Below, piece after piece: positions 1 to 64,000 of a stretch of 64,000 nucleotides of DNA. The translations under genes and the position numbers were made by a program. The notes under the pieces are model-generated. The model searched no databases and had not been told where the DNA came from. It saw only the letters and a program-made list of their open reading frames with translations. The stretch is from Nitrospira sp. (lineage in GTDB: Bacteria; Nitrospirota; Nitrospiria; Nitrospirales; Nitrospiraceae), in NCBI GenBank assembly GCA_036984305.1, contig BQWY01000001.1, forward strand, positions 1,571,501 to 1,635,500, given 5' to 3'. Numbering within the stretch: the first letter of the stretch is position 1; each line of letters opens with the position of its first letter.

Positions 1-99
1 GCCAGAGGCCCAAACGCACCGCTGGATCGCCGCTCCCTCTCTTGGGTACACTGCCTCTCCAATACATTCAACGAGTGGAGACGGTTGGAGCGCATCCGC

Positions 100-564
100 A
101 TGTTCGAGATTGTGCTGTTTGAACCTGAAATTCCTCCGAACACGGGCAACATTATCCGCCTGTGCGCCAATACAGGTGCGAACCTTCATCTCATCAAGCC
201 GATGGGATTCAGCCTCGAAGATCGGCTCCTGCGTCGAGCAGGGCTGGATTATCACGAATACGCGAATGTCATTGTCCATGACACGTGGAACGACTACGCG
301 AGGACCGCAAAAGAACATCGCCATTTTGCCGTCACGGTCAGAGGAACACGACGCTATGATCACGTCGCCTATAGACCCGGTGACGCGTTTGTGTTCGGGC
401 CTGAGACGTGCGGCTTACCCGCGGAAACATTGAACCGGTTCTCAGAATCCGAGCGACTGCGCGTGCCGATGGCAGAGCGCAGCCGGAGCATCAATCTGTG
501 CAATGCCGTCGCCGTCGTACTGTACGAAGCGTTACGGCAACTTGACTTCGGTTCCTACCGATAA
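100..564 (+). CDS. trmL: tRNA (cytidine(34)-2'-O)-methyltransferase (SPOUT family)
   Basis: A 154-residue SPOUT methyltransferase expected to 2'-O-methylate the wobble nucleotide of tRNA-Leu using SAM. The N-terminal EPEIPPNTGNIIRL motif, the central GPETCGLP loop and the C-terminal RVPMAERSRSINLCNA motif are the three conserved SPOUT/TrmL signatures that form the trefoil-knot SAM site. The length matches the family. I place the start at ATG 100 because GGAG lies at 87-90 with 9 nt spacing; an in-frame TTG at 85 overlaps that site and is less likely. It converges with the DnaJ-type gene downstream. Confidence 0.93.
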   Translation: MFEIVLFEPEIPPNTGNIIRLCANTGANLHLIKPMGFSLEDRLLRRAGLDYHEYANVIVHDTWNDYARTAKEHRHFAVTVRGTRRYDHVAYRPGDAFVFGPETCGLPAETLNRFSESERLRVPMAERSRSINLCNAVAVVLYEALRQLDFGSYR

Positions 565-661
565 CCCGCGATCAGAGATGACCCGAGCGCGAGTTGTGGA
601 CGGCTCGCGAGCGGATAGCGATCGGTACCAAAAAATGTTTCGATGTTCACGGAATACGTGT

Positions 662-1525
662 CTATACATCGTCCTCGGTGAGACATCGATCGAGCCCCTG
701 TTGTTCGGCAAAGAAGTATGCGTAGTGCATCGCGGCGAGATTGGCCACGCGTTCTTCCGCGTCCTCCCGAGTGTCCGCAAAAATAACCGGCAGGCTGAAC
801 CGAGCCGTCAGCGCGTCACGAAAGTCTGCCAGACCCTTCTTGTGGTACTCCGCCAGTCGCCCTGGAGCAGCATGAGCGGGCATCGTTCCCTCAATCACCA
901 GAAAGCGGTGCGGAAATTCGAGCAACGGCTCAATCTCGTGCAAGAAGCGTGGCCGGTTATCTGAGGGGTTGGAGAAGATGGTATTGAATTCTTCGATCCG
1001 GCGGCGTTCGACGCGGAATATCTCGGGGGCTTCGGCGATCGCATAGTCGCCGCCGGCGAGTTCGTCTCGCAACGTTCCGGCAATGCGCACGAAACCTTGA
1101 AATTGGTAGGGATCCTGCTCGCCTGAGTCCACGATGATGTGGATGGCGGGCACCATGCGTTTCGGCACCCCATGGCGGGAGATCATCAAGGGGGCCTGCG
1201 GGCCGCGCGGCCCTGAACCGCTCCGCGCGGCCTGCGGAGAACGTGGGGGCGTGGGACGCGGCGGTGGTGTCGTGGCGGAGCGACCAGGAGGCGGAGGGGC
1301 ATGCGCCGCGTCGTACCGTACCCGCGCTGACGGATCGCTCAACGTCTGATAGGCCTGGTTAATCGCCTGTGTTCGGATTTCTGCCTTGCGGTAGAGGGCT
1401 GGCGCATGGGTGAACCGGTCGGGGTGCCAGACTTGTAGCTGCTCCAGCCAGGCGCGTTTGATTTCCGCTTCGGTGGCTGTGGGTGCGAGTTCCAGGAGCA
1501 CGTAATAATTGACTGAGCGGTCCAT
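662..1525 (-). CDS. J-domain protein fused to an ERCC4-type nuclease domain
   Basis: A 287-residue protein with two unrelated domains. Residues about 5-70 are a J-domain with the HPD motif at 34-36, which normally stimulates Hsp70 ATPase. A Pro/Arg-rich linker (about 80-110) leads to residues about 125-275, which resemble an ERCC4/XPF nuclease core: IIVDSGEQDPYQF, then GGDYAI, then VERRRIEEF and RFLHEIE. The canonical ERKxxxD catalytic motif appears here as ERRRIEE, keeping charge but changing K and D. An in-frame GTG at 1540 is an alternative start. Domain identity is by motif reading; nuclease activity is inferred. Confidence 0.8.
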   Translation of the reverse strand: MDRSVNYYVLLELAPTATEAEIKRAWLEQLQVWHPDRFTHAPALYRKAEIRTQAINQAYQTLSDPSARVRYDAAHAPPPPGRSATTPPPRPTPPRSPQAARSGSGPRGPQAPLMISRHGVPKRMVPAIHIIVDSGEQDPYQFQGFVRIAGTLRDELAGGDYAIAEAPEIFRVERRRIEEFNTIFSNPSDNRPRFLHEIEPLLEFPHRFLVIEGTMPAHAAPGRLAEYHKKGLADFRDALTARFSLPVIFADTREDAEERVANLAAMHYAYFFAEQQGLDRCLTEDDV

Positions 1526-1689
1526 TTGATACGTCCACACCTACTTTCCCGGTGAGTGTAACCGGAGTGCGTGTGCCAGTGCCAGCCTCTCGACGATCAT
1601 TCCGACATCCATCGTGTCCCATGTATGAGAGGAACCAGCGGTGAAACCTAGGAGCCGTTGCCGTGGCTATGGTACACTGCCGGACTTTT

Positions 1690-3294
1690 ATGACGAGTGA
1701 TTTGACGGACCAGGGCGAATTAGCGGCGGCAACTGCGAAGCGACGAACCTTTGCCATTATTAGCCATCCGGATGCGGGAAAGACGACGCTGACGGAGAAG
1801 CTGTTGTTGTATTCGGGTTTGATCCGTACCGCTGGAATGGTGCGTGGGCGAAAGGGCGGCAAAGCCACTTCCTCGGACTGGATGGCCATGGAGCAGGAGC
1901 GAGGTATCTCGATCACAGCGTCCGCCATGCAGTTTCCGTATAAGGGTGCCATCATCAACCTGCTGGATACGCCAGGGCACCAAGACTTCTCGGAAGATAC
2001 GTACCGAACCCTCACTGCGGCTGACAGCGCCATCATGGTGATCGATGCGGCCAAAGGAGTAGAGGCCCAAACCCGCAAGCTATTCGCCGTGTGTCGGCTG
2101 CGAAAAATTCCCGTGCTGACTCTGATTAACAAGATGGACCTACCCGGGCGCCCGCCGCTGGACCTGATGACCGAAGTAGAAGAAGCACTGGAAATTCATG
2201 CCAGTGCCATGAACTGGCCGGTGGGATCCGGGAGCGACTTCACCGGCATCGTTGATCGAGGCGACACTCGGGTGCACCTCTTCCAGAGGACCGCGCCGGG
2301 CGGGGCCGCCAAAGCGGCCCTCGAAACGATGACCTTGGATGAGGTGGCGCAGAGCGGACGTGTGGCCGCGGACGTGGTGGAGCAAGTACGGCACGACTTG
2401 GAATTGATCGACATTGCCGGCAATCCATTTGCCCGTGAGCCGTTTCTCACCGGTGACGTGACGCCCGTCTTTTTCGCCTCCGCGCTCACGAACTTCGGTA
2501 TCGAGACGTTTTTGGATGCGTTCGTACGGCTGGCACCCAGTCCCGGCGCTCGTTTGGCTGAGCGGCTGGACGGGACCGACTTCTCGGTGGATCCGATTAC
2601 GACGCCGTTCAGCGCCTATGTATTTAAACTGCAGGCGAACATGAATCCCAAGCACCGGGACAGTACAGCGTTTCTCCGTGTCTGTTCGGGTCGCTTCGAG
2701 CGGGACATGGTGGTCCTGCATCATCGGCTGGGAAAGGAGGTCCGCCTGTCGAGGCCACACAGCCTGGTGGCCCAGGACCGAACGACGGTAGAAGTGGCAT
2801 TTCCTGGGGACATCATCGGGATCATCAATCCGAGCGTCTTCGCAATCGGCGATACCGTCTCGGTTGAGGGCGGCTTCAATTTCAAACCGTTGCCGCAGTT
2901 CCAACCCGAGGTCTTTGCGCGCATCCGTCCGAGTGACGTTGGAAAGCGAAAGGCCTTTGACAAAGGGATGTCCCAAATGGCGCAGGAAGGGACGGTGCAA
3001 ATCATGCGAAGTCACAACGAATTGGAGTCGTTTGTGGCTGCGGTGGGGCGTCTCCAGTTCGATGTCCTGCAATTTCGCTTGCGCGAGGAATATCGCGTCG
3101 AAACGGTACTCGAGCCGTTGCCGTATACTTGCAGCGCCTGGCTCGATGGCGATCCGGCGACGTTCAAGCCCCCCAGTACCTCGATGGTGGTGAAGGACCA
3201 GCGGGGCCGATTGGTCGTCTTGTTTGCCGACCAGGTGATGAAGAACATCGCTCGGAAGGTCAATCCTGATCACGTCTTGTTGGACATGGGATAG
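1690..3294 (+). CDS. prfC: Peptide chain release factor 3 (RF3)
   Basis: A translational GTPase that recycles RF1/RF2 from the ribosome after termination. Visible motifs are G1 HPDAGKTT (about residues 26-33), the switch I region with ERGISITASAMQF, G3 DTPGHQDF and G4 NKMD, followed by the EF-G-like domains II and III. From ATG 1690 the protein is 534 residues, close to the roughly 529 usual for RF3. GTG 1663 with GGAG at 1651-1654 is a possible longer start, but a -10-like TACACT at 1673-1678 would lie downstream of it, which favours 1690. Confidence 0.95.
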   Translation: MTSDLTDQGELAAATAKRRTFAIISHPDAGKTTLTEKLLLYSGLIRTAGMVRGRKGGKATSSDWMAMEQERGISITASAMQFPYKGAIINLLDTPGHQDFSEDTYRTLTAADSAIMVIDAAKGVEAQTRKLFAVCRLRKIPVLTLINKMDLPGRPPLDLMTEVEEALEIHASAMNWPVGSGSDFTGIVDRGDTRVHLFQRTAPGGAAKAALETMTLDEVAQSGRVAADVVEQVRHDLELIDIAGNPFAREPFLTGDVTPVFFASALTNFGIETFLDAFVRLAPSPGARLAERLDGTDFSVDPITTPFSAYVFKLQANMNPKHRDSTAFLRVCSGRFERDMVVLHHRLGKEVRLSRPHSLVAQDRTTVEVAFPGDIIGIINPSVFAIGDTVSVEGGFNFKPLPQFQPEVFARIRPSDVGKRKAFDKGMSQMAQEGTVQIMRSHNELESFVAAVGRLQFDVLQFRLREEYRVETVLEPLPYTCSAWLDGDPATFKPPSTSMVVKDQRGRLVVLFADQVMKNIARKVNPDHVLLDMG

Positions 3295-3353
3295 CGAGGG
3301 GGCACATCCTGGTCCCGATGGTCCGCATCTCGAGCCGGAAAGAGGGAACGTAC

Positions 3354-3821
3354 ATGCTCGCTCGAATTCTTCGTCTGTCGGCAAAGCCTGGTCGTGCCTC
3401 GAGAGTCCCCCTTGGTGCTTCCCATGCGGCCATCGCGCTGGCGACCGTCATGTTTGGCTGGGCAGCGTCTGGCTGTGTGCCTCTGGTCGTCGGAGCGGCC
3501 GGGGGTGTGGCTGGCGCCGTCTACGTCATGGGAAAGTTGACCGATGAACTTCCACACGACGTTCCCACCGTGCATCGCGCAACGGTCCTGGCCCTGAAGG
3601 ATCTCGATCTCACGCCGTCGGAAGATCGCGTCGACAAGCTGTCGGCCCATGTAGAATCGGTCTTCGCAGACGGCGAACGCGTGTGGATTGATTTGGACAC
3701 GGTCATGGACTCGCATACGTCACTGACGATACGGGTGGGTCTGACCGGCAATGAAACGCGTGCCCGCCGGATTCATGACGCTATCAAGCGTCATTTACCA
3801 GGGGGTTCCACGCCCTCATAG
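3354..3821 (+). CDS. DUF3568-like small lipoprotein
   Basis: A 155-residue protein with a basic N-terminus, a hydrophobic stretch and the lipobox-like end WAASGC near residue 38, then a Gly/Ala-rich segment (VVGAAGGVAGAVYVMG) typical of DUF3568 proteins. The rest is a mixed alpha/beta domain with no catalytic motif. Probably anchored in the envelope; function unknown. ATG 3354 follows an AGAGGGA ribosome site. It lies 59 nt after prfC on the same strand. Confidence 0.75.
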   Translation: MLARILRLSAKPGRASRVPLGASHAAIALATVMFGWAASGCVPLVVGAAGGVAGAVYVMGKLTDELPHDVPTVHRATVLALKDLDLTPSEDRVDKLSAHVESVFADGERVWIDLDTVMDSHTSLTIRVGLTGNETRARRIHDAIKRHLPGGSTPS

Positions 3822-4111
3822 CATAGCGTTCCGGCGCAACAGCTGGATGATCGCTAGTCCGATGCTTTTGACAATACGCATGTTTTAGCTGCGAGACGAG
3901 GCACTGCGCCGCGCGATCTGGTGATTCCCCCAGTAGGCCCGCCTACGTTCCTGTGGTACGGTTCCCCTGTCTCGTTCGCCGAGTCATAAGCACCATCCTG
4001 ACCAGTTTAGAAGCGGGTCGAGCACGAATCGCCGTCTTGTCGTTTACCGCCCGTGAGCGCGTTTAGAGCATTTGTCGCCATTACCCATAGGAAAGGAATG
4101 GAGGTTGCCTC

Positions 4112-4540
4112 ATGCAGATTTCAACCGGAAAGCAAGTGAGCTTCGAGTATACGTTGAAGTTGGACGATCAGTCCGTCGTGGACACGAACGTGGGCAAGGA
4201 ACCATTGACGTACACGCATGGTGGTGAACGACTGATACACGGCTTACAAAAAGGTTTGGAGGGGATGACCGCCGGGGATACCAGAACCGTCACGGTTTCG
4301 CCCGACGAAGGTTATGGAGGAGTCGACCCAGAAGCGTTCCGTGAGGTGGACAAGGAACTGGTTCCTGAAACAGCGAGAAAGGTAGGGGCACAATTGCAGG
4401 GTAAGACGCAAGAGGGCAAAGAGGTCTTCCCGAGGGTGGCTGAGGTGAAAGGGGAGAAGATCATACTTGACTTTAATCATCCCCTGGCAGGAAAGACGTT
4501 ACACTTCGATGTGAAAGTATTGAATGTCTCTCAGGGCTAA
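4112..4540 (+). CDS. FKBP-type peptidyl-prolyl cis-trans isomerase (SlyD-like)
   Basis: A 142-residue FKBP-fold isomerase that catalyses cis-trans isomerisation of prolyl bonds, probably as a cytosolic chaperone since no signal peptide is seen. The start GKQVSFEYTLKL, the LIHGLQKGLEGM loop and the inserted flap domain (about residues 70-120) followed by FNHPLAGKTLHFDVKV match SlyD-like FKBPs. The His-rich nickel-binding tail of E. coli SlyD is absent. ATG 4112 has GGAATGGAGG upstream. Confidence 0.9.
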   Translation: MQISTGKQVSFEYTLKLDDQSVVDTNVGKEPLTYTHGGERLIHGLQKGLEGMTAGDTRTVTVSPDEGYGGVDPEAFREVDKELVPETARKVGAQLQGKTQEGKEVFPRVAEVKGEKIILDFNHPLAGKTLHFDVKVLNVSQG

Positions 4541-4642
4541 TGGGATTGCGATTTTGTCGTACAACGGCTAAGGAGTAAACTCACCGGCTGGTAACGGAGA
4601 GCGGCTCGCAACACTTTGAAATTGTACGTCTTTCTTACTTTC

Positions 4643-4672
4643 TTGAAAGGCAGAAAGTCGGAAGTGTACAGT
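4643..4672 (+). promoter_or_regulatory. Possible sigma-70 promoter for the 4707 gene
   Basis: TTGAAA at 4643-4648 and TACAGT at 4667-4672 are separated by 18 bp, 35 bp ahead of the putative lipoprotein start. Read by eye; moderate match only. Confidence 0.35.
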
Positions 4673-4706
4673 CTCCTCGGGTATCCTGAGCGCTCGCGAG
4701 GCCTGG

Positions 4707-5204
4707 GTGGGAAACGGTGTGCGGTCAATCACGATTCGGGTAGGCGTCACGATCTGCCTATTCGGCTTGGTCCCCCTGGACATGTCCGGATGCAGCGATG
4801 GAACTGCCACTTCCCCGGAGGCAGGGCTAACGAGCGTGGCCGGAGCCGACTCTGACAGGAATGGAGTACGGGACGACATTGACGCCTATATCGATCAGAC
4901 ATACGCGGACGCGGGAACTCGAACGGCCCTCCGCCAATACGGACGGGCCGTGCAAGGCGCGATGCTCGACGCTGACAATGCCGTCCTCTCGCTTACGCAC
5001 GCCATCGAGCGGTTCCGGGCGATCGAGTGCGTGATGGCCCGACGGCCGAATGACTTTCCAGCGGTGTTCAGCGACCTGCGCTCGCGAATCCTCGACACAG
5101 ATGCACGGACGAAGGCCTATCTGCAGGCCGATGGCCAAGTGAAGGCGAATACACCGTCGCTTCTGCCGGCCGATCGATGGTTGTCCGCATGCACCACATC
5201 CTGA
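4707..5204 (+). CDS. Hypothetical secreted or lipoprotein with DxDxNGxxDD motif
   Basis: A 165-residue protein of unknown function starting at GTG 4707 behind GAGG. A hydrophobic N-terminal segment ends in MSGC, a plausible lipobox around residue 29. Directly after it is DSDRNGVRDDIDAYI, a calcium-loop-like acidic motif seen in many secreted proteins. It ends inside the start of the next gene (28-nt overlap), so the two are probably co-transcribed and may act together in the envelope. Confidence 0.6.
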   Translation: MGNGVRSITIRVGVTICLFGLVPLDMSGCSDGTATSPEAGLTSVAGADSDRNGVRDDIDAYIDQTYADAGTRTALRQYGRAVQGAMLDADNAVLSLTHAIERFRAIECVMARRPNDFPAVFSDLRSRILDTDARTKAYLQADGQVKANTPSLLPADRWLSACTTS

Positions 5205-6088
5205 CCGTACCGACGGCGGTGCGAACGTTCTCCCGGATGCTGTGTGGATTGGCCGTACTGCTGTTGCCTTGGCCGTCTCTTGCGGCGGGCCAGGTGACGG
5301 CACAAGTGGCTTGCAGCAACCCCTCTGCTTCCAGAATCGAGGTGTTTTATGTGAACGGTGTGACGACGACCCTGGATGAGGCGCGTGTCAATGCCGGCTA
5401 CTTGGAGAGGGAATTCCTCAGTAGGCTATCCGGATTCCCCGCGGAGTTGCAAGCCGTTTGTTATGAATTTCAATTGAATTACAACCCGACGGATGGGGAG
5501 ATGGGGGATTTTGCCGAGGCCGGGCAGCAGCGCGTTGGTCTCTCGCCCACGGCGTTCTGGCAGGGATTGCACAGCGCGGTGGTGTTCGCACCTCTTCTCG
5601 GAGAACTCCAGCAGCGGGTGGCCAGCGCGAGCCAAATTGACCAGTCGGCCATTGACCAACATGCCGCTCGCTACCGCCAAGAGATTCTTCCGCCTTCCTG
5701 CCGGCGCGTGCTCGTGGTCCCGCATTCGCAAGGCAATCTCTATACGAATGCCGCAGTCGATTTGGTGTATACCGGGCCGCAACCCATCCCGGCTGCAGGG
5801 TCACTAAAAATCGTCGGCGTGGCCACTCCCGCTTCGATAGTGAAAGGCGATGGCCGTTACCGCACTTCGTCGGGGGATAGCTTGATCAACGCGATTCGGC
5901 TAACTTTCCCATCGACGCTTCCGGCTAATACGAGTTGGGGGCCGATGCTCCTCCCCTTGCTGACGCCGATGTATTCAGGGGGTCATAGTTTCATCGGGTA
6001 TCTGACCTTTGATCCTAGTCGAACCGACGTTCTGGCGGATATGCAAGCCAGTCTGCTCGAGCTCATGGCCGCCAATCCCTGCCCCTAA
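5177..6088 (+). CDS. Secreted protein with alpha/beta-hydrolase-like nucleophile motif
   Basis: A 303-residue exported protein: a signal peptide ends near PSLAAGQ (about residue 37). The sequence VLVVPHSQGNLYTNAAVD has the look of a serine-hydrolase nucleophile elbow (HSQGN, G replaced by N at the last place) at the expected distance into the protein. The other triad residues cannot be assigned by eye, although a late GGHSF could supply a His. ATG 5189 is an alternative start. It overlaps the preceding small lipoprotein gene. Function unknown; an esterase or lipase-like role is only a suggestion. Confidence 0.7.
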   Translation: MVVRMHHILTVPTAVRTFSRMLCGLAVLLLPWPSLAAGQVTAQVACSNPSASRIEVFYVNGVTTTLDEARVNAGYLEREFLSRLSGFPAELQAVCYEFQLNYNPTDGEMGDFAEAGQQRVGLSPTAFWQGLHSAVVFAPLLGELQQRVASASQIDQSAIDQHAARYRQEILPPSCRRVLVVPHSQGNLYTNAAVDLVYTGPQPIPAAGSLKIVGVATPASIVKGDGRYRTSSGDSLINAIRLTFPSTLPANTSWGPMLLPLLTPMYSGGHSFIGYLTFDPSRTDVLADMQASLLELMAANPCP

Positions 6089-6150
6089 TCCGCATCGGCG
6101 TGAGGTTCCGTTCGCAGCCCTGCCTTCCGATTCAGAGGATATGGTTCATC

Positions 6151-6185
6151 TATACTTGACAGATCATCAAGTATACAGGTATATG
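6151..6185 (+). promoter_or_regulatory. Promoter with embedded perfect 9-bp inverted-repeat operator
   Basis: TATACTTGA at 6151-6159 and TCAAGTATA at 6167-6175 form a perfect inverted repeat with a 7-bp spacer. The left arm overlaps a -35 box TTGACA (6156-6161); an 18-bp spacer leads to TATATG (6180-6185). The regulator gene begins at 6194, so transcription would start almost at the start codon (leaderless or very short leader). The position suggests autorepression by the product of the next gene. Confidence 0.7.
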
Positions 6186-6193
6186 GCCATGTC

Positions 6194-7411
6194 ATGAGTG
6201 AACGAGGCCGAGCGGAGCCGGCAGAAAACATTGAGAATCGGCTGCGCCACGTGCGGATGGCGCGGGGTCTGTCGCAGACGGAATTGGCGAAGCGCTCGGG
6301 GATCACCCGCCAAGCCGTGTGCGCGATCGAAGGCAATCAATATTTGCCGACCACAGCGGTAGCGCTTCGATTGGCCGGTGTCCTGCACTGCCGTATTGAA
6401 GACATCTTCAGTTTGTTGACGAGCGGCGAAGAAATCGAGGGCGACGTCGTCGGAGGGGATGGCGTCGAGTCGCCATCGATTCTTCATCAGCGTGTCAAAG
6501 TGACGCAGGTCGGCGAATCCGTGATCGTGAGGCCTCTCACACAACTGGGCGAAGTCCTCACCTATACGATTCCGGCAGATGGCGTCGTGTCGGGAGTGAC
6601 CTCGCGAAGCTCGAAATATGGACATCCACGGGTGCGGGTGCGGTTGTGGCGTGAGTGGTCGGCCATTCGAGAGGAAATCGCCGTCGCTGGATGCGATCCC
6701 GCCGTGTTCCTGGCGGGAGATCATTTGCGGCGCCGCCAGCATGGGGCCTCGGTCGTGGGATGGATGGCGGGAAGTTCGGCCGCCGTCGAGGCGTTGAAAC
6801 GGGGCGAGGTCCACGTTGCCGGAGTGCACGTCGTGGACCGAAAGACCGGGGAATCGAATTTGCCGTACCTCCGACAACGTCTCGATCCAAAGCGGTACGC
6901 GGTCGTGACGTTTGCCTCCTGGGAGCAGGGGTGGCTGGTCCGCCGCGGCAATCCGAAGCATATTCGTCAAGCCGGCGATTTGGCGCGGAAGGACGTGAGA
7001 TTCGTGAACCGCGAGGCCGGCGCCGGCGCGCGGCTCCTCCTCGATCAACAGCTGGCTGACGCAGGCATCAAACCGACGCAGGTTGCGGGCTATCGCTCGC
7101 ATCTCGGATCTCACTTTGCCGTGGCTCGGGCCGTCGCGGATGGGGTGGCGGACGTCGGGGTCGGTGTGGGTGCGGCGGCCGCCGCGTTTCAACTCGACTT
7201 CATCCCGCTGCAGGCCGAGCGGTACGATCTCGTCATACCGAATGCATTCTTGAACACGCATCCCTCCATGCGTCAATTGCTCGATACCATTGTCAGCCGT
7301 CCCTTCAGATCGGAGATTGAGGCGCTCGGGGGGTACGATACGCGGGAGACGGGGAAGCTCTGGACCCTGTCTGAGAAAGGGCGGCTTGATAAAACAGCCA
7401 TCTCAGTGTGA
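6194..7411 (+). CDS. XRE-type transcriptional regulator fused to a PBP-like ligand-sensing domain
   Basis: A 405-residue one-component regulator. Residues about 13-70 form an XRE helix-turn-helix (RMARGLSQTELAKRSGITRQ). The C-terminal half (about 115-390) resembles a periplasmic-binding-protein fold used as an intracellular sensor (ending DLVIPNAFLNTHPSMRQLLDTI). Proteins of this architecture are usually linked to molybdate or tungstate genes. Here it is followed 25 nt later by a ModA-type protein and heads the oxyanion island. The palindrome over its own promoter is the likely target. The ligand is inferred to be an oxyanion; it could also sense a molybdopterin-related molecule. Confidence 0.85.
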   Translation: MSERGRAEPAENIENRLRHVRMARGLSQTELAKRSGITRQAVCAIEGNQYLPTTAVALRLAGVLHCRIEDIFSLLTSGEEIEGDVVGGDGVESPSILHQRVKVTQVGESVIVRPLTQLGEVLTYTIPADGVVSGVTSRSSKYGHPRVRVRLWREWSAIREEIAVAGCDPAVFLAGDHLRRRQHGASVVGWMAGSSAAVEALKRGEVHVAGVHVVDRKTGESNLPYLRQRLDPKRYAVVTFASWEQGWLVRRGNPKHIRQAGDLARKDVRFVNREAGAGARLLLDQQLADAGIKPTQVAGYRSHLGSHFAVARAVADGVADVGVGVGAAAAAFQLDFIPLQAERYDLVIPNAFLNTHPSMRQLLDTIVSRPFRSEIEALGGYDTRETGKLWTLSEKGRLDKTAISV

Positions 7412-7436
7412 CGTTGAAAGACGGAGGAACCCAACG

Positions 7437-8282
7437 ATGAAGCGCAATGGGCTCACAGTATCGCTTGCGGTCCAACTTGTGATCGTGACCTTGTGGAGTG
7501 GAATGCCCTTCGCAGCCGAGCGGGAGACGCTGGTGATCGCGGCCTCGCCGAGCCTGACCGCTCCGCTCAGGGCGCTTGCTGAGGGCTATGAACAGACCCA
7601 TCCCCAGGTTCATGTACGTCTCCATTTCGACAATGGCCTTAAACTGAGGGGGATGATCGCGGGCATGCAAAATAGTCCATCCGGGAAATTTGGCATCGAG
7701 AAGGGGCCGATCCATCTCGTGGCTCCCGGTGGAGACGAACTGATCGCCAGACTCGAATCGAAGTATTATGTGCTGCCCGGGACCAAGCACGAGTACGCAG
7801 AAGAGCGGGTGGTGCTCGTCGTGCCGGAATCATTGGTGGACGCTCCCAATTCCTTTGAATCCCTCGTTCAATCCAAACACCTTCGGGTTGCGATTGCGGA
7901 TCCGGAGCGGACGAACTTGGGCGCCCAGACGCAGGGGATCTTGGATGCCTATGGAATTAGAGGGAAGGTCGCGCTTCACGAGGCCAGTGATTTTCGAGGC
8001 GTATTGGACCACATGCTACGGGGGGATGCCGACGCGGGGATCATCTACATGCATCAGGCCGTCAAGGAGCAGGAACGCGTCCGGATCGCGGCGGTCGCTG
8101 ACCGGGGTTATCGGCCAATCGTCCATTCCATGGCAATGGAGCGCTACTGTCCGAACCGAGCACTATGCAAAGATTTTCTGGCCTATGTCCAATCCTCCGA
8201 GGGACAGCAATGCGTCCGGCTGACAGGGTACGCGGCCCCATCCGGTATCAAGAACCTGGTCGCAACTCCTCAAAAGGAGTGA
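7437..8282 (+). CDS. Divergent ModA-type substrate-binding protein (1)
   Basis: A 281-residue secreted binding protein with a signal peptide ending near PFAAERE. It opens with VIAASPSLTAPLRAL, the ModA fold start, and has the DADAGIIYMHQ segment typical of the hinge region. The usual GAPxDVF motif is replaced by a GPIHLVAPGGDELIARL stretch, so it may bind a different oxyanion from classical ModA. ATG 7437 follows GGAGG (7423-7427). It is the first member of the first binding protein/lipoprotein/porin set and is co-directional with the regulator. Confidence 0.82.
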   Translation: MKRNGLTVSLAVQLVIVTLWSGMPFAAERETLVIAASPSLTAPLRALAEGYEQTHPQVHVRLHFDNGLKLRGMIAGMQNSPSGKFGIEKGPIHLVAPGGDELIARLESKYYVLPGTKHEYAEERVVLVVPESLVDAPNSFESLVQSKHLRVAIADPERTNLGAQTQGILDAYGIRGKVALHEASDFRGVLDHMLRGDADAGIIYMHQAVKEQERVRIAAVADRGYRPIVHSMAMERYCPNRALCKDFLAYVQSSEGQQCVRLTGYAAPSGIKNLVATPQKE

Positions 8283-8303
8283 GCAATTTTTTTATGATGT
8301 GTG

Positions 8304-8314
8304 TCAAGTATACA
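8304..8314. promoter_or_regulatory. Half-site of the island operator (TCAAGTATACA)
   Basis: The 11-mer TCAAGTATACA is identical to 6167-6177 in the regulator promoter. It lies between the binding-protein and lipoprotein genes, ahead of a TATAAG (8319-8324). No matching left arm is present, so this may be a weak or half site. Confidence 0.4.
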
Positions 8315-8360
8315 AGACTATAAGTTAATCATGATGAATTACTTACGGAAGGAGCGAGAG

Positions 8361-9029
8361 ATGGGGCATCTGTCGACCGGTACGCCGTTACGGGTTTCGG
8401 CTGTGGCTGCTTTGGTAGCAGCCTTGCTGGCAGGTGGGTGGGGCTGCGCCAGGATGCCTTTTACCACGAAGGTGATTCATGAGGACCAGCGGGCGATCGT
8501 CAAACTGCAACACGAAGTGGACGGGACAACATATACGCATCCCGCATTGCTGACTACTCAGGACATCCATTCGATTCTTCAAGGTTTTTCACTTCGGGAG
8601 CAGCAACAGCTTCCGCTCCGGTGGTTTGCCGAGGAGCAGCCTCCGAAAAAGCTGTTCCATGACGATGAGTTGGCGATTTTGGCCGGCTCCTTGGCGGATG
8701 CGCTCGGCAAAGCGAAGCCGCAAGAACGGGTGGCATTCGAACTGCGGGCACCGGGCCACAATCCCGCGGAGGAAAGAGATGTCACGGCCGGCTGGCTCGC
8801 GATTCGGGATGATTTGCTTCACCTCGAGGTTCAGTACTTTCACGTGATGGTCCCGAAACATCGAATTGAAACCTACGATGTCAACTACGCGACGGTCCCT
8901 CCGCCCAAACGAGACTACTTGCTGTACTTCGAGCCTGGACGGTTTTGGGGCAAACAACCGGGGTTCGACGCCCCGGTCCTCAAGTACAAGGCATTCCTTC
9001 AGGCAAATATGGGCGGCGCGGCCAACTAG
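8361..9029 (+). CDS. Lipoprotein of the oxyanion island, copy 1
   Basis: A 222-residue lipoprotein with signal peptide and lipobox (AGGWGC, Cys about residue 29). It is clearly paralogous to the product of 15240-15980: both share THPA-LxxxxI, a Q/R-rich segment with RWxVxx, the FxDxEIAxLAxxLxxALxxAxPxERVxF core, and TxGWLxIRDxLLxLxxxxxH. No known domain is recognised. Placed between a ModA-type protein and a porin in both copies, it is likely a periplasmic adaptor or outer-membrane partner. RBS AAGGAG is at 8349-8354. Confidence 0.8.
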   Translation: MGHLSTGTPLRVSAVAALVAALLAGGWGCARMPFTTKVIHEDQRAIVKLQHEVDGTTYTHPALLTTQDIHSILQGFSLREQQQLPLRWFAEEQPPKKLFHDDELAILAGSLADALGKAKPQERVAFELRAPGHNPAEERDVTAGWLAIRDDLLHLEVQYFHVMVPKHRIETYDVNYATVPPPKRDYLLYFEPGRFWGKQPGFDAPVLKYKAFLQANMGGAAN

Positions 9030-9084
9030 ACGCACCGATTGTCACCATCTTACCCGACAGGGTGCGACTAAACGGGGAGGAACT

Positions 9085-10794
9085 ATGGACGGGAGTGACG
9101 GGCGTCGGGGAGTCGTGTGGGTTTCCAGCGTGCTGCTGCTGGCCGCTGTGGTGGCGGCGGGAGGAATTACCCCCGTATCGGCCGGCCAATCAGGCCGTCT
9201 CGTCGAAAAGGATGGGGAGCATGTATTCGTAGAAAATACGGATCCGGCGGTTCAACTGCTCTTGGAGCGTGCCGTCAAGCAAGGTTTGATCACTCAGGAG
9301 GAATATGAAAAGGTTCAGCAGGCCTCGGAGGAACGGGCCTATGCCCTGACGCCGAGCTTTAGAGGGTGGTACGACCGCGGCTTCAACCTCTCGATGAACG
9401 ACAATGCCTTCTTTCTAAAGATTCGCTTCCGTGCCCAATTGCGGTACACCCAGCGCATCCGCAATGAAGCCTATCGGAACCCCGGCGATGCCAAAAATTT
9501 TCCCGAGTTACTGGGCGTCTTTGGCGACTATCGCGCGAATCGTTCGGACGAGTACGGATCCTCGTTCAACGTTCGTCGCGCACGGCTCTATTTCATGGGC
9601 CATCTGTTCAATCCGGATTTCAAATATTACATCCAGTTGGCCGGCGAGACGGCCGAAAATTCCCAGTCTCCCGGGGCGGTGCGCCTACTGGATTTCGCGT
9701 TCATGAGTTCACACTTCCCACTCTTCAATATTCAGCTTGGACAATACAAGGTGTTTTTCAACCGGTCGCAGATCAATTCCACGGCTTCGATGCAATTCGC
9801 GGAACGCGCCTTGGTCCAAGACGCGTTTACGGCTAGTGGGTTGGATCGTCGCGATATCGGCATCACGATCATGAACGATGAAGAGATTTATCCGGTCAAC
9901 TATTATCTCGGCATTTTCAACGGCGCCGGTCCAAGCTTCAACCGTTTCGGCGGATTCTTCAGCGAACAACCGACAGAGGGGTGCCCGGGCGGGACGACCG
10001 GGCAAAATCCGTTTCCGTCTCCAGCCAGTTGTCCCGCGCCCCAGCGAAACATCAACGCCAACCTTCGTAACGATGTCAATCAGCTTATGTACACGGCCCG
10101 CTTGAACTGGAACGTGCTCGGACGCCCCGGGTACGGCGAGGGCGATCAAGTATACTCCGAGACGCCACAATTGGCAGTGGGCGGGGGCATTGCCTATAAC
10201 CCGCAAGTGAACGCCAGTTCCAATAGTTCGTATATCGGCACCGACCTCGCCAACCTGAATTTCCGACGCCAACTCGCCAACTTCGGTAACGGGCGGCAAC
10301 TTGGGTGGGGGATCATGGATTACCTGACCTATGCGTTTGATGGTGTGTTCAAGTATCGAGGGTTCTCTCTGCAAGCAGAATGGTACTTCAAGAATACGAC
10401 CCGGCACGAAAAGGGGCTGCCGTGCATGAATACGACCTGCACGCTCACGGCGCCGGGTCTCCTAGGCAACTCGACTGGGTGGTATGTGCAGAGCGGGTAC
10501 TATTTGATCCCTCGCTATCTGGAGGTCGCCGGCCGTTATGCCTATTGGGACCCGGACACGAATTCGGCTGACGACCTGGTCAAGCAAGTGGACTTGTCGC
10601 TCAACTGGTTCCTCAACGGCACGTATGACCACCAGATCATGGTGACCTACAGTAACATCGCAATGGGCACCGGTGGATATGCGATCGGACGGAGCGCGCC
10701 GCTGCCACCGCAATCCGGGACCATCCCGCTCGATGCACAGGGAGGCACGCTGATCGAGAACCTCATTCGCGTGCAATATCAATTGTTTTTCTGA
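9085..10794 (+). CDS. Outer-membrane porin (OprO/OprP-like), copy 1
   Basis: A 569-residue beta-barrel-type protein: signal peptide (cleavage near VSAGQ), an N-terminal VEKDGEHVFVENTDP segment plus a short helix (LITQEEYEKV, SHOCT-like), then a long region of alternating aromatic strands (FYHxLRRARxYFMGHLF, FKYYIQLAGE) and a terminal Phe (VQYQLFF), the usual outer-membrane insertion signal. It resembles phosphate-selective porins and the second porin at 16822-18429. In this neighbourhood it probably admits an anion such as molybdate. RBS GGGGAGGAA precedes ATG 9085. Confidence 0.88.
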   Translation: MDGSDGRRGVVWVSSVLLLAAVVAAGGITPVSAGQSGRLVEKDGEHVFVENTDPAVQLLLERAVKQGLITQEEYEKVQQASEERAYALTPSFRGWYDRGFNLSMNDNAFFLKIRFRAQLRYTQRIRNEAYRNPGDAKNFPELLGVFGDYRANRSDEYGSSFNVRRARLYFMGHLFNPDFKYYIQLAGETAENSQSPGAVRLLDFAFMSSHFPLFNIQLGQYKVFFNRSQINSTASMQFAERALVQDAFTASGLDRRDIGITIMNDEEIYPVNYYLGIFNGAGPSFNRFGGFFSEQPTEGCPGGTTGQNPFPSPASCPAPQRNINANLRNDVNQLMYTARLNWNVLGRPGYGEGDQVYSETPQLAVGGGIAYNPQVNASSNSSYIGTDLANLNFRRQLANFGNGRQLGWGIMDYLTYAFDGVFKYRGFSLQAEWYFKNTTRHEKGLPCMNTTCTLTAPGLLGNSTGWYVQSGYYLIPRYLEVAGRYAYWDPDTNSADDLVKQVDLSLNWFLNGTYDHQIMVTYSNIAMGTGGYAIGRSAPLPPQSGTIPLDAQGGTLIENLIRVQYQLFF

Positions 10795-10824
10795 GATAGC
10801 ACCCATCCGGAAAGGAGACACAGC

Positions 10825-11646
10825 ATGAACACAGAACCACGGACGCCGACCAATGAGCAGAAGGATCCAGCAGGCACGTCGATGCGCCGATCGTCGATGT
10901 CCGATCGCGTGAGCGTGTTGCATGGAGAGGTGGAATTGGTCCATCGCGGATTAACGCGGATCGCCATTCGCCTGCGGGTCGGACGTCAAACACGTGTCCG
11001 CGTGCGGCGACCGGCAGATGTCGATGACGGTCTGCCCTGTCAGGTCGGTCAGGGCGCGACGGTACAGATTTCTGATGAGGCTATCTCCATTGAACCCGGC
11101 ACGTTCCGGCAGGGAAGGCGCCGATGGAATCGCTGGCTGGGGCGCGTCGTGCTGGTCGAACGTGACGGCACGCGGGTGCATGTGAGCGTCAAGGTCCAAG
11201 GTGATGACATTGTATTACGGAAATCCTATCCGGTTGAGGATTCGTGCGCGAGCCTGCGCACCTGGGACATCGTGAACCTTGTGGTTGATCCGTCTCGGAT
11301 CGGGCTGCACTTCCTGCCTCATCGTGGTGCTTTGCAAGATGCGGGCATGCGCTCGCGCCTCTGGCACCCTCAGTGGGACGCCCATGTATGGCTACAGGCT
11401 CGTCTAGGCGCCGTTCAGCAATTGGAGAAAGGTTATTTGCTGTCGCTGGATCTGGGGGCCACGTTGATCGCGGCCCACGTGCTGTCGACCGACTGTCGGT
11501 CGGTGAAGTGGACGCCGGGTAGGTTCCTTCGCATCCAAGTCGGGGTGTGGGAGGCGCACATCGATCCTTGCACAATCGGAGCCGAACCTGTTCCCTGCCA
11601 ACTCTTGCATCTCACGGATGCTACGAGCAAGGCTTCGAGGATGTAG
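10825..11646 (+). CDS. Tandem TOBE/OB-like repeat protein
   Basis: A 273-residue soluble protein without signal peptide. It seems to contain three TOBE-like units: about residues 30-95 (ending GQGATVQISDEAISIEPG), 100-165 (LGRVVLVERDGTRVHVSVK) and 185-255 (GAVQQLEKGYLLSLDLG). TOBE domains bind oxyanions in ModC and Mop proteins, so this may be an intracellular molybdate buffer or a regulator partner. This is motif resemblance only. It lies 30 nt after the porin, in the same orientation, behind AAAGGAGA. Confidence 0.6.
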   Translation: MNTEPRTPTNEQKDPAGTSMRRSSMSDRVSVLHGEVELVHRGLTRIAIRLRVGRQTRVRVRRPADVDDGLPCQVGQGATVQISDEAISIEPGTFRQGRRRWNRWLGRVVLVERDGTRVHVSVKVQGDDIVLRKSYPVEDSCASLRTWDIVNLVVDPSRIGLHFLPHRGALQDAGMRSRLWHPQWDAHVWLQARLGAVQQLEKGYLLSLDLGATLIAAHVLSTDCRSVKWTPGRFLRIQVGVWEAHIDPCTIGAEPVPCQLLHLTDATSKASRM

Positions 11647-11679
11647 CACCTGGTCGCCATCACGATGGTAAGGAATGAA

Positions 11680-11720
11680 TCCACCTAGCGTACGTCAGGT
11701 GGAACCTGCCCAGTGCAGGT
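11680..11720 (+). promoter_or_regulatory. Two adjacent hairpins in the modA leader
   Basis: TCCACCT (11680-11686) pairs with AGGTGGA (11697-11703), and directly after it ACCTGC (11704-11709) pairs with GCAGGT (11715-11720). The CCACCT, AGGTGG, ACCTGC and GCAGGT arms could also form alternative pairings. No T-run follows. A structured leader or attenuator for modA is possible. Confidence 0.4.
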
Positions 11721-11809
11721 GAAGAAGAATGGTGGATTGAGTAGCGGCGGAGCCGGTGCTAGCGTAAAACAATCGGTATGCCGTGTGGGGATGCAGGATG
11801 GAGGACTGT

Positions 11810-12610
11810 ATGAAGGTTCTAACAACATGGGGGGCGCCGTTCAAGTGGTGCCGGCTCATTATCGCGCTGCTGGTCTCAGTGACGGCCTGTCCATGGGCGG
11901 CGGCCGCCGGCGATCTCACGATTGCAGCGGCGTCCGACCTGAATTTTGCCTTCAAGGAACTGGTGGGAGCTTACGAGAAGAAGGCCGGCGGACACGTGAA
12001 GCTCAGTCTGGGTTCCTCAGGGAATTTTTACTCGCAGATTAGGAACGGAGCCCCGTTCGATGTGTACTTCTCTGCCGATATCGCCTACCCAAGGAAGTTG
12101 GAGGAAGCGGGGCTCACCGTACCGGGCACTTTGTATCGATATGCGATCGGGCGCATTGTCGTATGGGCTCCCTCGCAATCGCCGCTTGCCGTGGAGACAC
12201 AGGGTATACAGGTGCTGCTCGATCCGTCGGTGCGTAAAATCGCCATCGCCAATCCCAAACATGCGCCGTACGGCCGTGCGGCCGTCGGCGCGCTCGAGCA
12301 TTTCAAGCTGCGCGAGCGTGTCAGTGATAAGCTGGTGCTCGGCGAGAACATCTCCCAGACGGCTCAGTTCGTACAGTCTCGGGCTGCTGACATCGGAATC
12401 ATTGCACTGTCCTTGGCGTTGGCTCCGGCGATGAAGGAACGCGGCAAGTACTGGGAGATTCCGACCAATGCGCATCCGCCTCTCGAACAGGGGGTGGTCG
12501 TGCTCAAGAGCAGTACGAACCAGGACGGGGCGAAGGCCTTTCTCGACTTTCTTCGTAGCGAAGAGGGACAAACTATCATGAAGCGATACGGATTCGTGCT
12601 GCCGTCTTAG
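11810..12610 (+). CDS. modA: Molybdate ABC transporter substrate-binding protein ModA (2)
   Basis: A 266-residue periplasmic protein with a signal peptide ending at AAAAGDL. It carries the classical ModA sequence: IAAASDLNFAFKELV, LGSSGNFYSQIRNGAPFDVYFSAD, and the C-terminal GVVVLKSS/AKAFLDFLRSEEGQTIMKRYGF. It delivers molybdate (or tungstate) to the ModB permease encoded downstream. ATG 11810 follows GGAGGA. Of the three binding proteins in the island it is closest to canonical ModA and is nearest to modBC. Confidence 0.92.
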   Translation: MKVLTTWGAPFKWCRLIIALLVSVTACPWAAAAGDLTIAAASDLNFAFKELVGAYEKKAGGHVKLSLGSSGNFYSQIRNGAPFDVYFSADIAYPRKLEEAGLTVPGTLYRYAIGRIVVWAPSQSPLAVETQGIQVLLDPSVRKIAIANPKHAPYGRAAVGALEHFKLRERVSDKLVLGENISQTAQFVQSRAADIGIIALSLALAPAMKERGKYWEIPTNAHPPLEQGVVVLKSSTNQDGAKAFLDFLRSEEGQTIMKRYGFVLPS

Positions 12611-12643
12611 ACCATGATCGACCGAATACCCGACGCGAGCTGT

Positions 12644-12970
12644 ATGGTCGGCAGTGCATACCGTTCAGCCATGGCGGGAATAGCCGTTGTACTGTCGTTC
12701 GTGCTCGGGTGCTCCCAGGCCGTGCAGATGGTCCGAGAGGATTCGACCGGAGGCGTCGTGGCCTATTCATTTAAGGATGATCGCGGCGGACCCGTCATGT
12801 CGCGATATCGCAAAGAGGCGATGGCCCGGATCGACCAGAAATGCCCGAGGGGGTTCAGAATCGTCCGGGAAGGGGAGACGCGCGGATATACCAGCATGTT
12901 GGGCATCTATGAAGGGACTGAGGACGAGAGCATTGGGAGAAAATGGGGAATTCAGTTCGAATGTAAATAG
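12644..12970 (+). CDS. Small hypothetical lipoprotein
   Basis: About 108 residues with a hydrophobic N-terminus and lipobox VLGCSQ. The mature part has a conserved-looking core: RYRKEAMARIDQKCPRGFRIVREGE then a terminal Cys (FECK), so two cysteines may form a disulphide. No function recognised. It sits inside the mod cluster between modA and mop, suggesting envelope co-expression. The start is uncertain (ATG 12614, 12644 or 12671); I chose 12644 because it gives a typical lipoprotein signal. Confidence 0.62.
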   Translation: MVGSAYRSAMAGIAVVLSFVLGCSQAVQMVREDSTGGVVAYSFKDDRGGPVMSRYRKEAMARIDQKCPRGFRIVREGETRGYTSMLGIYEGTEDESIGRKWGIQFECK

Positions 12971-13047
12971 CGCGTCACTACCCCGGCAACGGTCGGGGAG
13001 TCGTGGACTCAGGCTGTTCTTGGCGCAATTATACAAGGGAGGAATCC

Positions 13048-13251
13048 GTGAAACTCAGCGCACGCAATCAGTTTCAAGGGACTGTCAGCAAGATCACCGA
13101 GGGGCAGGCCATGGCCGAGATCACGGTGAAGGTCGGGAATCTGGAATTCGTCTCGGCCATCACGGAGGGATCGGTAAAGAGCATGGGGTTAAAGAATGGC
13201 GATGCCGTCACGGTTGCGATCAAGGCCACGGAAGTGATGATCGGAAAGTAA
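13048..13251 (+). CDS. Single-domain molybdopterin-binding (Mop/TOBE) protein
   Basis: A 67-residue molbindin: LSARNQFQGTVSKITEGQAM, then EITVKVGNLEFVSAIT, and GDAVTVAIKATEVMIGK at the end, the Mop signature. Such proteins assemble as oligomers that store molybdate or tungstate in the cytoplasm. GTG 13048 is preceded by GGGAGGA. It lies between the small lipoprotein and modB. Confidence 0.93.
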   Translation: MKLSARNQFQGTVSKITEGQAMAEITVKVGNLEFVSAITEGSVKSMGLKNGDAVTVAIKATEVMIGK

Positions 13252-13266
13252 CCCCCGCCGTTGACA

Positions 13267-13306
13267 AGGCCGGAAGCGCCTTTCTAGGATGGCACGCTTC
13301 CGGCCT
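13267..13306 (+). repeat. 12-bp perfect inverted repeat between mop and modB
   Basis: AGGCCGGAAGCG (13267-13278) and CGCTTCCGGCCT (13295-13306) pair perfectly around a 16-nt loop. No U-run follows, so it is not a simple intrinsic terminator. It lies 25 nt before the modB start and could set the mop:modBC expression ratio or protect mop mRNA. Confidence 0.7.
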
Positions 13307-13330
13307 GTCGGCTCGTGGAGGTGTAGGCGC

Positions 13331-14005
13331 GTGAATTGGTCGGCCATTCGTCTCACCCTTGAACTGGCGGTCTTGACGGCGTCGATCTTGATGCTGATCG
13401 GATTGCCGCTCGCGTATTGGCTTACCTTCTCGCGCCGTCGTTGGACGTTCCTGGTCGAGTCGGTCGTCGCGCTGCCACTGGTGCTGCCTCCGACTGTCCT
13501 GGGGTTTTACATCCTGGTGGCCATCGGTCCCCAAAGTCCCCTCGGTCGGTTCTACGAGCAGATTGTCGGTCATCCGCTTCCCTTTACGTTCGAAGGACTC
13601 TTGTTTGCCTCGGTCCTATACAGTCTCCCCTTCGCGGTGCAACCCTTTGCGTCTGCATTTGAACAAGTCGATCGGCGATTGATCGAGGCATCCTGGACTC
13701 TTGGCGTCTCGAAGCTGGCCACGTTCGTGAAGCTGGTATTGCCGCTCTCCACCGCCGGGCTCGTCACGGGCTTCGTTTTGAGCTTCGCGCACACACTCGG
13801 TGAGTTTGGTGTAGTCCTAATGGTCGGGGGAAACATCGAGGGGATCACGCGGACCGTTTCGATCGAGATCTATGACGACGTGCAGTCCTTGAACTATTCA
13901 GCCGCGGCGACGACCGCGGCCTTCCTCTTGGCGATTTCCTATCTCGTCCTGCTCGGAGTGTATGGCCTCAATCGAAGAATGTGGGCGGCATGGCCGCAGA
14001 AATAA
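13331..14005 (+). CDS. modB: Molybdate ABC transporter permease ModB
   Basis: A 224-residue inner-membrane permease with about five to six hydrophobic segments. The EAA-type loop is visible (RLIEASWTLGVSKLATFVKLVLP) and is followed by AGLVTGFVLSFAHTLGEFGVVLMVGGN, the ModB signature. GTG 13331 follows GGAGG with 9-nt spacing. It overlaps modC by 16 nt, indicating translational coupling. Works with ModA (11810) and ModC. Confidence 0.95.
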   Translation: MNWSAIRLTLELAVLTASILMLIGLPLAYWLTFSRRRWTFLVESVVALPLVLPPTVLGFYILVAIGPQSPLGRFYEQIVGHPLPFTFEGLLFASVLYSLPFAVQPFASAFEQVDRRLIEASWTLGVSKLATFVKLVLPLSTAGLVTGFVLSFAHTLGEFGVVLMVGGNIEGITRTVSIEIYDDVQSLNYSAAATTAAFLLAISYLVLLGVYGLNRRMWAAWPQK

Positions 14006-15075
14006 CGCTCGATTTTCGGAAGTCCTTCCGTGAGCGACTGACCATCGACGCTCGGCTGCAGGTCTCGCTGACGCCTCCATCCGTCCTCATTCTCTTTGGC
14101 CCCTCCGGATCTGGAAAAACCACGGTGCTGAGATGCGTAGCCGGCTTGGAACGGCCCGACGAAGGGAACATAGGATTCGACGGCGAGAGTTGGTTCGATG
14201 CCAAGCGCGGGCTTCTTGTCCCGCCACAAAAACGTGGATTGGGGTTCATGTCGCAGGACTATTCCTTGTTCCCACATTGTTCCGTGGCCAGAAACTTGGA
14301 GTTTGGATTAGGCGACGTGACAAAGCGTGAACGGGGGATTCGCGTTGCTGATACGTTGAAACTCCTGCACATCGAGGATCTCGCCGACCGCCGCCCGAGC
14401 GAACTCTCCGGAGGGCAGCAACAACGGGTGGCGCTGGCTCGGGCCATCGTTCGTCATCCTCGGCTTCTTCTCCTCGATGAGCCACTGTCCGCGCTGGATG
14501 GGCCGATGCGCGCTCGCGTGTGCGTTGAGTTGAGGAACCTGCTTCACAAGCTTGCGATTCCGGCCATCGTGGTGACACACGATTGGGCTGAGGCTCTCGC
14601 CTTGGGCGACCACATGGCGGTGATGAGCCATGGTCGGTTTGTTCAACAGGGGAGCCCCCAGAGCGTCTTCAGCCATCCCGTGGATCAGGAAGTCGCGCGC
14701 GTCGTGGGAGTTGAGACGGTGCTACCGGGGCAAATAATCGGAGAGGCTGATGGACTCGTGACGGTCGAGGTTCAGGGCCAGCGGCTCACGGCGATCGCCA
14801 CCGAACAGCGGGGACCCGACGTGTTCGTGTGCATCAGGGCGGAGGACGTCATGCTGGAGCTCGCGGGGCAGGGTCCAACCAGCGCGCGTAACCATGTGAT
14901 CGGTACGGTGGCGCATTTGCAATCGGTTGGTGCCTTGGCCCGAGTCCAAATCGATTGTGGCTTTTTGCTCACGGCGCTCATCACTCGGTCCGCGTTACTT
15001 GAACTCGGTCTTAAACCGGGGATGTCGGTTCAGGCGGCCATCAAGGCGGGCGCGATCCATCTCATCTCCCACTAG
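13990..15075 (+). CDS. modC: Molybdate ABC transporter ATP-binding protein ModC
   Basis: A 361-residue ATPase. Walker A GPSGSGKTT, Q-loop MSQDYSLFPH, signature LSGGQQQRVALARA, Walker B LLLLDEPLSALD and the switch His (VVTHDWAEALALGDH) are all intact. The C-terminal third is a TOBE-containing regulatory region, as in ModC. It energises import through ModB. ATG 13990 is preferred; a GTG at 13981 is also in frame. The gene overlaps modB. Confidence 0.95.
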   Translation: MAAEITLDFRKSFRERLTIDARLQVSLTPPSVLILFGPSGSGKTTVLRCVAGLERPDEGNIGFDGESWFDAKRGLLVPPQKRGLGFMSQDYSLFPHCSVARNLEFGLGDVTKRERGIRVADTLKLLHIEDLADRRPSELSGGQQQRVALARAIVRHPRLLLLDEPLSALDGPMRARVCVELRNLLHKLAIPAIVVTHDWAEALALGDHMAVMSHGRFVQQGSPQSVFSHPVDQEVARVVGVETVLPGQIIGEADGLVTVEVQGQRLTAIATEQRGPDVFVCIRAEDVMLELAGQGPTSARNHVIGTVAHLQSVGALARVQIDCGFLLTALITRSALLELGLKPGMSVQAAIKAGAIHLISH

Positions 15076-15239
15076 TCTGTGCGCCGAGTCGCGCGGAACA
15101 TTCAGGGAAATGACTTACGAGCAGCGCCGAGCTCGATTTGCATGAGGATCGCACCTCGACGCCTCTTGGACTCAGAAACGACGCTCGGTCGTGAAGTGGC
15201 GGTGGACAGTACGCGAATAAGATGCATAGAGTCAATTGA

Positions 15240-15980
15240 CTAGGGCGCTGCTCGGGTGTTCACATCCGGATCGTGAGCCAGTCCGGGTTGTACGGGCATC
15301 GCTTCCAGTGCGGCTCGATATCGGATCTGTAATTCTTCTCTCTGGTCGAGGGCAAAGATGTTTCCTGCGGAGCGGACCCGGGCCAGATAGGCTTCCGGCT
15401 CGAAGGTGACGTCAAAGGCCGCTGAGACTTCCGGAACGTTCGGCATCTGGCGGTCATACTTGCTGATGTCCGGCGCCGGGCCGTGGCGGTCGTGCGCTTC
15501 ACTCAACGAGAGGTACAATAGGGGGTCACGAATCGAGAGCCATCCCGTAGTCGTTTCTTGTTCGCCATACTCGGTTGCATGGCTCAAGTGAAAGTACACA
15601 CGTTCAGACGGTGTTGCTTGGGCGAGCGCCTTTGAGAGAGCCTGGGCGAGTAACGCGATTTCTTCGTCGCGAAAGGCGCGCTTGCGGTCCGCCGGACCGA
15701 CGACCCAACGGTGAATGAAATTGCGCTGCTCCCACGTTCGGATTCCCCGAAGGAGGGTGCCGATCTCGGTGGGCGTCAGGGCGGCCGGGTGCGTATTGGA
15801 AACCGAATCAGGGTCGGGTTCCAGCAGAACCCGATTCAATCCCGACTCGTAGACAGATCGGTGAGGCGGACTGGCTGGGGTTGCGCAACCGGCGGCAAGA
15901 ATCAATCCCACGAGGGCAATCGTCGTGCGAACAATCCTTTGATAGTATCGATGCGAGCGTGGCCATCTCTGGTCGTTCAT
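15240..15980 (-). CDS. Lipoprotein of the oxyanion island, copy 2
   Basis: A 246-residue lipoprotein (lipobox LAAGCAT, Cys about residue 32), paralogue of the 8361-9029 product. Shared features include NTHPAALTPTEIGTLLRGI, the RxW helix, FRDEEIALLAQALSKALAQA, ERVYFHL and GWLSIRDPLLYL. It overlaps the binding-protein gene upstream by ATGA (4 bp) and has AGGAGGTGAG before its start, so it is translationally coupled. Order here is porin, binding protein, lipoprotein, whereas copy 1 is binding protein, lipoprotein, porin. Confidence 0.8.
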   Translation of the reverse strand: MNDQRWPRSHRYYQRIVRTTIALVGLILAAGCATPASPPHRSVYESGLNRVLLEPDPDSVSNTHPAALTPTEIGTLLRGIRTWEQRNFIHRWVVGPADRKRAFRDEEIALLAQALSKALAQATPSERVYFHLSHATEYGEQETTTGWLSIRDPLLYLSLSEAHDRHGPAPDISKYDRQMPNVPEVSAAFDVTFEPEAYLARVRSAGNIFALDQREELQIRYRAALEAMPVQPGLAHDPDVNTRAAP

Positions 15981-16801
15981 GGGCTCACCTCCTGATGCTG
16001 TGCCTTCCCGGCCTCACCCTTCACCGGGTCAAATCCAAACTCTTGTAAGACACTCTGAACGTGCGGTGTGATCAGAAATTTCATGAAAGTTTCGGCGCCG
16101 GAGACGTTTTTGGCGGTCCACACCGCGGCGACCCCATAGTGCACCGACGGGAAAGGGTCCGCTGGCATGATGTCGAGCACACGGATTTTCGCATGTGGCA
16201 CGGCATCAGTCCGGTATACGATCCCTACATCCGCTTCCCCGCTGGCCACTAGATCGACGACGGCCCGTGAGTGTTGTCCGTACACATACTGCGATCCGCG
16301 TTTTGGTTCGAGCCCCCGCAACTTCAGAAACTGTGCCGCGACTCGTCCCACCGAAGATGTCTTAGGGTCGCCAATAGCGATCCGGCGGAAATCCATGGTC
16401 TTGAGGTCCCCGATCGAGCGCTCCGGGGTCGGCAGTGCGATGCTGGTGATGAATGTCAACGACGTGGAGGCATAGACGCGCCTGCTCCCTCCAATCACGA
16501 GCCCCTTCTGTTCCAATCGATTGATTTCTTCGACCGACGACGGAAGAAACACATCCACGGGTGCACCCTGTTCAATCTGTGCGCGCAGGGTTTGTGAAGG
16601 CCCATAGACGACGCGGACGGCAAACTCAGGATGTTGGGTCTCGAAGAGCGGCAATATTTTACGAAACGCATCGCGGAGGCTATTGGCCGCCGCAATCGTC
16701 AGAGGCTCCGGCTGTGCCCAAACGGGTGTGGCCGTCCCCATGCTCAGCATCAGCAGGCTGGCGAAGAGAATTATTCTCACCTTCCCACCGCGGTGCGACA
16801 T
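15977..16801 (-). CDS. ModA-type substrate-binding protein (3)
   Basis: A 274-residue secreted ModA homologue: signal peptide ending PVWAQPE, then TIAAANSLRDAFRKILP, SQTLRAQIEQGAPVDVFLPSS and GEADVGIVYRTDA. It keeps the GAPVDVF motif lost in protein 1. It likely binds molybdate, tungstate or a related oxyanion and either shares ModBC or serves a different permease, as no second permease is in the window. RBS AAAGGAGAG precedes ATG 16801. Confidence 0.88.
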   Translation of the reverse strand: MSHRGGKVRIILFASLLMLSMGTATPVWAQPEPLTIAAANSLRDAFRKILPLFETQHPEFAVRVVYGPSQTLRAQIEQGAPVDVFLPSSVEEINRLEQKGLVIGGSRRVYASTSLTFITSIALPTPERSIGDLKTMDFRRIAIGDPKTSSVGRVAAQFLKLRGLEPKRGSQYVYGQHSRAVVDLVASGEADVGIVYRTDAVPHAKIRVLDIMPADPFPSVHYGVAAVWTAKNVSGAETFMKFLITPHVQSVLQEFGFDPVKGEAGKAQHQEVSP

Positions 16802-16821
16802 GTGTCTCTCTCCTTTCCGAG

Positions 16822-18429
16822 TTAAAAGAAAAATTGGTACTGAACCGAGAACCGGTTTTCGATCAGATCACGACCCGCCCCGGGCAATTGATCAAAGATC
16901 GTCCGATGAGGGGTAAAGCCGCCGGTTCCCATCGTGATGTTGGCATAATCCAGAATGAGCCGATTATTGTACGTGCCATCGAAGCTATAGCTGGCAGCGA
17001 TGCCGGCTTCCTTGATGAGGTCGTCCACCTCCCGTGTGGCCGGGTCCATCACGCCGTAGCGGGCAGCGATTTCCAGTTTGCGGGGAATGACATACTTGCC
17101 CACCTGCACGTACCAGCCCCAGGCCTGACCAGTATCCTTCTGTTCTCCCACCGGCGCGGTGCTAGGCTGAAAGGCGATGACACCAGAGTCATGGGTGACC
17201 TTCTGATGCCGATAATAGCCCTCAGCCTGGAAGGACCACCCTCGGTATTTGGCAATGAAGTCGACTTCGTGCGTCTGCAAATCCCAGCTGCCACCTCCCA
17301 GAAGGCGACCATTAAAGCTGGCGGCCACCCGCTGGCGCAACGCGCGGAGGACGATGTCGGAACGAATGGAAGTCAGCAGATTCAATTGCGGGTTGTAGGC
17401 ATAGCCATAGGCCAAGGCGATTTGCGGAACACGTGACTCTTGAATATCGCCCTGGCCGTATCCGGGACGTCCCGAGATATTCCATAAGAATCGTGCCGTG
17501 TACATCAGCTCGGAGTTCGAAAAGCGGGTATTCCAATTGTAGGTTCTGGCCTGAGCGGCATCCGCTCCAGGTACGGCCTGACTGACAGCGGCGCTTTCGT
17601 CCGTCAGACCTGGGCCCAAGCCGCCGAACATTCCAATTGCATAGTTGAAGCGATACAGAGTTTCGTCACTCATGATGGCCAGGCCAATATCCCGCTTGTT
17701 GATGGCGTTTGCCGCGAAAGCCTGTTGAACGATCATTTCGTCTGAAAAGGATTGCGTCGCCACTGAAGTGATGAGTGCCCGGTTGAACCAGACGCGCTGC
17801 TGCCCCAGTTGAACGGTTGCGTAGGGAAGGTGCCAGGATGACACGTACGCATCGAGGAGGGTGCCTCGTCCATTACTGCCTTCCTGGTCGGTCTCCGCAC
17901 GTTGGTCGAACGCAAAGGACACGTTGTAGCGGAAGTCCGGGTCGAAGGCGTATCCGAGAAATTGAAATTGGACGCGACGCATTTGAAATGTGTTGGTGTC
18001 GTCCTGCTTTTTGACGGATCGGAACTCAACCTGCCCCCCGAGGACTTCCGGATTGTTTTTCACTTCCCCGATCGTTCCCCATGCCTCGTTGTAAGCATGA
18101 TGAGTGAATCGGGCTTGGATCAGCATCCGGAGTTTCAGGAGAAATTTCGATCCCACCCGAATGTTCAGGCCGTTGTTCACATCGATGTGAAAGTTCGGTT
18201 TGGACAAACGTTCGCGGGTTTCGAGCGTGGCCAGTCCCTTGCGGTATTCGTCTTCCGTGATGATTCCTTTGAGATACAGATATTTGAGGCCGGGATCCTC
18301 GTTGGAGTAGTACTCCCAACGGCCGTCCTTCTGGACGAATTCTCCTTCCTCCACCGCATGCACGGCCTGAACACGATTGAGCCCGATGAGGCTCAGGATG
18401 ATAAGAACAATACGACCGGAAGCTCTCAT
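16822..18429 (-). CDS. Outer-membrane porin (OprO/OprP-like), copy 2
   Basis: A 535-residue outer-membrane barrel protein with signal peptide (ending VHAVEEG), the segment VQKDGRWEYYSNEDPG and an LKGIITEDEYRKGL helix, then barrel strands and a terminal Phe (VQYQFFF). It shares with the 9085 porin the EExxVQKDG/EYY/DP opening, MRRVQFQFLGYAFDPDF/ RRARLYFMGHLF region and GRPGYGQGD/GRPGYGEGD loop. ATG 18429 is preceded by GGAGGA with 8-nt spacing. Second member of the divergent oxyanion operon, after the DUF2292 gene. Confidence 0.88.
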   Translation of the reverse strand: MRASGRIVLIILSLIGLNRVQAVHAVEEGEFVQKDGRWEYYSNEDPGLKYLYLKGIITEDEYRKGLATLETRERLSKPNFHIDVNNGLNIRVGSKFLLKLRMLIQARFTHHAYNEAWGTIGEVKNNPEVLGGQVEFRSVKKQDDTNTFQMRRVQFQFLGYAFDPDFRYNVSFAFDQRAETDQEGSNGRGTLLDAYVSSWHLPYATVQLGQQRVWFNRALITSVATQSFSDEMIVQQAFAANAINKRDIGLAIMSDETLYRFNYAIGMFGGLGPGLTDESAAVSQAVPGADAAQARTYNWNTRFSNSELMYTARFLWNISGRPGYGQGDIQESRVPQIALAYGYAYNPQLNLLTSIRSDIVLRALRQRVAASFNGRLLGGGSWDLQTHEVDFIAKYRGWSFQAEGYYRHQKVTHDSGVIAFQPSTAPVGEQKDTGQAWGWYVQVGKYVIPRKLEIAARYGVMDPATREVDDLIKEAGIAASYSFDGTYNNRLILDYANITMGTGGFTPHRTIFDQLPGAGRDLIENRFSVQYQFFF

Positions 18430-18583
18430 GTCGGTGGTCCTCCCTAACCTGAACATGGGAACTTCCGGTCGTCCGGTCAGCTCGAATGATCAATTGGCGA
18501 GCATGTATGGCTCCTTCACGTGAGATGGCCTCGAACCAGGTATTAGCGACAACAGCAGAGGAGGGGGGCGAGCACGATCGATT

Positions 18584-18775
18584 TCATGGGGAGAAACGCC
18601 ATTTCTCGTTGCGGGCGATTTGCACGATACGGGAATTGTGGACCACGATCTCTACAGAGCCGAAGCGCAACCCCTCGAGCGCTTTGAGGATGTGCCAAAT
18701 GCGATCGTCATGGCCCGTGCGTTCAGATCCGACGATTGGGTGTGTTTGCGATGGGCCGTCGTCGTAGTCAGTCAT
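18584..18775 (-). CDS. DUF2292 (YezD-like) small protein
   Basis: A 63-residue protein whose core HILKALEGLRFGSVEIVVHNSRIVQIARNEK matches the DUF2292/YezD family almost residue for residue. These small proteins have no established biochemical role; some are linked to sulphur assimilation regulons. The start has GGAG 8 nt upstream. It appears to head the minus-strand operon DUF2292, porin, binding protein, lipoprotein. Confidence 0.85.
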   Translation of the reverse strand: MTDYDDGPSQTHPIVGSERTGHDDRIWHILKALEGLRFGSVEIVVHNSRIVQIARNEKWRFSP

Positions 18776-18867
18776 GACCTGTGCTCCATGAAGGACAAGG
18801 CGAGCCGTCGACTAGCGCACCGCGGCTTTGCCAGGGAAGAGCGGTTACACAAACACGAGCGGATCGA

Positions 18868-18897
18868 ATAGTACATAAACTTGATTTACTTAGTCAA
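18868..18897 (-). promoter_or_regulatory. Promoter of the minus-strand oxyanion operon with operator-like repeat
   Basis: On the minus strand TTGACT (18897-18892), an 18-bp spacer and TACTAT (18873-18868) form a sigma-70-like promoter. TCAAGT lies inside the spacer (18884-18879), giving CTTGA-N9-TCAAG. This mirrors the regulator promoter at 6151-6185 (ACTTGA-N7-TCAAGT, also 18-bp spacing), which suggests that one regulator controls both operons. Confidence 0.55.
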
Positions 18898-19022
18898 GAA
18901 TTATCACCAAATGCTCATGTGGGCGGCGCAGGGGTCGACATGAATGAGCGCTGCACTGGATGCGGGACAAAAGGTGGGCTGAGAGGTCGGTGAACCGTCG
19001 ACAGGGACGAGGAGGGAGCGCG

Positions 19023-19274
19023 TTAGTAGCCGCGATAGTGTCGGATGCGGTCGTATCCCTGGGCCAACAGCCAGATTGCGAGGCAGGGAAGCACGAGTGC
19101 GGCAATGCCGCCGAGCAGGAGGATGGCATGATGGAGCCAATGGCGGGCGACCTGGGCTTGCCATAGAGCGGAATAGATCGTGAACCAGACGAAGATGGAA
19201 AAGAGGGCTACGGCCGCCGCTGTGCATCGCCGTGCGAGGTGCGGGTGGGGGGTGGATGAGTTTTCTCGAGCCAC
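19023..19274 (-). CDS. Small two-TM membrane protein
   Basis: An 83-residue protein with two hydrophobic helices (about residues 17-35 and 47-72) and a short basic C-terminus. GTG 19274 is preceded by GGAG with 8-nt spacing. No family recognised. It is divergent from the LexA-like repressor gene and may be regulated with it. Confidence 0.55.
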   Translation of the reverse strand: MARENSSTPHPHLARRCTAAAVALFSIFVWFTIYSALWQAQVARHWLHHAILLLGGIAALVLPCLAIWLLAQGYDRIRHYRGY

Positions 19275-19374
19275 GCGTGAATCTCCTTAAAGTGGCTGTG
19301 GCGGCCGATTCCCTTTGAAACAGAAGTGTAGCACGCAGATTTTTGACTCAGGGTCTTGACTCTGGACCTCCGGT

Positions 19375-19393
19375 ATGTAACCATTGGATACAT
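19375..19393. promoter_or_regulatory. Near-perfect 19-bp palindrome over the repressor start
   Basis: ATGTAACCATTGGATACAT is symmetric at 16 of 18 paired positions (ATGTA.CCA.TGG.TACAT). It overlaps the ATG at 19392 of the LexA-like gene, as expected for an autoregulatory operator. Two direct TTGACTC repeats lie just upstream (19343 and 19356). Confidence 0.6.
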
Positions 19394-19934
19394 GCGGCCG
19401 GATGAACTGAAACGACAACGACTTGCACTTGGCCTTACCCAGGACCAGCTTGCCCAAGAACTCCGTACAACCCGCATGACCGTCACTCGGTACGAATGTG
19501 GCACGAGGCGTATCCCCGGGGTGGTGGCAGTACTCCTCCAAAAATTAGCCGAAAAAACGGCCCTTCCCATGTCCGGGATCGTGGCAGCAGGTCGACCGAT
19601 CGAGCCGATACCCCAATCTGAGTTCGTTGAAGTCCCACAGGGCATGATCAGGGCGGGCGGCACCTACGCGCTTCGGGTGAAAGGGCAATCGATGCAGGAC
19701 GAGGGGATCTTGCCCGGCGATTTGGTCGTGGTGAAAAAACAGGCGACCGCCAGGAGCGGTCAAACGGTCGTTGCGTCACTGAATCGCGAAGTTACGGTCA
19801 AGACGTTTATTCAGAAGAGAGGAAATGTCGAGCTGCATCCGGCCAATCAAGCCATGGACCCGATCATTGTGTCGTCAGCGGATGATTTCCGTATCGAAGG
19901 GATCGTTGTCGGCGTCATTCGACATTGTATGTAG
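19392..19934 (+). CDS. LexA-like repressor: XRE helix-turn-helix plus S24 peptidase domain
   Basis: A 180-residue cI/LexA-type repressor. Residues about 4-60 are an XRE HTH (LKRQRLALGLTQDQLAQELR). An AAG cleavage site (IVAAGRPIEPI) is followed by the S24 catalytic serine in VKGQSMQDEGILPGD and the lysine in TVKTFI. Such proteins self-cleave when RecA is activated, or sense other stress. It is not the classical winged-helix LexA. No phage genes flank it, so it may be an SOS-type or island-specific regulator. A TTG at 19356 is an alternative start. Confidence 0.85.
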   Translation: MRPDELKRQRLALGLTQDQLAQELRTTRMTVTRYECGTRRIPGVVAVLLQKLAEKTALPMSGIVAAGRPIEPIPQSEFVEVPQGMIRAGGTYALRVKGQSMQDEGILPGDLVVVKKQATARSGQTVVASLNREVTVKTFIQKRGNVELHPANQAMDPIIVSSADDFRIEGIVVGVIRHCM

Positions 19935-19948
19935 AAAGGGGGCTCCTC

Positions 19949-20212
19949 ATGCTCACGGCTGCAAATTTGGAACACCAGGTAGTGACGCTCGAACGAAGGG
20001 TCAAGGCATTGCAACACCACGTCCACAAACTCGAAGCGGTGATCAGCTCCGGGCGAAGCGACTCGCCTCGGCGCCGTTCGTGGTGGCAAGTCATGTGGAG
20101 ACGAGACAGCGGGGGTGGAGGCTGGACGATGGCTTCACCGCGATCGGTGCGCGAGAACAAGAGGAGAGCGAGCCATGAACACATTCAACAATCACAACTG
20201 TACTGTGCCTGA
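19949..20212 (+). CDS. Small hypothetical protein with coiled-coil N-terminus
   Basis: About 87 residues. The first 35 residues form a heptad-like helix (LEHQVVTLERRVKALQHHVHKLEAV), while the rest is low complexity and basic. ATG 19949 follows a G-rich AAAGGGGG stretch, 14 nt after the repressor stop. The 3' part overlaps the next small gene in another frame, so the true end may be a frameshift product. Function unknown. Confidence 0.45.
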   Translation: MLTAANLEHQVVTLERRVKALQHHVHKLEAVISSGRSDSPRRRSWWQVMWRRDSGGGGWTMASPRSVRENKRRASHEHIQQSQLYCA

Positions 20213-20357
20213 CATTTATTGTTCGGACTGCGGACGTACGATGCCACCCGGATATCGCCAACACCATGAAAGCCACGGGTCGTCTGCGCCGCTGTGTCCT
20301 ATGTGCCTAGGTGCTGCACTTCAGCGACAGGAATTTGCGAACGGCTGCTGTGAGTAG
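20175..20357 (+). CDS. Small zinc-ribbon-like protein
   Basis: A 60-residue protein with CSDC and CPMC pairs spaced about 22 residues apart, plus a His-rich middle (YRQHHESHG): a probable zinc ribbon. ATG 20175 is preceded by AGAGGAGAG. Too small for a family assignment; a transcription or chaperone accessory role is possible. Confidence 0.5.
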   Translation: MNTFNNHNCTVPDIYCSDCGRTMPPGYRQHHESHGSSAPLCPMCLGAALQRQEFANGCCE

Positions 20358-20917
20358 ATGCGGCGGTGAGCAGGGCGGGTGGGATTCTTTTCATGAACAT
20401 CAGAGACCGGCTGTAAGTTGGCATGGCCGGTACTCGCCGACAAAGTGTGGTGGCGGTAACCCGGGTTCAGCGGGTGATTCGTGGCGTATGAATCTATATC
20501 CGATGTATTTAACCCCTCCCATGCAAAGCCTTGTACTTGCCACAAGAGCACCGGATAGAAGCAGCCTGAGGGGGCACCCATCCCGCACGCCTGGACCCAG
20601 GATACACTCATAGGTGGGCTCCCCTCGTACTGAAAGCCACTATCGTCGCCTCGTCACATTGGACCTGGCCACCGCACCAGTTTTTGAAACCCTAAAACTG
20701 CACCCGACCGCCAGCCATTGATGCCCTTCCGGCAATAAGGCGCGCTCCTGCCCTGTAATTGCCAGGACTGGGGACGGCGTGGAGGGAGCGTGTGCCGTCG
20801 GTCGGCCCGTCGACCAGTCGCTCGGATAGGCATTGAGTTTCAGTGCTTGACTATATGGTCTAGACTATATAGTCTAGTAGCCGTATCGACTTCCATCCTT
20901 GCGACGGAGGGACCACT
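20358..20917. other. 560-bp region without a convincing gene
   Basis: Several short open frames exist on both strands but none has a ribosome site plus sensible composition. A short stretch near 20640-20720 reads like a decayed coding remnant (TLDLATAPVFETLKLHPTAS before a stop). The TetR-type operator lies at its 3' end. Confidence 0.4.
20847..20877. promoter_or_regulatory. TetR-type operator: perfect 18-bp palindrome with a tandem copy
   Basis: CTAGACTATATAGTCTAG at 20860-20877 is a perfect palindrome. A related copy, GACTATATGGTCTAG, starts at 20849, so GACTATAT repeats at 20849 and 20863 with 14-bp spacing. A TTGACT -35-like box (20847-20852) overlaps the first copy. It precedes the membrane protein/TetR pair and is the probable autoregulatory site. 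Confidence 0.7.
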
Positions 20918-21349
20918 ATGACGAGTCACGCCGTTCGAATCAGTATCTGGCAGTCAGTCCTTGAACTCTTCGGGATTGTTTTGATTCGCTTCCGTCCCGT
21001 GCAGCGAGTCTGGGGCGCGTGGCTTATTGCCGTCAACTCGGCGTGCCTGTTGTTTACCTCGCACATTGAGGCCCAAGTTGCACTGGGAGCCGTAGGGGTA
21101 GCTGTACTGGCCCAAGCCCTGATCTACCAGCACAGGCGCTTCATCCGGCTACTCGGAGTGACGCATGTCCTCTGGGTGCCCATGCTAGCGTGGATGGTCC
21201 TGCGTCTTGGCACGCTCCCCGAGGATGAAACTGCGTTCCATGTGTGGCTCATCATGCTCATCATTACCAACACAATGTCTTTGGTGATCGACGCCTGGGA
21301 TGCGATGCGCTTCGTATTTGGCGAACGCTGTCCCCACTACGTGTGGTGA
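20918..21349 (+). CDS. Hypothetical four-TM membrane protein
   Basis: A 143-residue protein with about four hydrophobic helices (residues roughly 12-32, 38-58, 78-97, 105-128) and no catalytic motif. RBS GGAGGGACC precedes ATG 20918. It lies just upstream of the TetR gene (2-nt gap) under the palindromic operator, so it is likely the regulated target, perhaps involved in export or membrane protection. Confidence 0.72.
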   Translation: MTSHAVRISIWQSVLELFGIVLIRFRPVQRVWGAWLIAVNSACLLFTSHIEAQVALGAVGVAVLAQALIYQHRRFIRLLGVTHVLWVPMLAWMVLRLGTLPEDETAFHVWLIMLIITNTMSLVIDAWDAMRFVFGERCPHYVW

Positions 21350-21351
21350 TA

Positions 21352-21981
21352 ATGAAGAGCACAACGAACAAGACAGGCGTACCCGGTTCCGCGAGCCCAA
21401 CAGGTCGCAGGGGCACTCGCGAGAAGATCCTCCGCACCGCTGAGAAGCTGATGCTCAGGGACGGTTATTCCGCGACACCTGTCGATGAGGTAATACGCAT
21501 GGCGGGGTTGAGCAAAGGCAGCTTCTACCACTTCTTTGACAGCAAAGAGTCCCTCGGCCTCGCGGTTTTGGACAGCTACTACGAAGATCGAGTGGGGCGC
21601 TTGGCTGCCGGGCGCTATGCTCGCGAAGCCAATCCACTTCAGCGGGCAAACGGCTTCTTGGAGCATGCGTCTCGTATTGCCACAGACTTATGGGCAACCG
21701 GATGCCTGCTAGCCAACCTCGCGGCTGACCGAGGCGGATCGAGTCGCGTCATATCGAATGCACTCAAGAAGCGAACGAGCGAGCTACGGGGGTTGCTTGC
21801 GGACCTGCTCAGTCCCTTCGCGACGACAGAGGTTCCCGCAGCCGACTTGGCGGAGCAGTTCCTTGTCTGCATTGAGGGGTCCATCGTGCTGGCACGCATC
21901 TACGACGATCCGGGGTATTTGCGACGGGGGCTGGAGCAATTTCAACGCTGCCTCACCAAGAGCGGAGGACGCGAAGCATGA
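21352..21981 (+). CDS. TetR/AcrR family transcriptional regulator
   Basis: A 209-residue repressor. The N-terminal HTH is clear: REKILRTAEKLMLRDGYSAT, then VDEVIRMAGLSKGSFYHFFDSKESLG. The C-terminal half is a ligand-binding all-helical domain ending in LEQFQRCL, as in TetR_C families with a conserved Cys (TGCLLANLA). It begins 2 nt after the membrane protein stop and probably binds the 20847-20877 palindromes. Confidence 0.92.
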   Translation: MKSTTNKTGVPGSASPTGRRGTREKILRTAEKLMLRDGYSATPVDEVIRMAGLSKGSFYHFFDSKESLGLAVLDSYYEDRVGRLAAGRYAREANPLQRANGFLEHASRIATDLWATGCLLANLAADRGGSSRVISNALKKRTSELRGLLADLLSPFATTEVPAADLAEQFLVCIEGSIVLARIYDDPGYLRRGLEQFQRCLTKSGGREA

Positions 21982-22576
21982 GACAACGCTGTGGGCGTTC
22001 GAGCCTCCGCCGATCGGCGGGATGCGCCTGTCTGGACGCTGGCCCGCGCGGATACGGCCAGCTGGACGGCTGACCTATGGTACTTTACTGTAGAGTGGTT
22101 GACGCGACCCTCCTCCCTAAGCCGGGGGTACAGCCTCAACGTATTCGATGTCGACCTGTCCTGGTTCGAGTTGTTTGAGGGTGGGTGCCAAGGCTTCGGA
22201 CGTCTATGAAGCTCCGCCGCGGAGCAGCCGCACACAAGGGGAGCGCTTCAGCGACCCCTTCCGTTCGTGCGTGACCACCTCGATGAGAAAAGTTGGAGTC
22301 GTTACTTCTGTGGCTGTTCTACTCACAGCAAGACCGCAGGATTTAACATGCGGTATTGGTCTTTCTTCAGTCTGACCGCCGAGACTGTCGCCCTTACACT
22401 CTCCCAGCCAGTTGGTCCCTCACGTATCCGCACCTCTTGAACCGAAAGCATGTTCATGACTGCATTCCATCTCGTCCACAGCATTCGACTTATGCTGATC
22501 TACACCCAGGAGGTGGAGGGAAAGAAGGAAGAAGAGCAGGTGGGTGATAAGCCGTTGGAATCCGGCGAGGATTTGA
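21982..22576. other. 595-bp region without a recognised gene
   Basis: Short frames only; none has a ribosome site and family-like sequence. No strong terminator was seen after the TetR gene, and no mobile-element ends were found. Confidence 0.4.
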
Positions 22577-22652
22577 TGGTGGCGGTGACCCGGATTGAAC
22601 GGGTGACCCGCGGCTTATGAGTCCGCTGCTCTACCAACTGAGCTACACCGCC
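22577..22652 (-). tRNA. tRNA-Met (anticodon CAT)
   Basis: Read on the minus strand the 76-nt sequence folds into a cloverleaf: acceptor GGCGGTG/CACCGCC, D-arm GTAGCTCAGTTGGTAGAGC, anticodon loop CTCATAA (anticodon CAT), T-arm with GTTCAATCC, and an encoded 3' CCA. The first acceptor pair G-C and general layout favour elongator Met over initiator, though CAT can also mark an Ile2 tRNA modified by TilS. Confidence 0.95.
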
Positions 22653-22662
22653 ACGCGTCTGA

Positions 22663-22668
22663 ATTATA
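22663..22668 (-). promoter_or_regulatory. -10 box of the tRNA-Met promoter
   Basis: A perfect TATAAT on the minus strand ends 10 nt before the mature tRNA 5' end. No strong -35 element is seen because the region upstream is a C/G homopolymer tract (eight G at 22680-22687 on the plus strand). Confidence 0.6.
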
Positions 22669-23005
22669 TAGCAGATGGAGGGGGGGGCTGAAAAGGCACT
22701 TGTACGAGGACGTGCCAGCAATCGCGGATCCACTGTTCCGAATTGCAAGGGCACCATAGCATGGCTGTTTTGCAGCTGTATACTGCCGTGCAAGGCCTCG
22801 ACCCGGATTGATCAAGTCGCGATGGGGCAGCGAGTGTGAATCGGTGCATGATGCAACGGTCACGAATGTTCGAAGCGCTTTTAACTGTATCCGTTCTCCG
22901 CTCGTAAACCCAGCCGTCCGGACCGACGGTGGCAGCTTCTATTGGGGATCTTGGGCGCACTGAAGGTCTTAGCAATGCCCGCTCCGGTCCTTCCTCTCCA
23001 CTCGA
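22669..23005. other. About 340 bp without a recognised gene
   Basis: Spacer between the tRNA promoter and the end of the DUF2254 gene; contains an eight-G tract and no supported coding region. Confidence 0.4.
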
Positions 23006-24349
23006 CTATCCTGCGAATTCGGACGAGAACACTCGATGTCGCGCTTCAATATCGGCTCGATCACGCGGCTCGGGGACGCTACGTTCAGCGTCGCGCCACA
23101 CCATATCAGCGTGACGTCGCAAGGCCTCTCGGATGTCCTTGTCCTTGGCCTGGGCGAGGACGGACTCCAACGATTCAAGCAGGCGGATGAACAGTGCGGG
23201 TTTTCCAGCCGAGGCCTGCCGGATTTGGTGAAAGGCTGCGTCGACCAATCCCGTTAAGCAGGGCCGCTGGGCAATGACGCGCAGGCGTCCATTGGTGTCG
23301 ATACGATGCGAATCGGGGAGGCTGCACCGAGACAACCGGCACAGAGCTGCGGCCAGCCAATCCAGGCACCGTATGGCCGTATGTGGATCATTGATGCCGG
23401 GCGAAAGCGCTCTGAGTGCCACTTCCACCAACTGGAAAATGGCGAATTCAACGTCCTGCTCGGAACTGCGTTCTCGGCCGAGAATAAACAAATCGCACAC
23501 CGGTTGGTTGAGATCCTCGACCTTCGTCTGTTTGTCCGACCGGTACACGGTTGCAAGGATTTGACTTTGTATGACGAAATGCCCGGGACGACGATCCAGT
23601 CTGATCAGCAGGTCGTGCTCCACCGCTAAGGCCAGAACCGCCTCGGCGTCGATCGCTTGAATGTAGCCGGTCGAACTTGATCGGATGGAAGCCCCTGCTT
23701 CGCCGAGGGCGAGAGGGGCGGCCTCCTCAGTGGACCGATCGACAGCTTTGAGGCGCGCCATGCCTTCCGATTCCCTCCCGATTTGTTCTGGAAACATGCG
23801 GTCGATGGATTCCATGAGGTCCGCATAAACCTGACTGATAATGGTATCGGCTTGAATGGCCTTAGCGATATGGTGAATGAAAAAGATGAGGACACCAACA
23901 CTGGCGAGGGCCAAGGCGACGGCGACCGTCACCGAAAGATGCGGTACGACCGCCGGCTCCCCATTCACTTGGACCGATCGAAGGACCAGGAGACTGAAGA
24001 TGAAGGTGGCCAGAAATGTCCCAAGGACGATTTGGCTGCCTGGCCGACGCATGAAGTTTTGGAGGAGCCGGGGGCCATACTGTGAGGCGGTCAACGTGAG
24101 CGCGACCAGGGTCATGGAAAACGTCACGCTTGTGGCAGTAATCATGGAGCCGACGATTGCAGACAGCAGGGTACTGGCCCCCTCGCCGCTGCCGGAATAG
24201 ATCCACCCAAGGCCTTTGTAGTCCTCCCACGCTAATGTCTCGTCGAGCTCCAGCGTGACCTGCGAAAGCACGGCGGCTATGATCGTAATGAGACTGGGAA
24301 TGAACCAAAAACTGTGCCGGATTTGATGCCAAACGTGCGCAATCTGCAT
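23006..24349 (-). CDS. DUF2254 membrane protein
   Basis: A 447-residue inner-membrane protein. It starts with four to five hydrophobic helices (about residues 12-32, 58-90, 108-130, 140-165), including the family motif TSVTFSMTLVALTLTASQYGPRLL. A soluble C-terminal half contains SPGINDPHTAI, also typical of DUF2254. Function is unknown in the family; transport or mechanosensing has been suggested from topology only. It starts the minus-strand run of membrane genes. Confidence 0.88.
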   Translation of the reverse strand: MQIAHVWHQIRHSFWFIPSLITIIAAVLSQVTLELDETLAWEDYKGLGWIYSGSGEGASTLLSAIVGSMITATSVTFSMTLVALTLTASQYGPRLLQNFMRRPGSQIVLGTFLATFIFSLLVLRSVQVNGEPAVVPHLSVTVAVALALASVGVLIFFIHHIAKAIQADTIISQVYADLMESIDRMFPEQIGRESEGMARLKAVDRSTEEAAPLALGEAGASIRSSSTGYIQAIDAEAVLALAVEHDLLIRLDRRPGHFVIQSQILATVYRSDKQTKVEDLNQPVCDLFILGRERSSEQDVEFAIFQLVEVALRALSPGINDPHTAIRCLDWLAAALCRLSRCSLPDSHRIDTNGRLRVIAQRPCLTGLVDAAFHQIRQASAGKPALFIRLLESLESVLAQAKDKDIREALRRHADMVWRDAERSVPEPRDRADIEARHRVFSSEFAG

Positions 24350-24466
24350 GCGTCCTGTATCTCGCGTTTGTCCAAACGGATGGGTTGGCGCGATGTGGCC
24401 GTGAGGCGCGTCATCGCGCTACAAGCACTCACCAGGAGCCGCGTGAATCGTCCTGAAGCACGGCTC

Positions 24467-26209
24467 CTAAATCACTTCTCGCACCTTATTTTCCACAAGC
24501 GTTTCCATCAACGTCAATCGGTCATGTTGACCCTTCGCCATGGCTTTGGCAAACGTCCACGCTTGCTGCATGGAAACCGTGCCGGGTAGGGGAGGTTCCG
24601 CCGGATCGACGAGTGCCTCGACGAGGGCCGGCCCCGGTTCGTTGAACGCCTTCCTCAGCACATTGTCCAGACGTGAGGGGGCGTCTACCGAGTATCCAGC
24701 AGCCCCACAGGCCGATGCGAACGATGCGAAATCGATGGGTTGAAGCGCGACGCCGTACTCCGGGTTTCCCTCCATCCCGAGTTGCTCCCATTTGATCATC
24801 CCCAACAGATTATTCTTGATGATGATCACTTTGACGGGAAGCTGGTATTTCACGAGGGTCGCGAGTTCGCCCATCATCATCGTAAAGCCGCCGTCTCCAC
24901 AGATGCAGACCACCTGACGTCCAGGGTGCCCAATCGCAGCTCCCAGTGCGTACGGCAGTCCATTGCCCATTGTGGCCAAGGTGCCGGACGCGGAGAAGGC
25001 CATGTCGCCGCGCATCCGAAGATGTCGTGCCACCCACGTGGTGACCGTACCCGTATCGCAACACACAATGGCGTCGTCTCGCAGAAATCGATTGACCTTT
25101 TCGATCACCACTTGCGGCTTCAGCGGATGGTCTTTACGTCCCGATCGGGTCTGCATGAGCTGGTTCCAGTCGCGCATTTGGGATTGCGCACGATAGAGGA
25201 AGGTGGTGTCCGTTTTGGGTTCGAGCAGGGGCAACCAGGCGCGCAGGACGTCGCGGCATTTGCCCACCAGTCCCACGCTGACCGGGTAACGCAGTCCGAT
25301 TCGCGAGGCGTCCAAGTCGATCTGGATGGCGCGCGCCTGCCCGGGTTTGGGGTAGAACTCGAGATAGGGAAAGCTGCTACCGGCGATGATGAGCGTATCG
25401 CATTCCCGCAAGACCTCCTGAGACGGAGCCGTGCCCAATAGTCCCACTCCACCGGTGGTATAGGGGTCGTCGTCCGGGACGACGGCCTTGCCGAGCAGGG
25501 CTTTCACGATCGGCGCGTGCAGCCTACGTGCTAATGCCTGAATTTCGTCTCTGGCGTTGAGACAGCCGCTGCCAGCCAGAATCGCGATTTTTGAACCGGC
25601 CCGAACGATTTCCGCGGCTTGTTCCAGCAGAGGCAGGGGCGGCAGCGGTTGGGGATCGGCGTAGACCCTGCCGCTGTGAGACGGAACGTTCATGGGAGAC
25701 CGTTCGTCCGCGTCCCAGCTCTGCACGTCCTTCGGGATCGTCACGTGGGTGACCGTCCGCCGGGCAATGGCCGTTTTGATGGCCTGATCCACGACGCTGA
25801 GGACGTGAGACGGGCTGGTAATCCGGACGCTGTACGCGGCCACGTCCATGAACAGCTTGTCCAAATCCAGATCCTGTTGATACCTGGTGCCGATGAGATC
25901 GTGAAACGTATGGCCCGTGATTGCGAGCACGGGTTGGCCGTCGAACTTGGCGTCATACAGGCCATTGAGCAGATGGACACCTCCGGGACCCGACGTGGCC
26001 ACGCACACCCCGAGGCGCTGCGTGAATTTGGCGTACGCACAGGCCGCCAATGCAGCGGCCTCTTCGTGACGGACCTGCACGAGGCGAATCGTCTCGGCCC
26101 GCTTACGAAGCGCCTCGTAGAGTCCGTTAATACCGTCCCCAGGCAAGCTGAAAACGACACGAACGCCCCATTGTTCCAACCTGGCAACGAGTTGATCGGC
26201 AAGCGTCAT
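24467..26209 (-). CDS. Thiamine-diphosphate enzyme, pyruvate oxidase/dehydrogenase (quinone)-like
   Basis: A 580-residue ThDP enzyme of the POX/acetolactate synthase group. The catalytic Glu lies in VQVRHEEAAALAA (about residue 49), the ThDP motif begins GDGGFTMMMGELATLV and continues to KNN, and the middle domain has a Rossmann-type GSGCLNARDE. Closest by architecture to PoxB, which decarboxylates pyruvate to acetate and passes electrons to quinone, but the C-terminal membrane-binding tail of E. coli PoxB is not evident. Acetolactate synthase-like or other 2-oxoacid chemistry cannot be excluded. Confidence 0.82.
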   Translation of the reverse strand: MTLADQLVARLEQWGVRVVFSLPGDGINGLYEALRKRAETIRLVQVRHEEAAALAACAYAKFTQRLGVCVATSGPGGVHLLNGLYDAKFDGQPVLAITGHTFHDLIGTRYQQDLDLDKLFMDVAAYSVRITSPSHVLSVVDQAIKTAIARRTVTHVTIPKDVQSWDADERSPMNVPSHSGRVYADPQPLPPLPLLEQAAEIVRAGSKIAILAGSGCLNARDEIQALARRLHAPIVKALLGKAVVPDDDPYTTGGVGLLGTAPSQEVLRECDTLIIAGSSFPYLEFYPKPGQARAIQIDLDASRIGLRYPVSVGLVGKCRDVLRAWLPLLEPKTDTTFLYRAQSQMRDWNQLMQTRSGRKDHPLKPQVVIEKVNRFLRDDAIVCCDTGTVTTWVARHLRMRGDMAFSASGTLATMGNGLPYALGAAIGHPGRQVVCICGDGGFTMMMGELATLVKYQLPVKVIIIKNNLLGMIKWEQLGMEGNPEYGVALQPIDFASFASACGAAGYSVDAPSRLDNVLRKAFNEPGPALVEALVDPAEPPLPGTVSMQQAWTFAKAMAKGQHDRLTLMETLVENKVREVI

Positions 26210-26234
26210 CGTTCCACCTCCTACAACGAGTGTC

Positions 26235-27338
26235 TCACGGATTCGAAGCAGTCCCGTACGATGTCAAGTATTCCTGAGCAAGGATTTTGACGCAGGCGGC
26301 GATCGGAATCGCCAAGAGGAGACCGAAAAATCCTCCGATGGCTCCGCCGATCAGCACGACGATCAACACGGTCGTCGCGCTGAGATCGAGAGACTGGCTT
26401 TGAACCCATGGCGTGAGAATCCAGCTTTCGATGAACTGAACGATCAGATAGGTGGCGCTTGGCCAGATCACAATGGCCAACCAGCCAGCCCCGCTGTCCT
26501 GGGACGCGAGCACGTCGACGTATTTGAGTAATACGGCGAGCGGCCATCCGATGGCTGAGGCATAGGGAATAATGGTCAAGACGCCCGTCATGATGCCCAG
26601 CAAGAACCAATAGGGCACGTCCGAGAGAGCCCACCCGAATGAATACAATGCGGCAGTAATAAGACCGACGAGAAGGCGGCCTCGGAAAAAGCCGCTCACC
26701 GTCAAGTCGATCCGATGCAGGATGCGCTCGGTTCGAGGACGGTGGCGAGGTGGAATGAGAGCCAGTGTGTGCGATTCGATCCGCTGAAAATCCCACGCGA
26801 AGAGGATGAAGAAAATCGGCACGAGTACGATCATGAGCGTTACGTTCAACGTGGAGCCAATGATCGCGCCGAGAATCCCGAAGGCGCGTCCGGTTCCGGA
26901 GAACAAGGGACCCAGGATGTTCAGGGGATCTTCCTTGATCGAGTCCGTCAGGTCGGTCAATTGTGAGGTGAGAGAGCTGACCTTGACGTCATATCGAGAA
27001 GCAAGCGTCGTCAGATATTGGGGGAGCTTCTCGGCCAGCGTCATGAATTGTTCGGAGAAGGTCGGGCCAAGCCATATCAGCGCCGCCACCAGCACCAGGA
27101 ACAGCACCAGGACAATGGCACAAATCGTCACAAGCCGCGGGATATGCCATCGCCGTTCGAGTGTGGTGATGAGGGGATTGAAAAGATAGGCCACGCCGAA
27201 TCCGACGAAGATAGGGATGAGGATCGACCGCAGCACATACGCCATCCAACACAACAGTGCAATGCCGACGAGCCAGAGGATATCCCTGGCCGCAGCGATC
27301 TCCCATATATGGCGGTCTAAAGGTTGACGATCGGGCAT
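26235..27338 (-). CDS. AI-2E family transporter (PerM/TqsA-like)
   Basis: A 367-residue membrane protein with about eight hydrophobic helices: an N-terminal pair, a large central soluble stretch, and a C-terminal helical block with LLVGLITAALYSFGWALSDVPYW and PYASAIGWPLAVLL. This is the AI-2E/PerM family layout. Family members export signals or act as Na+/H+ antiporters; substrate is not predictable here. ATG 27338 is preferred over a GTG at 27365. Confidence 0.88.
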   Translation of the reverse strand: MPDRQPLDRHIWEIAAARDILWLVGIALLCWMAYVLRSILIPIFVGFGVAYLFNPLITTLERRWHIPRLVTICAIVLVLFLVLVAALIWLGPTFSEQFMTLAEKLPQYLTTLASRYDVKVSSLTSQLTDLTDSIKEDPLNILGPLFSGTGRAFGILGAIIGSTLNVTLMIVLVPIFFILFAWDFQRIESHTLALIPPRHRPRTERILHRIDLTVSGFFRGRLLVGLITAALYSFGWALSDVPYWFLLGIMTGVLTIIPYASAIGWPLAVLLKYVDVLASQDSGAGWLAIVIWPSATYLIVQFIESWILTPWVQSQSLDLSATTVLIVVLIGGAIGGFFGLLLAIPIAACVKILAQEYLTSYGTASNP

Positions 27339-27464
27339 GTCCGAAGTCCGCGATTTCCGTTGCACTTATGAGGGCTCATCGACGGCGTCCATGATTCGAC
27401 CACAGCGAGTTTCACTCAAGTGCAAACCGGCGTCGCACGCGGTTGCTTACCATGTGTCAGCGAG

Positions 27465-28379
27465 TCACTCAAATCGCTGAGGTGCCGGTCCTGGACGCAC
27501 GTGACGCCGGGCGGCCGCCTCGATCTCGGAGTTGATCTCTCCTCCGAGCAAGATCACGATGCCGCTGAGATACAGCCACAGCATCAGCACGATCACGCCG
27601 CCAATCGACCCATACGCGGCGTTGTAATTAGCGAAATGCGCGACATAGTACTTGAAGACCAATGACACGAACAGCCACATCAGGACGGCAAAGACCGCCC
27701 CGGGGGTAATCCACCGCCAATCCTGTTCGACATCCGGGCAGACGTAGTAAATAATGGCCATGGCCAGCAGCATGAGCGCCATGGCCAAAGGCCATTGTAG
27801 AAGCTTCCACGTCAGCTCGAAGGATCCGCCAAACCCAAGGTAGGTCGTCGCCCACTCGGCCAATCGACCACCATAGACCACGAGGACGGCCGACAGGATG
27901 ACGAATCCTGCCAGCCCAATGGTGAGAAGGATCCCGATCAGTCGGACCTTCCAGAGCGGTCGCGTTTCGACCGCATCGTAGGCGACATTCAATGCGTCCA
28001 TAATCGCCGTAATCCCGCTCGACGACGCCCACAACGCTCCCAAGATACCAAGCGACAGAATATCCGCGCCGCTGCCTGCCACGACGTTGTCTAAGTAGCG
28101 CTGGAGGATCCCGAAGGCATCGGGAGGAAGGATTTCTTCGGCATATTGGAGCAGCGATGAGGTGGAGGTATTGATGGGGAAGAGCCCGATGAGCGCGGTG
28201 AGAAACAGCAGCATTGGGAACACCGCGAGGAGAAAGTAGTAGGCGAGTTGGGCGCCCCTCCCAAGAACTTCGTCCTCTTGGATTTCCTTCCAGAGGCGTT
28301 GGCCCAGCTCTTTCCAGCTCAAGCCTCCACGCTTCCATAGATTGATGGGGCTTGCGATCTCTGCCTCGGGCACAGCCAT
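27465..28379 (-). CDS. YihY/BrkB family membrane protein
   Basis: A 304-residue inner-membrane protein with six hydrophobic helices and family motifs: GRGAQLAYYFLLAVFPMLLFLTALIG near the N-terminus, SSSGITAIMDALNVAY in the middle, and FANYNAAYGSIGGVIVLMLWLYLSG at the end. YihY proteins are of unknown function despite old RNase BN annotations. RBS GGGAGGGAG precedes ATG 28379. Confidence 0.93.
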   Translation of the reverse strand: MAVPEAEIASPINLWKRGGLSWKELGQRLWKEIQEDEVLGRGAQLAYYFLLAVFPMLLFLTALIGLFPINTSTSSLLQYAEEILPPDAFGILQRYLDNVVAGSGADILSLGILGALWASSSGITAIMDALNVAYDAVETRPLWKVRLIGILLTIGLAGFVILSAVLVVYGGRLAEWATTYLGFGGSFELTWKLLQWPLAMALMLLAMAIIYYVCPDVEQDWRWITPGAVFAVLMWLFVSLVFKYYVAHFANYNAAYGSIGGVIVLMLWLYLSGIVILLGGEINSEIEAAARRHVRPGPAPQRFE

Positions 28380-28404
28380 GGTCTCCCTCCCGCCGAATAG
28401 ATCG

Positions 28405-29952
28405 CTAGCGGCCTTGCCCCGCCTGTTGTTGAAAGCCGGGCAGGATAGCTTGGAAAAACGCGTTCTTGATCAGATTCACAAGGACCTGCCAGGTGCTGGT
28501 GCGAGGGTCGGCAAGCGGGCCCGATACGTCGGTGGTGGTCGCCACTTCATCGCGCACGTCGTTCTCCAAGATACCCGTCAGCGTATCGACCAGACCTTCA
28601 TACACCTGCTGAAAGAACCCCTTCCCCTCGTCCTCCTCAGGATCGTAGACGTCGATGTCCTTGAACAGTGGTTTGAGATACCCCTTCATTGATCCCTTCT
28701 TCACCGTGACCTCGCTAAAAAAGGCGAAGGATCCTTTCGTGACATCAACGTCAGCGTGAGCGCGGAACACGTCATTCAGAGATTTAAGGCGGGTATGGAG
28801 AATTTTGACCGCAAGAGAGAAGTCAGGGGTAGCGGCAGAGGGACGAAAACGGCCCGTTGCGCTCAGGCTGCCGCTTCCCATGAACTTCCCCTTCACCTGG
28901 ATGTCCGACGGCCCGGCCTCCTGACGATTGGAGAAGTCTCGCAGGTCGGCATCCAGATGTGACACGAACACTCGATACTGGGGATGCGCGCTTTCGTCGA
29001 CGAATCCTACTTCAGCATCGGAAAGATGGCCCTCCTTGATCTCCAATTCGAGTCGGGTTGCATCAGTCGTGTTCGACGCTCCCTTCTCCGCAGCCCGCAC
29101 CACCTGTTGTTCCCGAGCGCGTGTCTTGGTCTGGTGAACGAAATCCATCCGGAGACCGTCCACGTTGAGGGATGAACACATGGCACGCCGAGCCTTTGGG
29201 GAATATTCAGTATGTCCGGCGGCGCGAAGGATGCCGCCTCGAAGCTGGAGATTGAACCGACCCGCAAGCGGAAGAAGATCGGCCAGCGGGATCTCACGGA
29301 GATCGAAATCCACATCCACCCCCGCGAAGGGTTGCGCCAGGAAGTCGGCCCCTCCCTTGATCGACAGATGTCCGGTGGAAAAGACGTCGGCCTCGATGGA
29401 GACGGTTGACGGATAGGTGTGATCCGGGGAATCGACGTTGCGAATATTTTCGGCGGTTGCCTCGATATGGCGGAGCTCCAGCGGCGGCCGATCTGGCCGC
29501 TCACGGTAGCTGAACGTGCCTTCGTGGATTTCCAGTCGGTTGATTGCAAAGGGATACACCTGGAGGACCGCCGCCTGCCATCCCCGTTCGACGAGATTGG
29601 TCTCCTTGTCGAGCTCAGCTTCCGCTTGGGACCGGTCAATGGTCACAGTGGGGTTGTCGAGCCGGTGCTCGCTCACGAGCTCGCCTTTCAACAGTTTGGC
29701 CCACTGAAGATGGGCGTTCCAGCGAGGAAGCGAAAGGAGTGGCTTCTCCAAGGCTTCGAGCGTGAGGTCTTTCAAGTCGACGGACAGGCTGAGGGGATGA
29801 AGGTCCAGGGCACCGATGCGAACCGTATAGCCGGGGAACGCCTCATTGGCGCGATTCTCCGCATAGCGCCGGAGCGGTTCGTCAATAGAGGCGAAGACGA
29901 CCGCGAGCAAAAGAACAATGACTCCCACGACGACCGCGATGCGTGTCCACAT
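28405..29952 (-). CDS. DUF748 (AsmA-like) envelope protein
   Basis: A 515-residue protein with an N-terminal membrane anchor (residues about 4-22) and a long periplasmic beta-rich domain: DLHPLSLSVDLKDLTLE, RPPLELRHIEATAENIRN and PEEDEGKGFFQQVYEGLVDTLTGIL. DUF748 proteins belong to the AsmA-like superfamily thought to bridge inner and outer membranes and move phospholipid. The length is short for the family, which often exceeds 900 residues. Same strand as YihY with a 25-nt gap. Confidence 0.82.
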   Translation of the reverse strand: MWTRIAVVVGVIVLLLAVVFASIDEPLRRYAENRANEAFPGYTVRIGALDLHPLSLSVDLKDLTLEALEKPLLSLPRWNAHLQWAKLLKGELVSEHRLDNPTVTIDRSQAEAELDKETNLVERGWQAAVLQVYPFAINRLEIHEGTFSYRERPDRPPLELRHIEATAENIRNVDSPDHTYPSTVSIEADVFSTGHLSIKGGADFLAQPFAGVDVDFDLREIPLADLLPLAGRFNLQLRGGILRAAGHTEYSPKARRAMCSSLNVDGLRMDFVHQTKTRAREQQVVRAAEKGASNTTDATRLELEIKEGHLSDAEVGFVDESAHPQYRVFVSHLDADLRDFSNRQEAGPSDIQVKGKFMGSGSLSATGRFRPSAATPDFSLAVKILHTRLKSLNDVFRAHADVDVTKGSFAFFSEVTVKKGSMKGYLKPLFKDIDVYDPEEDEGKGFFQQVYEGLVDTLTGILENDVRDEVATTTDVSGPLADPRTSTWQVLVNLIKNAFFQAILPGFQQQAGQGR

Positions 29953-30164
29953 GGGCTTGATCCTTACACATACCGCGCCACGGGGCTCGTGGAACGCGGC
30001 ATCTCAGGTGCTCCCATGGGTCGTGGTCTCCCGCCTGGAGAATGTGTTGTTAATGGAGGTCGTTCCGATCCTGGTCGGCATCGACGATCTATGGTCCCGG
30101 TCGCAACCGCCAAGAATGATGGCTTCCCTTATCTCTCTGCACGCGGTCGGTGTCCGATCGATCA

Positions 30165-30809
30165 CTAGACGGTTCGTTCACGCCCTGGCCTTCTCCGTTG
30201 GGCCCGTTGCTCCGTCGACATGGCGGAAGCCACCACATTCCGTACCGTATCACGTACCCACGCGCGAAGTATCCCGCTGGCCATGGCAAGGAGCTCCCCC
30301 CGTACGTGGCTGAACTCGTGAGCGGCGACGTTTCCAAGGTCTCCAAGAAAAGAGGCCGCCTGAGTGCTGCCTGGAGTGCGAGCACGAGATTGCGCGTGGT
30401 CCCCCGGGTAATACGGATAGACACCCTCTTGCCTCGTCTCTTCATGCTCTGCTTCCGGCATCACCTCCGCCGCATGCGCGTTCGGAGGGTAATAGGGAAT
30501 CACCCCGTTCTGTCGGCTTGTGGACCGAAGGGCGACGCCCAGCGTCATGCCCACCGCGATCGCCCCGGAGAGTAACAACCAGGGATGGTCGTGTGCCAGG
30601 CGCTGGGGATCAGTCGCCGCCTTGACCGAGTCGACGGCTTCTTGCACGCTCGCCTGGGTCCGGCCCACGATTTCGTCGGCCTTCGCTTTGGCCTCCTCCA
30701 CGCTTGACGTCAAACGGCGCTCGATCAACTCCAACTTGTCCGCGATTGCACCGCGCGTCCGTACGATATCCTTCAAGTCTTCCGAGATACGATCTGTTCC
30801 TTGATCCAT
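30165..30809 (-). CDS. DUF883/ElaB-like membrane-anchored protein
   Basis: A 214-residue protein with an amphipathic, charged N-terminal helical region (ISEDLKDIVRTRGAIADKLE) and a single hydrophobic helix (HPWLLLSGAIAVGMTLGVAL), then a low-complexity YPPN/YYPG tail and a C-terminal amphipathic helix. Layout resembles DUF883/ElaB proteins that attach ribosomes or stress factors to the membrane. Start has AAGGAAG. It overlaps the holin-like gene by about 17-37 nt, so the two are co-transcribed. Confidence 0.7.
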   Translation of the reverse strand: MDQGTDRISEDLKDIVRTRGAIADKLELIERRLTSSVEEAKAKADEIVGRTQASVQEAVDSVKAATDPQRLAHDHPWLLLSGAIAVGMTLGVALRSTSRQNGVIPYYPPNAHAAEVMPEAEHEETRQEGVYPYYPGDHAQSRARTPGSTQAASFLGDLGNVAAHEFSHVRGELLAMASGILRAWVRDTVRNVVASAMSTEQRAQRRRPGRERTV

Positions 30810-31189
30810 AACGTGTCTTCCTTCAGCGTGAAAAATGACCGAACGGGATACGGCCGAAAGCGAGTGATCTGCCCTTTGGCGTAGAGGCCAACACCCGTGG
30901 CCCCTACGCCAAGCGCGGCTGCAACGATAAGGCTACTCGTCCAGACGGGCAGGCCTCCGGCTTCGTGCAGCGCGGCAACCGCCGTAAAGGCGAGCAGCAC
31001 GACCAGTGTCAAGCCGAGCACCACGAGCCCGGCAATAGCGATTCCAATGCGGACCAGCCGGCCCAATTCGAGTTGCACTTCGTCGACGGCCAGCCGAAGC
31101 TGTTGCGTGGCCAGGAGCTTGAGGTCGGCCAAGAGACTCTGTACGAGCGCCATGAGCCCGAGATTGTGCCTACTTGAAGTCTGTTCCAC
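30773..31189 (-). CDS. Phage-holin-family (DUF1469-like) membrane protein
   Basis: A 138-residue protein with two central hydrophobic helices (AIAGLVVLGLTLVVLLAFTA and SLIVAAALGVGATGVGLYA) and an N-terminal amphipathic segment, as in the DUF1469 'phage holin family'. These are usually chromosomal stress genes, not phage lysis genes, and no phage genes are near. GTG 31189 with AAGGA spaced 9 nt is preferred; TTG 31195 is also in frame. Confidence 0.8.
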   Translation of the reverse strand: MEQTSSRHNLGLMALVQSLLADLKLLATQQLRLAVDEVQLELGRLVRIGIAIAGLVVLGLTLVVLLAFTAVAALHEAGGLPVWTSSLIVAAALGVGATGVGLYAKGQITRFRPYPVRSFFTLKEDTLWIKEQIVSRKT

Positions 31190-31227
31190 GATCAATCGTC
31201 CTTCGTGCAGGCTCGCGACGAGATGAA

Positions 31228-31608
31228 CTACTCATCACGACTGCCCCGCGCCAGCAAAAATCCAACTCCCACTCCGATCAGAACCGCCTGAATCGGATAC
31301 CGTTTGATCAATGTGCCGACGTCGTCCATGAGACCCTCGAGACCCTGCTCTTGGACATACGTGGCCGAAGACCGGACGCGCTCTGAAACGCTGGACACGA
31401 CATCGGCTGCGTCTTTTCCCGTCCGACGTATCTTGTCTTGGAGACTCTCGGCCGCCTCTCCGAGGCTATGTCCAACATCCCTTGCCGTTTCGCGCGCCTT
31501 GCTCGCGGCTTCGCGCGCCTTGACGGCCGCCACGTCGGTTAACTCGTCAGTTCTATTCGAGAGCGTGTCTTTGGCCTGGCCTACTTCTGCTTCGGACGTA
31601 TGATTCAT
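31228..31608 (-). CDS. YtxH/DUF883-like stress protein
   Basis: A 126-residue protein: a long Ala/Lys/Glu-rich helical region with repeated KAREAASKARETARDVG segments, then a C-terminal hydrophobic helix GVGVGFLLARGSRDE. This is the DUF883/YtxH type linked to osmotic or general stress. RBS GGGAGG precedes ATG 31608. It leads the three-gene block with the holin-like and ElaB-like genes. Confidence 0.82.
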   Translation of the reverse strand: MNHTSEAEVGQAKDTLSNRTDELTDVAAVKAREAASKARETARDVGHSLGEAAESLQDKIRRTGKDAADVVSSVSERVRSSATYVQEQGLEGLMDDVGTLIKRYPIQAVLIGVGVGFLLARGSRDE

Positions 31609-31797
31609 GCGACGCCTCCCTGAGAAACGAGGGTGATTAATTTGGCTTCGAAGCGATCTGGACTTCGACCTTTCCGAGACCGCATTGGTGCCCGCGACTT
31701 CATCCGGTACAGAGATGCCGTCACTGTAACGCGCTGCGAATTGATGCCCACCCGGGCAAAGCCCTAGTTTGCGGCGACGCACGTTCCGAACCCGACG

Positions 31798-32931
31798 TCA
31801 CGTCGTCGGCGCGGTGCTGTCGACCAAGAGGGGAGGCGTGACAGCAGGACAGCGATACAATTGGGAGAGAGCCGGCCGGCGAGGCGGTGTGTCGTGATAG
31901 CGGATGGGCACCACGCGACCTTTCGATGCCGACCTCTGGAGGGCGTCGATGATCGCCACGTCAAGGGTGCCCTCGAGGGCAGACGGTTCGGGAACGCGGT
32001 CGTGCAGGATGCAGTCAGAAAAATACAGCAACTGTGGTCCGAATTGGTCTCGCGGGGGATAGCGGGTCGTCTCCGTACGTCCGTCTTTTGTGACCCACGC
32101 GCGCATACCGTGTTCGTACGCATAGGCCGATTCGAGACGGGCGGTGCCCTTGGTCCCGACCAAGTCGTACTCCGCACGATCGGCGGCGCCAAAGCTGGAG
32201 ACAAAGGTGGCCAGTCTATCGCCTGAAAATCGCATCGTCACGGCATGCATCTCAGCCACCTCGCGGAAGCGGGGATCCTTGGTTCGTGATGCCGCAGCAA
32301 AGACCTCTGTCGGTTCGGCCTGGAAGAGATATCGTGCCGCGTTGATGCAGTAGACCCCGATATCGAGCAAGGGACCGCCTCCGATGTTTGCCTGTAACCG
32401 TGTATCGCCCACCCTGACGTTCTGTGTAAATAGTGAGTGAAAGATGCGGACGTGCCCTAGTCGCCCGGAGCGCGCCAACTCGATCATGCGGAGGTTGGCC
32501 TCGTTGAAATGGAGTCGGTACGCGACCATCAGCTTGGCCCGGCTCCGATCCGCGGCACGAGCCATGGACCGGCAGTCGACCTCGGTGAGGCCGAGCGGCT
32601 TCTCGCAGAGAACGTGGACGCCGGTCCGCAAGGCTCGCTCCACATACGAGCGATGCAGATGATTTGGTAGCGTCAAGTAGACTGCGTCGATAGTCCCACT
32701 CGCAAGCAGTTCATCGTATTGGTCGTACGAATAGGAGCGGGTTCCGTAGCGCATGGCCATCGCACGGCGCTTCTTCGTGTTTCCTGACACGAAGGCTACG
32801 AGAGAGGAGTTGCGACGTGCATTATGAAATCCTGGAACGACGGCGAATTGCGCGATATGGCCGAGTCCAATGACAGCATACCGAATCCGCCGCGGGCTGG
32901 ACCGACCTTCCTTCGGGCGACGTGGGTTCAT
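31798..32931 (-). CDS. Gfo/Idh/MocA family oxidoreductase
   Basis: A 377-residue NAD(P)-dependent dehydrogenase. The N-terminal Rossmann fold has VIGLGHIAQFAVVPGF, and the family motif VLCEKPLGLTEVDCRSM contains the catalytic EKP. The C-terminal domain follows with the GGGPLLDIGVYCINAARYL signature. It resembles glucose-fructose oxidoreductase-like enzymes acting on sugars. No Tat or Sec signal is seen. It overlaps the upstream cytochrome gene by ATGA. Confidence 0.92.
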   Translation of the reverse strand: MNPRRPKEGRSSPRRIRYAVIGLGHIAQFAVVPGFHNARRNSSLVAFVSGNTKKRRAMAMRYGTRSYSYDQYDELLASGTIDAVYLTLPNHLHRSYVERALRTGVHVLCEKPLGLTEVDCRSMARAADRSRAKLMVAYRLHFNEANLRMIELARSGRLGHVRIFHSLFTQNVRVGDTRLQANIGGGPLLDIGVYCINAARYLFQAEPTEVFAAASRTKDPRFREVAEMHAVTMRFSGDRLATFVSSFGAADRAEYDLVGTKGTARLESAYAYEHGMRAWVTKDGRTETTRYPPRDQFGPQLLYFSDCILHDRVPEPSALEGTLDVAIIDALQRSASKGRVVPIRYHDTPPRRPALSQLYRCPAVTPPLLVDSTAPTT

Positions 32932-34487
32932 AAGGCTCGTAAGAACGCCGCGAGGTCGCGCTTTTCGGCCTTGGACAAGCCGGTGCCAAGGACGATATTG
33001 AAGAACTCGACTGTATCCTCGATCGTCAACAGCCGCCCATCGTGGAGGTAAGGAGGCGAGTCCTTGAGGCCGCGAAGCGGGAAAGTCTTAATAGAGCCTT
33101 CGGCGCGTCCCTTATAGAACCGTTCCACCCGCAGGTCGTGCATCGAGTTGTCCGTATAGTAGGGCGGCGCATGACAACCTGCGCATCGCGCCTTCCCGAA
33201 GAAGAGGTCCTCTCCCCGCGTTTCGCTCTCCGTGGCCACGTTCCGATCGAGCCGGCCGTGGACATCGAGTTTGGGAGCGGGGGGGAAATCCACCAGCTTC
33301 TGGAATTGCGCCATTTTCATCACCTCGTTGCGGGTCAAGTCGCGTCGCCCTTTCTTTTCCGCCGTCACCTGATCGTGGTCAAAGTAGGCCGATCGATTTT
33401 CAAACTCGGTAAAGTCCTCAACCGAGGCGAGGGCTCGCTTCGAGCCGAACCGGTCCTGAATGTTCACCCCGCGAAGGCTCGGAGTCTCGATTCGAAACCT
33501 GGACATCTGAGGGCGGTTGTCCGGGTTCAGGTGGATCGCACCATTGGTATGTCCGTTGACGTGACAGTCCAGGCATGCGACTCCGCGGCTTGGCGCGACG
33601 GTTTTCCGATCGTCGGTTGCATTGAACTGCTGCTGGGGGATCTTTTCTACGAGGAGCCGGACTCCATCGAATTGCACCGGCGACAGGACGCCATCGAACA
33701 GTTCGTAGAAATTCGACTCCGTGATCTCCTGCCCACGAGACACGTCTCCCAAATCGGGCCGGCTGGTCAGAAAGAGGGGCGGAGGAAACTCCGGAAGAAA
33801 GTGATCGGGAATGTCAAAGGCGACGTCGAAGCGCTCCCGTTCGGGATGTAGATCCGTCATGATCTGGGGGAAGACCATTCCGCCCGTCGAATGGAGCGGG
33901 TGTGGAAGCGGCAGATACGGAAAGAGTTGCCGCGAGCGAATGTCCTGGGCGGAGAACTTGGAGAGGTCCTCCCAGCTCATCCCGTCTGGAAGGTTGGCCG
34001 TAGGGCCTTTCGGGACGGGCTTGCCACGGGTCATGGTCACGCCTTCAACGAAGCGTGGTGTGAGATCGTAACGCGTTTGTAGCAAATGGCGTTGTGTGTC
34101 GGCGTTCGATGCGCGTTCCTGTTGTTCCCGTTTCATGACGCTGTCGAGCGGTTCATCCGGGCTGAGATCGAACACGAAGGAACTCTTTCCCTTCCCGCCG
34201 AACGTATGAATGTCCGGAGGATTTTCCGTGCCTAGCTGCAGATCCGGAGCCTGAACGGTCTCGCCCTGCCCCACCGGCTGATATTGAGGATACGGACGCT
34301 CCCAGTCGTCGACGACGGCCGGTGGACTGATGGGAGGTACCAGTGTTTTTGGCCCCGAATGAGGCTGAAGGGATCGTTTTTCTTGAGGCGCCGGCCGATC
34401 TTCCGCGCGGAGCCCCCATCCACCCGTCACAAATACCAGAGCCGTCACGAGCGCGGCCCCCGCGATCGTCCATCGGTGATCATACAT
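32928..34487 (-). CDS. Di-haem cytochrome c, cytochrome-c-peroxidase/MauG-like
   Basis: A 519-residue secreted protein with a signal anchor (residues about 9-27) and two c-type haem motifs, CLDCH at about 305 and CAGCH at about 435. The C-terminal region (GIKTFPLRGLKDSPPYLHDGR, LTIEDTVEFFN) is characteristic of di-haem cytochrome c peroxidases and MauG-like proteins. An unusually long N-terminal region (about 280 residues) precedes the first haem. It may reduce peroxide or carry out another periplasmic oxidation. Overlaps the Gfo/Idh gene by 4 nt, suggesting a shared pathway. Confidence 0.85.
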   Translation of the reverse strand: MYDHRWTIAGAALVTALVFVTGGWGLRAEDRPAPQEKRSLQPHSGPKTLVPPISPPAVVDDWERPYPQYQPVGQGETVQAPDLQLGTENPPDIHTFGGKGKSSFVFDLSPDEPLDSVMKREQQERASNADTQRHLLQTRYDLTPRFVEGVTMTRGKPVPKGPTANLPDGMSWEDLSKFSAQDIRSRQLFPYLPLPHPLHSTGGMVFPQIMTDLHPERERFDVAFDIPDHFLPEFPPPLFLTSRPDLGDVSRGQEITESNFYELFDGVLSPVQFDGVRLLVEKIPQQQFNATDDRKTVAPSRGVACLDCHVNGHTNGAIHLNPDNRPQMSRFRIETPSLRGVNIQDRFGSKRALASVEDFTEFENRSAYFDHDQVTAEKKGRRDLTRNEVMKMAQFQKLVDFPPAPKLDVHGRLDRNVATESETRGEDLFFGKARCAGCHAPPYYTDNSMHDLRVERFYKGRAEGSIKTFPLRGLKDSPPYLHDGRLLTIEDTVEFFNIVLGTGLSKAEKRDLAAFLRAL

Positions 34488-34655
34488 AGCCTGCTCCTTT
34501 ACGCGGAATGCGAAGTCGGGCCGGAGTTGACGCGTGGCGCCCCAGCTTCGACAGCGCGTGGAATTGACTATACTCTTCCGGGTAAGGCCAGCTGACTGGA
34601 GAAAACTCTAGTTCGAGGTGCGGCACTGCGGGGCGGGGGCGCTCGAGACCGGAGA

Positions 34656-36002
34656 TTACGATGTTCTCTGTAACCGATAGAGGAGCAAGGAACCGATCGT
34701 GCCCGAGAGCAGTGAGGCCAACAGAACAGCGAGTTTGGCCATATCGGTCGAATCCACTTCGTGAAAGGCCAGCGTGGTGATGAACAGCGACATCGTGAAG
34801 CCCATGCCGGCAAGCCAGCCAACGGCGTGGAGATGACGGAACTCGACGGATTCAGCGAGCACGCCGAGCTTGAGCCGGACAGCGAGCCATGTGGCTCCGA
34901 TGATGCCCAACGGCTTCCCAATAACCAGCCCGATCATGATGCCCAATGGAATCGGATCGGAGAGCCCACGCAACGAATCCACATCGATTGGCACTCCGGC
35001 GTTCGCCAAGGCAAACAGCGGCATAACTCCAAGGAGTGTCCATGGGTTCAAGGCCCTTTCAAGACGTTGAACGGGCGTTTGTGCCAAATCGCTGGCACGT
35101 TCCAGCGCATTGGCGGCATCGGCCTGCGTCGGGTGGCGGAGCGGTTCATGCGCTCCCTCTGCCGCACGATCGTAAGACCTGAGCAGCCGATGTCCGGCTT
35201 GTAGGAAGGTCTCGCCGCTGATATGCGGCCTGGCGGGAATTGCCAAGGCCCCGAGGACGCCTGCGACCGTGGCATGGACGCCGGACAGGACAAAGGCTAC
35301 CCAGAGCCCGCCGATGCCGAGCAGGCTGTACACGACCGTGCTTCGGACGTTGAGCGCGTTCGCCAAGAGCAGTGCACCAAAGAAGAACCCCCCAACCAAG
35401 AGGGACGGAATAGAGAGATCTGACGTATAAAAGAGCGCGATCACCACGACCGCACCCAAGTCGTCCACGATCGCGAGCGTCAACAGAAAGATACGGAGTG
35501 CTTGCGGTAGTCCTCGGTCAAGCAGCGCGTAGATGCCGAGGGCGAACGCTATGTCGGTGGCCATCGGAATGCCCCACCCGGAAGACTCGGGTCCGGATAG
35601 GTTCAAGCTCAAATAGACGACTGCCGGCACGAGCATCCCTCCGCAGGCCGCCACAATGGGCAACGTCGCCTGCCGGACCGATGCCAACTCGCCGGCGAGA
35701 AGCTCGCGCTTGATTTCAAGCCCGGCCACGAAAAAGAACATCGCCATGAGTCCATCGTTCACCCAATGAAGAAGGGATTTGTTGAGCATGTACGGTCCAA
35801 CCTGGATTGAAACCTGGACGTGCCAGAGGGTGTGATAGCTTTCGCTCCATGGTGAATTGACCCACAAGAGGGCTAACAGTGTGCTCCCCAGCAAGAGCGC
35901 TCCGCCCATGATGTCCGTCGGGGCATTGAGCAGCGCCTCCCCCTCGGTTGACCGCATTGTGTCGGTGATCTGACGCTCAATATCCTTCTTGGTCGATTCC
36001 AC
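34656..36002 (-). CDS. nhaA: Na+/H+ antiporter NhaA
   Basis: A 448-residue inner-membrane antiporter. Motifs include NDGLMAMFFFVAGLEIKRE, the ATDIAFALGIYALL helix, and the essential Asp pair in LAIVDDLGAVVVIALFYTSDL. The C-terminal GWLAGMGFTMSLFITTLAF is also typical. About 60 residues longer than E. coli NhaA because of an insertion near residues 260-310. GTG 36002 follows GGAGAGG; the next upstream in-frame ATG is at 36041. Exports sodium and controls internal pH. Confidence 0.94.
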   Translation of the reverse strand: MESTKKDIERQITDTMRSTEGEALLNAPTDIMGGALLLGSTLLALLWVNSPWSESYHTLWHVQVSIQVGPYMLNKSLLHWVNDGLMAMFFFVAGLEIKRELLAGELASVRQATLPIVAACGGMLVPAVVYLSLNLSGPESSGWGIPMATDIAFALGIYALLDRGLPQALRIFLLTLAIVDDLGAVVVIALFYTSDLSIPSLLVGGFFFGALLLANALNVRSTVVYSLLGIGGLWVAFVLSGVHATVAGVLGALAIPARPHISGETFLQAGHRLLRSYDRAAEGAHEPLRHPTQADAANALERASDLAQTPVQRLERALNPWTLLGVMPLFALANAGVPIDVDSLRGLSDPIPLGIMIGLVIGKPLGIIGATWLAVRLKLGVLAESVEFRHLHAVGWLAGMGFTMSLFITTLAFHEVDSTDMAKLAVLLASLLSGTIGSLLLYRLQRTS

Positions 36003-36276
36003 GCGTTCCTCTCCGGAGCTCTGGTGTGACGGCCATACCAACTTCTATCCTGGCGAGCTCCCCAGGAGATTTCGACTCGCGATTGTACTAGCTGGTGAAG
36101 AGGAGGAAATACGCCGAAAGGGAGTCGATGACCGCCGGGCAATCTGGTCTGGGCGCCTATAGCCTATAGGATGAGAAGGGATCTAGCAGCTGGCCCTGTC
36201 TGCCAGGGTCGGCGGGGAGTCAGTGGGGGTACATTCGCAGAGGGCCTTCACCGATCGTTATCTATTATTTTATTTA

Positions 36277-36489
36277 TTATTGCTGGACTTGAAGCGTGAC
36301 CCCTCGTTCGAGACCATACGTGACTGCAACCGTCCCTTGCCGACTCAAGGTCTCGACTTCCTCGACAACCTGATCCCACGTGAGGTCTGGAAATCGCTGT
36401 CTGAAATCGTGAAGACCGCATCGGCCACTCTGTCGAAGTTCATGCAGCAACCGCGATGTCACTGGTGCAGGACGCCGGTATGTGGCCAT
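36277..36489 (-). CDS. Small winged-helix-like protein
   Basis: A 70-residue protein that looks like a compact winged helix: LLHELRQSGRCGLHDFRQRFPDLTWDQVVEEVETLSRQGTVAVTYG. GAGAGGA precedes ATG 36489. Its stop is followed by an A/T-rich tract (36250-36279) holding further stop codons. Family unassigned; a small DNA-binding regulator is possible. Confidence 0.62.
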   Translation of the reverse strand: MATYRRPAPVTSRLLHELRQSGRCGLHDFRQRFPDLTWDQVVEEVETLSRQGTVAVTYGLERGVTLQVQQ

Positions 36490-36528
36490 GGCGAAATCCT
36501 CTCAATCTGGGTGTGAAGACGATCGAGC

Positions 36529-36843
36529 TTACTCTTCCTTGCGTTGCAATGTCGTCGCGTGTCCTTTGTCCGTAATGTAGGCCTTTACCTTGTCTCCTTC
36601 GATCATCTTGTCCAGCTTCGTACTTTTGTCGACGTGCACTCGGTGCTGTTTCCCGTCCTCGTCCTGGATGACGTAGTATTGACCGTCCATTTTCATCAGC
36701 GTACCGGTGATCGAGTCCTTCATCAGCCGTTCGCCAAGGGAAGGGCTTGCCGATTTCTCATCCATAGGATCATCGGCGAATCCCAGCGTCGCGTAAGCGC
36801 TTCCACCAAGCAATGTGAGACAGAACATAAGAATCTTCAGCAT
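36529..36843 (-). CDS. Small secreted protein with SH3/OB-like repeat unit
   Basis: A 104-residue secreted protein with signal peptide ending LGFADDP. The mature part, ITGTLMKMDGQYYVIQDEDG then LDKMIEGDKVKAYI, resembles each of the three units in the 300-residue protein at 58475-59377. Function unknown; these may be ligand-binding envelope domains. Confidence 0.72.
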   Translation of the reverse strand: MLKILMFCLTLLGGSAYATLGFADDPMDEKSASPSLGERLMKDSITGTLMKMDGQYYVIQDEDGKQHRVHVDKSTKLDKMIEGDKVKAYITDKGHATTLQRKEE

Positions 36844-37096
36844 GGACTCTTCTCCTTACACGACATTCCTAGAACCGCGACGGCCACTTGCATTGTACGT
36901 GCTGTAGTGTAATTGACTTTGCTGACTCCCAATCCTGGGGAAAACCCTGGCAGAGGCCCGGTAATGGTGTAGTAGAAAAGAGGACGGCGCGCGTCCTACT
37001 GGCCCTGGGCGAACTCCCAGTTAATCGGTTCCACGAAAGATGCTTGCATGTCCACTGTAGGCGAGCAAGCGGGCTGAACTGGCCAGAAGGGAGCAT

Positions 37097-37498
37097 ATGG
37101 ACGACGTCATCCGTATTGAGACCGGGGGCAAGAAAGCGGTGGTGGATTTGACCGGGCACATCGAATCCGTTCTGAAGAAATTCAAGGTCCACAGTGGACT
37201 GTGCGCGGTCTTTGTCAAGCACACGACCGCGGCGCTCACATCGGGGGAGATCGGCGAAGGCACCGAGAAGGATTTTCTCGACATCGTGGAGAAACTGATT
37301 CCACGCATTCAATTCCGGCATGCGCACGATCCCTCTCATGCATGGTCACATATGGCGGCCTCCCTGATCGGACCGTCGGTGACGATTCCGGTATCGGAAG
37401 GAAGCCTGGTGCTTGGAACTTGGCAGGCGATCATGTTGGTCGAATTGGACGGTCCGAGGGAGCGCCAGGTGCACGTGTCCGTCGTGCCTGGCAGTTGA
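37097..37498 (+). CDS. YjbQ family protein (secondary thiamine-phosphate synthase-like)
   Basis: A 133-residue UPF0047/YjbQ protein with the conserved VFVKHTTAALTSGEIGEGTEKDFLD and HDPSHAWSHMAASLIGPSVTIPV stretches. Some members can condense HMP-PP and HET-P weakly, hence the 'secondary thiamine-phosphate synthase' name; the physiological role is unclear. Start ATG 37097 has GGGAG upstream. Confidence 0.9.
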   Translation: MDDVIRIETGGKKAVVDLTGHIESVLKKFKVHSGLCAVFVKHTTAALTSGEIGEGTEKDFLDIVEKLIPRIQFRHAHDPSHAWSHMAASLIGPSVTIPVSEGSLVLGTWQAIMLVELDGPRERQVHVSVVPGS

Positions 37499-37572
37499 TC
37501 GGCGCCTGTCCTTGGGATTCGGAGTCTTGGAGCCTAACTGAAAAGATAGAGAGGGGAGAGCGCCATGCTCAC

Positions 37573-37761
37573 ATGGTGATGAGCCTCAGCGAATCATTGT
37601 TCTCCGCATATGTGGCCTATTTGCCGTGGCTGGGTTTCGCGATCGGGTTTGTCCTCCTCCTCGCCGGCACGAAGACCGGGGGCAAGGGACGCCTGCGTAC
37701 CACCGGCATGGTCCTCATGGCCGCTTCCGCGATCGGTCTCATGGCGGCCTTGATCGGCTAA
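37573..37761 (+). CDS. Small two-TM membrane protein
   Basis: About 62 residues with two hydrophobic helices (AYVAYLPWLGFAIGFVLLLAG and TGMVLMAASAIGLMAALIG) separated by a basic GTKTGGKGRLR loop. Starts at 37573 or 37579. A ribosome site (GGGGAG near 37553-37559) is better spaced for a four-codon frame starting at ATG 37564 whose stop overlaps ATG 37579 (TGATG). Confidence 0.6.
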   Translation: MVMSLSESLFSAYVAYLPWLGFAIGFVLLLAGTKTGGKGRLRTTGMVLMAASAIGLMAALIG

Positions 37762-37777
37762 ATCCGTCGGGATCGCG

Positions 37778-38476
37778 CTACATGCGTTCCTTGATGCCGG
37801 CTTTCAGCAGCCACCAATTGATGGGATAACTGGTCAAGAATCCCGCCAACATGGCGATCTGCATCATGAACCAGAAGAACGGTCCGGTCTTATCGAGCTG
37901 GTGTCCCATGATGACGAAGGTCACGATTGCCATCCATCCGTACATGCCAACCTGCCAGGCGGTCAGTGAGAGGGTGTCTGCTTTCAATGCGGCGACGAGG
38001 CCATCGCGCGGAGAAAGCTTGCGCATGGGCATAATCGTGAAGTACTGAAACGCAATCCCGAAGAGAAACGCCGCAACAAAATCGACCAGCCAAGCGGCGA
38101 AAATAGCCTTGCCGAACAGCGTGAAGGGAAGAACGAGAAGGATGCTCTCGGCGACGATGTCTCCCAGCGTGCAGCCGCTTCCGCAATGGGTCGCTGCCAA
38201 GCCGACACTTTGCCAAAAGGGTTTTTCTTTGGCCGGCGGCTTCCTGCCCTGGGCCGTGGCCTCCTGCATGCGGTGATGGGTCGAAAGTCGGCCGAGGCGG
38301 TAATAGGCCCACAGCGCGAGTGGTCCGGCATAGAGGGCCGTGATCGGCCACACGACATTCATAATCCAGGCATGTTGCCGGCGGCCGGCCGCAATATCGA
38401 ACGCAATGACCAAGGCGCAGCCAACCGACACGATCAGGGAGAAAGCGGCCAGGTTATTCAGAGAAATGAGTATCAT
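37778..38476 (-). CDS. DUF4396 membrane protein
   Basis: A protein of about 232 residues with seven or so hydrophobic segments and the hallmark THCGSGCTLGDIVAE of DUF4396. Cys pairs in that motif suggest metal or copper binding, unproven. Several members sit near copper or stress genes. The start is uncertain; a GTG at 38512 is also in frame. Minus strand, just downstream of the ACIII/bd-like operon. Confidence 0.82.
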   Translation of the reverse strand: MILISLNNLAAFSLIVSVGCALVIAFDIAAGRRQHAWIMNVVWPITALYAGPLALWAYYRLGRLSTHHRMQEATAQGRKPPAKEKPFWQSVGLAATHCGSGCTLGDIVAESILLVLPFTLFGKAIFAAWLVDFVAAFLFGIAFQYFTIMPMRKLSPRDGLVAALKADTLSLTAWQVGMYGWMAIVTFVIMGHQLDKTGPFFWFMMQIAMLAGFLTSYPINWWLLKAGIKERM

Positions 38477-38570
38477 ACGCGATGGAGAGATCTGATTTCT
38501 GCCGGTGGCCACGTGTGTCTATCGCACATGATGTGCAGGCAACCTCATTGTCGGCCCTGCACGGTGCCGC

Positions 38571-39920
38571 TTAATTGTGGTTCGTGTCCGAAACCTCCGA
38601 TGGACCATCATCAGGCGCCCGATAGGTCGACTGCTCATCTGACAAACGCATCACTCCATAAATGAGATACCCGTTGTAAGCCCTGGACGATTCCCGCGCC
38701 CATCCCATGGAGAGCATCGTCAGCATCGCGCACAGGGACAGCGCGAGCAGCAAGCGCGGGTTCACGCGGTCACGAAGCGCCCCCGCGGATGAACGCCATG
38801 CCGACCACTGTCCTGAAAACGAGCGGGACAGCAGCACCCAGTTCGTGAAACCGAAGGAGACGAGCACGGCCATGGCGAAGTATTTGTACGGCTGCATCTT
38901 TCCCCATGGATTGACTGCAACGTCGGTGATCGTTCGAGCGAATGGCACGTGTTGGATGTGGTAGGGCATCGCGAAGACGAGGCCCGCCATCGTCATGAAT
39001 CCCAGCGACCACGGGAGTATGACCCGGCTGGGACTCTGATCCGGGGCGCCCCGACGAACGATGCTCCAGATGTACACGGATCCGAGCACCAGAAGCAGGC
39101 TGTACAGCAGGGCCACGAGATCGAAGAGCCAGGAGCGGTCGCCCAACATCAGCGTGTGGAAGGCCTGCGGTTGGTTATAGCGGACATTGAGTAGGTAATG
39201 GTAGCCGATGGCAGGCATAACCAACAGGGCAGCGAACCCCCCCCAGAAACAGACGGTTGCCGCCCACCGATAAAAGGCGCCATCAGTCGAGGTGCGTGCC
39301 CGGAGCCACCCGACGGCGCAGATGGCGGCGAGCGCCAAGCCGGTCCAGGCCAGATTTCCGAATATGCGGTGGACGTGCAAGGATCCCACCGTGGGATTCA
39401 GAATGGCGTGCCAAAGCGGTTCGGGAGCCTGGGGAGTCAACATGAACGAGGCAACCGCGTCGATCATGAACATCGCGATATAGGAGCACGCCGCCGCGCC
39501 CCATCCCAATGCGAGGTGCCAGCGTCGCTTGGGGCCTTGCAGGCCGGGGAGGTCCCATGTGTAGTACCAGCTGTAGGCAAAGACGGCTTCGCCGAGAAAG
39601 AATCCGGCTTCCAAGAGCAGCGGCCAGAACATGATCCGGAACAGCGTCGACCAAAAATGAGGCCAGAAAATATTCAGGCTGAAGACGAGAATGACGCCGA
39701 AGAAGGAGACGGCCGCCGTGCTGAAGATCAGCGTAAAGGCGATGAGTCGCGCCAACCGCTCGAAGCTACGGTGACCCCGCAGGTAACCGATCGTCTGGAC
39801 CACCGCACCGGCGAACGACGACCCTACGATAAACGTCGCGAAAAGGGCATGCGTCAGCGCAGCCGTCGCAATGGCGATGCGGCCATAGAACTGATCAAAG
39901 CCGAGCGGGTCCACGTACAT
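38571..39920 (-). CDS. Cytochrome bd-like ubiquinol oxidase subunit I homologue (A)
   Basis: A 449-residue membrane protein with about nine helices. It matches cytochrome bd subunit I by the early THALFATFIVGSSF His, FWPLLLEAGFFLGEAVFAYSWYYTW (the CydA-type helix) and LHVHRIFGNLAW. The canonical Q-loop is short or missing, as in the bd-like proteins common in Nitrospirota. It follows ACIII genes in the same operon and a paralogue starts 4 nt upstream. Possibly a haem b relay or an O2/NO-reactive site; function inferred. Confidence 0.8.
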   Translation of the reverse strand: MYVDPLGFDQFYGRIAIATAALTHALFATFIVGSSFAGAVVQTIGYLRGHRSFERLARLIAFTLIFSTAAVSFFGVILVFSLNIFWPHFWSTLFRIMFWPLLLEAGFFLGEAVFAYSWYYTWDLPGLQGPKRRWHLALGWGAAACSYIAMFMIDAVASFMLTPQAPEPLWHAILNPTVGSLHVHRIFGNLAWTGLALAAICAVGWLRARTSTDGAFYRWAATVCFWGGFAALLVMPAIGYHYLLNVRYNQPQAFHTLMLGDRSWLFDLVALLYSLLLVLGSVYIWSIVRRGAPDQSPSRVILPWSLGFMTMAGLVFAMPYHIQHVPFARTITDVAVNPWGKMQPYKYFAMAVLVSFGFTNWVLLSRSFSGQWSAWRSSAGALRDRVNPRLLLALSLCAMLTMLSMGWARESSRAYNGYLIYGVMRLSDEQSTYRAPDDGPSEVSDTNHN

Positions 39921-39923
39921 GGA

Positions 39924-41183
39924 TCACCGCCCTTCTTCTACGCCGAGCGGGGAGGTATCCGAAGCGGATCGCGCGCCGGCGCGAAATGCCGCTGGATGCT
40001 CGGCCTCATCTTGGAGTGAAATCAGACTTCGGACGGTGTCGGGCCTCCTGGCGGTTTCGCGGATGGTTCCCATCGTCAGATAGATCAGCACGGAGAGAAT
40101 CCCGAGCGACACCGTGAGCGAGCGTCCCCACGCGCCGAAGCCATGATCGAATGGGAAACGAAACCGCGGAGAGGCGTTCCACACCGACCAGACCGACAGA
40201 CCCACCAGTACGTACAAGCATGCCCGCCGGACAACAGGATGCCCGATGGACGCGATCATCATCAGCACCGCCACGGCCATCGCGACATCCAGCCATCGAA
40301 GGCGCGCGCCCATCCGCCCGGCGGCGTACAACATCAAATGGTTGCCGATGAGCAACAGTCCGATCAGGGAGAATTGAAGATAGGCCAGATATTGATACGG
40401 TCCGCGGACGACTTGCTCATAGGCGGAAGGGACGACCTGCTCCAAGGACCACGCATAGAGCAAGCCGGTGAAGGGTTGCAGGAGCAATGACGACAGTCCG
40501 ATCAACCACCCCACGTTAACCAGGCTGAGATAATAGCCTTCGTGCGCTCGGTCCTGGGGTCGCCCTGCCCGCCAGGCTCCATAGGCCGCAATCACGTAGC
40601 CTGCCATGACCAAATTGCCCACGAATCGGTGCAGGGCCAGAGGGAGCCACGTGGGATTGACCAGATTGCTCCATGTGGCTGTGCCTCGCACCGGCGTCAA
40701 CATGTACGAGCCCATGCCGTCGAGCACCAACACCCAGATCAGCATGAGGAGGGCCGCCACGATTCCCATCGCGAGATGCAGCGAGGGGCGGCGTCGGCGA
40801 ATAGGCTCCCAGTAATGGTAGTACGGATAGAGGGCTCCGAACTGTAGCAGGAAGGCGGCGATCCCCAGGGCAAGTGGTCCGCGGAACTGGTTCCACATCC
40901 ACATCGTCGTGACGGGAAACAGCCCAATCAAGAGTTCCACCATGATGACCGCCAGCACCGTGCTCGCGCTGAACACGACCACGGTGAATCGCGTGATCGA
41001 ATGGGCTAGTTCCGTATAGAAGGAGTTGGAACGGCCTTGCCATTCCAGAATTGGTGCCAGAATCATGAAGCCGACCGATAATCCGGCCAATAGGATGTGG
41101 AGGAGACTCGGCACCGCGACCACCAGGCTGTTGCCGAACAGCGGGAACTGGATAGGCGGGAGCGTCGGATCGAAGCTCGGCAT
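39924..41183 (-). CDS. Cytochrome bd-like subunit I homologue (B)
   Basis: A 419-residue membrane protein, paralogous in layout to its neighbour A. It has LLHILLAGLSVGFMI near the start, FLLQFGALYPYYHYWEP, and PLALHRFVGNLVMAGYVIA in the middle, offering candidate haem-ligating His residues. Eight or nine helices. No CydB-like or NrfD-like (ActF) gene accompanies it in the operon, so A and B may form a heterodimer that replaces ActF. Confidence 0.75.
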   Translation of the reverse strand: MPSFDPTLPPIQFPLFGNSLVVAVPSLLHILLAGLSVGFMILAPILEWQGRSNSFYTELAHSITRFTVVVFSASTVLAVIMVELLIGLFPVTTMWMWNQFRGPLALGIAAFLLQFGALYPYYHYWEPIRRRRPSLHLAMGIVAALLMLIWVLVLDGMGSYMLTPVRGTATWSNLVNPTWLPLALHRFVGNLVMAGYVIAAYGAWRAGRPQDRAHEGYYLSLVNVGWLIGLSSLLLQPFTGLLYAWSLEQVVPSAYEQVVRGPYQYLAYLQFSLIGLLLIGNHLMLYAAGRMGARLRWLDVAMAVAVLMMIASIGHPVVRRACLYVLVGLSVWSVWNASPRFRFPFDHGFGAWGRSLTVSLGILSVLIYLTMGTIRETARRPDTVRSLISLQDEAEHPAAFRAGARSASDTSPLGVEEGR

Positions 41184-41184
41184 G

Positions 41185-42225
41185 TCAAGAAGGCTCCGCT
41201 GTTCCGGTTTGCATCGTACTCAAGTGGGACAAAAACGCCGCGTAGCCGGCCACGTGCCAGCGATCCTCGACCGACAACAGGCCCTTGAAGGCCGGCATCA
41301 TGTCTTTCCCTTCCGTGATGACGCGAAAGATGTCGGTTTCCGACAGCGCGGTCACGTCAGGGTTTCGCAAGTTCGCCGGGAGTTCCTTGAGATAGGGGGC
41401 CACGGGACCGTCTCCGCCTCCATGTGCTCCGTGACAGTGACGGCAATTAATGTGAAAGAGGCGCTCTCCCCGAGCGGTTCGTCCAATGGGAACAGGGTGA
41501 CGAACGGCTTTCGCACGGCTTGTTCGAGGGACACTTCCCTCCGGTGAGTGCAGCCGAGGAGATTCCTGGCTGTGGTAGGAGGCCTGCTCCTGCATGTCCT
41601 GCGAGCAGGCCACCGTGGCGGTGACGGTAAGGACGCACAGCACCAGCACGCCGGCGTGCTGCACGACGTGGCCCTGTACGTCGCGGACGGGTGCAAGCAC
41701 GGAACTCTGGATGTCGTGGGCCCCCGCCCGCTCGTATGCTGTCCGCACGTCTGCCGCACGGCCGGCCGAGGCATCCGGACCAGCCAGGCGGATGGAGACC
41801 GCAATCTGTCCGTCGTCGATGCGGTTGTCCCGGTGGTGGATTTTGGCGCCGGCCAGACGAAGTTTGACCACCATTGAAACAAACGTGATGACGATGGCGA
41901 GCAACATCATCGTTTCGTACGAAATGATGCCGACGATGGGCGGAGCCACGATGGGTTTGCCGCCCGTCATGAGCGGATACAAGGCCGCGGTACCGCCGGC
42001 AAAGAAGAGCCCGACGCCGATGCCGACCAGGCCGGCCATGATCGTGACCATGTAGAGCGGCACGCCGCCGATTCGAATGGACGCCCGTTGCACCAAGGGA
42101 ACGGGGCTCATCACGTGGATCTCGTCCTTCGCCACCCCGATGGTGCATAAGTCGCGGGTGAGCGCCTCCAGGTCGGCATCAGGCGCGAACATCCCTCGAA
42201 TCTCGACGTTATCCTCCGCTTCCAT
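41185..42225 (-). CDS. ACIII subunit ActD fused to monohaem cytochrome c ActE
   Basis: A 346-residue fusion. The first ~185 residues are ActD/DUF3341: ALTRDLCTIGVAKDEIHVMSP, two membrane helices (VTIMAGLVGIGVGLFFAG; IISYETMMLLAIVITFVSMVV). A second hydrophobic segment then ends in a lipobox-like VTATVAC (Cys207), the start expected of a separate ActE lipoprotein, followed by a c-type haem motif CRHCH (261-265) with candidate axial Met near 309 (MMPAFKG). ATG 42225 follows AAGGAAGG. No stop separates the two halves. Confidence 0.85.
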   Translation of the reverse strand: MEAEDNVEIRGMFAPDADLEALTRDLCTIGVAKDEIHVMSPVPLVQRASIRIGGVPLYMVTIMAGLVGIGVGLFFAGGTAALYPLMTGGKPIVAPPIVGIISYETMMLLAIVITFVSMVVKLRLAGAKIHHRDNRIDDGQIAVSIRLAGPDASAGRAADVRTAYERAGAHDIQSSVLAPVRDVQGHVVQHAGVLVLCVLTVTATVACSQDMQEQASYHSQESPRLHSPEGSVPRTSRAKAVRHPVPIGRTARGERLFHINCRHCHGAHGGGDGPVAPYLKELPANLRNPDVTALSETDIFRVITEGKDMMPAFKGLLSVEDRWHVAGYAAFLSHLSTMQTGTAEPS

Positions 42226-43531
42226 GCAGGCGCCCTTCCTTTTCCTCCCAGATGGAAATGAGCGGGACAAATTTTGATGCGAGCAGATACAGCAAGACGG
42301 CGAGGGCACAGGCGCCCGACAAGATGGTCAACTCCGTCCACGATGGGAAGTATCGGCTCCAGACGTACGTGAGTCTCGGGTGGGTCAACGGCGGGACGAT
42401 GATCAGCATGCGTTCGACGTACATGCCGATGTTAATGCCGATCCCCAGCAGCATCATGCCGAACGGCCATGTGCGGAATCGAGGAATGGTCAGCAGCGCC
42501 AGTGGAAACACGTAGATCAAGAGGATCATGGACCAAAAGGCGACAGCATAGTCCCCGGTGACCAACGCATGGAGGATGGCCATTTCGTCGGGTATTTTCC
42601 CGTACCAGACCGTCAACTGATCCGCGAAGTATAAATACGCCAGCGTCAGCGTGGTGACGACGAGGAGCTTTCCCAGTTTGTCGAAATGTTCCAGCCGAAT
42701 GTAGTCGTCGAGGGCACCCTGGCGCCGGACGACGTACAGTCCGACCGCGACCATGGCCAAGCCGGAATGGACCGCCCCCACGACAAAATACGGTGCGATG
42801 ATCGAAGTGTGCCATCCCGGTACGAGCGACATCCCGAAATCCCAACCGACGATGGAGTGGACGGAAATCATGACCATGACGATGAGGGGCGTGATAATGC
42901 GGATCGCGGTGCTCAGGGTTTCCCATTCCCGTTGCGTTCCCTTCCACCCCAGACACAAGAGGGCATACACGGGCTTGCGCCAGCCGCCGACGCGATCGCG
43001 AGCCAGCGCAAAATCCGGAATGAGCGGTAGATAGAGATAGATCGTGCTGGCGGTGGCGTAGGTAAAAATGGCCGTGGCATCCCACATCAACGGTGAGCGG
43101 AAATCCGGCCAGATGTCCCGTTGGCTGGGGTAGGGTAACAGGTAATACCAGCGCCAGACCCGCCCGAGATGAAAGAAGACGCACAGCGCGGCGATCATCA
43201 CCGAGATGATGGTCATGAGCTCTGCGATCCGCGTCACCGGCCGGCGCCATTGCGCTTTCGTCAGCCGCAGGACCCCCGAAATGAACGTGCCCGAATGGCT
43301 GACGCCGATCCAATAGACGAAGGAGGCAATGTAGGAACTCCAGAAAATCGGATGATGCATATTAGTCTGGCCGATGCCCGTCTCGATCTGATGCACCCAG
43401 GTGGCCGCTCCGGCCACGACAATGAGGGCGAGCCCGCACACGACCGTCAGATAGGTCGGGCCCACGTGTCTCAGCGGGGCCAGGAGGTCCCGATTGATCG
43501 TGGCCATCTCGTTCCATCCGGAGCGCTGCAT
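42209..43531 (-). CDS. actC: ACIII subunit ActC, NrfD-like quinone-binding membrane protein
   Basis: A 440-residue NrfD/PsrC-type membrane protein with about ten helices. Characteristic is FWSSYIASFVYWIGVSHSGTFISGVLRL, the HLGRVWRWYYLLPYP motif and the WDATAIFTYATASTIYLYLPLIPD stretch. ActC holds the quinol site and a proposed proton path in alternative complex III. The start may be 43531 or ATG 43507 (MATINRD). Overlaps the ActD-ActE gene by 17 nt. Confidence 0.88.
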   Translation of the reverse strand: MQRSGWNEMATINRDLLAPLRHVGPTYLTVVCGLALIVVAGAATWVHQIETGIGQTNMHHPIFWSSYIASFVYWIGVSHSGTFISGVLRLTKAQWRRPVTRIAELMTIISVMIAALCVFFHLGRVWRWYYLLPYPSQRDIWPDFRSPLMWDATAIFTYATASTIYLYLPLIPDFALARDRVGGWRKPVYALLCLGWKGTQREWETLSTAIRIITPLIVMVMISVHSIVGWDFGMSLVPGWHTSIIAPYFVVGAVHSGLAMVAVGLYVVRRQGALDDYIRLEHFDKLGKLLVVTTLTLAYLYFADQLTVWYGKIPDEMAILHALVTGDYAVAFWSMILLIYVFPLALLTIPRFRTWPFGMMLLGIGINIGMYVERMLIIVPPLTHPRLTYVWSRYFPSWTELTILSGACALAVLLYLLASKFVPLISIWEEKEGRLHGSGG

Positions 43532-43536
43532 CGTGG

Positions 43537-44244
43537 TCAATTCAACCGCTTCAAATAGGTCACCGCCGGGTCCGTGCCCAGCGACTCGAGCAGCTTGAAG
43601 CCGCGGTCGTTCTTGGCCATGCGCGAGACCTGGCTCTCGGGGTCGCGCCGGTTGCCGAACACCAGCGCGGACGTGGGGCAGGTTTGGACGCATGCCGGTT
43701 GGATCTCTCCGTCTCGTACCGGCCGCTTGTCGAGCTCGGCCTGTTCCTTCGTCTTGCGGATTCGCTGAACGCAAAACGTGCATTTCTCCATGATGCCGTT
43801 CATCCGGACCGTCACGTCCGGATTCAGTTGTTCCTGGAGAGGGGCATCCCAGTGAGGGTCGAACCAATTGAACTGCCGGGCGACGTATGGACAGTTGTTA
43901 CCGCAGTAGCGCACGCCGATGCAGCGATTGTAGACCTGCGCGTTCAACCCATCGGGCGTATGGTAGGAGGCGTAGACCGGACAGACAGGCTCGCAGGGGG
44001 CATTGGCGCAATGCTGGCACAGCACCGGCATGAACTTGACGGAGACGTTCGGATACTCGCCCTCCCAATACCGTTCGATGCGAATCCAATTGATCGCCCG
44101 GCCCTGAGCCGCCTCGGCTTCGCCTGAAATGCGAATGTTGTTTTCCGCGTGACATGCCACGACACAGGCTTCGCAGCCGGTGCATCGGTCGAGATCGACG
44201 ACCATGCCCCATTGGGGCGTCTGAGGTGAAGTGGAATCGCTCAT
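43537..44244 (-). CDS. ACIII subunit ActB2, four-cluster ferredoxin-type protein
   Basis: A 235-residue Fe-S protein with four cysteine groups: CTGCEACVVACHAENN, CQHCANAPCEPVCPV, CIGVRYCGNNCPY and CTFCVQRI with CVQTCPTSALVFG. These match the C-terminal half of ActB (and DmsB/PsrB-like subunits). In Rhodothermus-type ACIII this half is fused to the molybdopterin-like half; here it is a separate gene. Carries electrons between quinol site and haems. Confidence 0.93.
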   Translation of the reverse strand: MSDSTSPQTPQWGMVVDLDRCTGCEACVVACHAENNIRISGEAEAAQGRAINWIRIERYWEGEYPNVSVKFMPVLCQHCANAPCEPVCPVYASYHTPDGLNAQVYNRCIGVRYCGNNCPYVARQFNWFDPHWDAPLQEQLNPDVTVRMNGIMEKCTFCVQRIRKTKEQAELDKRPVRDGEIQPACVQTCPTSALVFGNRRDPESQVSRMAKNDRGFKLLESLGTDPAVTYLKRLN

Positions 44245-44279
44245 GATGCCTCCTGCGTTGCGATCGATGTCCGCCTTCT

Positions 44280-46466
44280 TCAGTGCCTCGCAGCACGATC
44301 GATGCCGATCAAGCCCGGCCTGTCGACCGCCGGCTCCTGAATCAATACAAGTGAACTCCGCCCCGCCAGGGGTTCGATCTGCACTCTCGTGGCGCCTCGG
44401 GCCAGGGCTCCGGAAATCTCATCGAAAATCGGTGCGATGAGGTGCAACGGGTTACGTCCCCTCCCGCTGGCGTACCGCCCATATGTCGCATGCCCTTGTC
44501 CAATGGGCATGGCGACCACGTCGGGGCGTATTCCGGGAAACAGCACCGCCGGGACGTCGAGCATACCCACCGTGGATCGAATGCGCACCAGCTGTCCCTG
44601 CTCGATGCCGTAACGGGTGGCGGTTTGAGGATTGATTTCAACCCACGCTCCCCACGCCGCAGTGGTCAAGGTGTCCGGCAATTCTTGCAACCATGGCAAG
44701 TGCGCTCCGTCCAGGCCGACGGTGGTAGACACGTACGGGTAGAAGTAGAAGGGATAGTCGTGAGGATCGCCCTCGAAGCGAGGAAGGTCCAAGGACTCCG
44801 GCGCACGCGGGCGTTGGATGGACACGGGTGTTGCGGCAGCAGACCACCACCCGCCCTGCTGAAGGTGGTCCGTCCAGTGAGCCTCGGCCTCAGCGGTGGA
44901 TGCCACCTGCGCTCGGGCGGCCGTCCGCTCCCGGAGAAGGGTGGGAAAATCCGGCCAGGGAAACCGATCCTGATCCAGCGACCTGCCAAGTTGCAGGATG
45001 CTGTCTCCCAAGGCACGCGTGTTGTCGTACAGGGGGCGAACGACCGGCTGTAAGAGCCCGATCGTCTGAACGGCCACGCCTCCGGGAACGACATGATCGC
45101 CCCAGGATTCGAGCCATGCATGGGCGGGGCAGACGACGTCGGCCCTCGAGGCGGATTCGTCCAGAAAGGGCCCCAGGCTCGCAATAAAGGCTGCATGATC
45201 GAATAAGCGGTCCAGACCCAGGCTTGGCGGGATCGCATGGAGCGGGTTGCACTCGTTCAACAACAGAACGGTGCGCTCCCCGCGCTCGAACTGCGACACG
45301 AGATCCAACACCGTCCGTTCGGTCAGCCATCGCGCGCCCGGCGCGGGGTTGAGAGCGCCGGACGGTTCGTACAATTGAAGACCTCCCGGTCGGCCTACGT
45401 TTCCGAGAAGGGCGTTCAGCCCGTTGATCGCTTCGAGCGTAGGCGTGGCATTGGTATGCGCACAGGCCGTGCCACCCCCGAGGATCAGTGGGTGTCTGGC
45501 CGTAGCCAGCTCTCTCCCGAGCTTCACGATGTCGTTTCGTGGAACGTCCGTGATCCGTTCGATCTGTTCCACATCCACGGCACCGTACAGACGTGCAAAC
45601 GCCTCGAGGGATGCTGCCGGAAGCCGGTTGGGTGCTTCGGTCATCACGACATGGCCGAGCGCGATCGCCAGCAGGCCTTCCATCCCGGGCTTGATGGGAA
45701 TCCATCGGTCGGCATTCGCGGCTGTCAACGAGAGTCGCGGTTCGATATGAATGAATCGACCACGGATCGAGTCCCGCCCTTGTCGCATCCGGCCGTAGGC
45801 GACCCCATAGGAGACGGGTGACAACCAGTGTTCGAGAAATGGGGCCCCAAACGAGACGAGGAGATCGGCCTGTGCCAGGTCGTAGAGCGGCAACGTGTCC
45901 GTGCCGTATCCGTGCCGAATGGCCGAGCGGAGCGGCATCTCCGCTCCGGGATCGAACCAGTATAACTCCCCCTTGGCCACATGGATGAAATCTTCGAGCA
46001 GGTCGCCCAGTGTGCCGGACAGTGGTTTGCTGAGTATCACCACGCGCCCGGGTGCCGTACGGATCTGCTCCAGGATCGAGTTCAAGGCGTCATCGAACGC
46101 AATCGGTGTGAAGGACGCGTCGGTCGCATGGCGCGGACGGAACATGGCGTCGCGAAGCCGGTCGGGATGGTACAACCCTTGAACCGCGGCTTGGCCTCGC
46201 GCGCAGAGTTTGCCCTGGTTCACCGGATGGATCGGGTTGCCTTCGAGTTTCTTGGCCCGTCCTTCCATCGTGCGCACAAGGACGCCGCAGCCGGCCGGAC
46301 ACTCCTGACAGGTCGAGGCGTACCAGTCCGCCACTCCAGGCACGATTTCATCGTCTGGCAACAGGTACGGAACGAGTTTGTGCGCACTCGGTTTGCACCC
46401 TGGCATCGCGGCCGCGGCGGCGGCGGCGACCGCAGTTTTCAGCCAGGTGCGACGCTTCATGTCCAT
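44280..46466 (-). CDS. ACIII subunit ActB1, molybdopterin-oxidoreductase-fold protein
   Basis: A 728-residue protein homologous to the molybdopterin oxidoreductase fold, with a twin-arginine start (KRRTWLK) and Ala-rich segment ending MPGC (Cys24), so it could be Tat-exported and lipidated. Cluster-binding CQECPAGCG followed by a later Cys (KLCARGQ) is visible. In ACIII the equivalent domain carries an Fe-S cluster but no molybdenum cofactor. ATG 46466 has GAGGAGGAC. Separate from ActB2 by 36 nt. Confidence 0.88.
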   Translation of the reverse strand: MDMKRRTWLKTAVAAAAAAAMPGCKPSAHKLVPYLLPDDEIVPGVADWYASTCQECPAGCGVLVRTMEGRAKKLEGNPIHPVNQGKLCARGQAAVQGLYHPDRLRDAMFRPRHATDASFTPIAFDDALNSILEQIRTAPGRVVILSKPLSGTLGDLLEDFIHVAKGELYWFDPGAEMPLRSAIRHGYGTDTLPLYDLAQADLLVSFGAPFLEHWLSPVSYGVAYGRMRQGRDSIRGRFIHIEPRLSLTAANADRWIPIKPGMEGLLAIALGHVVMTEAPNRLPAASLEAFARLYGAVDVEQIERITDVPRNDIVKLGRELATARHPLILGGGTACAHTNATPTLEAINGLNALLGNVGRPGGLQLYEPSGALNPAPGARWLTERTVLDLVSQFERGERTVLLLNECNPLHAIPPSLGLDRLFDHAAFIASLGPFLDESASRADVVCPAHAWLESWGDHVVPGGVAVQTIGLLQPVVRPLYDNTRALGDSILQLGRSLDQDRFPWPDFPTLLRERTAARAQVASTAEAEAHWTDHLQQGGWWSAAATPVSIQRPRAPESLDLPRFEGDPHDYPFYFYPYVSTTVGLDGAHLPWLQELPDTLTTAAWGAWVEINPQTATRYGIEQGQLVRIRSTVGMLDVPAVLFPGIRPDVVAMPIGQGHATYGRYASGRGRNPLHLIAPIFDEISGALARGATRVQIEPLAGRSSLVLIQEPAVDRPGLIGIDRAARH

Positions 46467-46497
46467 GCCGCTGAAGTCCTCCTCTGGTCGATCGGCA

Positions 46498-47022
46498 TTA
46501 CTTATGACAGGTCCAACAGTCGCGCGAGGCTCCTCGAGCCTCATGGCAGGACAAGCACCATCCCATTTCGTGACTTTCAGCGCGAGGAGGGGCGGCCATG
46601 CGTTCGACATGGCCGTGACATTGCTGGCACTGCAGTCCGTTTGCGAGGTGCATCTCATGCGTGAAGTACACGAAGTCCGGAAGTCGATGCAGGCGCGTCC
46701 ATTCGACCGGTGTCTGTGCGCTCCAGGAGGCGAGCAGCTTCCGAGTCTCCGATGTTTCGTCCGCTAGATTCCGGTGGCAGCCAATACAGATGTACATGGA
46801 CGGGATACCAGCCGTGGGGGAATCCGCGGCCGCTCGATGGCAGTACAGACACTCAATGCCCAAGTCCCCGGCGTGCTTCACGTGGGTGAATGCCACAGGT
46901 TGCGCTTCTTGGCCCGATAAATCGGAGCTCCCGGTCGAGTACAACGTTCCGACACCCAGGGCGCCCAGGGCAGCTAATACCAGCACCACCGCTCCTTGCC
47001 ATCGTGTGCGAGCGCTCGTCAT
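46498..47022 (-). CDS. actA: ACIII subunit ActA, pentahaem cytochrome c
   Basis: A 174-residue cytochrome with an N-terminal membrane anchor (about residues 10-28) and five CxxCH motifs: CLYCH 58-62, CIGCH 79-83, CQQCH 132-136, CLSCH 156-160 and CWTCH 169-173. This is the ActA pattern of alternative complex III. It leads the operon, 31 nt ahead of ActB1. Confidence 0.92.
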   Translation of the reverse strand: MTSARTRWQGAVVLVLAALGALGVGTLYSTGSSDLSGQEAQPVAFTHVKHAGDLGIECLYCHRAAADSPTAGIPSMYICIGCHRNLADETSETRKLLASWSAQTPVEWTRLHRLPDFVYFTHEMHLANGLQCQQCHGHVERMAAPPRAESHEMGWCLSCHEARGASRDCWTCHK

Positions 47023-47137
47023 CGGACGATCCTGGTCGCGCCGACAGGCGCCACCGATTCGACGCGGTCGCCCTGCCGGCGCCGCGTCCGGTTGCGCCGA
47101 CCGCGTGCGTGCATGGGACTCCGGCAGCGGAAGTCCG

Positions 47138-47578
47138 TCAACGCTCGACGCCGACCGATTCGGCCTCCATCAGCCGGGGAGGACGACGGTTCGCTTCCTG
47201 CTCCGACAGCAATTCCAACGCAATCGCGTTTGGTCTGAGGGAAGATCCGTCCTCGAAGTCGATTTCGTCGATGGAAAATTCCTGACCCGATGCCACCTCC
47301 ACATTGCGCCGCCCACACGTGCACTCAAAAGATGGAGTGGAGCACGCCGTGATCCGGTTACAGTCCCTGCATCGGATCGACATGGGCACTTCGCAGAGGT
47401 GAAGCGTCGCCTGGGCGGCGGGGGTACCGCGCGTCAACAGCTGAAACGAGAATTGGAAATTCGCGGGATCGATCTCTCGCAGTCGGCCCACGCTCAATAC
47501 CACCGACCGCACCAGCCTGCCCGCGGCCGCTTGTAATACGGCATCCACAACGCACGTTGCCATCGCAAGTTCGCGCAT
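47138..47578 (-). CDS. HypA-like zinc protein lacking nickel-binding His2
   Basis: A 146-residue protein matching HypA/HybF: MRELAMATCVVDAVLQAA, VRSVVLSVGRLREIDP, NFQFSFQLL, and a zinc site from IRCRDC plus CTCGRR. HypA uses the N-terminal MHE motif to bind nickel for [NiFe] hydrogenase maturation; here residue 2 is Arg (MRE), so nickel delivery may be lost. A C-terminal extension of about 30 residues is present. Start has GGAGGAGCGTC. No hydrogenase gene is in the window. Zinc-dependent regulatory role is possible. Confidence 0.8.
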   Translation of the reverse strand: MRELAMATCVVDAVLQAAAGRLVRSVVLSVGRLREIDPANFQFSFQLLTRGTPAAQATLHLCEVPMSIRCRDCNRITACSTPSFECTCGRRNVEVASGQEFSIDEIDFEDGSSLRPNAIALELLSEQEANRRPPRLMEAESVGVER

Positions 47579-48076
47579 GACGCTCCTCCTCTCTTGCCCA
47601 GATGGTGACGACCGTTTCTGAGACCGACGACTGCTTCTGAGACCGCGGTGTGGAGATCGGTCCAGTTGGTTTTTTCCTGCTCGACTTGGTGATCGACGAT
47701 TGCTGTATGAGACGCGCGCTATGAGGTTCGGGGAGATGGAAGGGAAGGAAATGTGACGGGAAACGTCGGGCATGGGTGTCCCACTTCGAAATTGAATGTC
47801 GCCGTCTGCATGGTTGGCATTTTGACGGTAGCATGACGCGGAGCTCTCAGCACTGGAGATAACCCTAGACTCCCGTCTGCCGGCTCGGCGCTTGAGAGCC
47901 CCTGCCGTATCTCTGCATTGAGCCCAACCCTGTCAGGTATCAGTTCGTCACGGAACGATTGCCGGTCAGGACCAGCGCGCGGGGGATATGACAAGGCCTT
48001 TTCCTAGTTGGAAATGTCGCACCTTGGAGTAGCGTGACGACCAGCAGCAGCTATCGGTCGGCTCGCGCGAACTCGG
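47579..48076. other. About 500 bp without a recognised gene
   Basis: Spacer between the divergent HypA-like and 48077 genes. Only short frames without ribosome sites; no RNA gene recognised. Confidence 0.4.
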
Positions 48077-48388
48077 ATGGTAGAAGGTCGTACTGAAGCC
48101 CGCGTCCTGAGTCTGACGAACGTGCAGGACTACGGCCCTCGAGACGGGTCCGTGTGGTCGGACGGATTCGATGAGCGGATCATGAGCGAGCGCCTGCGGT
48201 TGCAGCATCTCGAGAGCAGTCGGGGAGAGGAGGCGGCACGGACCTGGGCCGCTGGGACCGCCAAGCTCTATCTCGCCATCACCCGCGATCCTCACCACTA
48301 CGCGTCTCATGCCGAATGGCAGCCTCGATTTCAACACAGCATTCGAGATCTGGAGCAATTTGTGCGACCGTCACGCGTTCCCCAGTGA
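48077..48388 (+). CDS. Small hypothetical protein
   Basis: About 103 residues, or fewer if ATG 48182 is used. The C-terminal part (RLRLQHLESSRGEEAARTWA, then KLYLAITRDPHHYASHAEW) looks helical and protein-like. No strong ribosome site is seen at 48077. Family not recognised. Low confidence as a gene. Confidence 0.4.
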   Translation: MVEGRTEARVLSLTNVQDYGPRDGSVWSDGFDERIMSERLRLQHLESSRGEEAARTWAAGTAKLYLAITRDPHHYASHAEWQPRFQHSIRDLEQFVRPSRVPQ

Positions 48389-48444
48389 GAGGTCGGTGTC
48401 GGTGGTCAGATGCGGCATCCTTGTGGAACTGAGGAGGTCAACCC

Positions 48445-48789
48445 ATGGTCAAGAAAAAACAGGACAGACGGACGTCCCGAGGCACTAAGAGCCGGCGCAA
48501 CTCGAAATCGGGGTCGCGAACATCGCGACGGTGGTCGGCGGAGGTCATGAAACGGAGTGACGCGTTGGATCTCGAAACGGGAGTCTTCAAAGGAACCCCT
48601 CGCCAAATCGCCGCGTCGCTGAAGCGGTCCGCCGTCAAGAGCAAACGGAAAAAAGGAACACCCTACCAGTCCGCCATGTCGATGCTCACGTTTCACATCA
48701 ATCGTGGCGGCAAGGGAATTGGTGCTGCTCAACGCCGGCGTCTTGAGCAAGCCAAGGACGAATTACGGCGCCTCTTCGGGAAGACCTAA
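48445..48789 (+). CDS. DUF3175 protein
   Basis: A 114-residue basic protein with the DUF3175 core: RRWSAEVMKRSDALDLETGVF, then RQIAASLKRSAVKSKRKKGTPYQSAMSML and FHINRGGK. The N-terminus is a Lys/Arg/Ser-rich extension. The family is of unknown function and often near stress or DNA-related genes. Preceded by GGAGG at 48432. Confidence 0.85.
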   Translation: MVKKKQDRRTSRGTKSRRNSKSGSRTSRRWSAEVMKRSDALDLETGVFKGTPRQIAASLKRSAVKSKRKKGTPYQSAMSMLTFHINRGGKGIGAAQRRRLEQAKDELRRLFGKT

Positions 48790-48897
48790 AGCCTACCTCA
48801 CCACTGCATTGAGCGCCTCACGCCGCCGCCTCAACCTCCGGCGAGTGTTCAAGCGCTCCGTCCCCGCCACTCGGCGAAAGGTCTCGCCGTTCTCCCG

Positions 48898-50442
48898 TCA
48901 CGTCCCGGATGCGCTTCGAGTCGCCTCTACAAACGCCTCGGTGGAATCGTCGAGCGCTCGGCTGCGACGTCCGTTCGCCCGATGAATATACAGCAGCGTC
49001 CCACTGCCGGTCCGGTCGTCAGTCGGTGGCGACGCCATCTGGTAGCGAACAGGCTTGGCATGGTCGGCCATTTGCAGTGCGGGGTCATAGACGCTGTTGA
49101 ATTTCCATAGCATCTTGACGAAGTTCGTCTGTCCTCGCAGAAGGTGTTTGGCTGCGATCGACGCAGTCGAGCGTAAGGCCCTCCAACCCAAATGCTTCCG
49201 GTTCAAAATCTGCTGCGTCTTCACGAGTTCCTCATAAAACTCGGGTAAGGACAATGTGGTCGGGAGCACCGCATGCTGAATGTCGAACAGTCGATAATCG
49301 CGCGATGTGATGGGCCGGGGTTCCGTCAGCCAGCTTTCCGTACCCGGATACGGAGTGTTGACGCTGATGTTCACGATTTCAGGAATCTCTAGACACCACT
49401 GCCGGATCACCTCGAACTGCGCCCTGTCCCAGGCAGGGTCCGCAATCAAGTTGAGGGCCACCGTGATTCCAAGCGAGCGCGCATACTCCAGAGCTTCGAA
49501 ATTTTTACTCTGCGAGATACGCTTCCGGTGCCGGGTCAGACCGGCTTCGTCGAGGGCCTCGATCCCGATGAACATGTATTGCAGACCCAGTCGTTTCCAC
49601 ATGCGGAAGACGTCCTTGTTGCGAAGGAGGACGTCCCCGCGTGTTTCGAGATAGTACTGCTTGCGGATTCCGTGCTTGGCCACGGCTTCACCGATCTCAA
49701 GCCCGTGTTTGGCCTGAATGAACGCGACATCATCGACGATGAAGACCCCAGGCTCTCGAATGCGTGCGAGGTCCTCGGCGACGACCTCTGGGCTGACTGG
49801 CCGGTAGCTGCGGCCGTAAAACGTCCAGGCGCTGCAAAACGAGCAGTCCCAGGGACAGCCGCGAGAGAACTCGATGGAGGCGCAAGGGTCCAACACGCCG
49901 ATGAAGTATTTATGGCGATGGCGGAGCAGGTCCCTCGCAGGTCTGCAGTCGTCTAAATGGGACACAAATGAGGGCGAGGGGCCTTCCCCGTCGGCCGACA
50001 CGACTCCGGGAACGGAACTCACGGCGCGGGCGTCGTCTAGCAGTGCATCGAGGAGCGGGCCCACGCTAGGTTCCCCCTCGCCCTTCACCACACAGTCGAT
50101 CGCCCCGTCGGCATGGCGCAGGAGATCGCCCGCTATGAATGAGGCGCTGTGGCCGCCGACGAAGAAGAAGGTGTTCGGCCGCTGCGCTTTCGTCAGCTTG
50201 GCCAAATCAACAATTTCCGGAACATTGGCCAAATAGTTGCACGACACACCGACCGCGTCGGGTTCCCAGGATGCGACTCGTGCGAGATAGTCCCGATGTG
50301 TGTCGATCTGGAGATCCAACAGCGCCACCTCGTGACCGGCTCTCCGAGCGGCTTCGGCCACGAGTTCCAATCCCAGGGGCTCGAGTCGCAGGTAGACTTT
50401 TGTGTACATGAGCGGTCCGGGATGTACGAGCAGCAACTTCAT
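48898..50442 (-). CDS. hpnR: Hopanoid C-3 methylase (B12-binding radical SAM)
   Basis: A 514-residue enzyme. It begins KLLLVHPGPLMYTKVYLRLE with a B12-binding-like domain, then the radical SAM cysteine motif CPWDCSFC, followed by TPYPGTESW. The N-terminal sequence and length match HpnR, which methylates hopanoids at C-3. Implies 3-methylhopanoids in the membrane. ATG 50442 follows CAGGAG. No other hopanoid gene is in the window. Confidence 0.9.
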   Translation of the reverse strand: MKLLLVHPGPLMYTKVYLRLEPLGLELVAEAARRAGHEVALLDLQIDTHRDYLARVASWEPDAVGVSCNYLANVPEIVDLAKLTKAQRPNTFFFVGGHSASFIAGDLLRHADGAIDCVVKGEGEPSVGPLLDALLDDARAVSSVPGVVSADGEGPSPSFVSHLDDCRPARDLLRHRHKYFIGVLDPCASIEFSRGCPWDCSFCSAWTFYGRSYRPVSPEVVAEDLARIREPGVFIVDDVAFIQAKHGLEIGEAVAKHGIRKQYYLETRGDVLLRNKDVFRMWKRLGLQYMFIGIEALDEAGLTRHRKRISQSKNFEALEYARSLGITVALNLIADPAWDRAQFEVIRQWCLEIPEIVNISVNTPYPGTESWLTEPRPITSRDYRLFDIQHAVLPTTLSLPEFYEELVKTQQILNRKHLGWRALRSTASIAAKHLLRGQTNFVKMLWKFNSVYDPALQMADHAKPVRYQMASPPTDDRTGSGTLLYIHRANGRRSRALDDSTEAFVEATRSASGT

Positions 50443-50740
50443 GGTCGGCTCCTGATGTGAAGTCGTTTTGAGAGAGAGGCGATGTCGCCACCATATCTGA
50501 GGGGGGGCCGCCTTGCGGCTGGGACTACCCCCAGTTGAAGCGCTGTCAATCAATTCCGAACGTGGGGAACCGTTAGTTCGAGACCTCCGCCTTGGGAAGT
50601 CCGTGCGATCAGGGTTTTCCCTGGTATTCATAGAAGATTGCCTCGGTTACGGTGTCGAACATACAACCTTGCGATGGACGCATTGTGAATGCATGACGGA
50701 AGCGTTATGAAAAACACGATGTAAGAGTTGCAAGATGTTC
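50443..50740. other. Leader-like non-coding region
   Basis: Holds short hairpins on the plus strand, CAGGG-TTTT-CCCTG near 50615 and GCATT-GTG-AATGC near 50690, that lead up to the terminator at 50741-50775. No coding gene supported. It may be an untranslated leader or small RNA. Confidence 0.4.
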
Positions 50741-50775
50741 AGGCTTCGCCCTCGAAAGAAGGCGGGGCCTTTTTT
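50741..50775 (+). terminator. Rho-independent terminator
   Basis: AGGCTTCGCC (50741-50750) pairs with GGCGGGGCCT (50761-50770), including two G-U pairs, around a 10-nt loop; six T follow (50770-50775). It is the clearest intrinsic terminator in the window and lies 65 nt before the membrane protein gene at 50841, so it could act as an attenuator or end a small RNA. Confidence 0.75.
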
Positions 50776-50840
50776 ATGTGCGCCATCGATCTCGTCAGTA
50801 TGGACGTGGGAGATTCTTCTCCGGAGGTACGTTGCGACCG

Positions 50841-51299
50841 ATGAGGCAGCACACTCTCTCGCATGTGTCCCTTTGTGTTGCGGGCCATGGGGTCGGTCCA
50901 CTCAGCCCCCACCGCGTGCGATACGTTCGTCTGGTCCTCCTGGGGGAGGCTCTCGTGTGTCTGTTGGCTTCGGTGATCCATACCCGCCTAGTTGTTGCCG
51001 GAGTGGAGATCGGCCGAGGTGATTTGGGAGGGATGATGCCGGCCGGTTTCCTCTTCGTCGGGGTCTTAGTGAGCGCCGCGCATCCGCTATGGACTCGGCC
51101 GGCCGCCGTGACAGTTCAAAGCCTCGCGGTGCTGAGCGCACTCATGACCGGTATCATCCTCATGACCGAGGTAGGCTCTGCGACCTTCCCACACTGGCTC
51201 TATCACCTTGTCCTCATCCTCATGCTGCTCCGGGGCCTGACGGCTGTCAAAGAGGGGCCATCCAAACCGGTGCTCTTGCAACTCCACTGGAGGGGATAG
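50841..51299 (+). CDS. Hypothetical four-TM membrane protein
   Basis: A 152-residue protein with about four hydrophobic helices and no known motif. The ribosome site (GGAGG at 50821-50825) is 15 nt away, longer than usual, so the start may differ. The preceding terminator suggests conditional transcription. Confidence 0.6.
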   Translation: MRQHTLSHVSLCVAGHGVGPLSPHRVRYVRLVLLGEALVCLLASVIHTRLVVAGVEIGRGDLGGMMPAGFLFVGVLVSAAHPLWTRPAAVTVQSLAVLSALMTGIILMTEVGSATFPHWLYHLVLILMLLRGLTAVKEGPSKPVLLQLHWRG

Positions 51300-51680
51300 G
51301 GTTTCGCACTCACAACTCTCTTCTCGGACGGCTGCAGAGGCGATGACCGTTGAGAATGGTACGAGCTTCTCCCTCAGGCGACAGGTGATGGAAGCGGATT
51401 GCCGCGACTTCGACAACAATCTCACCGTGACTTGCTGACCTTGTCTCGTCTTCTCTCTTCGAAGAGGGCGGTAGCACGGATCAGCGCGCCCTTCACGAAG
51501 ATCCGACCGGCCGTTCTCGCCAGGGATGGCCCCCCTTGTCTCGCCTAGTGCATTACCTAGGTCGTGCCCTCCCGCCAGATGTGTATGATCCGTCCAATCC
51601 AAGCTGATCCCAGATGTTGATTGCGTGTAGCGACCGGGCTTCAACTCATCGAAGCCTAGTCCGAAAGGAGCGTGTGGTAT
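51300..51680. other. About 380 bp without a recognised gene
   Basis: No supported coding region or RNA. The ribosome site AAAGGAG of the next gene lies at its end. Confidence 0.4.
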
Positions 51681-52274
51681 ATGGATACGTCGACTAATTC
51701 GTTGTCGGTCGAATCCGAGTCGAGTCCGGAACGGATCTTGTCCTCTCCATCACGGGCGGATCACGTGAAGTCTGGGCCTTCCGTTGAAGTACAAGCACCG
51801 GAGCTCGCCGAATTTGTTCGCTGGCATGCTGGTTGGGATCTCATCGAGATCAAACCGTGGCCCGATTCCTGTTCCAACATGCCGCTGTTGCTGCACGACG
51901 TGATCTGGGATACATCGCAACGCGCCCTTGTCGTCCAAACTTTTCAGGGCGCGTGTTCCGACTCGATGGTACGCCTGGGCTTTCGAGTCGAAGACGTGAT
52001 GACGGTTCGCGTGGGTAGCGCGTATGCCAGGCCTGAGCGGTGCCTGTACGTACGAACGAGACAGGGTCGATTGGTGACGCTTCGCGTGCGCTTCAGCCTG
52101 ACGCGGAAAGCGGATTATCATGCCGCGTGGAGGCGCCTCGAGACAATTGTGGATGAAACGGTGAACGATGGTGCGGAGATTGGTTCACCCGTGGCGGAAA
52201 GCCGGGATCTCCCACCTGTGATTGGGACATCCGCCGATTGCACGCTCGGGAGCGCGCAGTCGGCGGTATCCTAG
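51681..52274 (+). CDS. Hypothetical protein
   Basis: A 197-residue protein with a disordered Ser-rich start and end, and a central folded part (FVRWHAGWDLIEIKPW, LVVQTFQGACSDSMVRLGFRVEDVM, RLVTLRVRFSL). No signal peptide or known domain. ATG 51681 follows AAGGAG with 11-nt spacing. Function unknown. Confidence 0.62.
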   Translation: MDTSTNSLSVESESSPERILSSPSRADHVKSGPSVEVQAPELAEFVRWHAGWDLIEIKPWPDSCSNMPLLLHDVIWDTSQRALVVQTFQGACSDSMVRLGFRVEDVMTVRVGSAYARPERCLYVRTRQGRLVTLRVRFSLTRKADYHAAWRRLETIVDETVNDGAEIGSPVAESRDLPPVIGTSADCTLGSAQSAVS

Positions 52275-52282
52275 GACCCGTC

Positions 52283-52648
52283 CTACCAATACGGTTTATA
52301 GCCGTAGTACTGATGAATGGCTTCGGCCCAGGTCAGGTCGGCCATGTCGGGCCACTGTTCCGGATCGAATCCCGGGGCGCGTTCAAGCCGCTCCCGAGGC
52401 ACGTGAAGAATGAACATCGACGCATTGTCCGCTGACGCCAGTGTAAGCGCGTCCCACGGTATCGCAAAAAGCTTATCGCCGAATCCGAGAAATCCTCCGA
52501 AGGATAACACCGCATAGGCAATCTTGCCGTGACGAAGGTCCAGCATGAGATCCTTGATCTCCCCCAGATCTTCGCCGGCCGCATTTTGAACGGCCATCCC
52601 AATGAGCGTATCTGCCGACATGACTTTCGTGGGCGAGAGTGTTGACAT
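52283..52648 (-). CDS. PRC-barrel domain protein
   Basis: A 121-residue PRC-barrel protein: SADTLIGMAVQNAAGEDLGEIKDLMLDLRHGKIAYAVLSFGGFLGFGDKLFAIPW, then ADLTWAEAIHQYYGY. Such domains occur in stress and photosynthesis proteins. RBS CAAGGAGGC precedes ATG 52648. Co-directional with the hemerythrin-domain gene. Confidence 0.9.
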   Translation of the reverse strand: MSTLSPTKVMSADTLIGMAVQNAAGEDLGEIKDLMLDLRHGKIAYAVLSFGGFLGFGDKLFAIPWDALTLASADNASMFILHVPRERLERAPGFDPEQWPDMADLTWAEAIHQYYGYKPYW

Positions 52649-52722
52649 CAGCGCCTCCTTGAATATCCTGCCATAGGGCCGGGCTGCCTGGCCCGGGGCA
52701 GGTGAGAGTGTTGCGTCCTCCG

Positions 52723-53208
52723 TTAACCCTTCGATCGTCGACCGTGCGATTCGAGTTGCGCCCGCTTTTTCTCCACCTTCGCGGATAACGCCTCCCAGTC
52801 GAGATCGAGGCCCTCGACCTCGGGAAACAAGGAGCCTTCCTCTTCTCTAATGTGATGCTTCACATTTTCGACCAAAACCATGAATTTCGCGTCTCGCCGG
52901 CCCTGCTTCGCTCGTGACCCTTTCAACTCTTTGATGAGGAGGTGCACGACGTGATGTTCCTCGAAGGCCTCATCAATCATGTCCTCTTCTTTGAGATGTT
53001 CCCGAAAGGCTGGATACAGAATCCTCTCTTCGAGTTGCGCGTGCACTTCCAATTCCTGCAAGGCTGTTTTGATGATCGTGGCCCGCTCCTCGGCATCTTC
53101 AGCGTGTTCGAACTGATCGAACAGCTCCTTGACCTTTGCGTGGTCGTTTTTCAGCTTGCCCAGCACATCAACGGCCAACTCAACCGTGGCTGCCGCTCGT
53201 GGACCCAT
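52723..53208 (-). CDS. Hemerythrin-domain protein
   Basis: A 161-residue protein with hemerythrin HHE-type ligands: LKNDHAKVKELFDQFEH, VHAQLEERILYPAF, EEHHVVHLLIKEL and KHHIREEEGSLFPEVE. The His/Glu pattern fits a di-iron site for O2 or NO sensing or iron handling. RBS AAAGGAGAG precedes ATG 53208. Next to the PRC-barrel gene. Confidence 0.9.
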   Translation of the reverse strand: MGPRAAATVELAVDVLGKLKNDHAKVKELFDQFEHAEDAEERATIIKTALQELEVHAQLEERILYPAFREHLKEEDMIDEAFEEHHVVHLLIKELKGSRAKQGRRDAKFMVLVENVKHHIREEEGSLFPEVEGLDLDWEALSAKVEKKRAQLESHGRRSKG

Positions 53209-53960
53209 GTGACTCTCCTTTGTGAGTGACGTGCGTGATGGAACTCGGATCCTGCGACTACCGTGTCGGCATGGCCGCCGGAGGTTGTCGACTGGATCCC
53301 TCTGCGCGGGCTGGTTGCCCCTTCATGTACCGACTGCACCCTCCGTTCCCTGGAATGCTCAGCCGGTATGGCTGGAGTGTGTCGTCGATACAAGACCCTA
53401 TCGTGCTCTCATTCAGCTTCGCCTTGGGTTCGATTTGCCACCATTGACAATGCATGCACAGACCCCATGTCTGATGTATGGACGTTGCCATCGGTCCTGG
53501 TCTCCTTTCTGACGTTCCGAAGGTCTCCTGAAATCTGGAGGCATGCTAATTGTTCCTCGCGCTTATGTGGACTGGGAGATAACCTAAAAAATTGGTCTCG
53601 TTCCACAAGGATCCTGGGTAGTGAGCTGGGTACGTCAGGACGGACAGATACAATCACCGGTGCGATTCACGACGCATGCAGGGTCCGGCCTGCCGTGACG
53701 GGGTAGTCAAGCGATTCCCCGGACATCGTCATCCAAGAATGGTAGTGGGGTTCATGCCAGCGCGAAGCCACTCGATGGGTCAGGCGGTAGGGGTACGGGA
53801 AGTGATCGTGCGTAGACGTGAAAAATAGTGGCACAGTTCGGCAGGGTGGAGTAAGCGCGAGAAGTTGTATCGGATGGCGAACCGATCCGACGTCGCCGAC
53901 ATCGGTCGATGGGAGTCACCCACTCGGTGTGGTCTGCGAGTGACTCCCATTCGGCGGCTG
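53209..53960. other. About 750 bp without a recognised gene
   Basis: The longest gap in the window. Frames on the plus strand (for example 53263-53706) lack a ribosome site and protein-like composition. Its end carries an inverted repeat (53909-53950). Confidence 0.4.
53909..53950. repeat. 11-bp inverted repeat after the BON gene
   Basis: ATGGGAGTCAC (53909-53919) and GTGACTCCCAT (53940-53950) are perfectly complementary around a 20-nt loop with an additional TCG/CGA pairing. It lies just beyond the stop of the minus-strand BON gene and may act as a transcription terminator, but lacks a U-run. Confidence 0.5.
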
Positions 53961-54287
53961 CTAATTCGATCTCATCGTGGGAGGGCTACTCTGGACCTGG
54001 AGATTGTTGTTGACCCGTTTCACCCCATCAACGTTCTTCGCGATCCTCGCGACGCGATCCTTGTCTTCCGTCGATTTCACAATCCCATTGAGGGTCACCA
54101 CGCCTCTTTCCGTGTCCACATCGATGCGTGTGAAGTTGGACATCTTATCTGCGGTCAGCTGTCCCTGGATGGCGGCGGTAATATTGGCGTCGTTGACCGT
54201 TTGCCCCATGGTTTTTCCCGTCGTGGACTGACACCCCACCACTCCTAGGAGGGCGATGCCGGCAAACAATCCGAAGAGCGTTCTCAT
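53961..54287 (-). CDS. BON-domain lipoprotein
   Basis: A 108-residue lipoprotein: signal peptide with lipobox VVGCQS and one BON domain (INDANITAAIQGQLTADK, DVDTERGVVTLNGIV, RVNNNLQV) at residues about 30-105. BON domains bind phospholipid and are found in osmotic-shock proteins such as OsmY. RBS AAAGGAG precedes ATG 54287. Confidence 0.87.
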   Translation of the reverse strand: MRTLFGLFAGIALLGVVGCQSTTGKTMGQTVNDANITAAIQGQLTADKMSNFTRIDVDTERGVVTLNGIVKSTEDKDRVARIAKNVDGVKRVNNNLQVQSSPPTMRSN

Positions 54288-54478
54288 AGCGGACTCCTTT
54301 CCTCTGTGTGTGGGTGGTACCGAGATTCCATACCGGTCTCTGCCGTCTGTCGGCATGGACCGCCACGGCCGTGCGATGTCGTCATGCATGGATCCGCACC
54401 GGACGGAACCGAAGTTCCCTGACGTTCACGCCTGGTTCACGTGGTTCGATCCTGAAGGGGGAGTCCCCAGCCATGACG

Positions 54479-54766
54479 CTAGCGGGCTCGCTGAGCTGCT
54501 TCTTCCGCATATCGCCTGGTGGTTTTCGCGGTTTCCCGCACCGCTTCTGCTCCCCGCTCCGCGTAGGCTTGGCCCTGTTCGACGGCCGTATCCCAGGCGG
54601 CCATTCCTTTTTCGGCAAGATCGTCCAATTCGTCCTTTGCATCCGCCGCATACTGGCGGAGACTGCGTCGAAATTGCGCCCCCGTTTGGGGTGCGAAGAG
54701 AAAGGCGACTCCCGCTCCAATGAGCAGGCCGGCAACGAATGATGACCAGTGGTTGTGTTCGTCCAT
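54479..54766 (-). CDS. YtxH-domain protein
   Basis: A 95-residue protein beginning with a transmembrane helix (SSFVAGLLIGAGVAFLFAPQTGAQFRR, the YtxH motif) and then a long charged helix (AADAKDELDDLAEKGMAAWD). General-stress protein of the YtxH type. AAGGAG precedes ATG 54766. The gene upstream (BON) is also a stress protein. Confidence 0.88.
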   Translation of the reverse strand: MDEHNHWSSFVAGLLIGAGVAFLFAPQTGAQFRRSLRQYAADAKDELDDLAEKGMAAWDTAVEQGQAYAERGAEAVRETAKTTRRYAEEAAQRAR

Positions 54767-55125
54767 TGGGCACTCCTTGGCTAAAGGGGACACAGTGTGG
54801 GTGGTTCAGTGCAAACTAAATGATGCGACAGTGGATTCGTCCTGCCGGTTACCTTTATCATGTCATGGGTGATGACGGACTAGCGCGATTCCTAGTTTTG
54901 TCCGGTTGGTAACCTGGCCCTGTAGACGAAAGCCCATCCAGTATGGGTTTGCACGTTCGAGAACCCCAAAGGCGCGCCATTTCGTCGGGTTCTCGTCGCT
55001 TTCGCACGCACAGGGTGGCGGGTGTGTGCCGCTCGCTTGACTTTGGATGCCGTGAGAGCAGAAACTATTTCTCACAGTCGGCCGCAAGAGCCACAACAAT
55101 ATCTCGTTCCTGAGGAGGGTGAACT
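54767..55125. other. About 360 bp upstream of the response regulator
   Basis: Spacer between divergent genes. Contains GGTTACC and GGTAACC sequences about 60 bp apart and a ribosome site GAGGAGGG just before 55126. No gene recognised. Confidence 0.4.
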
Positions 55126-55803
55126 ATGAGGCCGCGGATCTTAATTGCGGACGATCATGTGCTGGTCGCCCAGGGGATCCAGAAACTTCTCGAGTCGGAT
55201 GTCGAGGTCATTCGCCTGGTGTCCGATGGGCGTGCGCTCATCCGGGCCGTCGAAGAGACCCAACCGGACTTGGTGGTTGTCGATATCTCCTTGCCGCTCC
55301 TCAATGGGTTGGATGCCGCTCGTCAAATCAAGCAGGCACAACCAAAGACGAAAATTCTGATGCTGACGATGCATGCCGACAAAGCATTTGTGGTCGAGGC
55401 TTTTCAGGTCGGCGTCGCGGGCTACGTGCTGAAGCAATCGTTGTCCAATGAACTCCAGCAGGCGGTTCGTGAGGTGTTAAAGGGTAATACGTATATATCC
55501 CCGACGGTGGCCCATGGTCTGGTGGAGCACATGAACAAACCCACCGGATCCGAACCAGGCACCAACTCGAAGGGATTCGACCATTCGTTGAGTCCGCGGC
55601 AAAGGGAAGTCCTGCAACTCGTCGCAGAAGGGCGTTCGACGAAGGAGATCGCGTCCATTCTGAATGTGTCGACCAAGACGGTCGAATTCCATCGTACTCG
55701 CATCATGAAGGAGCTGGGTCTCAAAACTCGCCCGGAGTTGACGAAGTATGCGATTGCGAATGGGATTATTACGGTCGAGGGCGTCGTGCCGTCACCCGTC
55801 TAA
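55126..55803 (+). CDS. NarL/FixJ-type response regulator (1)
   Basis: A 225-residue regulator: receiver domain with ILIADDHVLVAQG, phospho-acceptor Asp in LVVVDISLP (about residue 53), and the conserved Lys at YVLKQS, then a LuxR-type HTH (SPRQREVLQLVAEGRSTKEIA, VSTKTVEFHRTRIM). No histidine kinase is nearby, so it is an orphan. GAGGAGGG precedes ATG 55126. Confidence 0.95.
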   Translation: MRPRILIADDHVLVAQGIQKLLESDVEVIRLVSDGRALIRAVEETQPDLVVVDISLPLLNGLDAARQIKQAQPKTKILMLTMHADKAFVVEAFQVGVAGYVLKQSLSNELQQAVREVLKGNTYISPTVAHGLVEHMNKPTGSEPGTNSKGFDHSLSPRQREVLQLVAEGRSTKEIASILNVSTKTVEFHRTRIMKELGLKTRPELTKYAIANGIITVEGVVPSPV

Positions 55804-55913
55804 GCCTATTTCACTGACATGCCCGCCCGGGCATCTTGCTCACCGGCATGGCGCGTGCGTTCACGAGCACGCGGAGCGGACTCACTTTCTTATGGATTCA
55901 GCTGTGTTCAGTG

Positions 55914-56564
55914 CTAACTGAGCGACGTCAGTCCGTGGGTCAAGGCGAATTTTGTGAGGTCGCTGGGGGAACGAACGCCGATTTTCTTGTAGATGCTGGC
56001 CTTGTGGAATTCGACCGTTTTGGGAGAGATTTTTAGCGTTTCGGCAATGACCTTCGTCGAGTCACCTCGCGATAAAAGCCGCAGAATCTGTTTTTGCCGT
56101 TCAGTCAACTGAACGGTGAAGCCTCCCGGTTTCGTCCAGGGGTATTCGACCGACTCCCTGACTTCCCCGATAATACCTGGAGACAGGTACCGATCGTTGC
56201 GCAGCACAGCCCTGACCGCCTGAACAAGATCCGACGCGGCGGATTGTTTCAACACGTACCCCTTGGCTCCGGCCCGGAACGCTTCGCTGATGTGGATCGG
56301 TTCTGCAAGCATGGTGACGAAAATGATGCGAACGTCCGGTGAAGCCGCTTTCAGTTTTCGTGCGATCACAAAGCCATCATCGGGGGGCATGACCGCATCG
56401 AGCAATACCACGTCAGGGCGAACCGACTGAAATTGACGGAAAAGCTCATCCCCGTTGCTGGCCGTGCCCAGCACTTCGAAGTCCGCCTCCAGCAATTGGC
56501 GCAATCCTTCGGACACAAGAGGATGATCGTCCGCAATCAGGACCGTTGGCTTAAGAATGGACAT
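55914..56564 (-). CDS. NarL/FixJ-type response regulator (2)
   Basis: A 216-residue paralogue of its convergent neighbour: IADDHPLVSEGLRQLLEADF, Asp in VVLLDAVMPPDDG (about residue 55), Lys in YVLKQS and a LuxR HTH (TERQKQILRLLSRGDSTKVIA). Also without a neighbouring kinase. Tail-to-tail with regulator 1 across 110 bp. Confidence 0.94.
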   Translation of the reverse strand: MSILKPTVLIADDHPLVSEGLRQLLEADFEVLGTASNGDELFRQFQSVRPDVVLLDAVMPPDDGFVIARKLKAASPDVRIIFVTMLAEPIHISEAFRAGAKGYVLKQSAASDLVQAVRAVLRNDRYLSPGIIGEVRESVEYPWTKPGGFTVQLTERQKQILRLLSRGDSTKVIAETLKISPKTVEFHKASIYKKIGVRSPSDLTKFALTHGLTSLS

Positions 56565-57022
56565 GAAAGTCTTGCATCATTCCGTCGGTCGACGTGGGTC
56601 AGAAGGAGATGGCTGTTCGAGTCGACTTCTTAATGGCATCTTAGTGATGCAGATCCCATTCAGAAACCTGGCAGTTGCCCTAGGTCGTCGACTCTCTCAG
56701 CCCCGTCGAACGAAATGGTGCTCCCACCTGCCAGGGTCCTGCCCAGTATTGATAGGGCGCTCAAAGTGCGAAATTGAGCTAGAGGCCATTCGCACTTGAT
56801 ATTGTGCCTGCGAGACAGAGACCTACGCAAGGGGGCGGCAAATGGCCAGAGAGGGTTGATGCGTGGAGAGGCCGCGGCGCAGCCCTCCATAGCGTTGTTT
56901 GGTTTACTTTTTGTTTGAAGTGCGCCCAGCGCCCCAGCGAAGCGCCAAACATTCATGCATGGGCTGCAAGGCATAGGCTGCAAGTATCGCGTAGGCCCAA
57001 AGACGGATGGAGTATTTCATTG
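56565..57022. other. About 460 bp without a recognised gene
   Basis: No supported coding region; upstream region of response regulator 2 and of the proline-rich gene. No clear operator found. Confidence 0.4.
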
Positions 57023-57250
57023 ATGATCCAACAATATCATCGACTCTCTCGGGGTGGTAATTTTCGTGTCGGTGTCGATACTGCATGGCTAGATGAAGCA
57101 TCGATGCCCAATCCCGATCCTGACCCTAATCCGAATCCCTTTCCCGATCCGAGTCCCTTTCCGAGCCCTCAACCTCCGATGCCGCCGCCACAGCCGAATC
57201 CGAATCCTCCAACCCCCCCATCTCCCATTCCAAAAATTCGGCGCGCCTAG
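57023..57250 (+). CDS. Small proline-rich protein
   Basis: About 75 residues. After a short N-terminus (QQYHRLSRGGNFRVGVDTAW) the last 45 residues are almost entirely Pro, Asn, Asp and Ser, ending in KIRRA. GATGGAG precedes ATG 57023 by 10 nt. Low-complexity composition makes the call uncertain; it might be an extracellular or cell-wall peptide. Confidence 0.4.
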   Translation: MIQQYHRLSRGGNFRVGVDTAWLDEASMPNPDPDPNPNPFPDPSPFPSPQPPMPPPQPNPNPPTPPSPIPKIRRA

Positions 57251-57270
57251 AGCCGCCACCGTGCATACTC

Positions 57271-57859
57271 ATGCAAAGCAAGCAAAGTAAAGGAGACCAG
57301 AAACAGGTTCGACCGACCTGGGTCGTATGGCTCGTGCTGGGCGGTCTACTCACGGGGTGCAGCACGATTCCGGTGGCGGAAGGGACGCACAAGGCCTTGC
57401 CGAGGGCCGGCAGTCTGGTTGTCGTCTGGAGCAATCATTCCACGGCGGAACAGGTCGCGATCATGTGGCTCCAGATGTAGGGTGTCCAGGTTTTGGACGC
57501 CCTCCCGGTTGCGCGCAGCCATTCAGAATCCGGAAGCGACGCTGATCACGGGCGACGATCGTGTCCTTCAAGCTGCGGAGAGCCGGGGAGTCGATGAAGC
57601 TATCTTTGTCCGCCTGGCAGGAGACATTCGGGCACCGGCGGTCTTTGTCACGGCCGTATCGCCATCCACCCGTCGCGTCCAATGGATTGGGAATGCCTGG
57701 TACCGCAGTTATGTGTCTCAGCCTTTTCCGGTCCATGTCGTCATGGCCACGTGTCGTGCTCTGGAAGCGGCCTGGCATGATCCAGAGGGCCCTGATTGGG
57801 GCCGCTGCACGAATCCCTCGGAAACGCCGCATCGTGCCACCACGCCGAACGGGGAATGA
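57271..57859 (+). pseudogene. Broken lipoprotein gene (nonsense plus frameshift)
   Basis: The first 69 codons encode a lipoprotein start (LLTGCSTIP) and VVVWSNHSTAEQVAIMWLQM, ending at a TAG (57478-57480). Translation past the stop continues GVQVLDALPVA in the same frame, then the homologous sequence resumes one frame over as LRAAIQNPEATLITGDDR... RVQWIGNAWYRSYV to 57859. A single TAG and one 1-nt shift restore one reading frame of about 195 residues. Sequencing error is an alternative explanation for either lesion. Confidence 0.65.
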
Positions 57860-58470
57860 GCCTCACCGTGACACGATGCAGAGTGTCGATCGTTCTCGTT
57901 GGCCGGATATGGCTGGTGGCGGTCCTGGTAGCGTCCATGCTGAGCTGTACCATCGGTCGGGAGCGAACGAATTCCCCCATGTCCTCTGCGGAGCAACTAC
58001 TCTTGTCGCAAGCAATTGAGCGCGGACTCAAGGACGTGCAGGTCCCACTGCCGGTCGGGACGGCCATCGCGGTCAGCTCCCACGGCTTCACGCCGGATAA
58101 GGAGTTTGCCCGCAATTTGGTGGAGGGATGGCTGCTGGCACATGGATATCGTGTCCTGCCAGCCACAGGTACGCCCATTTCAGTCCGGCTGCTCATCCAT
58201 TCGCTAGGCACCGAGCACGGGGAATCATTCTTCGGCGTGCCGGCGATCACCAGCTATATCATTCCCTTTGCGCTGCCGGAGTTGACGTTCTACGGTGTCA
58301 CCAAACAGAAAGGGGTAGCCCGATACGAGATGAAGTTCACGGACAGCGCATCGGGCCACCTCGTGTTTCAATCGCCGATGTTGGAGGGCACCGTGTTCCT
58401 GGACCACTACACGCTGCTCCTCTGGTTCACCTTTCAGCGCACTGATTTGACACCTCCGCCCTCAGGCTGA
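57856..58470 (+). CDS. Hypothetical lipoprotein
   Basis: A 204-residue protein with signal segment and lipobox LSCTIG (Cys about residue 31). The mature domain contains FARNLVEGWLLAHGYRVLPATG and ESFFGVPAITSYIIPF. Its ATG overlaps the stop of the broken gene (ATGA), so the pair was once translationally coupled. Function unknown. Confidence 0.72.
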   Translation: MSLTVTRCRVSIVLVGRIWLVAVLVASMLSCTIGRERTNSPMSSAEQLLLSQAIERGLKDVQVPLPVGTAIAVSSHGFTPDKEFARNLVEGWLLAHGYRVLPATGTPISVRLLIHSLGTEHGESFFGVPAITSYIIPFALPELTFYGVTKQKGVARYEMKFTDSASGHLVFQSPMLEGTVFLDHYTLLLWFTFQRTDLTPPPSG

Positions 58471-58474
58471 ACCG

Positions 58475-59377
58475 TTATCGCGTATGACCCTTCAATGTCG
58501 CCACGTCCAGTACCTGGTTCTCTGTATCAATCAGCAAGGTGACCTGGTCTCCGGTGCTGAGACGGGACAGTTCCTTGGCTGCAAACGGTCTCACTTCAAA
58601 GGTCTGCTTGTCACCCTCTCGTGTCTTCACCGTGATACGCCCATCTGAGATGCCTGACACGAGCGTTCCGTCGATCCGGGTGTGTGGGGCTTTGGGATTG
58701 GACATCTGCTTATATTGATGTTTGACTTGCTCGAGCGCCTTCATGTCACCGAACGTCACATCAATCACCTGGTTGGCCTCATCCAACAGAAATACGGCCG
58801 GCACGGATACCGGCAACGCCGCCACTTTACTCCGCATAAGCGGACGCACCGCATACGTCGCTGAACCGTCGTCGTCTCGCTCGATGACGACTCGCTCCTG
58901 CCCGACTTTCATCTGTTCGGCCACCTTCCCGGTGAGAATGTGGTGCTCCCCCTTCGCCGTTCCCAAGGGATGAAAGTCGACCAGGACTTGCTGATCGTTG
59001 AAGACCATCCGGACCGCATCGCCGGGCTTGAATTCCATTCCTCGTTCCCGGGCTCGATCGAGCGGAAGATATCGGGGTTGGAGAGAGTCAGGGTACCGCA
59101 CCTCGATCTGTTGCCCTCGCACAGCAATGACGGTGCCGACGACGACACGATCTCCGGCCAAAAGTTGTTGCTGATCTCGTAACTGCACACTGCGGGCGGC
59201 TCCTATTTCACCACCGCCTTGTGTCTCTGCTGCGCGAACCGCGGTCGCACCGGAGATCGTCATGCCTAACAGGGCGCTCAGGGCGATACCGCATGTCAGA
59301 TTAGGCGGCTGGCCTGCCTTGCCTGTATGGGTGCGACCGATGGATGTGGAGAACGAACGATCTTTGTCGATTGGCAT
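58475..59377 (-). CDS. Secreted protein with three SH3/OB-like repeats
   Basis: A 300-residue protein with an N-terminal signal (ending AVRAAET) and three related units: VVGTVIAVRGQQIEVRYPDS (about 77-135), LTGKVAEQMKVGQERVVIE (about 145-215) and DGTLVSGISDGRITVKTREG (about 235-298). Each ends in a LLID/VDVxF-type strand with a Val/Asp core. The same unit occurs alone in the 36529 protein. Likely a periplasmic binding or scaffold protein. Convergent with the lipoprotein at 57856. Confidence 0.78.
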   Translation of the reverse strand: MPIDKDRSFSTSIGRTHTGKAGQPPNLTCGIALSALLGMTISGATAVRAAETQGGGEIGAARSVQLRDQQQLLAGDRVVVGTVIAVRGQQIEVRYPDSLQPRYLPLDRARERGMEFKPGDAVRMVFNDQQVLVDFHPLGTAKGEHHILTGKVAEQMKVGQERVVIERDDDGSATYAVRPLMRSKVAALPVSVPAVFLLDEANQVIDVTFGDMKALEQVKHQYKQMSNPKAPHTRIDGTLVSGISDGRITVKTREGDKQTFEVRPFAAKELSRLSTGDQVTLLIDTENQVLDVATLKGHTR

Positions 59378-59843
59378 AGCATCCTCCCTCGCTTGAAGTA
59401 CCGCATAAATGAATCAGATGCACGGTGGCGCCTTCTACCTGCTCATGCGACCGGCACGCGCCGGTAATCCTCTGCCGGTTCCATGACCGATGACCTGTCC
59501 AGCGGACCGAGTCTCTCAGGCGACTGACCATCATCTTTCTAAATCATCTTTCTCACCATCCTGCGACCCCTCACTTCATGGCACTCGGAATTACCCCTGA
59601 TACACTCGTTCGCCGCGACGAGGCTTCTGGGGCTTTTACCAGGCTTCGACCACGTAGAATTTGGTTAGGGTGAGAGCTGCTCGTCTGTGTGCTTTCATCT
59701 GCAGCCCAGCGAATGGTCGTTGACATGATCGCCATGGTTGCACTGTGGAGTGATCCGAATAAAACGCATTGAAGCTGGATGCTTTACGCGACGGGGTACG
59801 AATTCACGGAGTGCATGAAACGATCGTGAGGAAACCAAGCGAG
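59378..59843. other. About 470 bp without a recognised gene
   Basis: Spacer between divergent genes; no supported coding region or RNA gene. An upstream TTG at 59769 is in frame with the next gene. Confidence 0.4.
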
Positions 59844-61316
59844 ATGGACCCGATGGTGAGGATCCAACCATGGTCAATGAAGGCTCAGGGGGGAACCGTC
59901 GCCCTTGTCACGAGCGTTCTGCTTTTGGTGTCGGCCTCCGCGTCGGAGTCAGCAGACTCTTCTGCAGCGCCCTCGCCCGTCATTACCGACAAAACCGTGA
60001 CTCACGCGATCGAGCGGAGCCTGTTCGTCGATAGTCTCGTGCCGCATGATGGTCTCGACGTCGAGACCAAAGACGGCATTGTGACCCTCCAAGGCGCCGT
60101 TCCCACCATCTACGGAAAGGAGCGCGCGGTGGAACACGCGCAATCCATGAAGGGCGTGCGAGCCGTCATCGACCGAATCGAGGTCCGGGCCAGCCCGCGT
60201 CCGGACGAAGAGGTGCGTCGCGACGTGACAGAGGCGCTACGGATCGATCCCGCAACGAACTCCATGAAAATCGCGGTGATCGCGCACAACGGGCAAATCG
60301 TACTCCGGGGAACCGTTCAGTCGTGGGCCGAGCGGGAGTTGGCTGCTGAAGTGGTCAAAACCGTCCGGGGCGTTCGGAGTGTGAACAATGAATTGCAACT
60401 CCAACTCAACGGCGAACGGGGAGACGCGGAGATCGAAGCCGACATCCGCGAGCGTTTGCGCACCGACGTGTGGCTGACGGGTCGCATTCTTGACGTGGCG
60501 GTATCCGGTGGGGACGTCGTCCTGCGAGGAACCGTCGGGAGTGCATTGGAAAAGAACCGCGCCCTTTCGCGCGCGCATGTGCTGGGGGTGAAGACGGTCG
60601 ATGGCAACGATATCACCGTCGAGTGGTGGGCACGGAATTATATGCGTCAGGATGATTATGTGTTTCCGACCGACCGCGAGATTGCTCGGTCAGTGAAGGA
60701 TGCCCTTCGCCATGATCCCCGCGTCTGGACGGCCAACCCGGATGTCGAGGTTGTCGCGGGTGCGGTCACCCTGCGCGGCGTGGTCGGGAGTTTGAGTGCA
60801 AAACGGGCGGCCGAGGCCGACGCGAGTGACACACTCGGTATCAGAACAGTCAATAATTACCTGCAGGTACGACCGGCCCAATCGGCGGACGATGACGGTC
60901 TGGCGAAGGCCGTGCGATCGAGACTCGCCGCGAGCACGTTGGTCGATCGGTATGACATCAGGGTGGCCGCTCACCACGGAACGGTCGTGCTGACTGGATC
61001 GGTGGACAGCTATGCGGAGAAGCTGGCGGTCGGAGAGCTGGCGTCGCGGATCGAGGGTGTGACGGGCTTGAGAAATCGCCTCGCGGTGGAGGGTGACGGG
61101 AGGAGATTGAAATCCGATCACGATATCAAACGGGGAATTCAAGATGAACTGTGGTGGAGTCCTTTCGTCGATCAAGAGCAGGTGCAGGTCGATGTGCGGG
61201 ACGGCGTCGCCACGCTCACCGGACGAGTACACAGTTGGTGGGAGAAAAACAGGGCCACCAAGAATGCTTTCGAGGGAGGGGCACGGGACGTTCGCAACGA
61301 ACTTGAGGTGCAGTAA
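59844..61316 (+). CDS. Six-BON-domain periplasmic protein
   Basis: A 490-residue secreted protein made of six tandem BON domains after a signal peptide. Each unit starts DxxIxxxIxxxL, has GxVxLxGxV and ends VxNxLxV; domain boundaries fall near residues 48, 120, 190, 268, 345 and 415. BON units bind lipid; tandem BON proteins act in envelope stress. Start uncertain (TTG 59769, ATG 59844, 59853 or 59880). Confidence 0.87.
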   Translation: MDPMVRIQPWSMKAQGGTVALVTSVLLLVSASASESADSSAAPSPVITDKTVTHAIERSLFVDSLVPHDGLDVETKDGIVTLQGAVPTIYGKERAVEHAQSMKGVRAVIDRIEVRASPRPDEEVRRDVTEALRIDPATNSMKIAVIAHNGQIVLRGTVQSWAERELAAEVVKTVRGVRSVNNELQLQLNGERGDAEIEADIRERLRTDVWLTGRILDVAVSGGDVVLRGTVGSALEKNRALSRAHVLGVKTVDGNDITVEWWARNYMRQDDYVFPTDREIARSVKDALRHDPRVWTANPDVEVVAGAVTLRGVVGSLSAKRAAEADASDTLGIRTVNNYLQVRPAQSADDDGLAKAVRSRLAASTLVDRYDIRVAAHHGTVVLTGSVDSYAEKLAVGELASRIEGVTGLRNRLAVEGDGRRLKSDHDIKRGIQDELWWSPFVDQEQVQVDVRDGVATLTGRVHSWWEKNRATKNAFEGGARDVRNELEVQ

Positions 61317-61392
61317 CCATGCCTATCAACGTCGCCTACGCGACGAGACCGGCGGGGGGAAGCTCGGCAATCACTCGAAATAGGAGATGGAG

Positions 61393-61809
61393 ATGAACAT
61401 GCGTGTCTGGTTCAGATGGTACAGCGTCATTGTGTGTGCGGTCGTGCTGGGAGGCTGCTCCGACCTGCCGGAGATTACACGTACCGGTAAGGTCAAAAAC
61501 GTGGTCATCAGGACGGTGTTGACGCCGCAGGAGGTCACGGTTCGACCCGGAGATGAAATTCGGTGGACCAATCAGCGAATGGGAAAGGTCCGCGTCGAAT
61601 TCATCAATCGCATCGAGAATCAGATTTCCTGCAACGACGGCTTCAATCGGATCGCAGGATTGGGAACGGACAAGACCGCTGAACTATCCCAAAACGAGAG
61701 CGCCAGCCTGTGCTTCAGCCAGGCCGGTGAGAAACCGTATGTCGTGCGTTTGGATTCAACGTCTCCGAGCGGCGAACAGACTCTCAGCGGCAAGGTGATG
61801 GTGGAGTGA
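61393..61809 (+). CDS. Two-cysteine cupredoxin-like lipoprotein, copy 1
   Basis: A 138-residue lipoprotein (lipobox VLGGCSD). The mature part is cupredoxin-like in pattern: ITRTGKVKNVVI, LTPQEVTVRPGDEIRWTNQR and a late SASLCFSQAGEKPYVV. Copper ligands typical of plastocyanins are not obvious, but two cysteines (in SCNDGF and LCF) are conserved with the two paralogues downstream and may form a disulphide. Preceded by AGGAGATGGAG; an ATG at 61387 is also in frame. Confidence 0.8.
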   Translation: MNMRVWFRWYSVIVCAVVLGGCSDLPEITRTGKVKNVVIRTVLTPQEVTVRPGDEIRWTNQRMGKVRVEFINRIENQISCNDGFNRIAGLGTDKTAELSQNESASLCFSQAGEKPYVVRLDSTSPSGEQTLSGKVMVE

Positions 61810-61906
61810 GAGTGGGGACGGGCTGGACGACACACGTCTCGGATTCGTTGGGTAGCGCGATATTCGGTATCCGGGCTGTGCCCACCCGAGGCGTATGAGG
61901 TCTCTC

Positions 61907-62245
61907 ATGAGACGAGTCAGGCCCATCATGGCCGGAATGACGATGCTCACCGTCCTCCTGCTATGGCGTGGCGGGATCAGACCCGCATGGGGGGTCCACG
62001 TGCATGGGCCAATTCCGGACCCGTCGGACACGGCGTCTGAACAACAGGAGGACAGCCGCTCGGATGGGTCTGAGTTGCACGATCGCGAGACTGAGGACGA
62101 GTTGACGACGGCGGCTGAACGTGCACGGCAGCAGCAGTATCGCGAGGGAATGGACAGCAACCCGTGGTTCCGAAGTCCACGGCAGAAGGACATGCAAACG
62201 GAGGAGCGTCTACCCGGAGATGGGCCGCAGGATCGCGCACGATGA
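61907..62245 (+). CDS. Small secreted hypothetical protein
   Basis: About 112 residues: a signal peptide (VLLLWRGGIRPAWG) then a low-complexity, acidic and Gln-rich stretch (SEQQEDSRSDGSEL, RARQQQYREGMDS). No family recognised. It sits between two of the cupredoxin-like lipoproteins. GAGG before ATG 61907 favours that start over 61895. Confidence 0.6.
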   Translation: MRRVRPIMAGMTMLTVLLLWRGGIRPAWGVHVHGPIPDPSDTASEQQEDSRSDGSELHDRETEDELTTAAERARQQQYREGMDSNPWFRSPRQKDMQTEERLPGDGPQDRAR

Positions 62246-62311
62246 TGCCGCGCGAGCGGGACGCTTCGTTGCGCACTGCCATGGGCTCGACCGTGTACGG
62301 AGGGAGTCGAA

Positions 62312-62449
62312 ATGAAGCCGCGGCGCGTGGGGAGTCTGATGTTGGTGGGATGGTTGCTCTGGATGGGGGCCACGGCCTGGTCAGATATGACGCGGCCCGA
62401 AGGATCCCGTCTGAACAAGAAATCCGACACGCGCAACACAGGCGATTAA
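62312..62449 (+). CDS. Very small secreted peptide
   Basis: A 45-residue frame: basic start, hydrophobic segment (SLMLVGWLLWMGATAWSD) then a short polar tail ending in KSDTRNTGD. GGAGGGA precedes ATG 62312 with good spacing, which supports it despite the small size. It is in the same run of envelope genes. Function unknown. Confidence 0.5.
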   Translation: MKPRRVGSLMLVGWLLWMGATAWSDMTRPEGSRLNKKSDTRNTGD

Positions 62450-62460
62450 ATAATAAGGCT

Positions 62461-62484
62461 CCGTCACGCGTTCGTGTGTGACGG
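62461..62484 (+). repeat. 10-bp hairpin with UUCG tetraloop
   Basis: CCGTCACGCG (62461-62470) pairs with TGTGTGACGG (62475-62484), with two G-U pairs, closed by a TTCG tetraloop. It lies between the small peptide gene and the second cupredoxin-like gene. No U-run follows, so it may stabilise or process mRNA and not terminate it. Confidence 0.55.
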
Positions 62485-62526
62485 CTTGTGCGGGACATTC
62501 GAGAGACATTTGAGAAAGGAGCAGCC

Positions 62527-62961
62527 ATGTGGAAGTTCGCGTTGGTGGGCATCGTGCTGATGATCGGGACGGGATGCGAGACGCAACAGCGCGCCAAAAC
62601 CGTGGAGCCCCCCACGGAAGCAGGAGCGCGTACCGGTAAGGTCAGCAACATCGTCATCAACGAGTCCGTCACACCGGCGACGTTGACCGTTAACGCCGGA
62701 GACGAGGTGCGATGGTTGAATCATCGGCAACGCCCCGTGGTCGTGCAGGTGGCCGAGCCGCTCGATGGCAGGATTGCATGCCGGAACGGATTCTCCAAGG
62801 CATTGGCCATGGGCGTCGAGAACGAAACAACCATCGATCCGAATGAGACGGCAGGACTGTGTTTCAGCAGGTTGGGGACGGTCCGGTATTCGGTGCGATC
62901 GGATGACACGGACGATCCACAGCCCCTCCAGGACACGCAGGGCACGATTACGGTCGAGTAG
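62527..62961 (+). CDS. Two-cysteine cupredoxin-like lipoprotein, copy 2
   Basis: A 144-residue paralogue (lipobox MIGTGCET). ARTGKVSNIVINESVTPATLT, VNAGDEVRWLNHRQRPVVVQV and AGLCFSRLGTVRYSV align with copies 1 and 3; the two cysteines are kept (IACRNGF, LCF). It has a longer acidic C-terminal tail. GAAAGGAGC precedes ATG 62527. Confidence 0.8.
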   Translation: MWKFALVGIVLMIGTGCETQQRAKTVEPPTEAGARTGKVSNIVINESVTPATLTVNAGDEVRWLNHRQRPVVVQVAEPLDGRIACRNGFSKALAMGVENETTIDPNETAGLCFSRLGTVRYSVRSDDTDDPQPLQDTQGTITVE

Positions 62962-63011
62962 CCGGGGTCCTGCGAGGACTCCCCATATGTGGAGGAAGGG
63001 GACGGACGGTG

Positions 63012-63410
63012 ATGAAATCGCTCGGTATATCAATGGTGATCCTCGGGCTTGCCGCGTGCACGACTATGGCGGAAGTCACGAGAACGGGAAAGGTCACAAA
63101 CGTCGTGGTGCGCGACGCCGTCACGCCGCAAGTGGTGATCGTCTCGGCCGGCGAGGAAGTGAGATGGGTCAACCAGCGTACGGGCACCATACGGATCGAG
63201 TTCATTGATCCTCTCGAGAAGTGGGTCTCGTGCAATGACGGGTTCCACCGATTCATAGGTATCGGGCAGGATCAAGCGGCCAATCTCGTTCCGAACGGGA
63301 CGGCGAGCTTGTGTTTCAATCAGGCTGGAGAGAAGCGGTATGTGGTGAGAATGGAGTCGACCACTCCCAGCGGGGAAAAGAATCTGAGCGGCGTGGTGAC
63401 GATCGAATGA
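63012..63410 (+). CDS. Two-cysteine cupredoxin-like lipoprotein, copy 3
   Basis: A 132-residue paralogue closest to copy 1 (EVTRTGKVTNVVV, GEEVRWVNQRTGTIRIEFID, SCNDGF, SLCFNQAGEKRYVVRMESTTPSGEKNLSG). Signal peptide and lipobox LAACTT. GTG 63009 or ATG 63012 may be used. Tandem duplication of the three genes within 2 kb is evident. Confidence 0.8.
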   Translation: MKSLGISMVILGLAACTTMAEVTRTGKVTNVVVRDAVTPQVVIVSAGEEVRWVNQRTGTIRIEFIDPLEKWVSCNDGFHRFIGIGQDQAANLVPNGTASLCFNQAGEKRYVVRMESTTPSGEKNLSGVVTIE

Positions 63411-63469
63411 GCAGGGCCGGGAAGTGCGGCACGCGCAATCCAGTCGATCTGAGAGACCGTGTGTGAGCC

Positions 63470-63937
63470 ATGCGGTATTCCCCTGACGGACATGCCTTCT
63501 TCGTCGCGAGCCTGGCGGTGACCACGTGTCTCGCGCTGGTCGTCTCGCTGTACAAGGCGACAGGAGCCAGAACCATGGAGAAGCAGGGCGACGAGGAATT
63601 GGTTGGCCTCGCCGCCTCGGTAGCCGTGCCGCTGTCGGTGGCCGCCTCCGGCAGCCCAACGATCGTAACCTCCGATAGCAACGGCGGGCCTTCCCTCGGC
63701 GACGAGACCTCGGTTCCGGGTTATGACATCCGCGAGCGCAGCCGCGATACGGGACGGGATCGAGGATTGGATCGATCGCGAGATCGGCGGGGGGACGCAC
63801 CGGCGTATTCCCAGAAGCGCCGGAGCAGCCTGCAAGGAGACGGGACGGGGCCTGACGATCCAGTTGAGACCGAAAATTGTCGGACGAGCGGTGAGATCGG
63901 CGGCCATGAACCACGGGAACGATGCCCCGACAACTGA
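63470..63937 (+). CDS. Uncertain membrane-anchored hypothetical protein
   Basis: About 155 residues: a transmembrane segment (FFVASLAVTTCLALVVSLY) followed by a basic, low-complexity RDRGLDRSRDRRGD tail. Overlapping frames look no less plausible beyond about codon 85, so the gene may be shorter, frameshifted or spurious. Confidence 0.3.
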   Translation: MRYSPDGHAFFVASLAVTTCLALVVSLYKATGARTMEKQGDEELVGLAASVAVPLSVAASGSPTIVTSDSNGGPSLGDETSVPGYDIRERSRDTGRDRGLDRSRDRRGDAPAYSQKRRSSLQGDGTGPDDPVETENCRTSGEIGGHEPRERCPDN

Positions 63938-63981
63938 GCGATAGTCAGCCCATCGATGCAGCATGAAGGAGTACAGCACGT

Positions 63982-64000
63982 ATGAAACCAAACATTGTCG
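63982..64000 (+). CDS. Start of a further gene, cut by the window edge
   Basis: AAGGAG (63966-63971) is followed by ATG 63982 and six codons (MKPNIV) before the end of the window. Product unknown. Confidence 0.45.

Follow-up and report, generated by a model that had tools for sequence, protein, structure and literature searches.

An orphan HypA homologue with arginine in place of His2, encoded just ahead of the alternative complex III genes in Nitrospira

Results

A HypA-like protein that begins with MRE

The window analysed here (the whole stretch of 64,000 nucleotides from Nitrospira sp. contig BQWY01000001.1, assembly GCA_036984305.1) encodes a HypA-like protein with arginine at position 2, where the relatives carry histidine. 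We consider it probable that the protein is an orphan paralogue of HypA that has diverged, in which the fold, the zinc site and Glu3 were kept, His2 was replaced by arginine, and nickel delivery was very probably lost. The gene and the neighbouring operon are listed in Table 1.

Table 1 Features of the HypA-like gene and of the adjacent alternative complex III operon (window positions)
Feature	Position	Strand	Basis or remark
HypA-like ORF (orphan HypA paralogue)	47138..47578	-	146 aa + stop, N-terminus MRE; ORF, Pfam, AlphaFold model
Start codon ATG of the HypA-like gene	47578-47576	-	First codons ATG CGC GAA
Codon 2, CGC (Arg)	47573..47575	-	His in all relatives read
Shine-Dalgarno-like GGAGGAG	47583..47589	-	Sequence; 4 nt 5' of ATG
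Zinc-site codons, C70xxC73 ... C86xC88	47315..47371	-	Alignments
Triheme cytochrome c (ActA-like), first operon gene	46498..47022	-	Pfam Cytochrome_C7
ActB1-like molybdopterin-type oxidoreductase subunit	44280..46658	-	Pfam; overlap with the cytochrome gene at the 5' end of the ORF, actual start probably more internal
ActB2-like 4Fe-4S subunit	43537..44244	-	Pfam
ActC-like membrane subunit	42209..43867	-	Pfam NrfD
ActD and cytochrome c domain in a single ORF	41185..42309	-	Pfam ActD, Cytochrome_CBB3
Membrane protein following the act genes, probably a subunit of a cytochrome bd-like oxidase	39924..41183	-	No Pfam match; position and available text of PMC12342949

The original prediction, that this is a HypA homologue with MRE in place of the usual MHE, was borne out. 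PF01155 (HypA) is the sole Pfam match (81.4 bits, with the cut-off at 28.9, residues 1-107), and an AlphaFold model calculated with 41 relatives alongside the window protein (mean pLDDT of 83) shows the HypA fold, the best 14 PDB matches all being HypA and the top one, 3a43_B, having TM scores of 0.69/0.84. The match to PF01155 and the HypA-like structural matches rule out a chance ORF. The NCBIfam equivalog TIGR00100 is not discriminating here, since it gives 61.6 bits for the window protein (cut-off 88.1) and just 46.7 bits for the MHE-type HypA of the same genome. The C-terminus is extended by about 37 residues, modelled mostly with low confidence. The protein begins MRELAMATC and a wrongly assigned start codon is ruled out, as no in-frame start up- or downstream gives MHE. 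The frame is intact, the ribosome site is well placed, and GC and GC3 of the gene are ordinary.

The zinc cysteines C70, C73, C86 and C88, expected to be present, are all kept in the alignments, and both sequence and model support retention of the zinc site. The second zinc motif is CxC and not CxxC, a form common to many relatives with His2. H60 is the sole histidine in the whole protein.

Loss of His2 compared with relatives

We compared the N-terminus with those of homologues collected by profile, sequence and pattern searches, which form a non-random sample of the HypA family. Of 130 distinct N-termini, the window protein supplies one (MRE) and another (L118) is truncated at a contig end, while His2 is present in all 128 others (MHE or VHE), as it is in 20 of 20 additional loci of the phylum search. 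Among the N-termini read, the loss is confined to the window protein, and goes, at the level of sequence, beyond ordinary variation among HypA relatives. A search of titles and abstracts, which cannot prove absence from print, returned no description of a HypA that naturally lacks His2.

Conservation reaches 85% of the rows or more at 15 positions of the 129-row alignment, and the window protein keeps 14 of them, including Glu3 and the four zinc cysteines, losing position 2 only. Three of these positions (F45, G51, T52) lie within the pattern at residues 43-52 used to fetch the alignment-scan set, which is biased toward that motif; without them, 11 of 12 conserved positions are kept. With nearly all conserved positions other than position 2 kept, prolonged neutral drift is less likely, although a recent loss of His2 could give the same picture.

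The codons CGC and CAC (His) are one transition apart, the gene was seen in one genome only among those searched, and all relatives read have His2, so that a sequencing or assembly error, with CAC as the true codon and a normal nickel chaperone as the product, must be considered. We judge it improbable: the rest of the gene is intact, the genome is 99.97% complete and the gene lies on a 4.2-Mb contig, and even a CAC codon would leave it an orphan lacking HypB.

The effect expected from loss of this residue can be gauged from the H2A variant of Helicobacter pylori HypA, which, in the available text of PMC5557546 and PMC7055735, binds no nickel while its structure is kept, leaves about 2% of urease and less than 2.5% of hydrogenase activity, and still cross-links HypB. 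Part of the nickel site remains in the window protein, in which D37 aligns with Asp40 of H. pylori, and in view of Glu3 and D37 it may bind some metal weakly. A rewired site, accepting another metal, or nickel through the N-terminal amine, Glu3, Asp37 and perhaps Cys9, would make use of these residues and of a cysteine found at position 9 in only 1 of the 129 other rows. We hold such a site to be very unlikely, however, because in H. pylori the H2A change alone is reported to abolish nickel binding (same sources, available text), and Asp at position 37 is common in normal HypA (41 of 129 rows).

Relatives and origin of the gene

No closer relatives of the window protein were found in 147 genomes of the family, 269 of the class and 395 of the phylum, where the best match by score has 36% identity and none exceeds 38% over part of the length, nor by single-sequence search of the genome_contigs collection, nor in plasmids. 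An alignment scan of genome_contigs gave 80 HypA loci, with a best identity of 43%. A hypB match lies nearby in 77 of these 80 loci; of the other three, L155 and L156 stop shortly past the gene and L160 showed none. None of the 80 has a complex III gene beside HypA.

In a tree of 88 sequences, from which near-identical rows and L118 were dropped, the window protein forms a long branch (1.39) placed, without strong support, among HypA proteins of mixed phyla, and stands apart both from the other HypA of its genome and from the hyp-operon HypA of the family. A recent duplication of the genome's MHE-type HypA is ruled out, as the tree separates the two widely and their mutual match, with 35% identity, starts only at residue 23. 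The simplest reading of these sequence relationships is that the gene probably entered the lineage by transfer from elsewhere.

A second HypA gene in the hydrogenase operon

The original remark that there is no hydrogenase nearby agrees with the genome content, and the check proposed with it, for a second, normal HypA, came out positive. No hydrogenase was found in the window, and just one true large subunit of a [NiFe]-hydrogenase was found in the genome, at C1:2361332-2362468, the remaining two PF00374 matches reading as complex I subunits. The genome holds two PF01155 genes. The other one, at C1:2362977, about 744 kb from the window copy, begins with MHE and belongs to an operon with the small and large hydrogenase subunits, a maturation protease, and hypF, hypC, hypD and hypE. 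We take this hydrogenase to be of group 3b.

The TIGR00073 profile gave no HypB match over the cut-off in this genome, in which the PF02492 matches read as UreG (in the urease cluster), CobW-like and MeaB-like proteins, the last two named by eye. HypB was over the cut-off in 4 of 4 relatives checked that have a HypA of the hyp-operon type, and in 0 of 5 relatives (G101, G130, G134, G098 and G080) with the hydrogenase-operon type alone; since HypB is missing from all five of the latter, its absence here is weak evidence on the window copy. At the level of sequence, the window copy is nevertheless without a partner like that encoded beside the HypA of its closest relatives.

The loss of nickel delivery that had been proposed is well supported by inference: from the H2A precedent, the intact second HypA alongside the hydrogenase and the lack of a HypB over the cut-off, the window protein probably no longer delivers nickel. 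Sequence and model support a kept zinc site. A partner-binding role is possible, but the searches of the genome turned up neither HypB nor UreE, the usual partners, and a new partner would be hypothetical.

As a separate observation, the genomes that have the hydrogenase-operon type of HypA alone, namely this one and the five relatives named above, all lack a HypB over the cut-off, which suggests that such hydrogenases get nickel without HypB. The present genome differs from the other five in additionally holding the orphan HypA of the window. In G012, a second hyp cluster (C1:219000-237000) with HypA, HypE, HypD, HypC and HypF also shows no HypB match in that stretch.

The genome also contains a urease cluster with ureABC, ureF, ureG and ureD (C2:35000-54000), and no UreE_N match was found in it, nor in any of 9 relatives searched. 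A role of the window protein as a urease helper in place of UreE is unsupported, since those relatives also lack UreE and the H2A variant supports so little urease activity in the available H. pylori reports.

The neighbouring alternative complex III operon

The HypA-like gene lies 115 bp upstream of the complex III operon, on the same strand. The act genes are followed by membrane subunits that probably belong to a bd-like oxidase. The operon order matches the arrangement described for Nitrospirales in the available text of PMC12342949 (actA, B1, B2, C, D, E and CydAA'), in whose main text 'hypA' is absent. ActD and an ActE-like cytochrome c domain share a single frame here, apparently as a fusion. 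Elsewhere in the window (5177-18456), we observed several molybdate-type periplasmic substrate-binding proteins with ABC transporter genes between them, as well as two large proteins resembling outer-membrane porins, all named by eye.

A strong ActB1 homologue is present in 27 other genomes of the class. We could cover the region upstream of the operon in 26 of them (G103 was left out, as its sequence begins 62 bases before the gene), two of these regions being short (L220 and L233, extending past the cytochrome gene by about 0.95 and 2.05 kb). No HypA-like ORF was found in any of the 26 (best E value 0.57), which rules out that HypA regularly belongs to complex III operons; of the genomes seen, this one alone has the association. 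A consensus scan detected no promoter. The HypA-like gene is likely transcribed, and its strand and the 115-bp gap suggest that it may be co-transcribed with the act genes.

These results bear on two other views of the gene. It could be a relic, which came with a hyp cluster, of which the rest was lost, and now drifts without function, its complex III neighbour being a coincidence. The hypB gene that adjoins nearly all related HypA loci, the lack of any remaining hyp cluster near the window copy, the long tree branch and the HypA-free upstream regions would all fit, but so diverged a neutral gene would be expected to have lost cysteines and glycines as well, and this one has an intact frame, a good ribosome site, ordinary base composition and nearly all of its conserved positions. 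We therefore regard a relic as doubtful, though a serious candidate.

Alternatively, the protein could be an adaptor for the alternative complex III, binding a subunit such as ActB1 or the oxidase and aiding folding or metal-centre assembly without nickel. This would be in line with the place of the gene at the operon head and on the same strand, and with the protein contacts retained by H2A-HypA in H. pylori (PMC5557546, PMC7055735, available text). It seems unlikely to us, as the neighbourhood is a single case and the 26 related operons indicate that complex III assembles without HypA. The fuller version, in which a nickel chaperone naturally stripped of its nickel ligand was taken on, stabilised by zinc, as an assembly factor for complex III and the bd-like oxidase, we rate slightly lower still.

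Discussion

We favour a diverged paralogue that no longer handles nickel. In the scheme that we propose, a gene acquired from outside the lineage would have landed in front of the complex III genes, a place in which transcription is likely. Replacement of His2 by Arg would have removed the imidazole ligand without which H. pylori HypA binds no nickel. The hydrogenase of the genome has its own intact HypA, and no HypB was found for either copy to load. What remained may be a small protein, stabilised by zinc and offering a surface for binding other proteins, which was either reused as an adaptor or is not yet removed. A partner-binding role is possible, by analogy, because H2A-HypA still cross-links HypB.

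If the protein is functional, it would separate the protein-binding role of HypA from the role in nickel delivery, a separation made with engineered mutants in the literature available to us. As a relic, it would be no more than a minor oddity.

The window protein shares with the HypA/HybF nickel metallochaperones (PF01155; 3a43, 5aun, 6g81 and 2kdx) the fold, the zinc cysteines, the N-terminal Met and Glu3, but differs from them in Arg2 for His2, in its extra C-terminal residues, and in having neither an adjoining hypB nor a HypB in the genome over the cut-off. The hyp-operon HypA of Nitrospira moscoviensis (CP011801, L115/L087) is 35% identical and has the same CxxC...CxCG zinc motif, whereas it begins with MHE and belongs to a hypF-C-D-E-A-B cluster. 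As in Acetobacterium wieringae, where HypA and HypB are encoded beside the IsrA oxidoreductase with no hydrogenase, HypA adjoins a redox enzyme that is not a hydrogenase; the A. wieringae HypA, in contrast, keep His2 and Glu3 and have HypB alongside (PMC10134865, available text). Another parallel is the H2A laboratory mutant of H. pylori HypA as described in the available sources, in which, as here, the His2 ligand alone is removed and the structure is kept. That substitution is an engineered alanine and this one a natural arginine, so that the window protein would be a natural counterpart of the mutant, with the nickel ligand alone gone and the fold and zinc site still in place.
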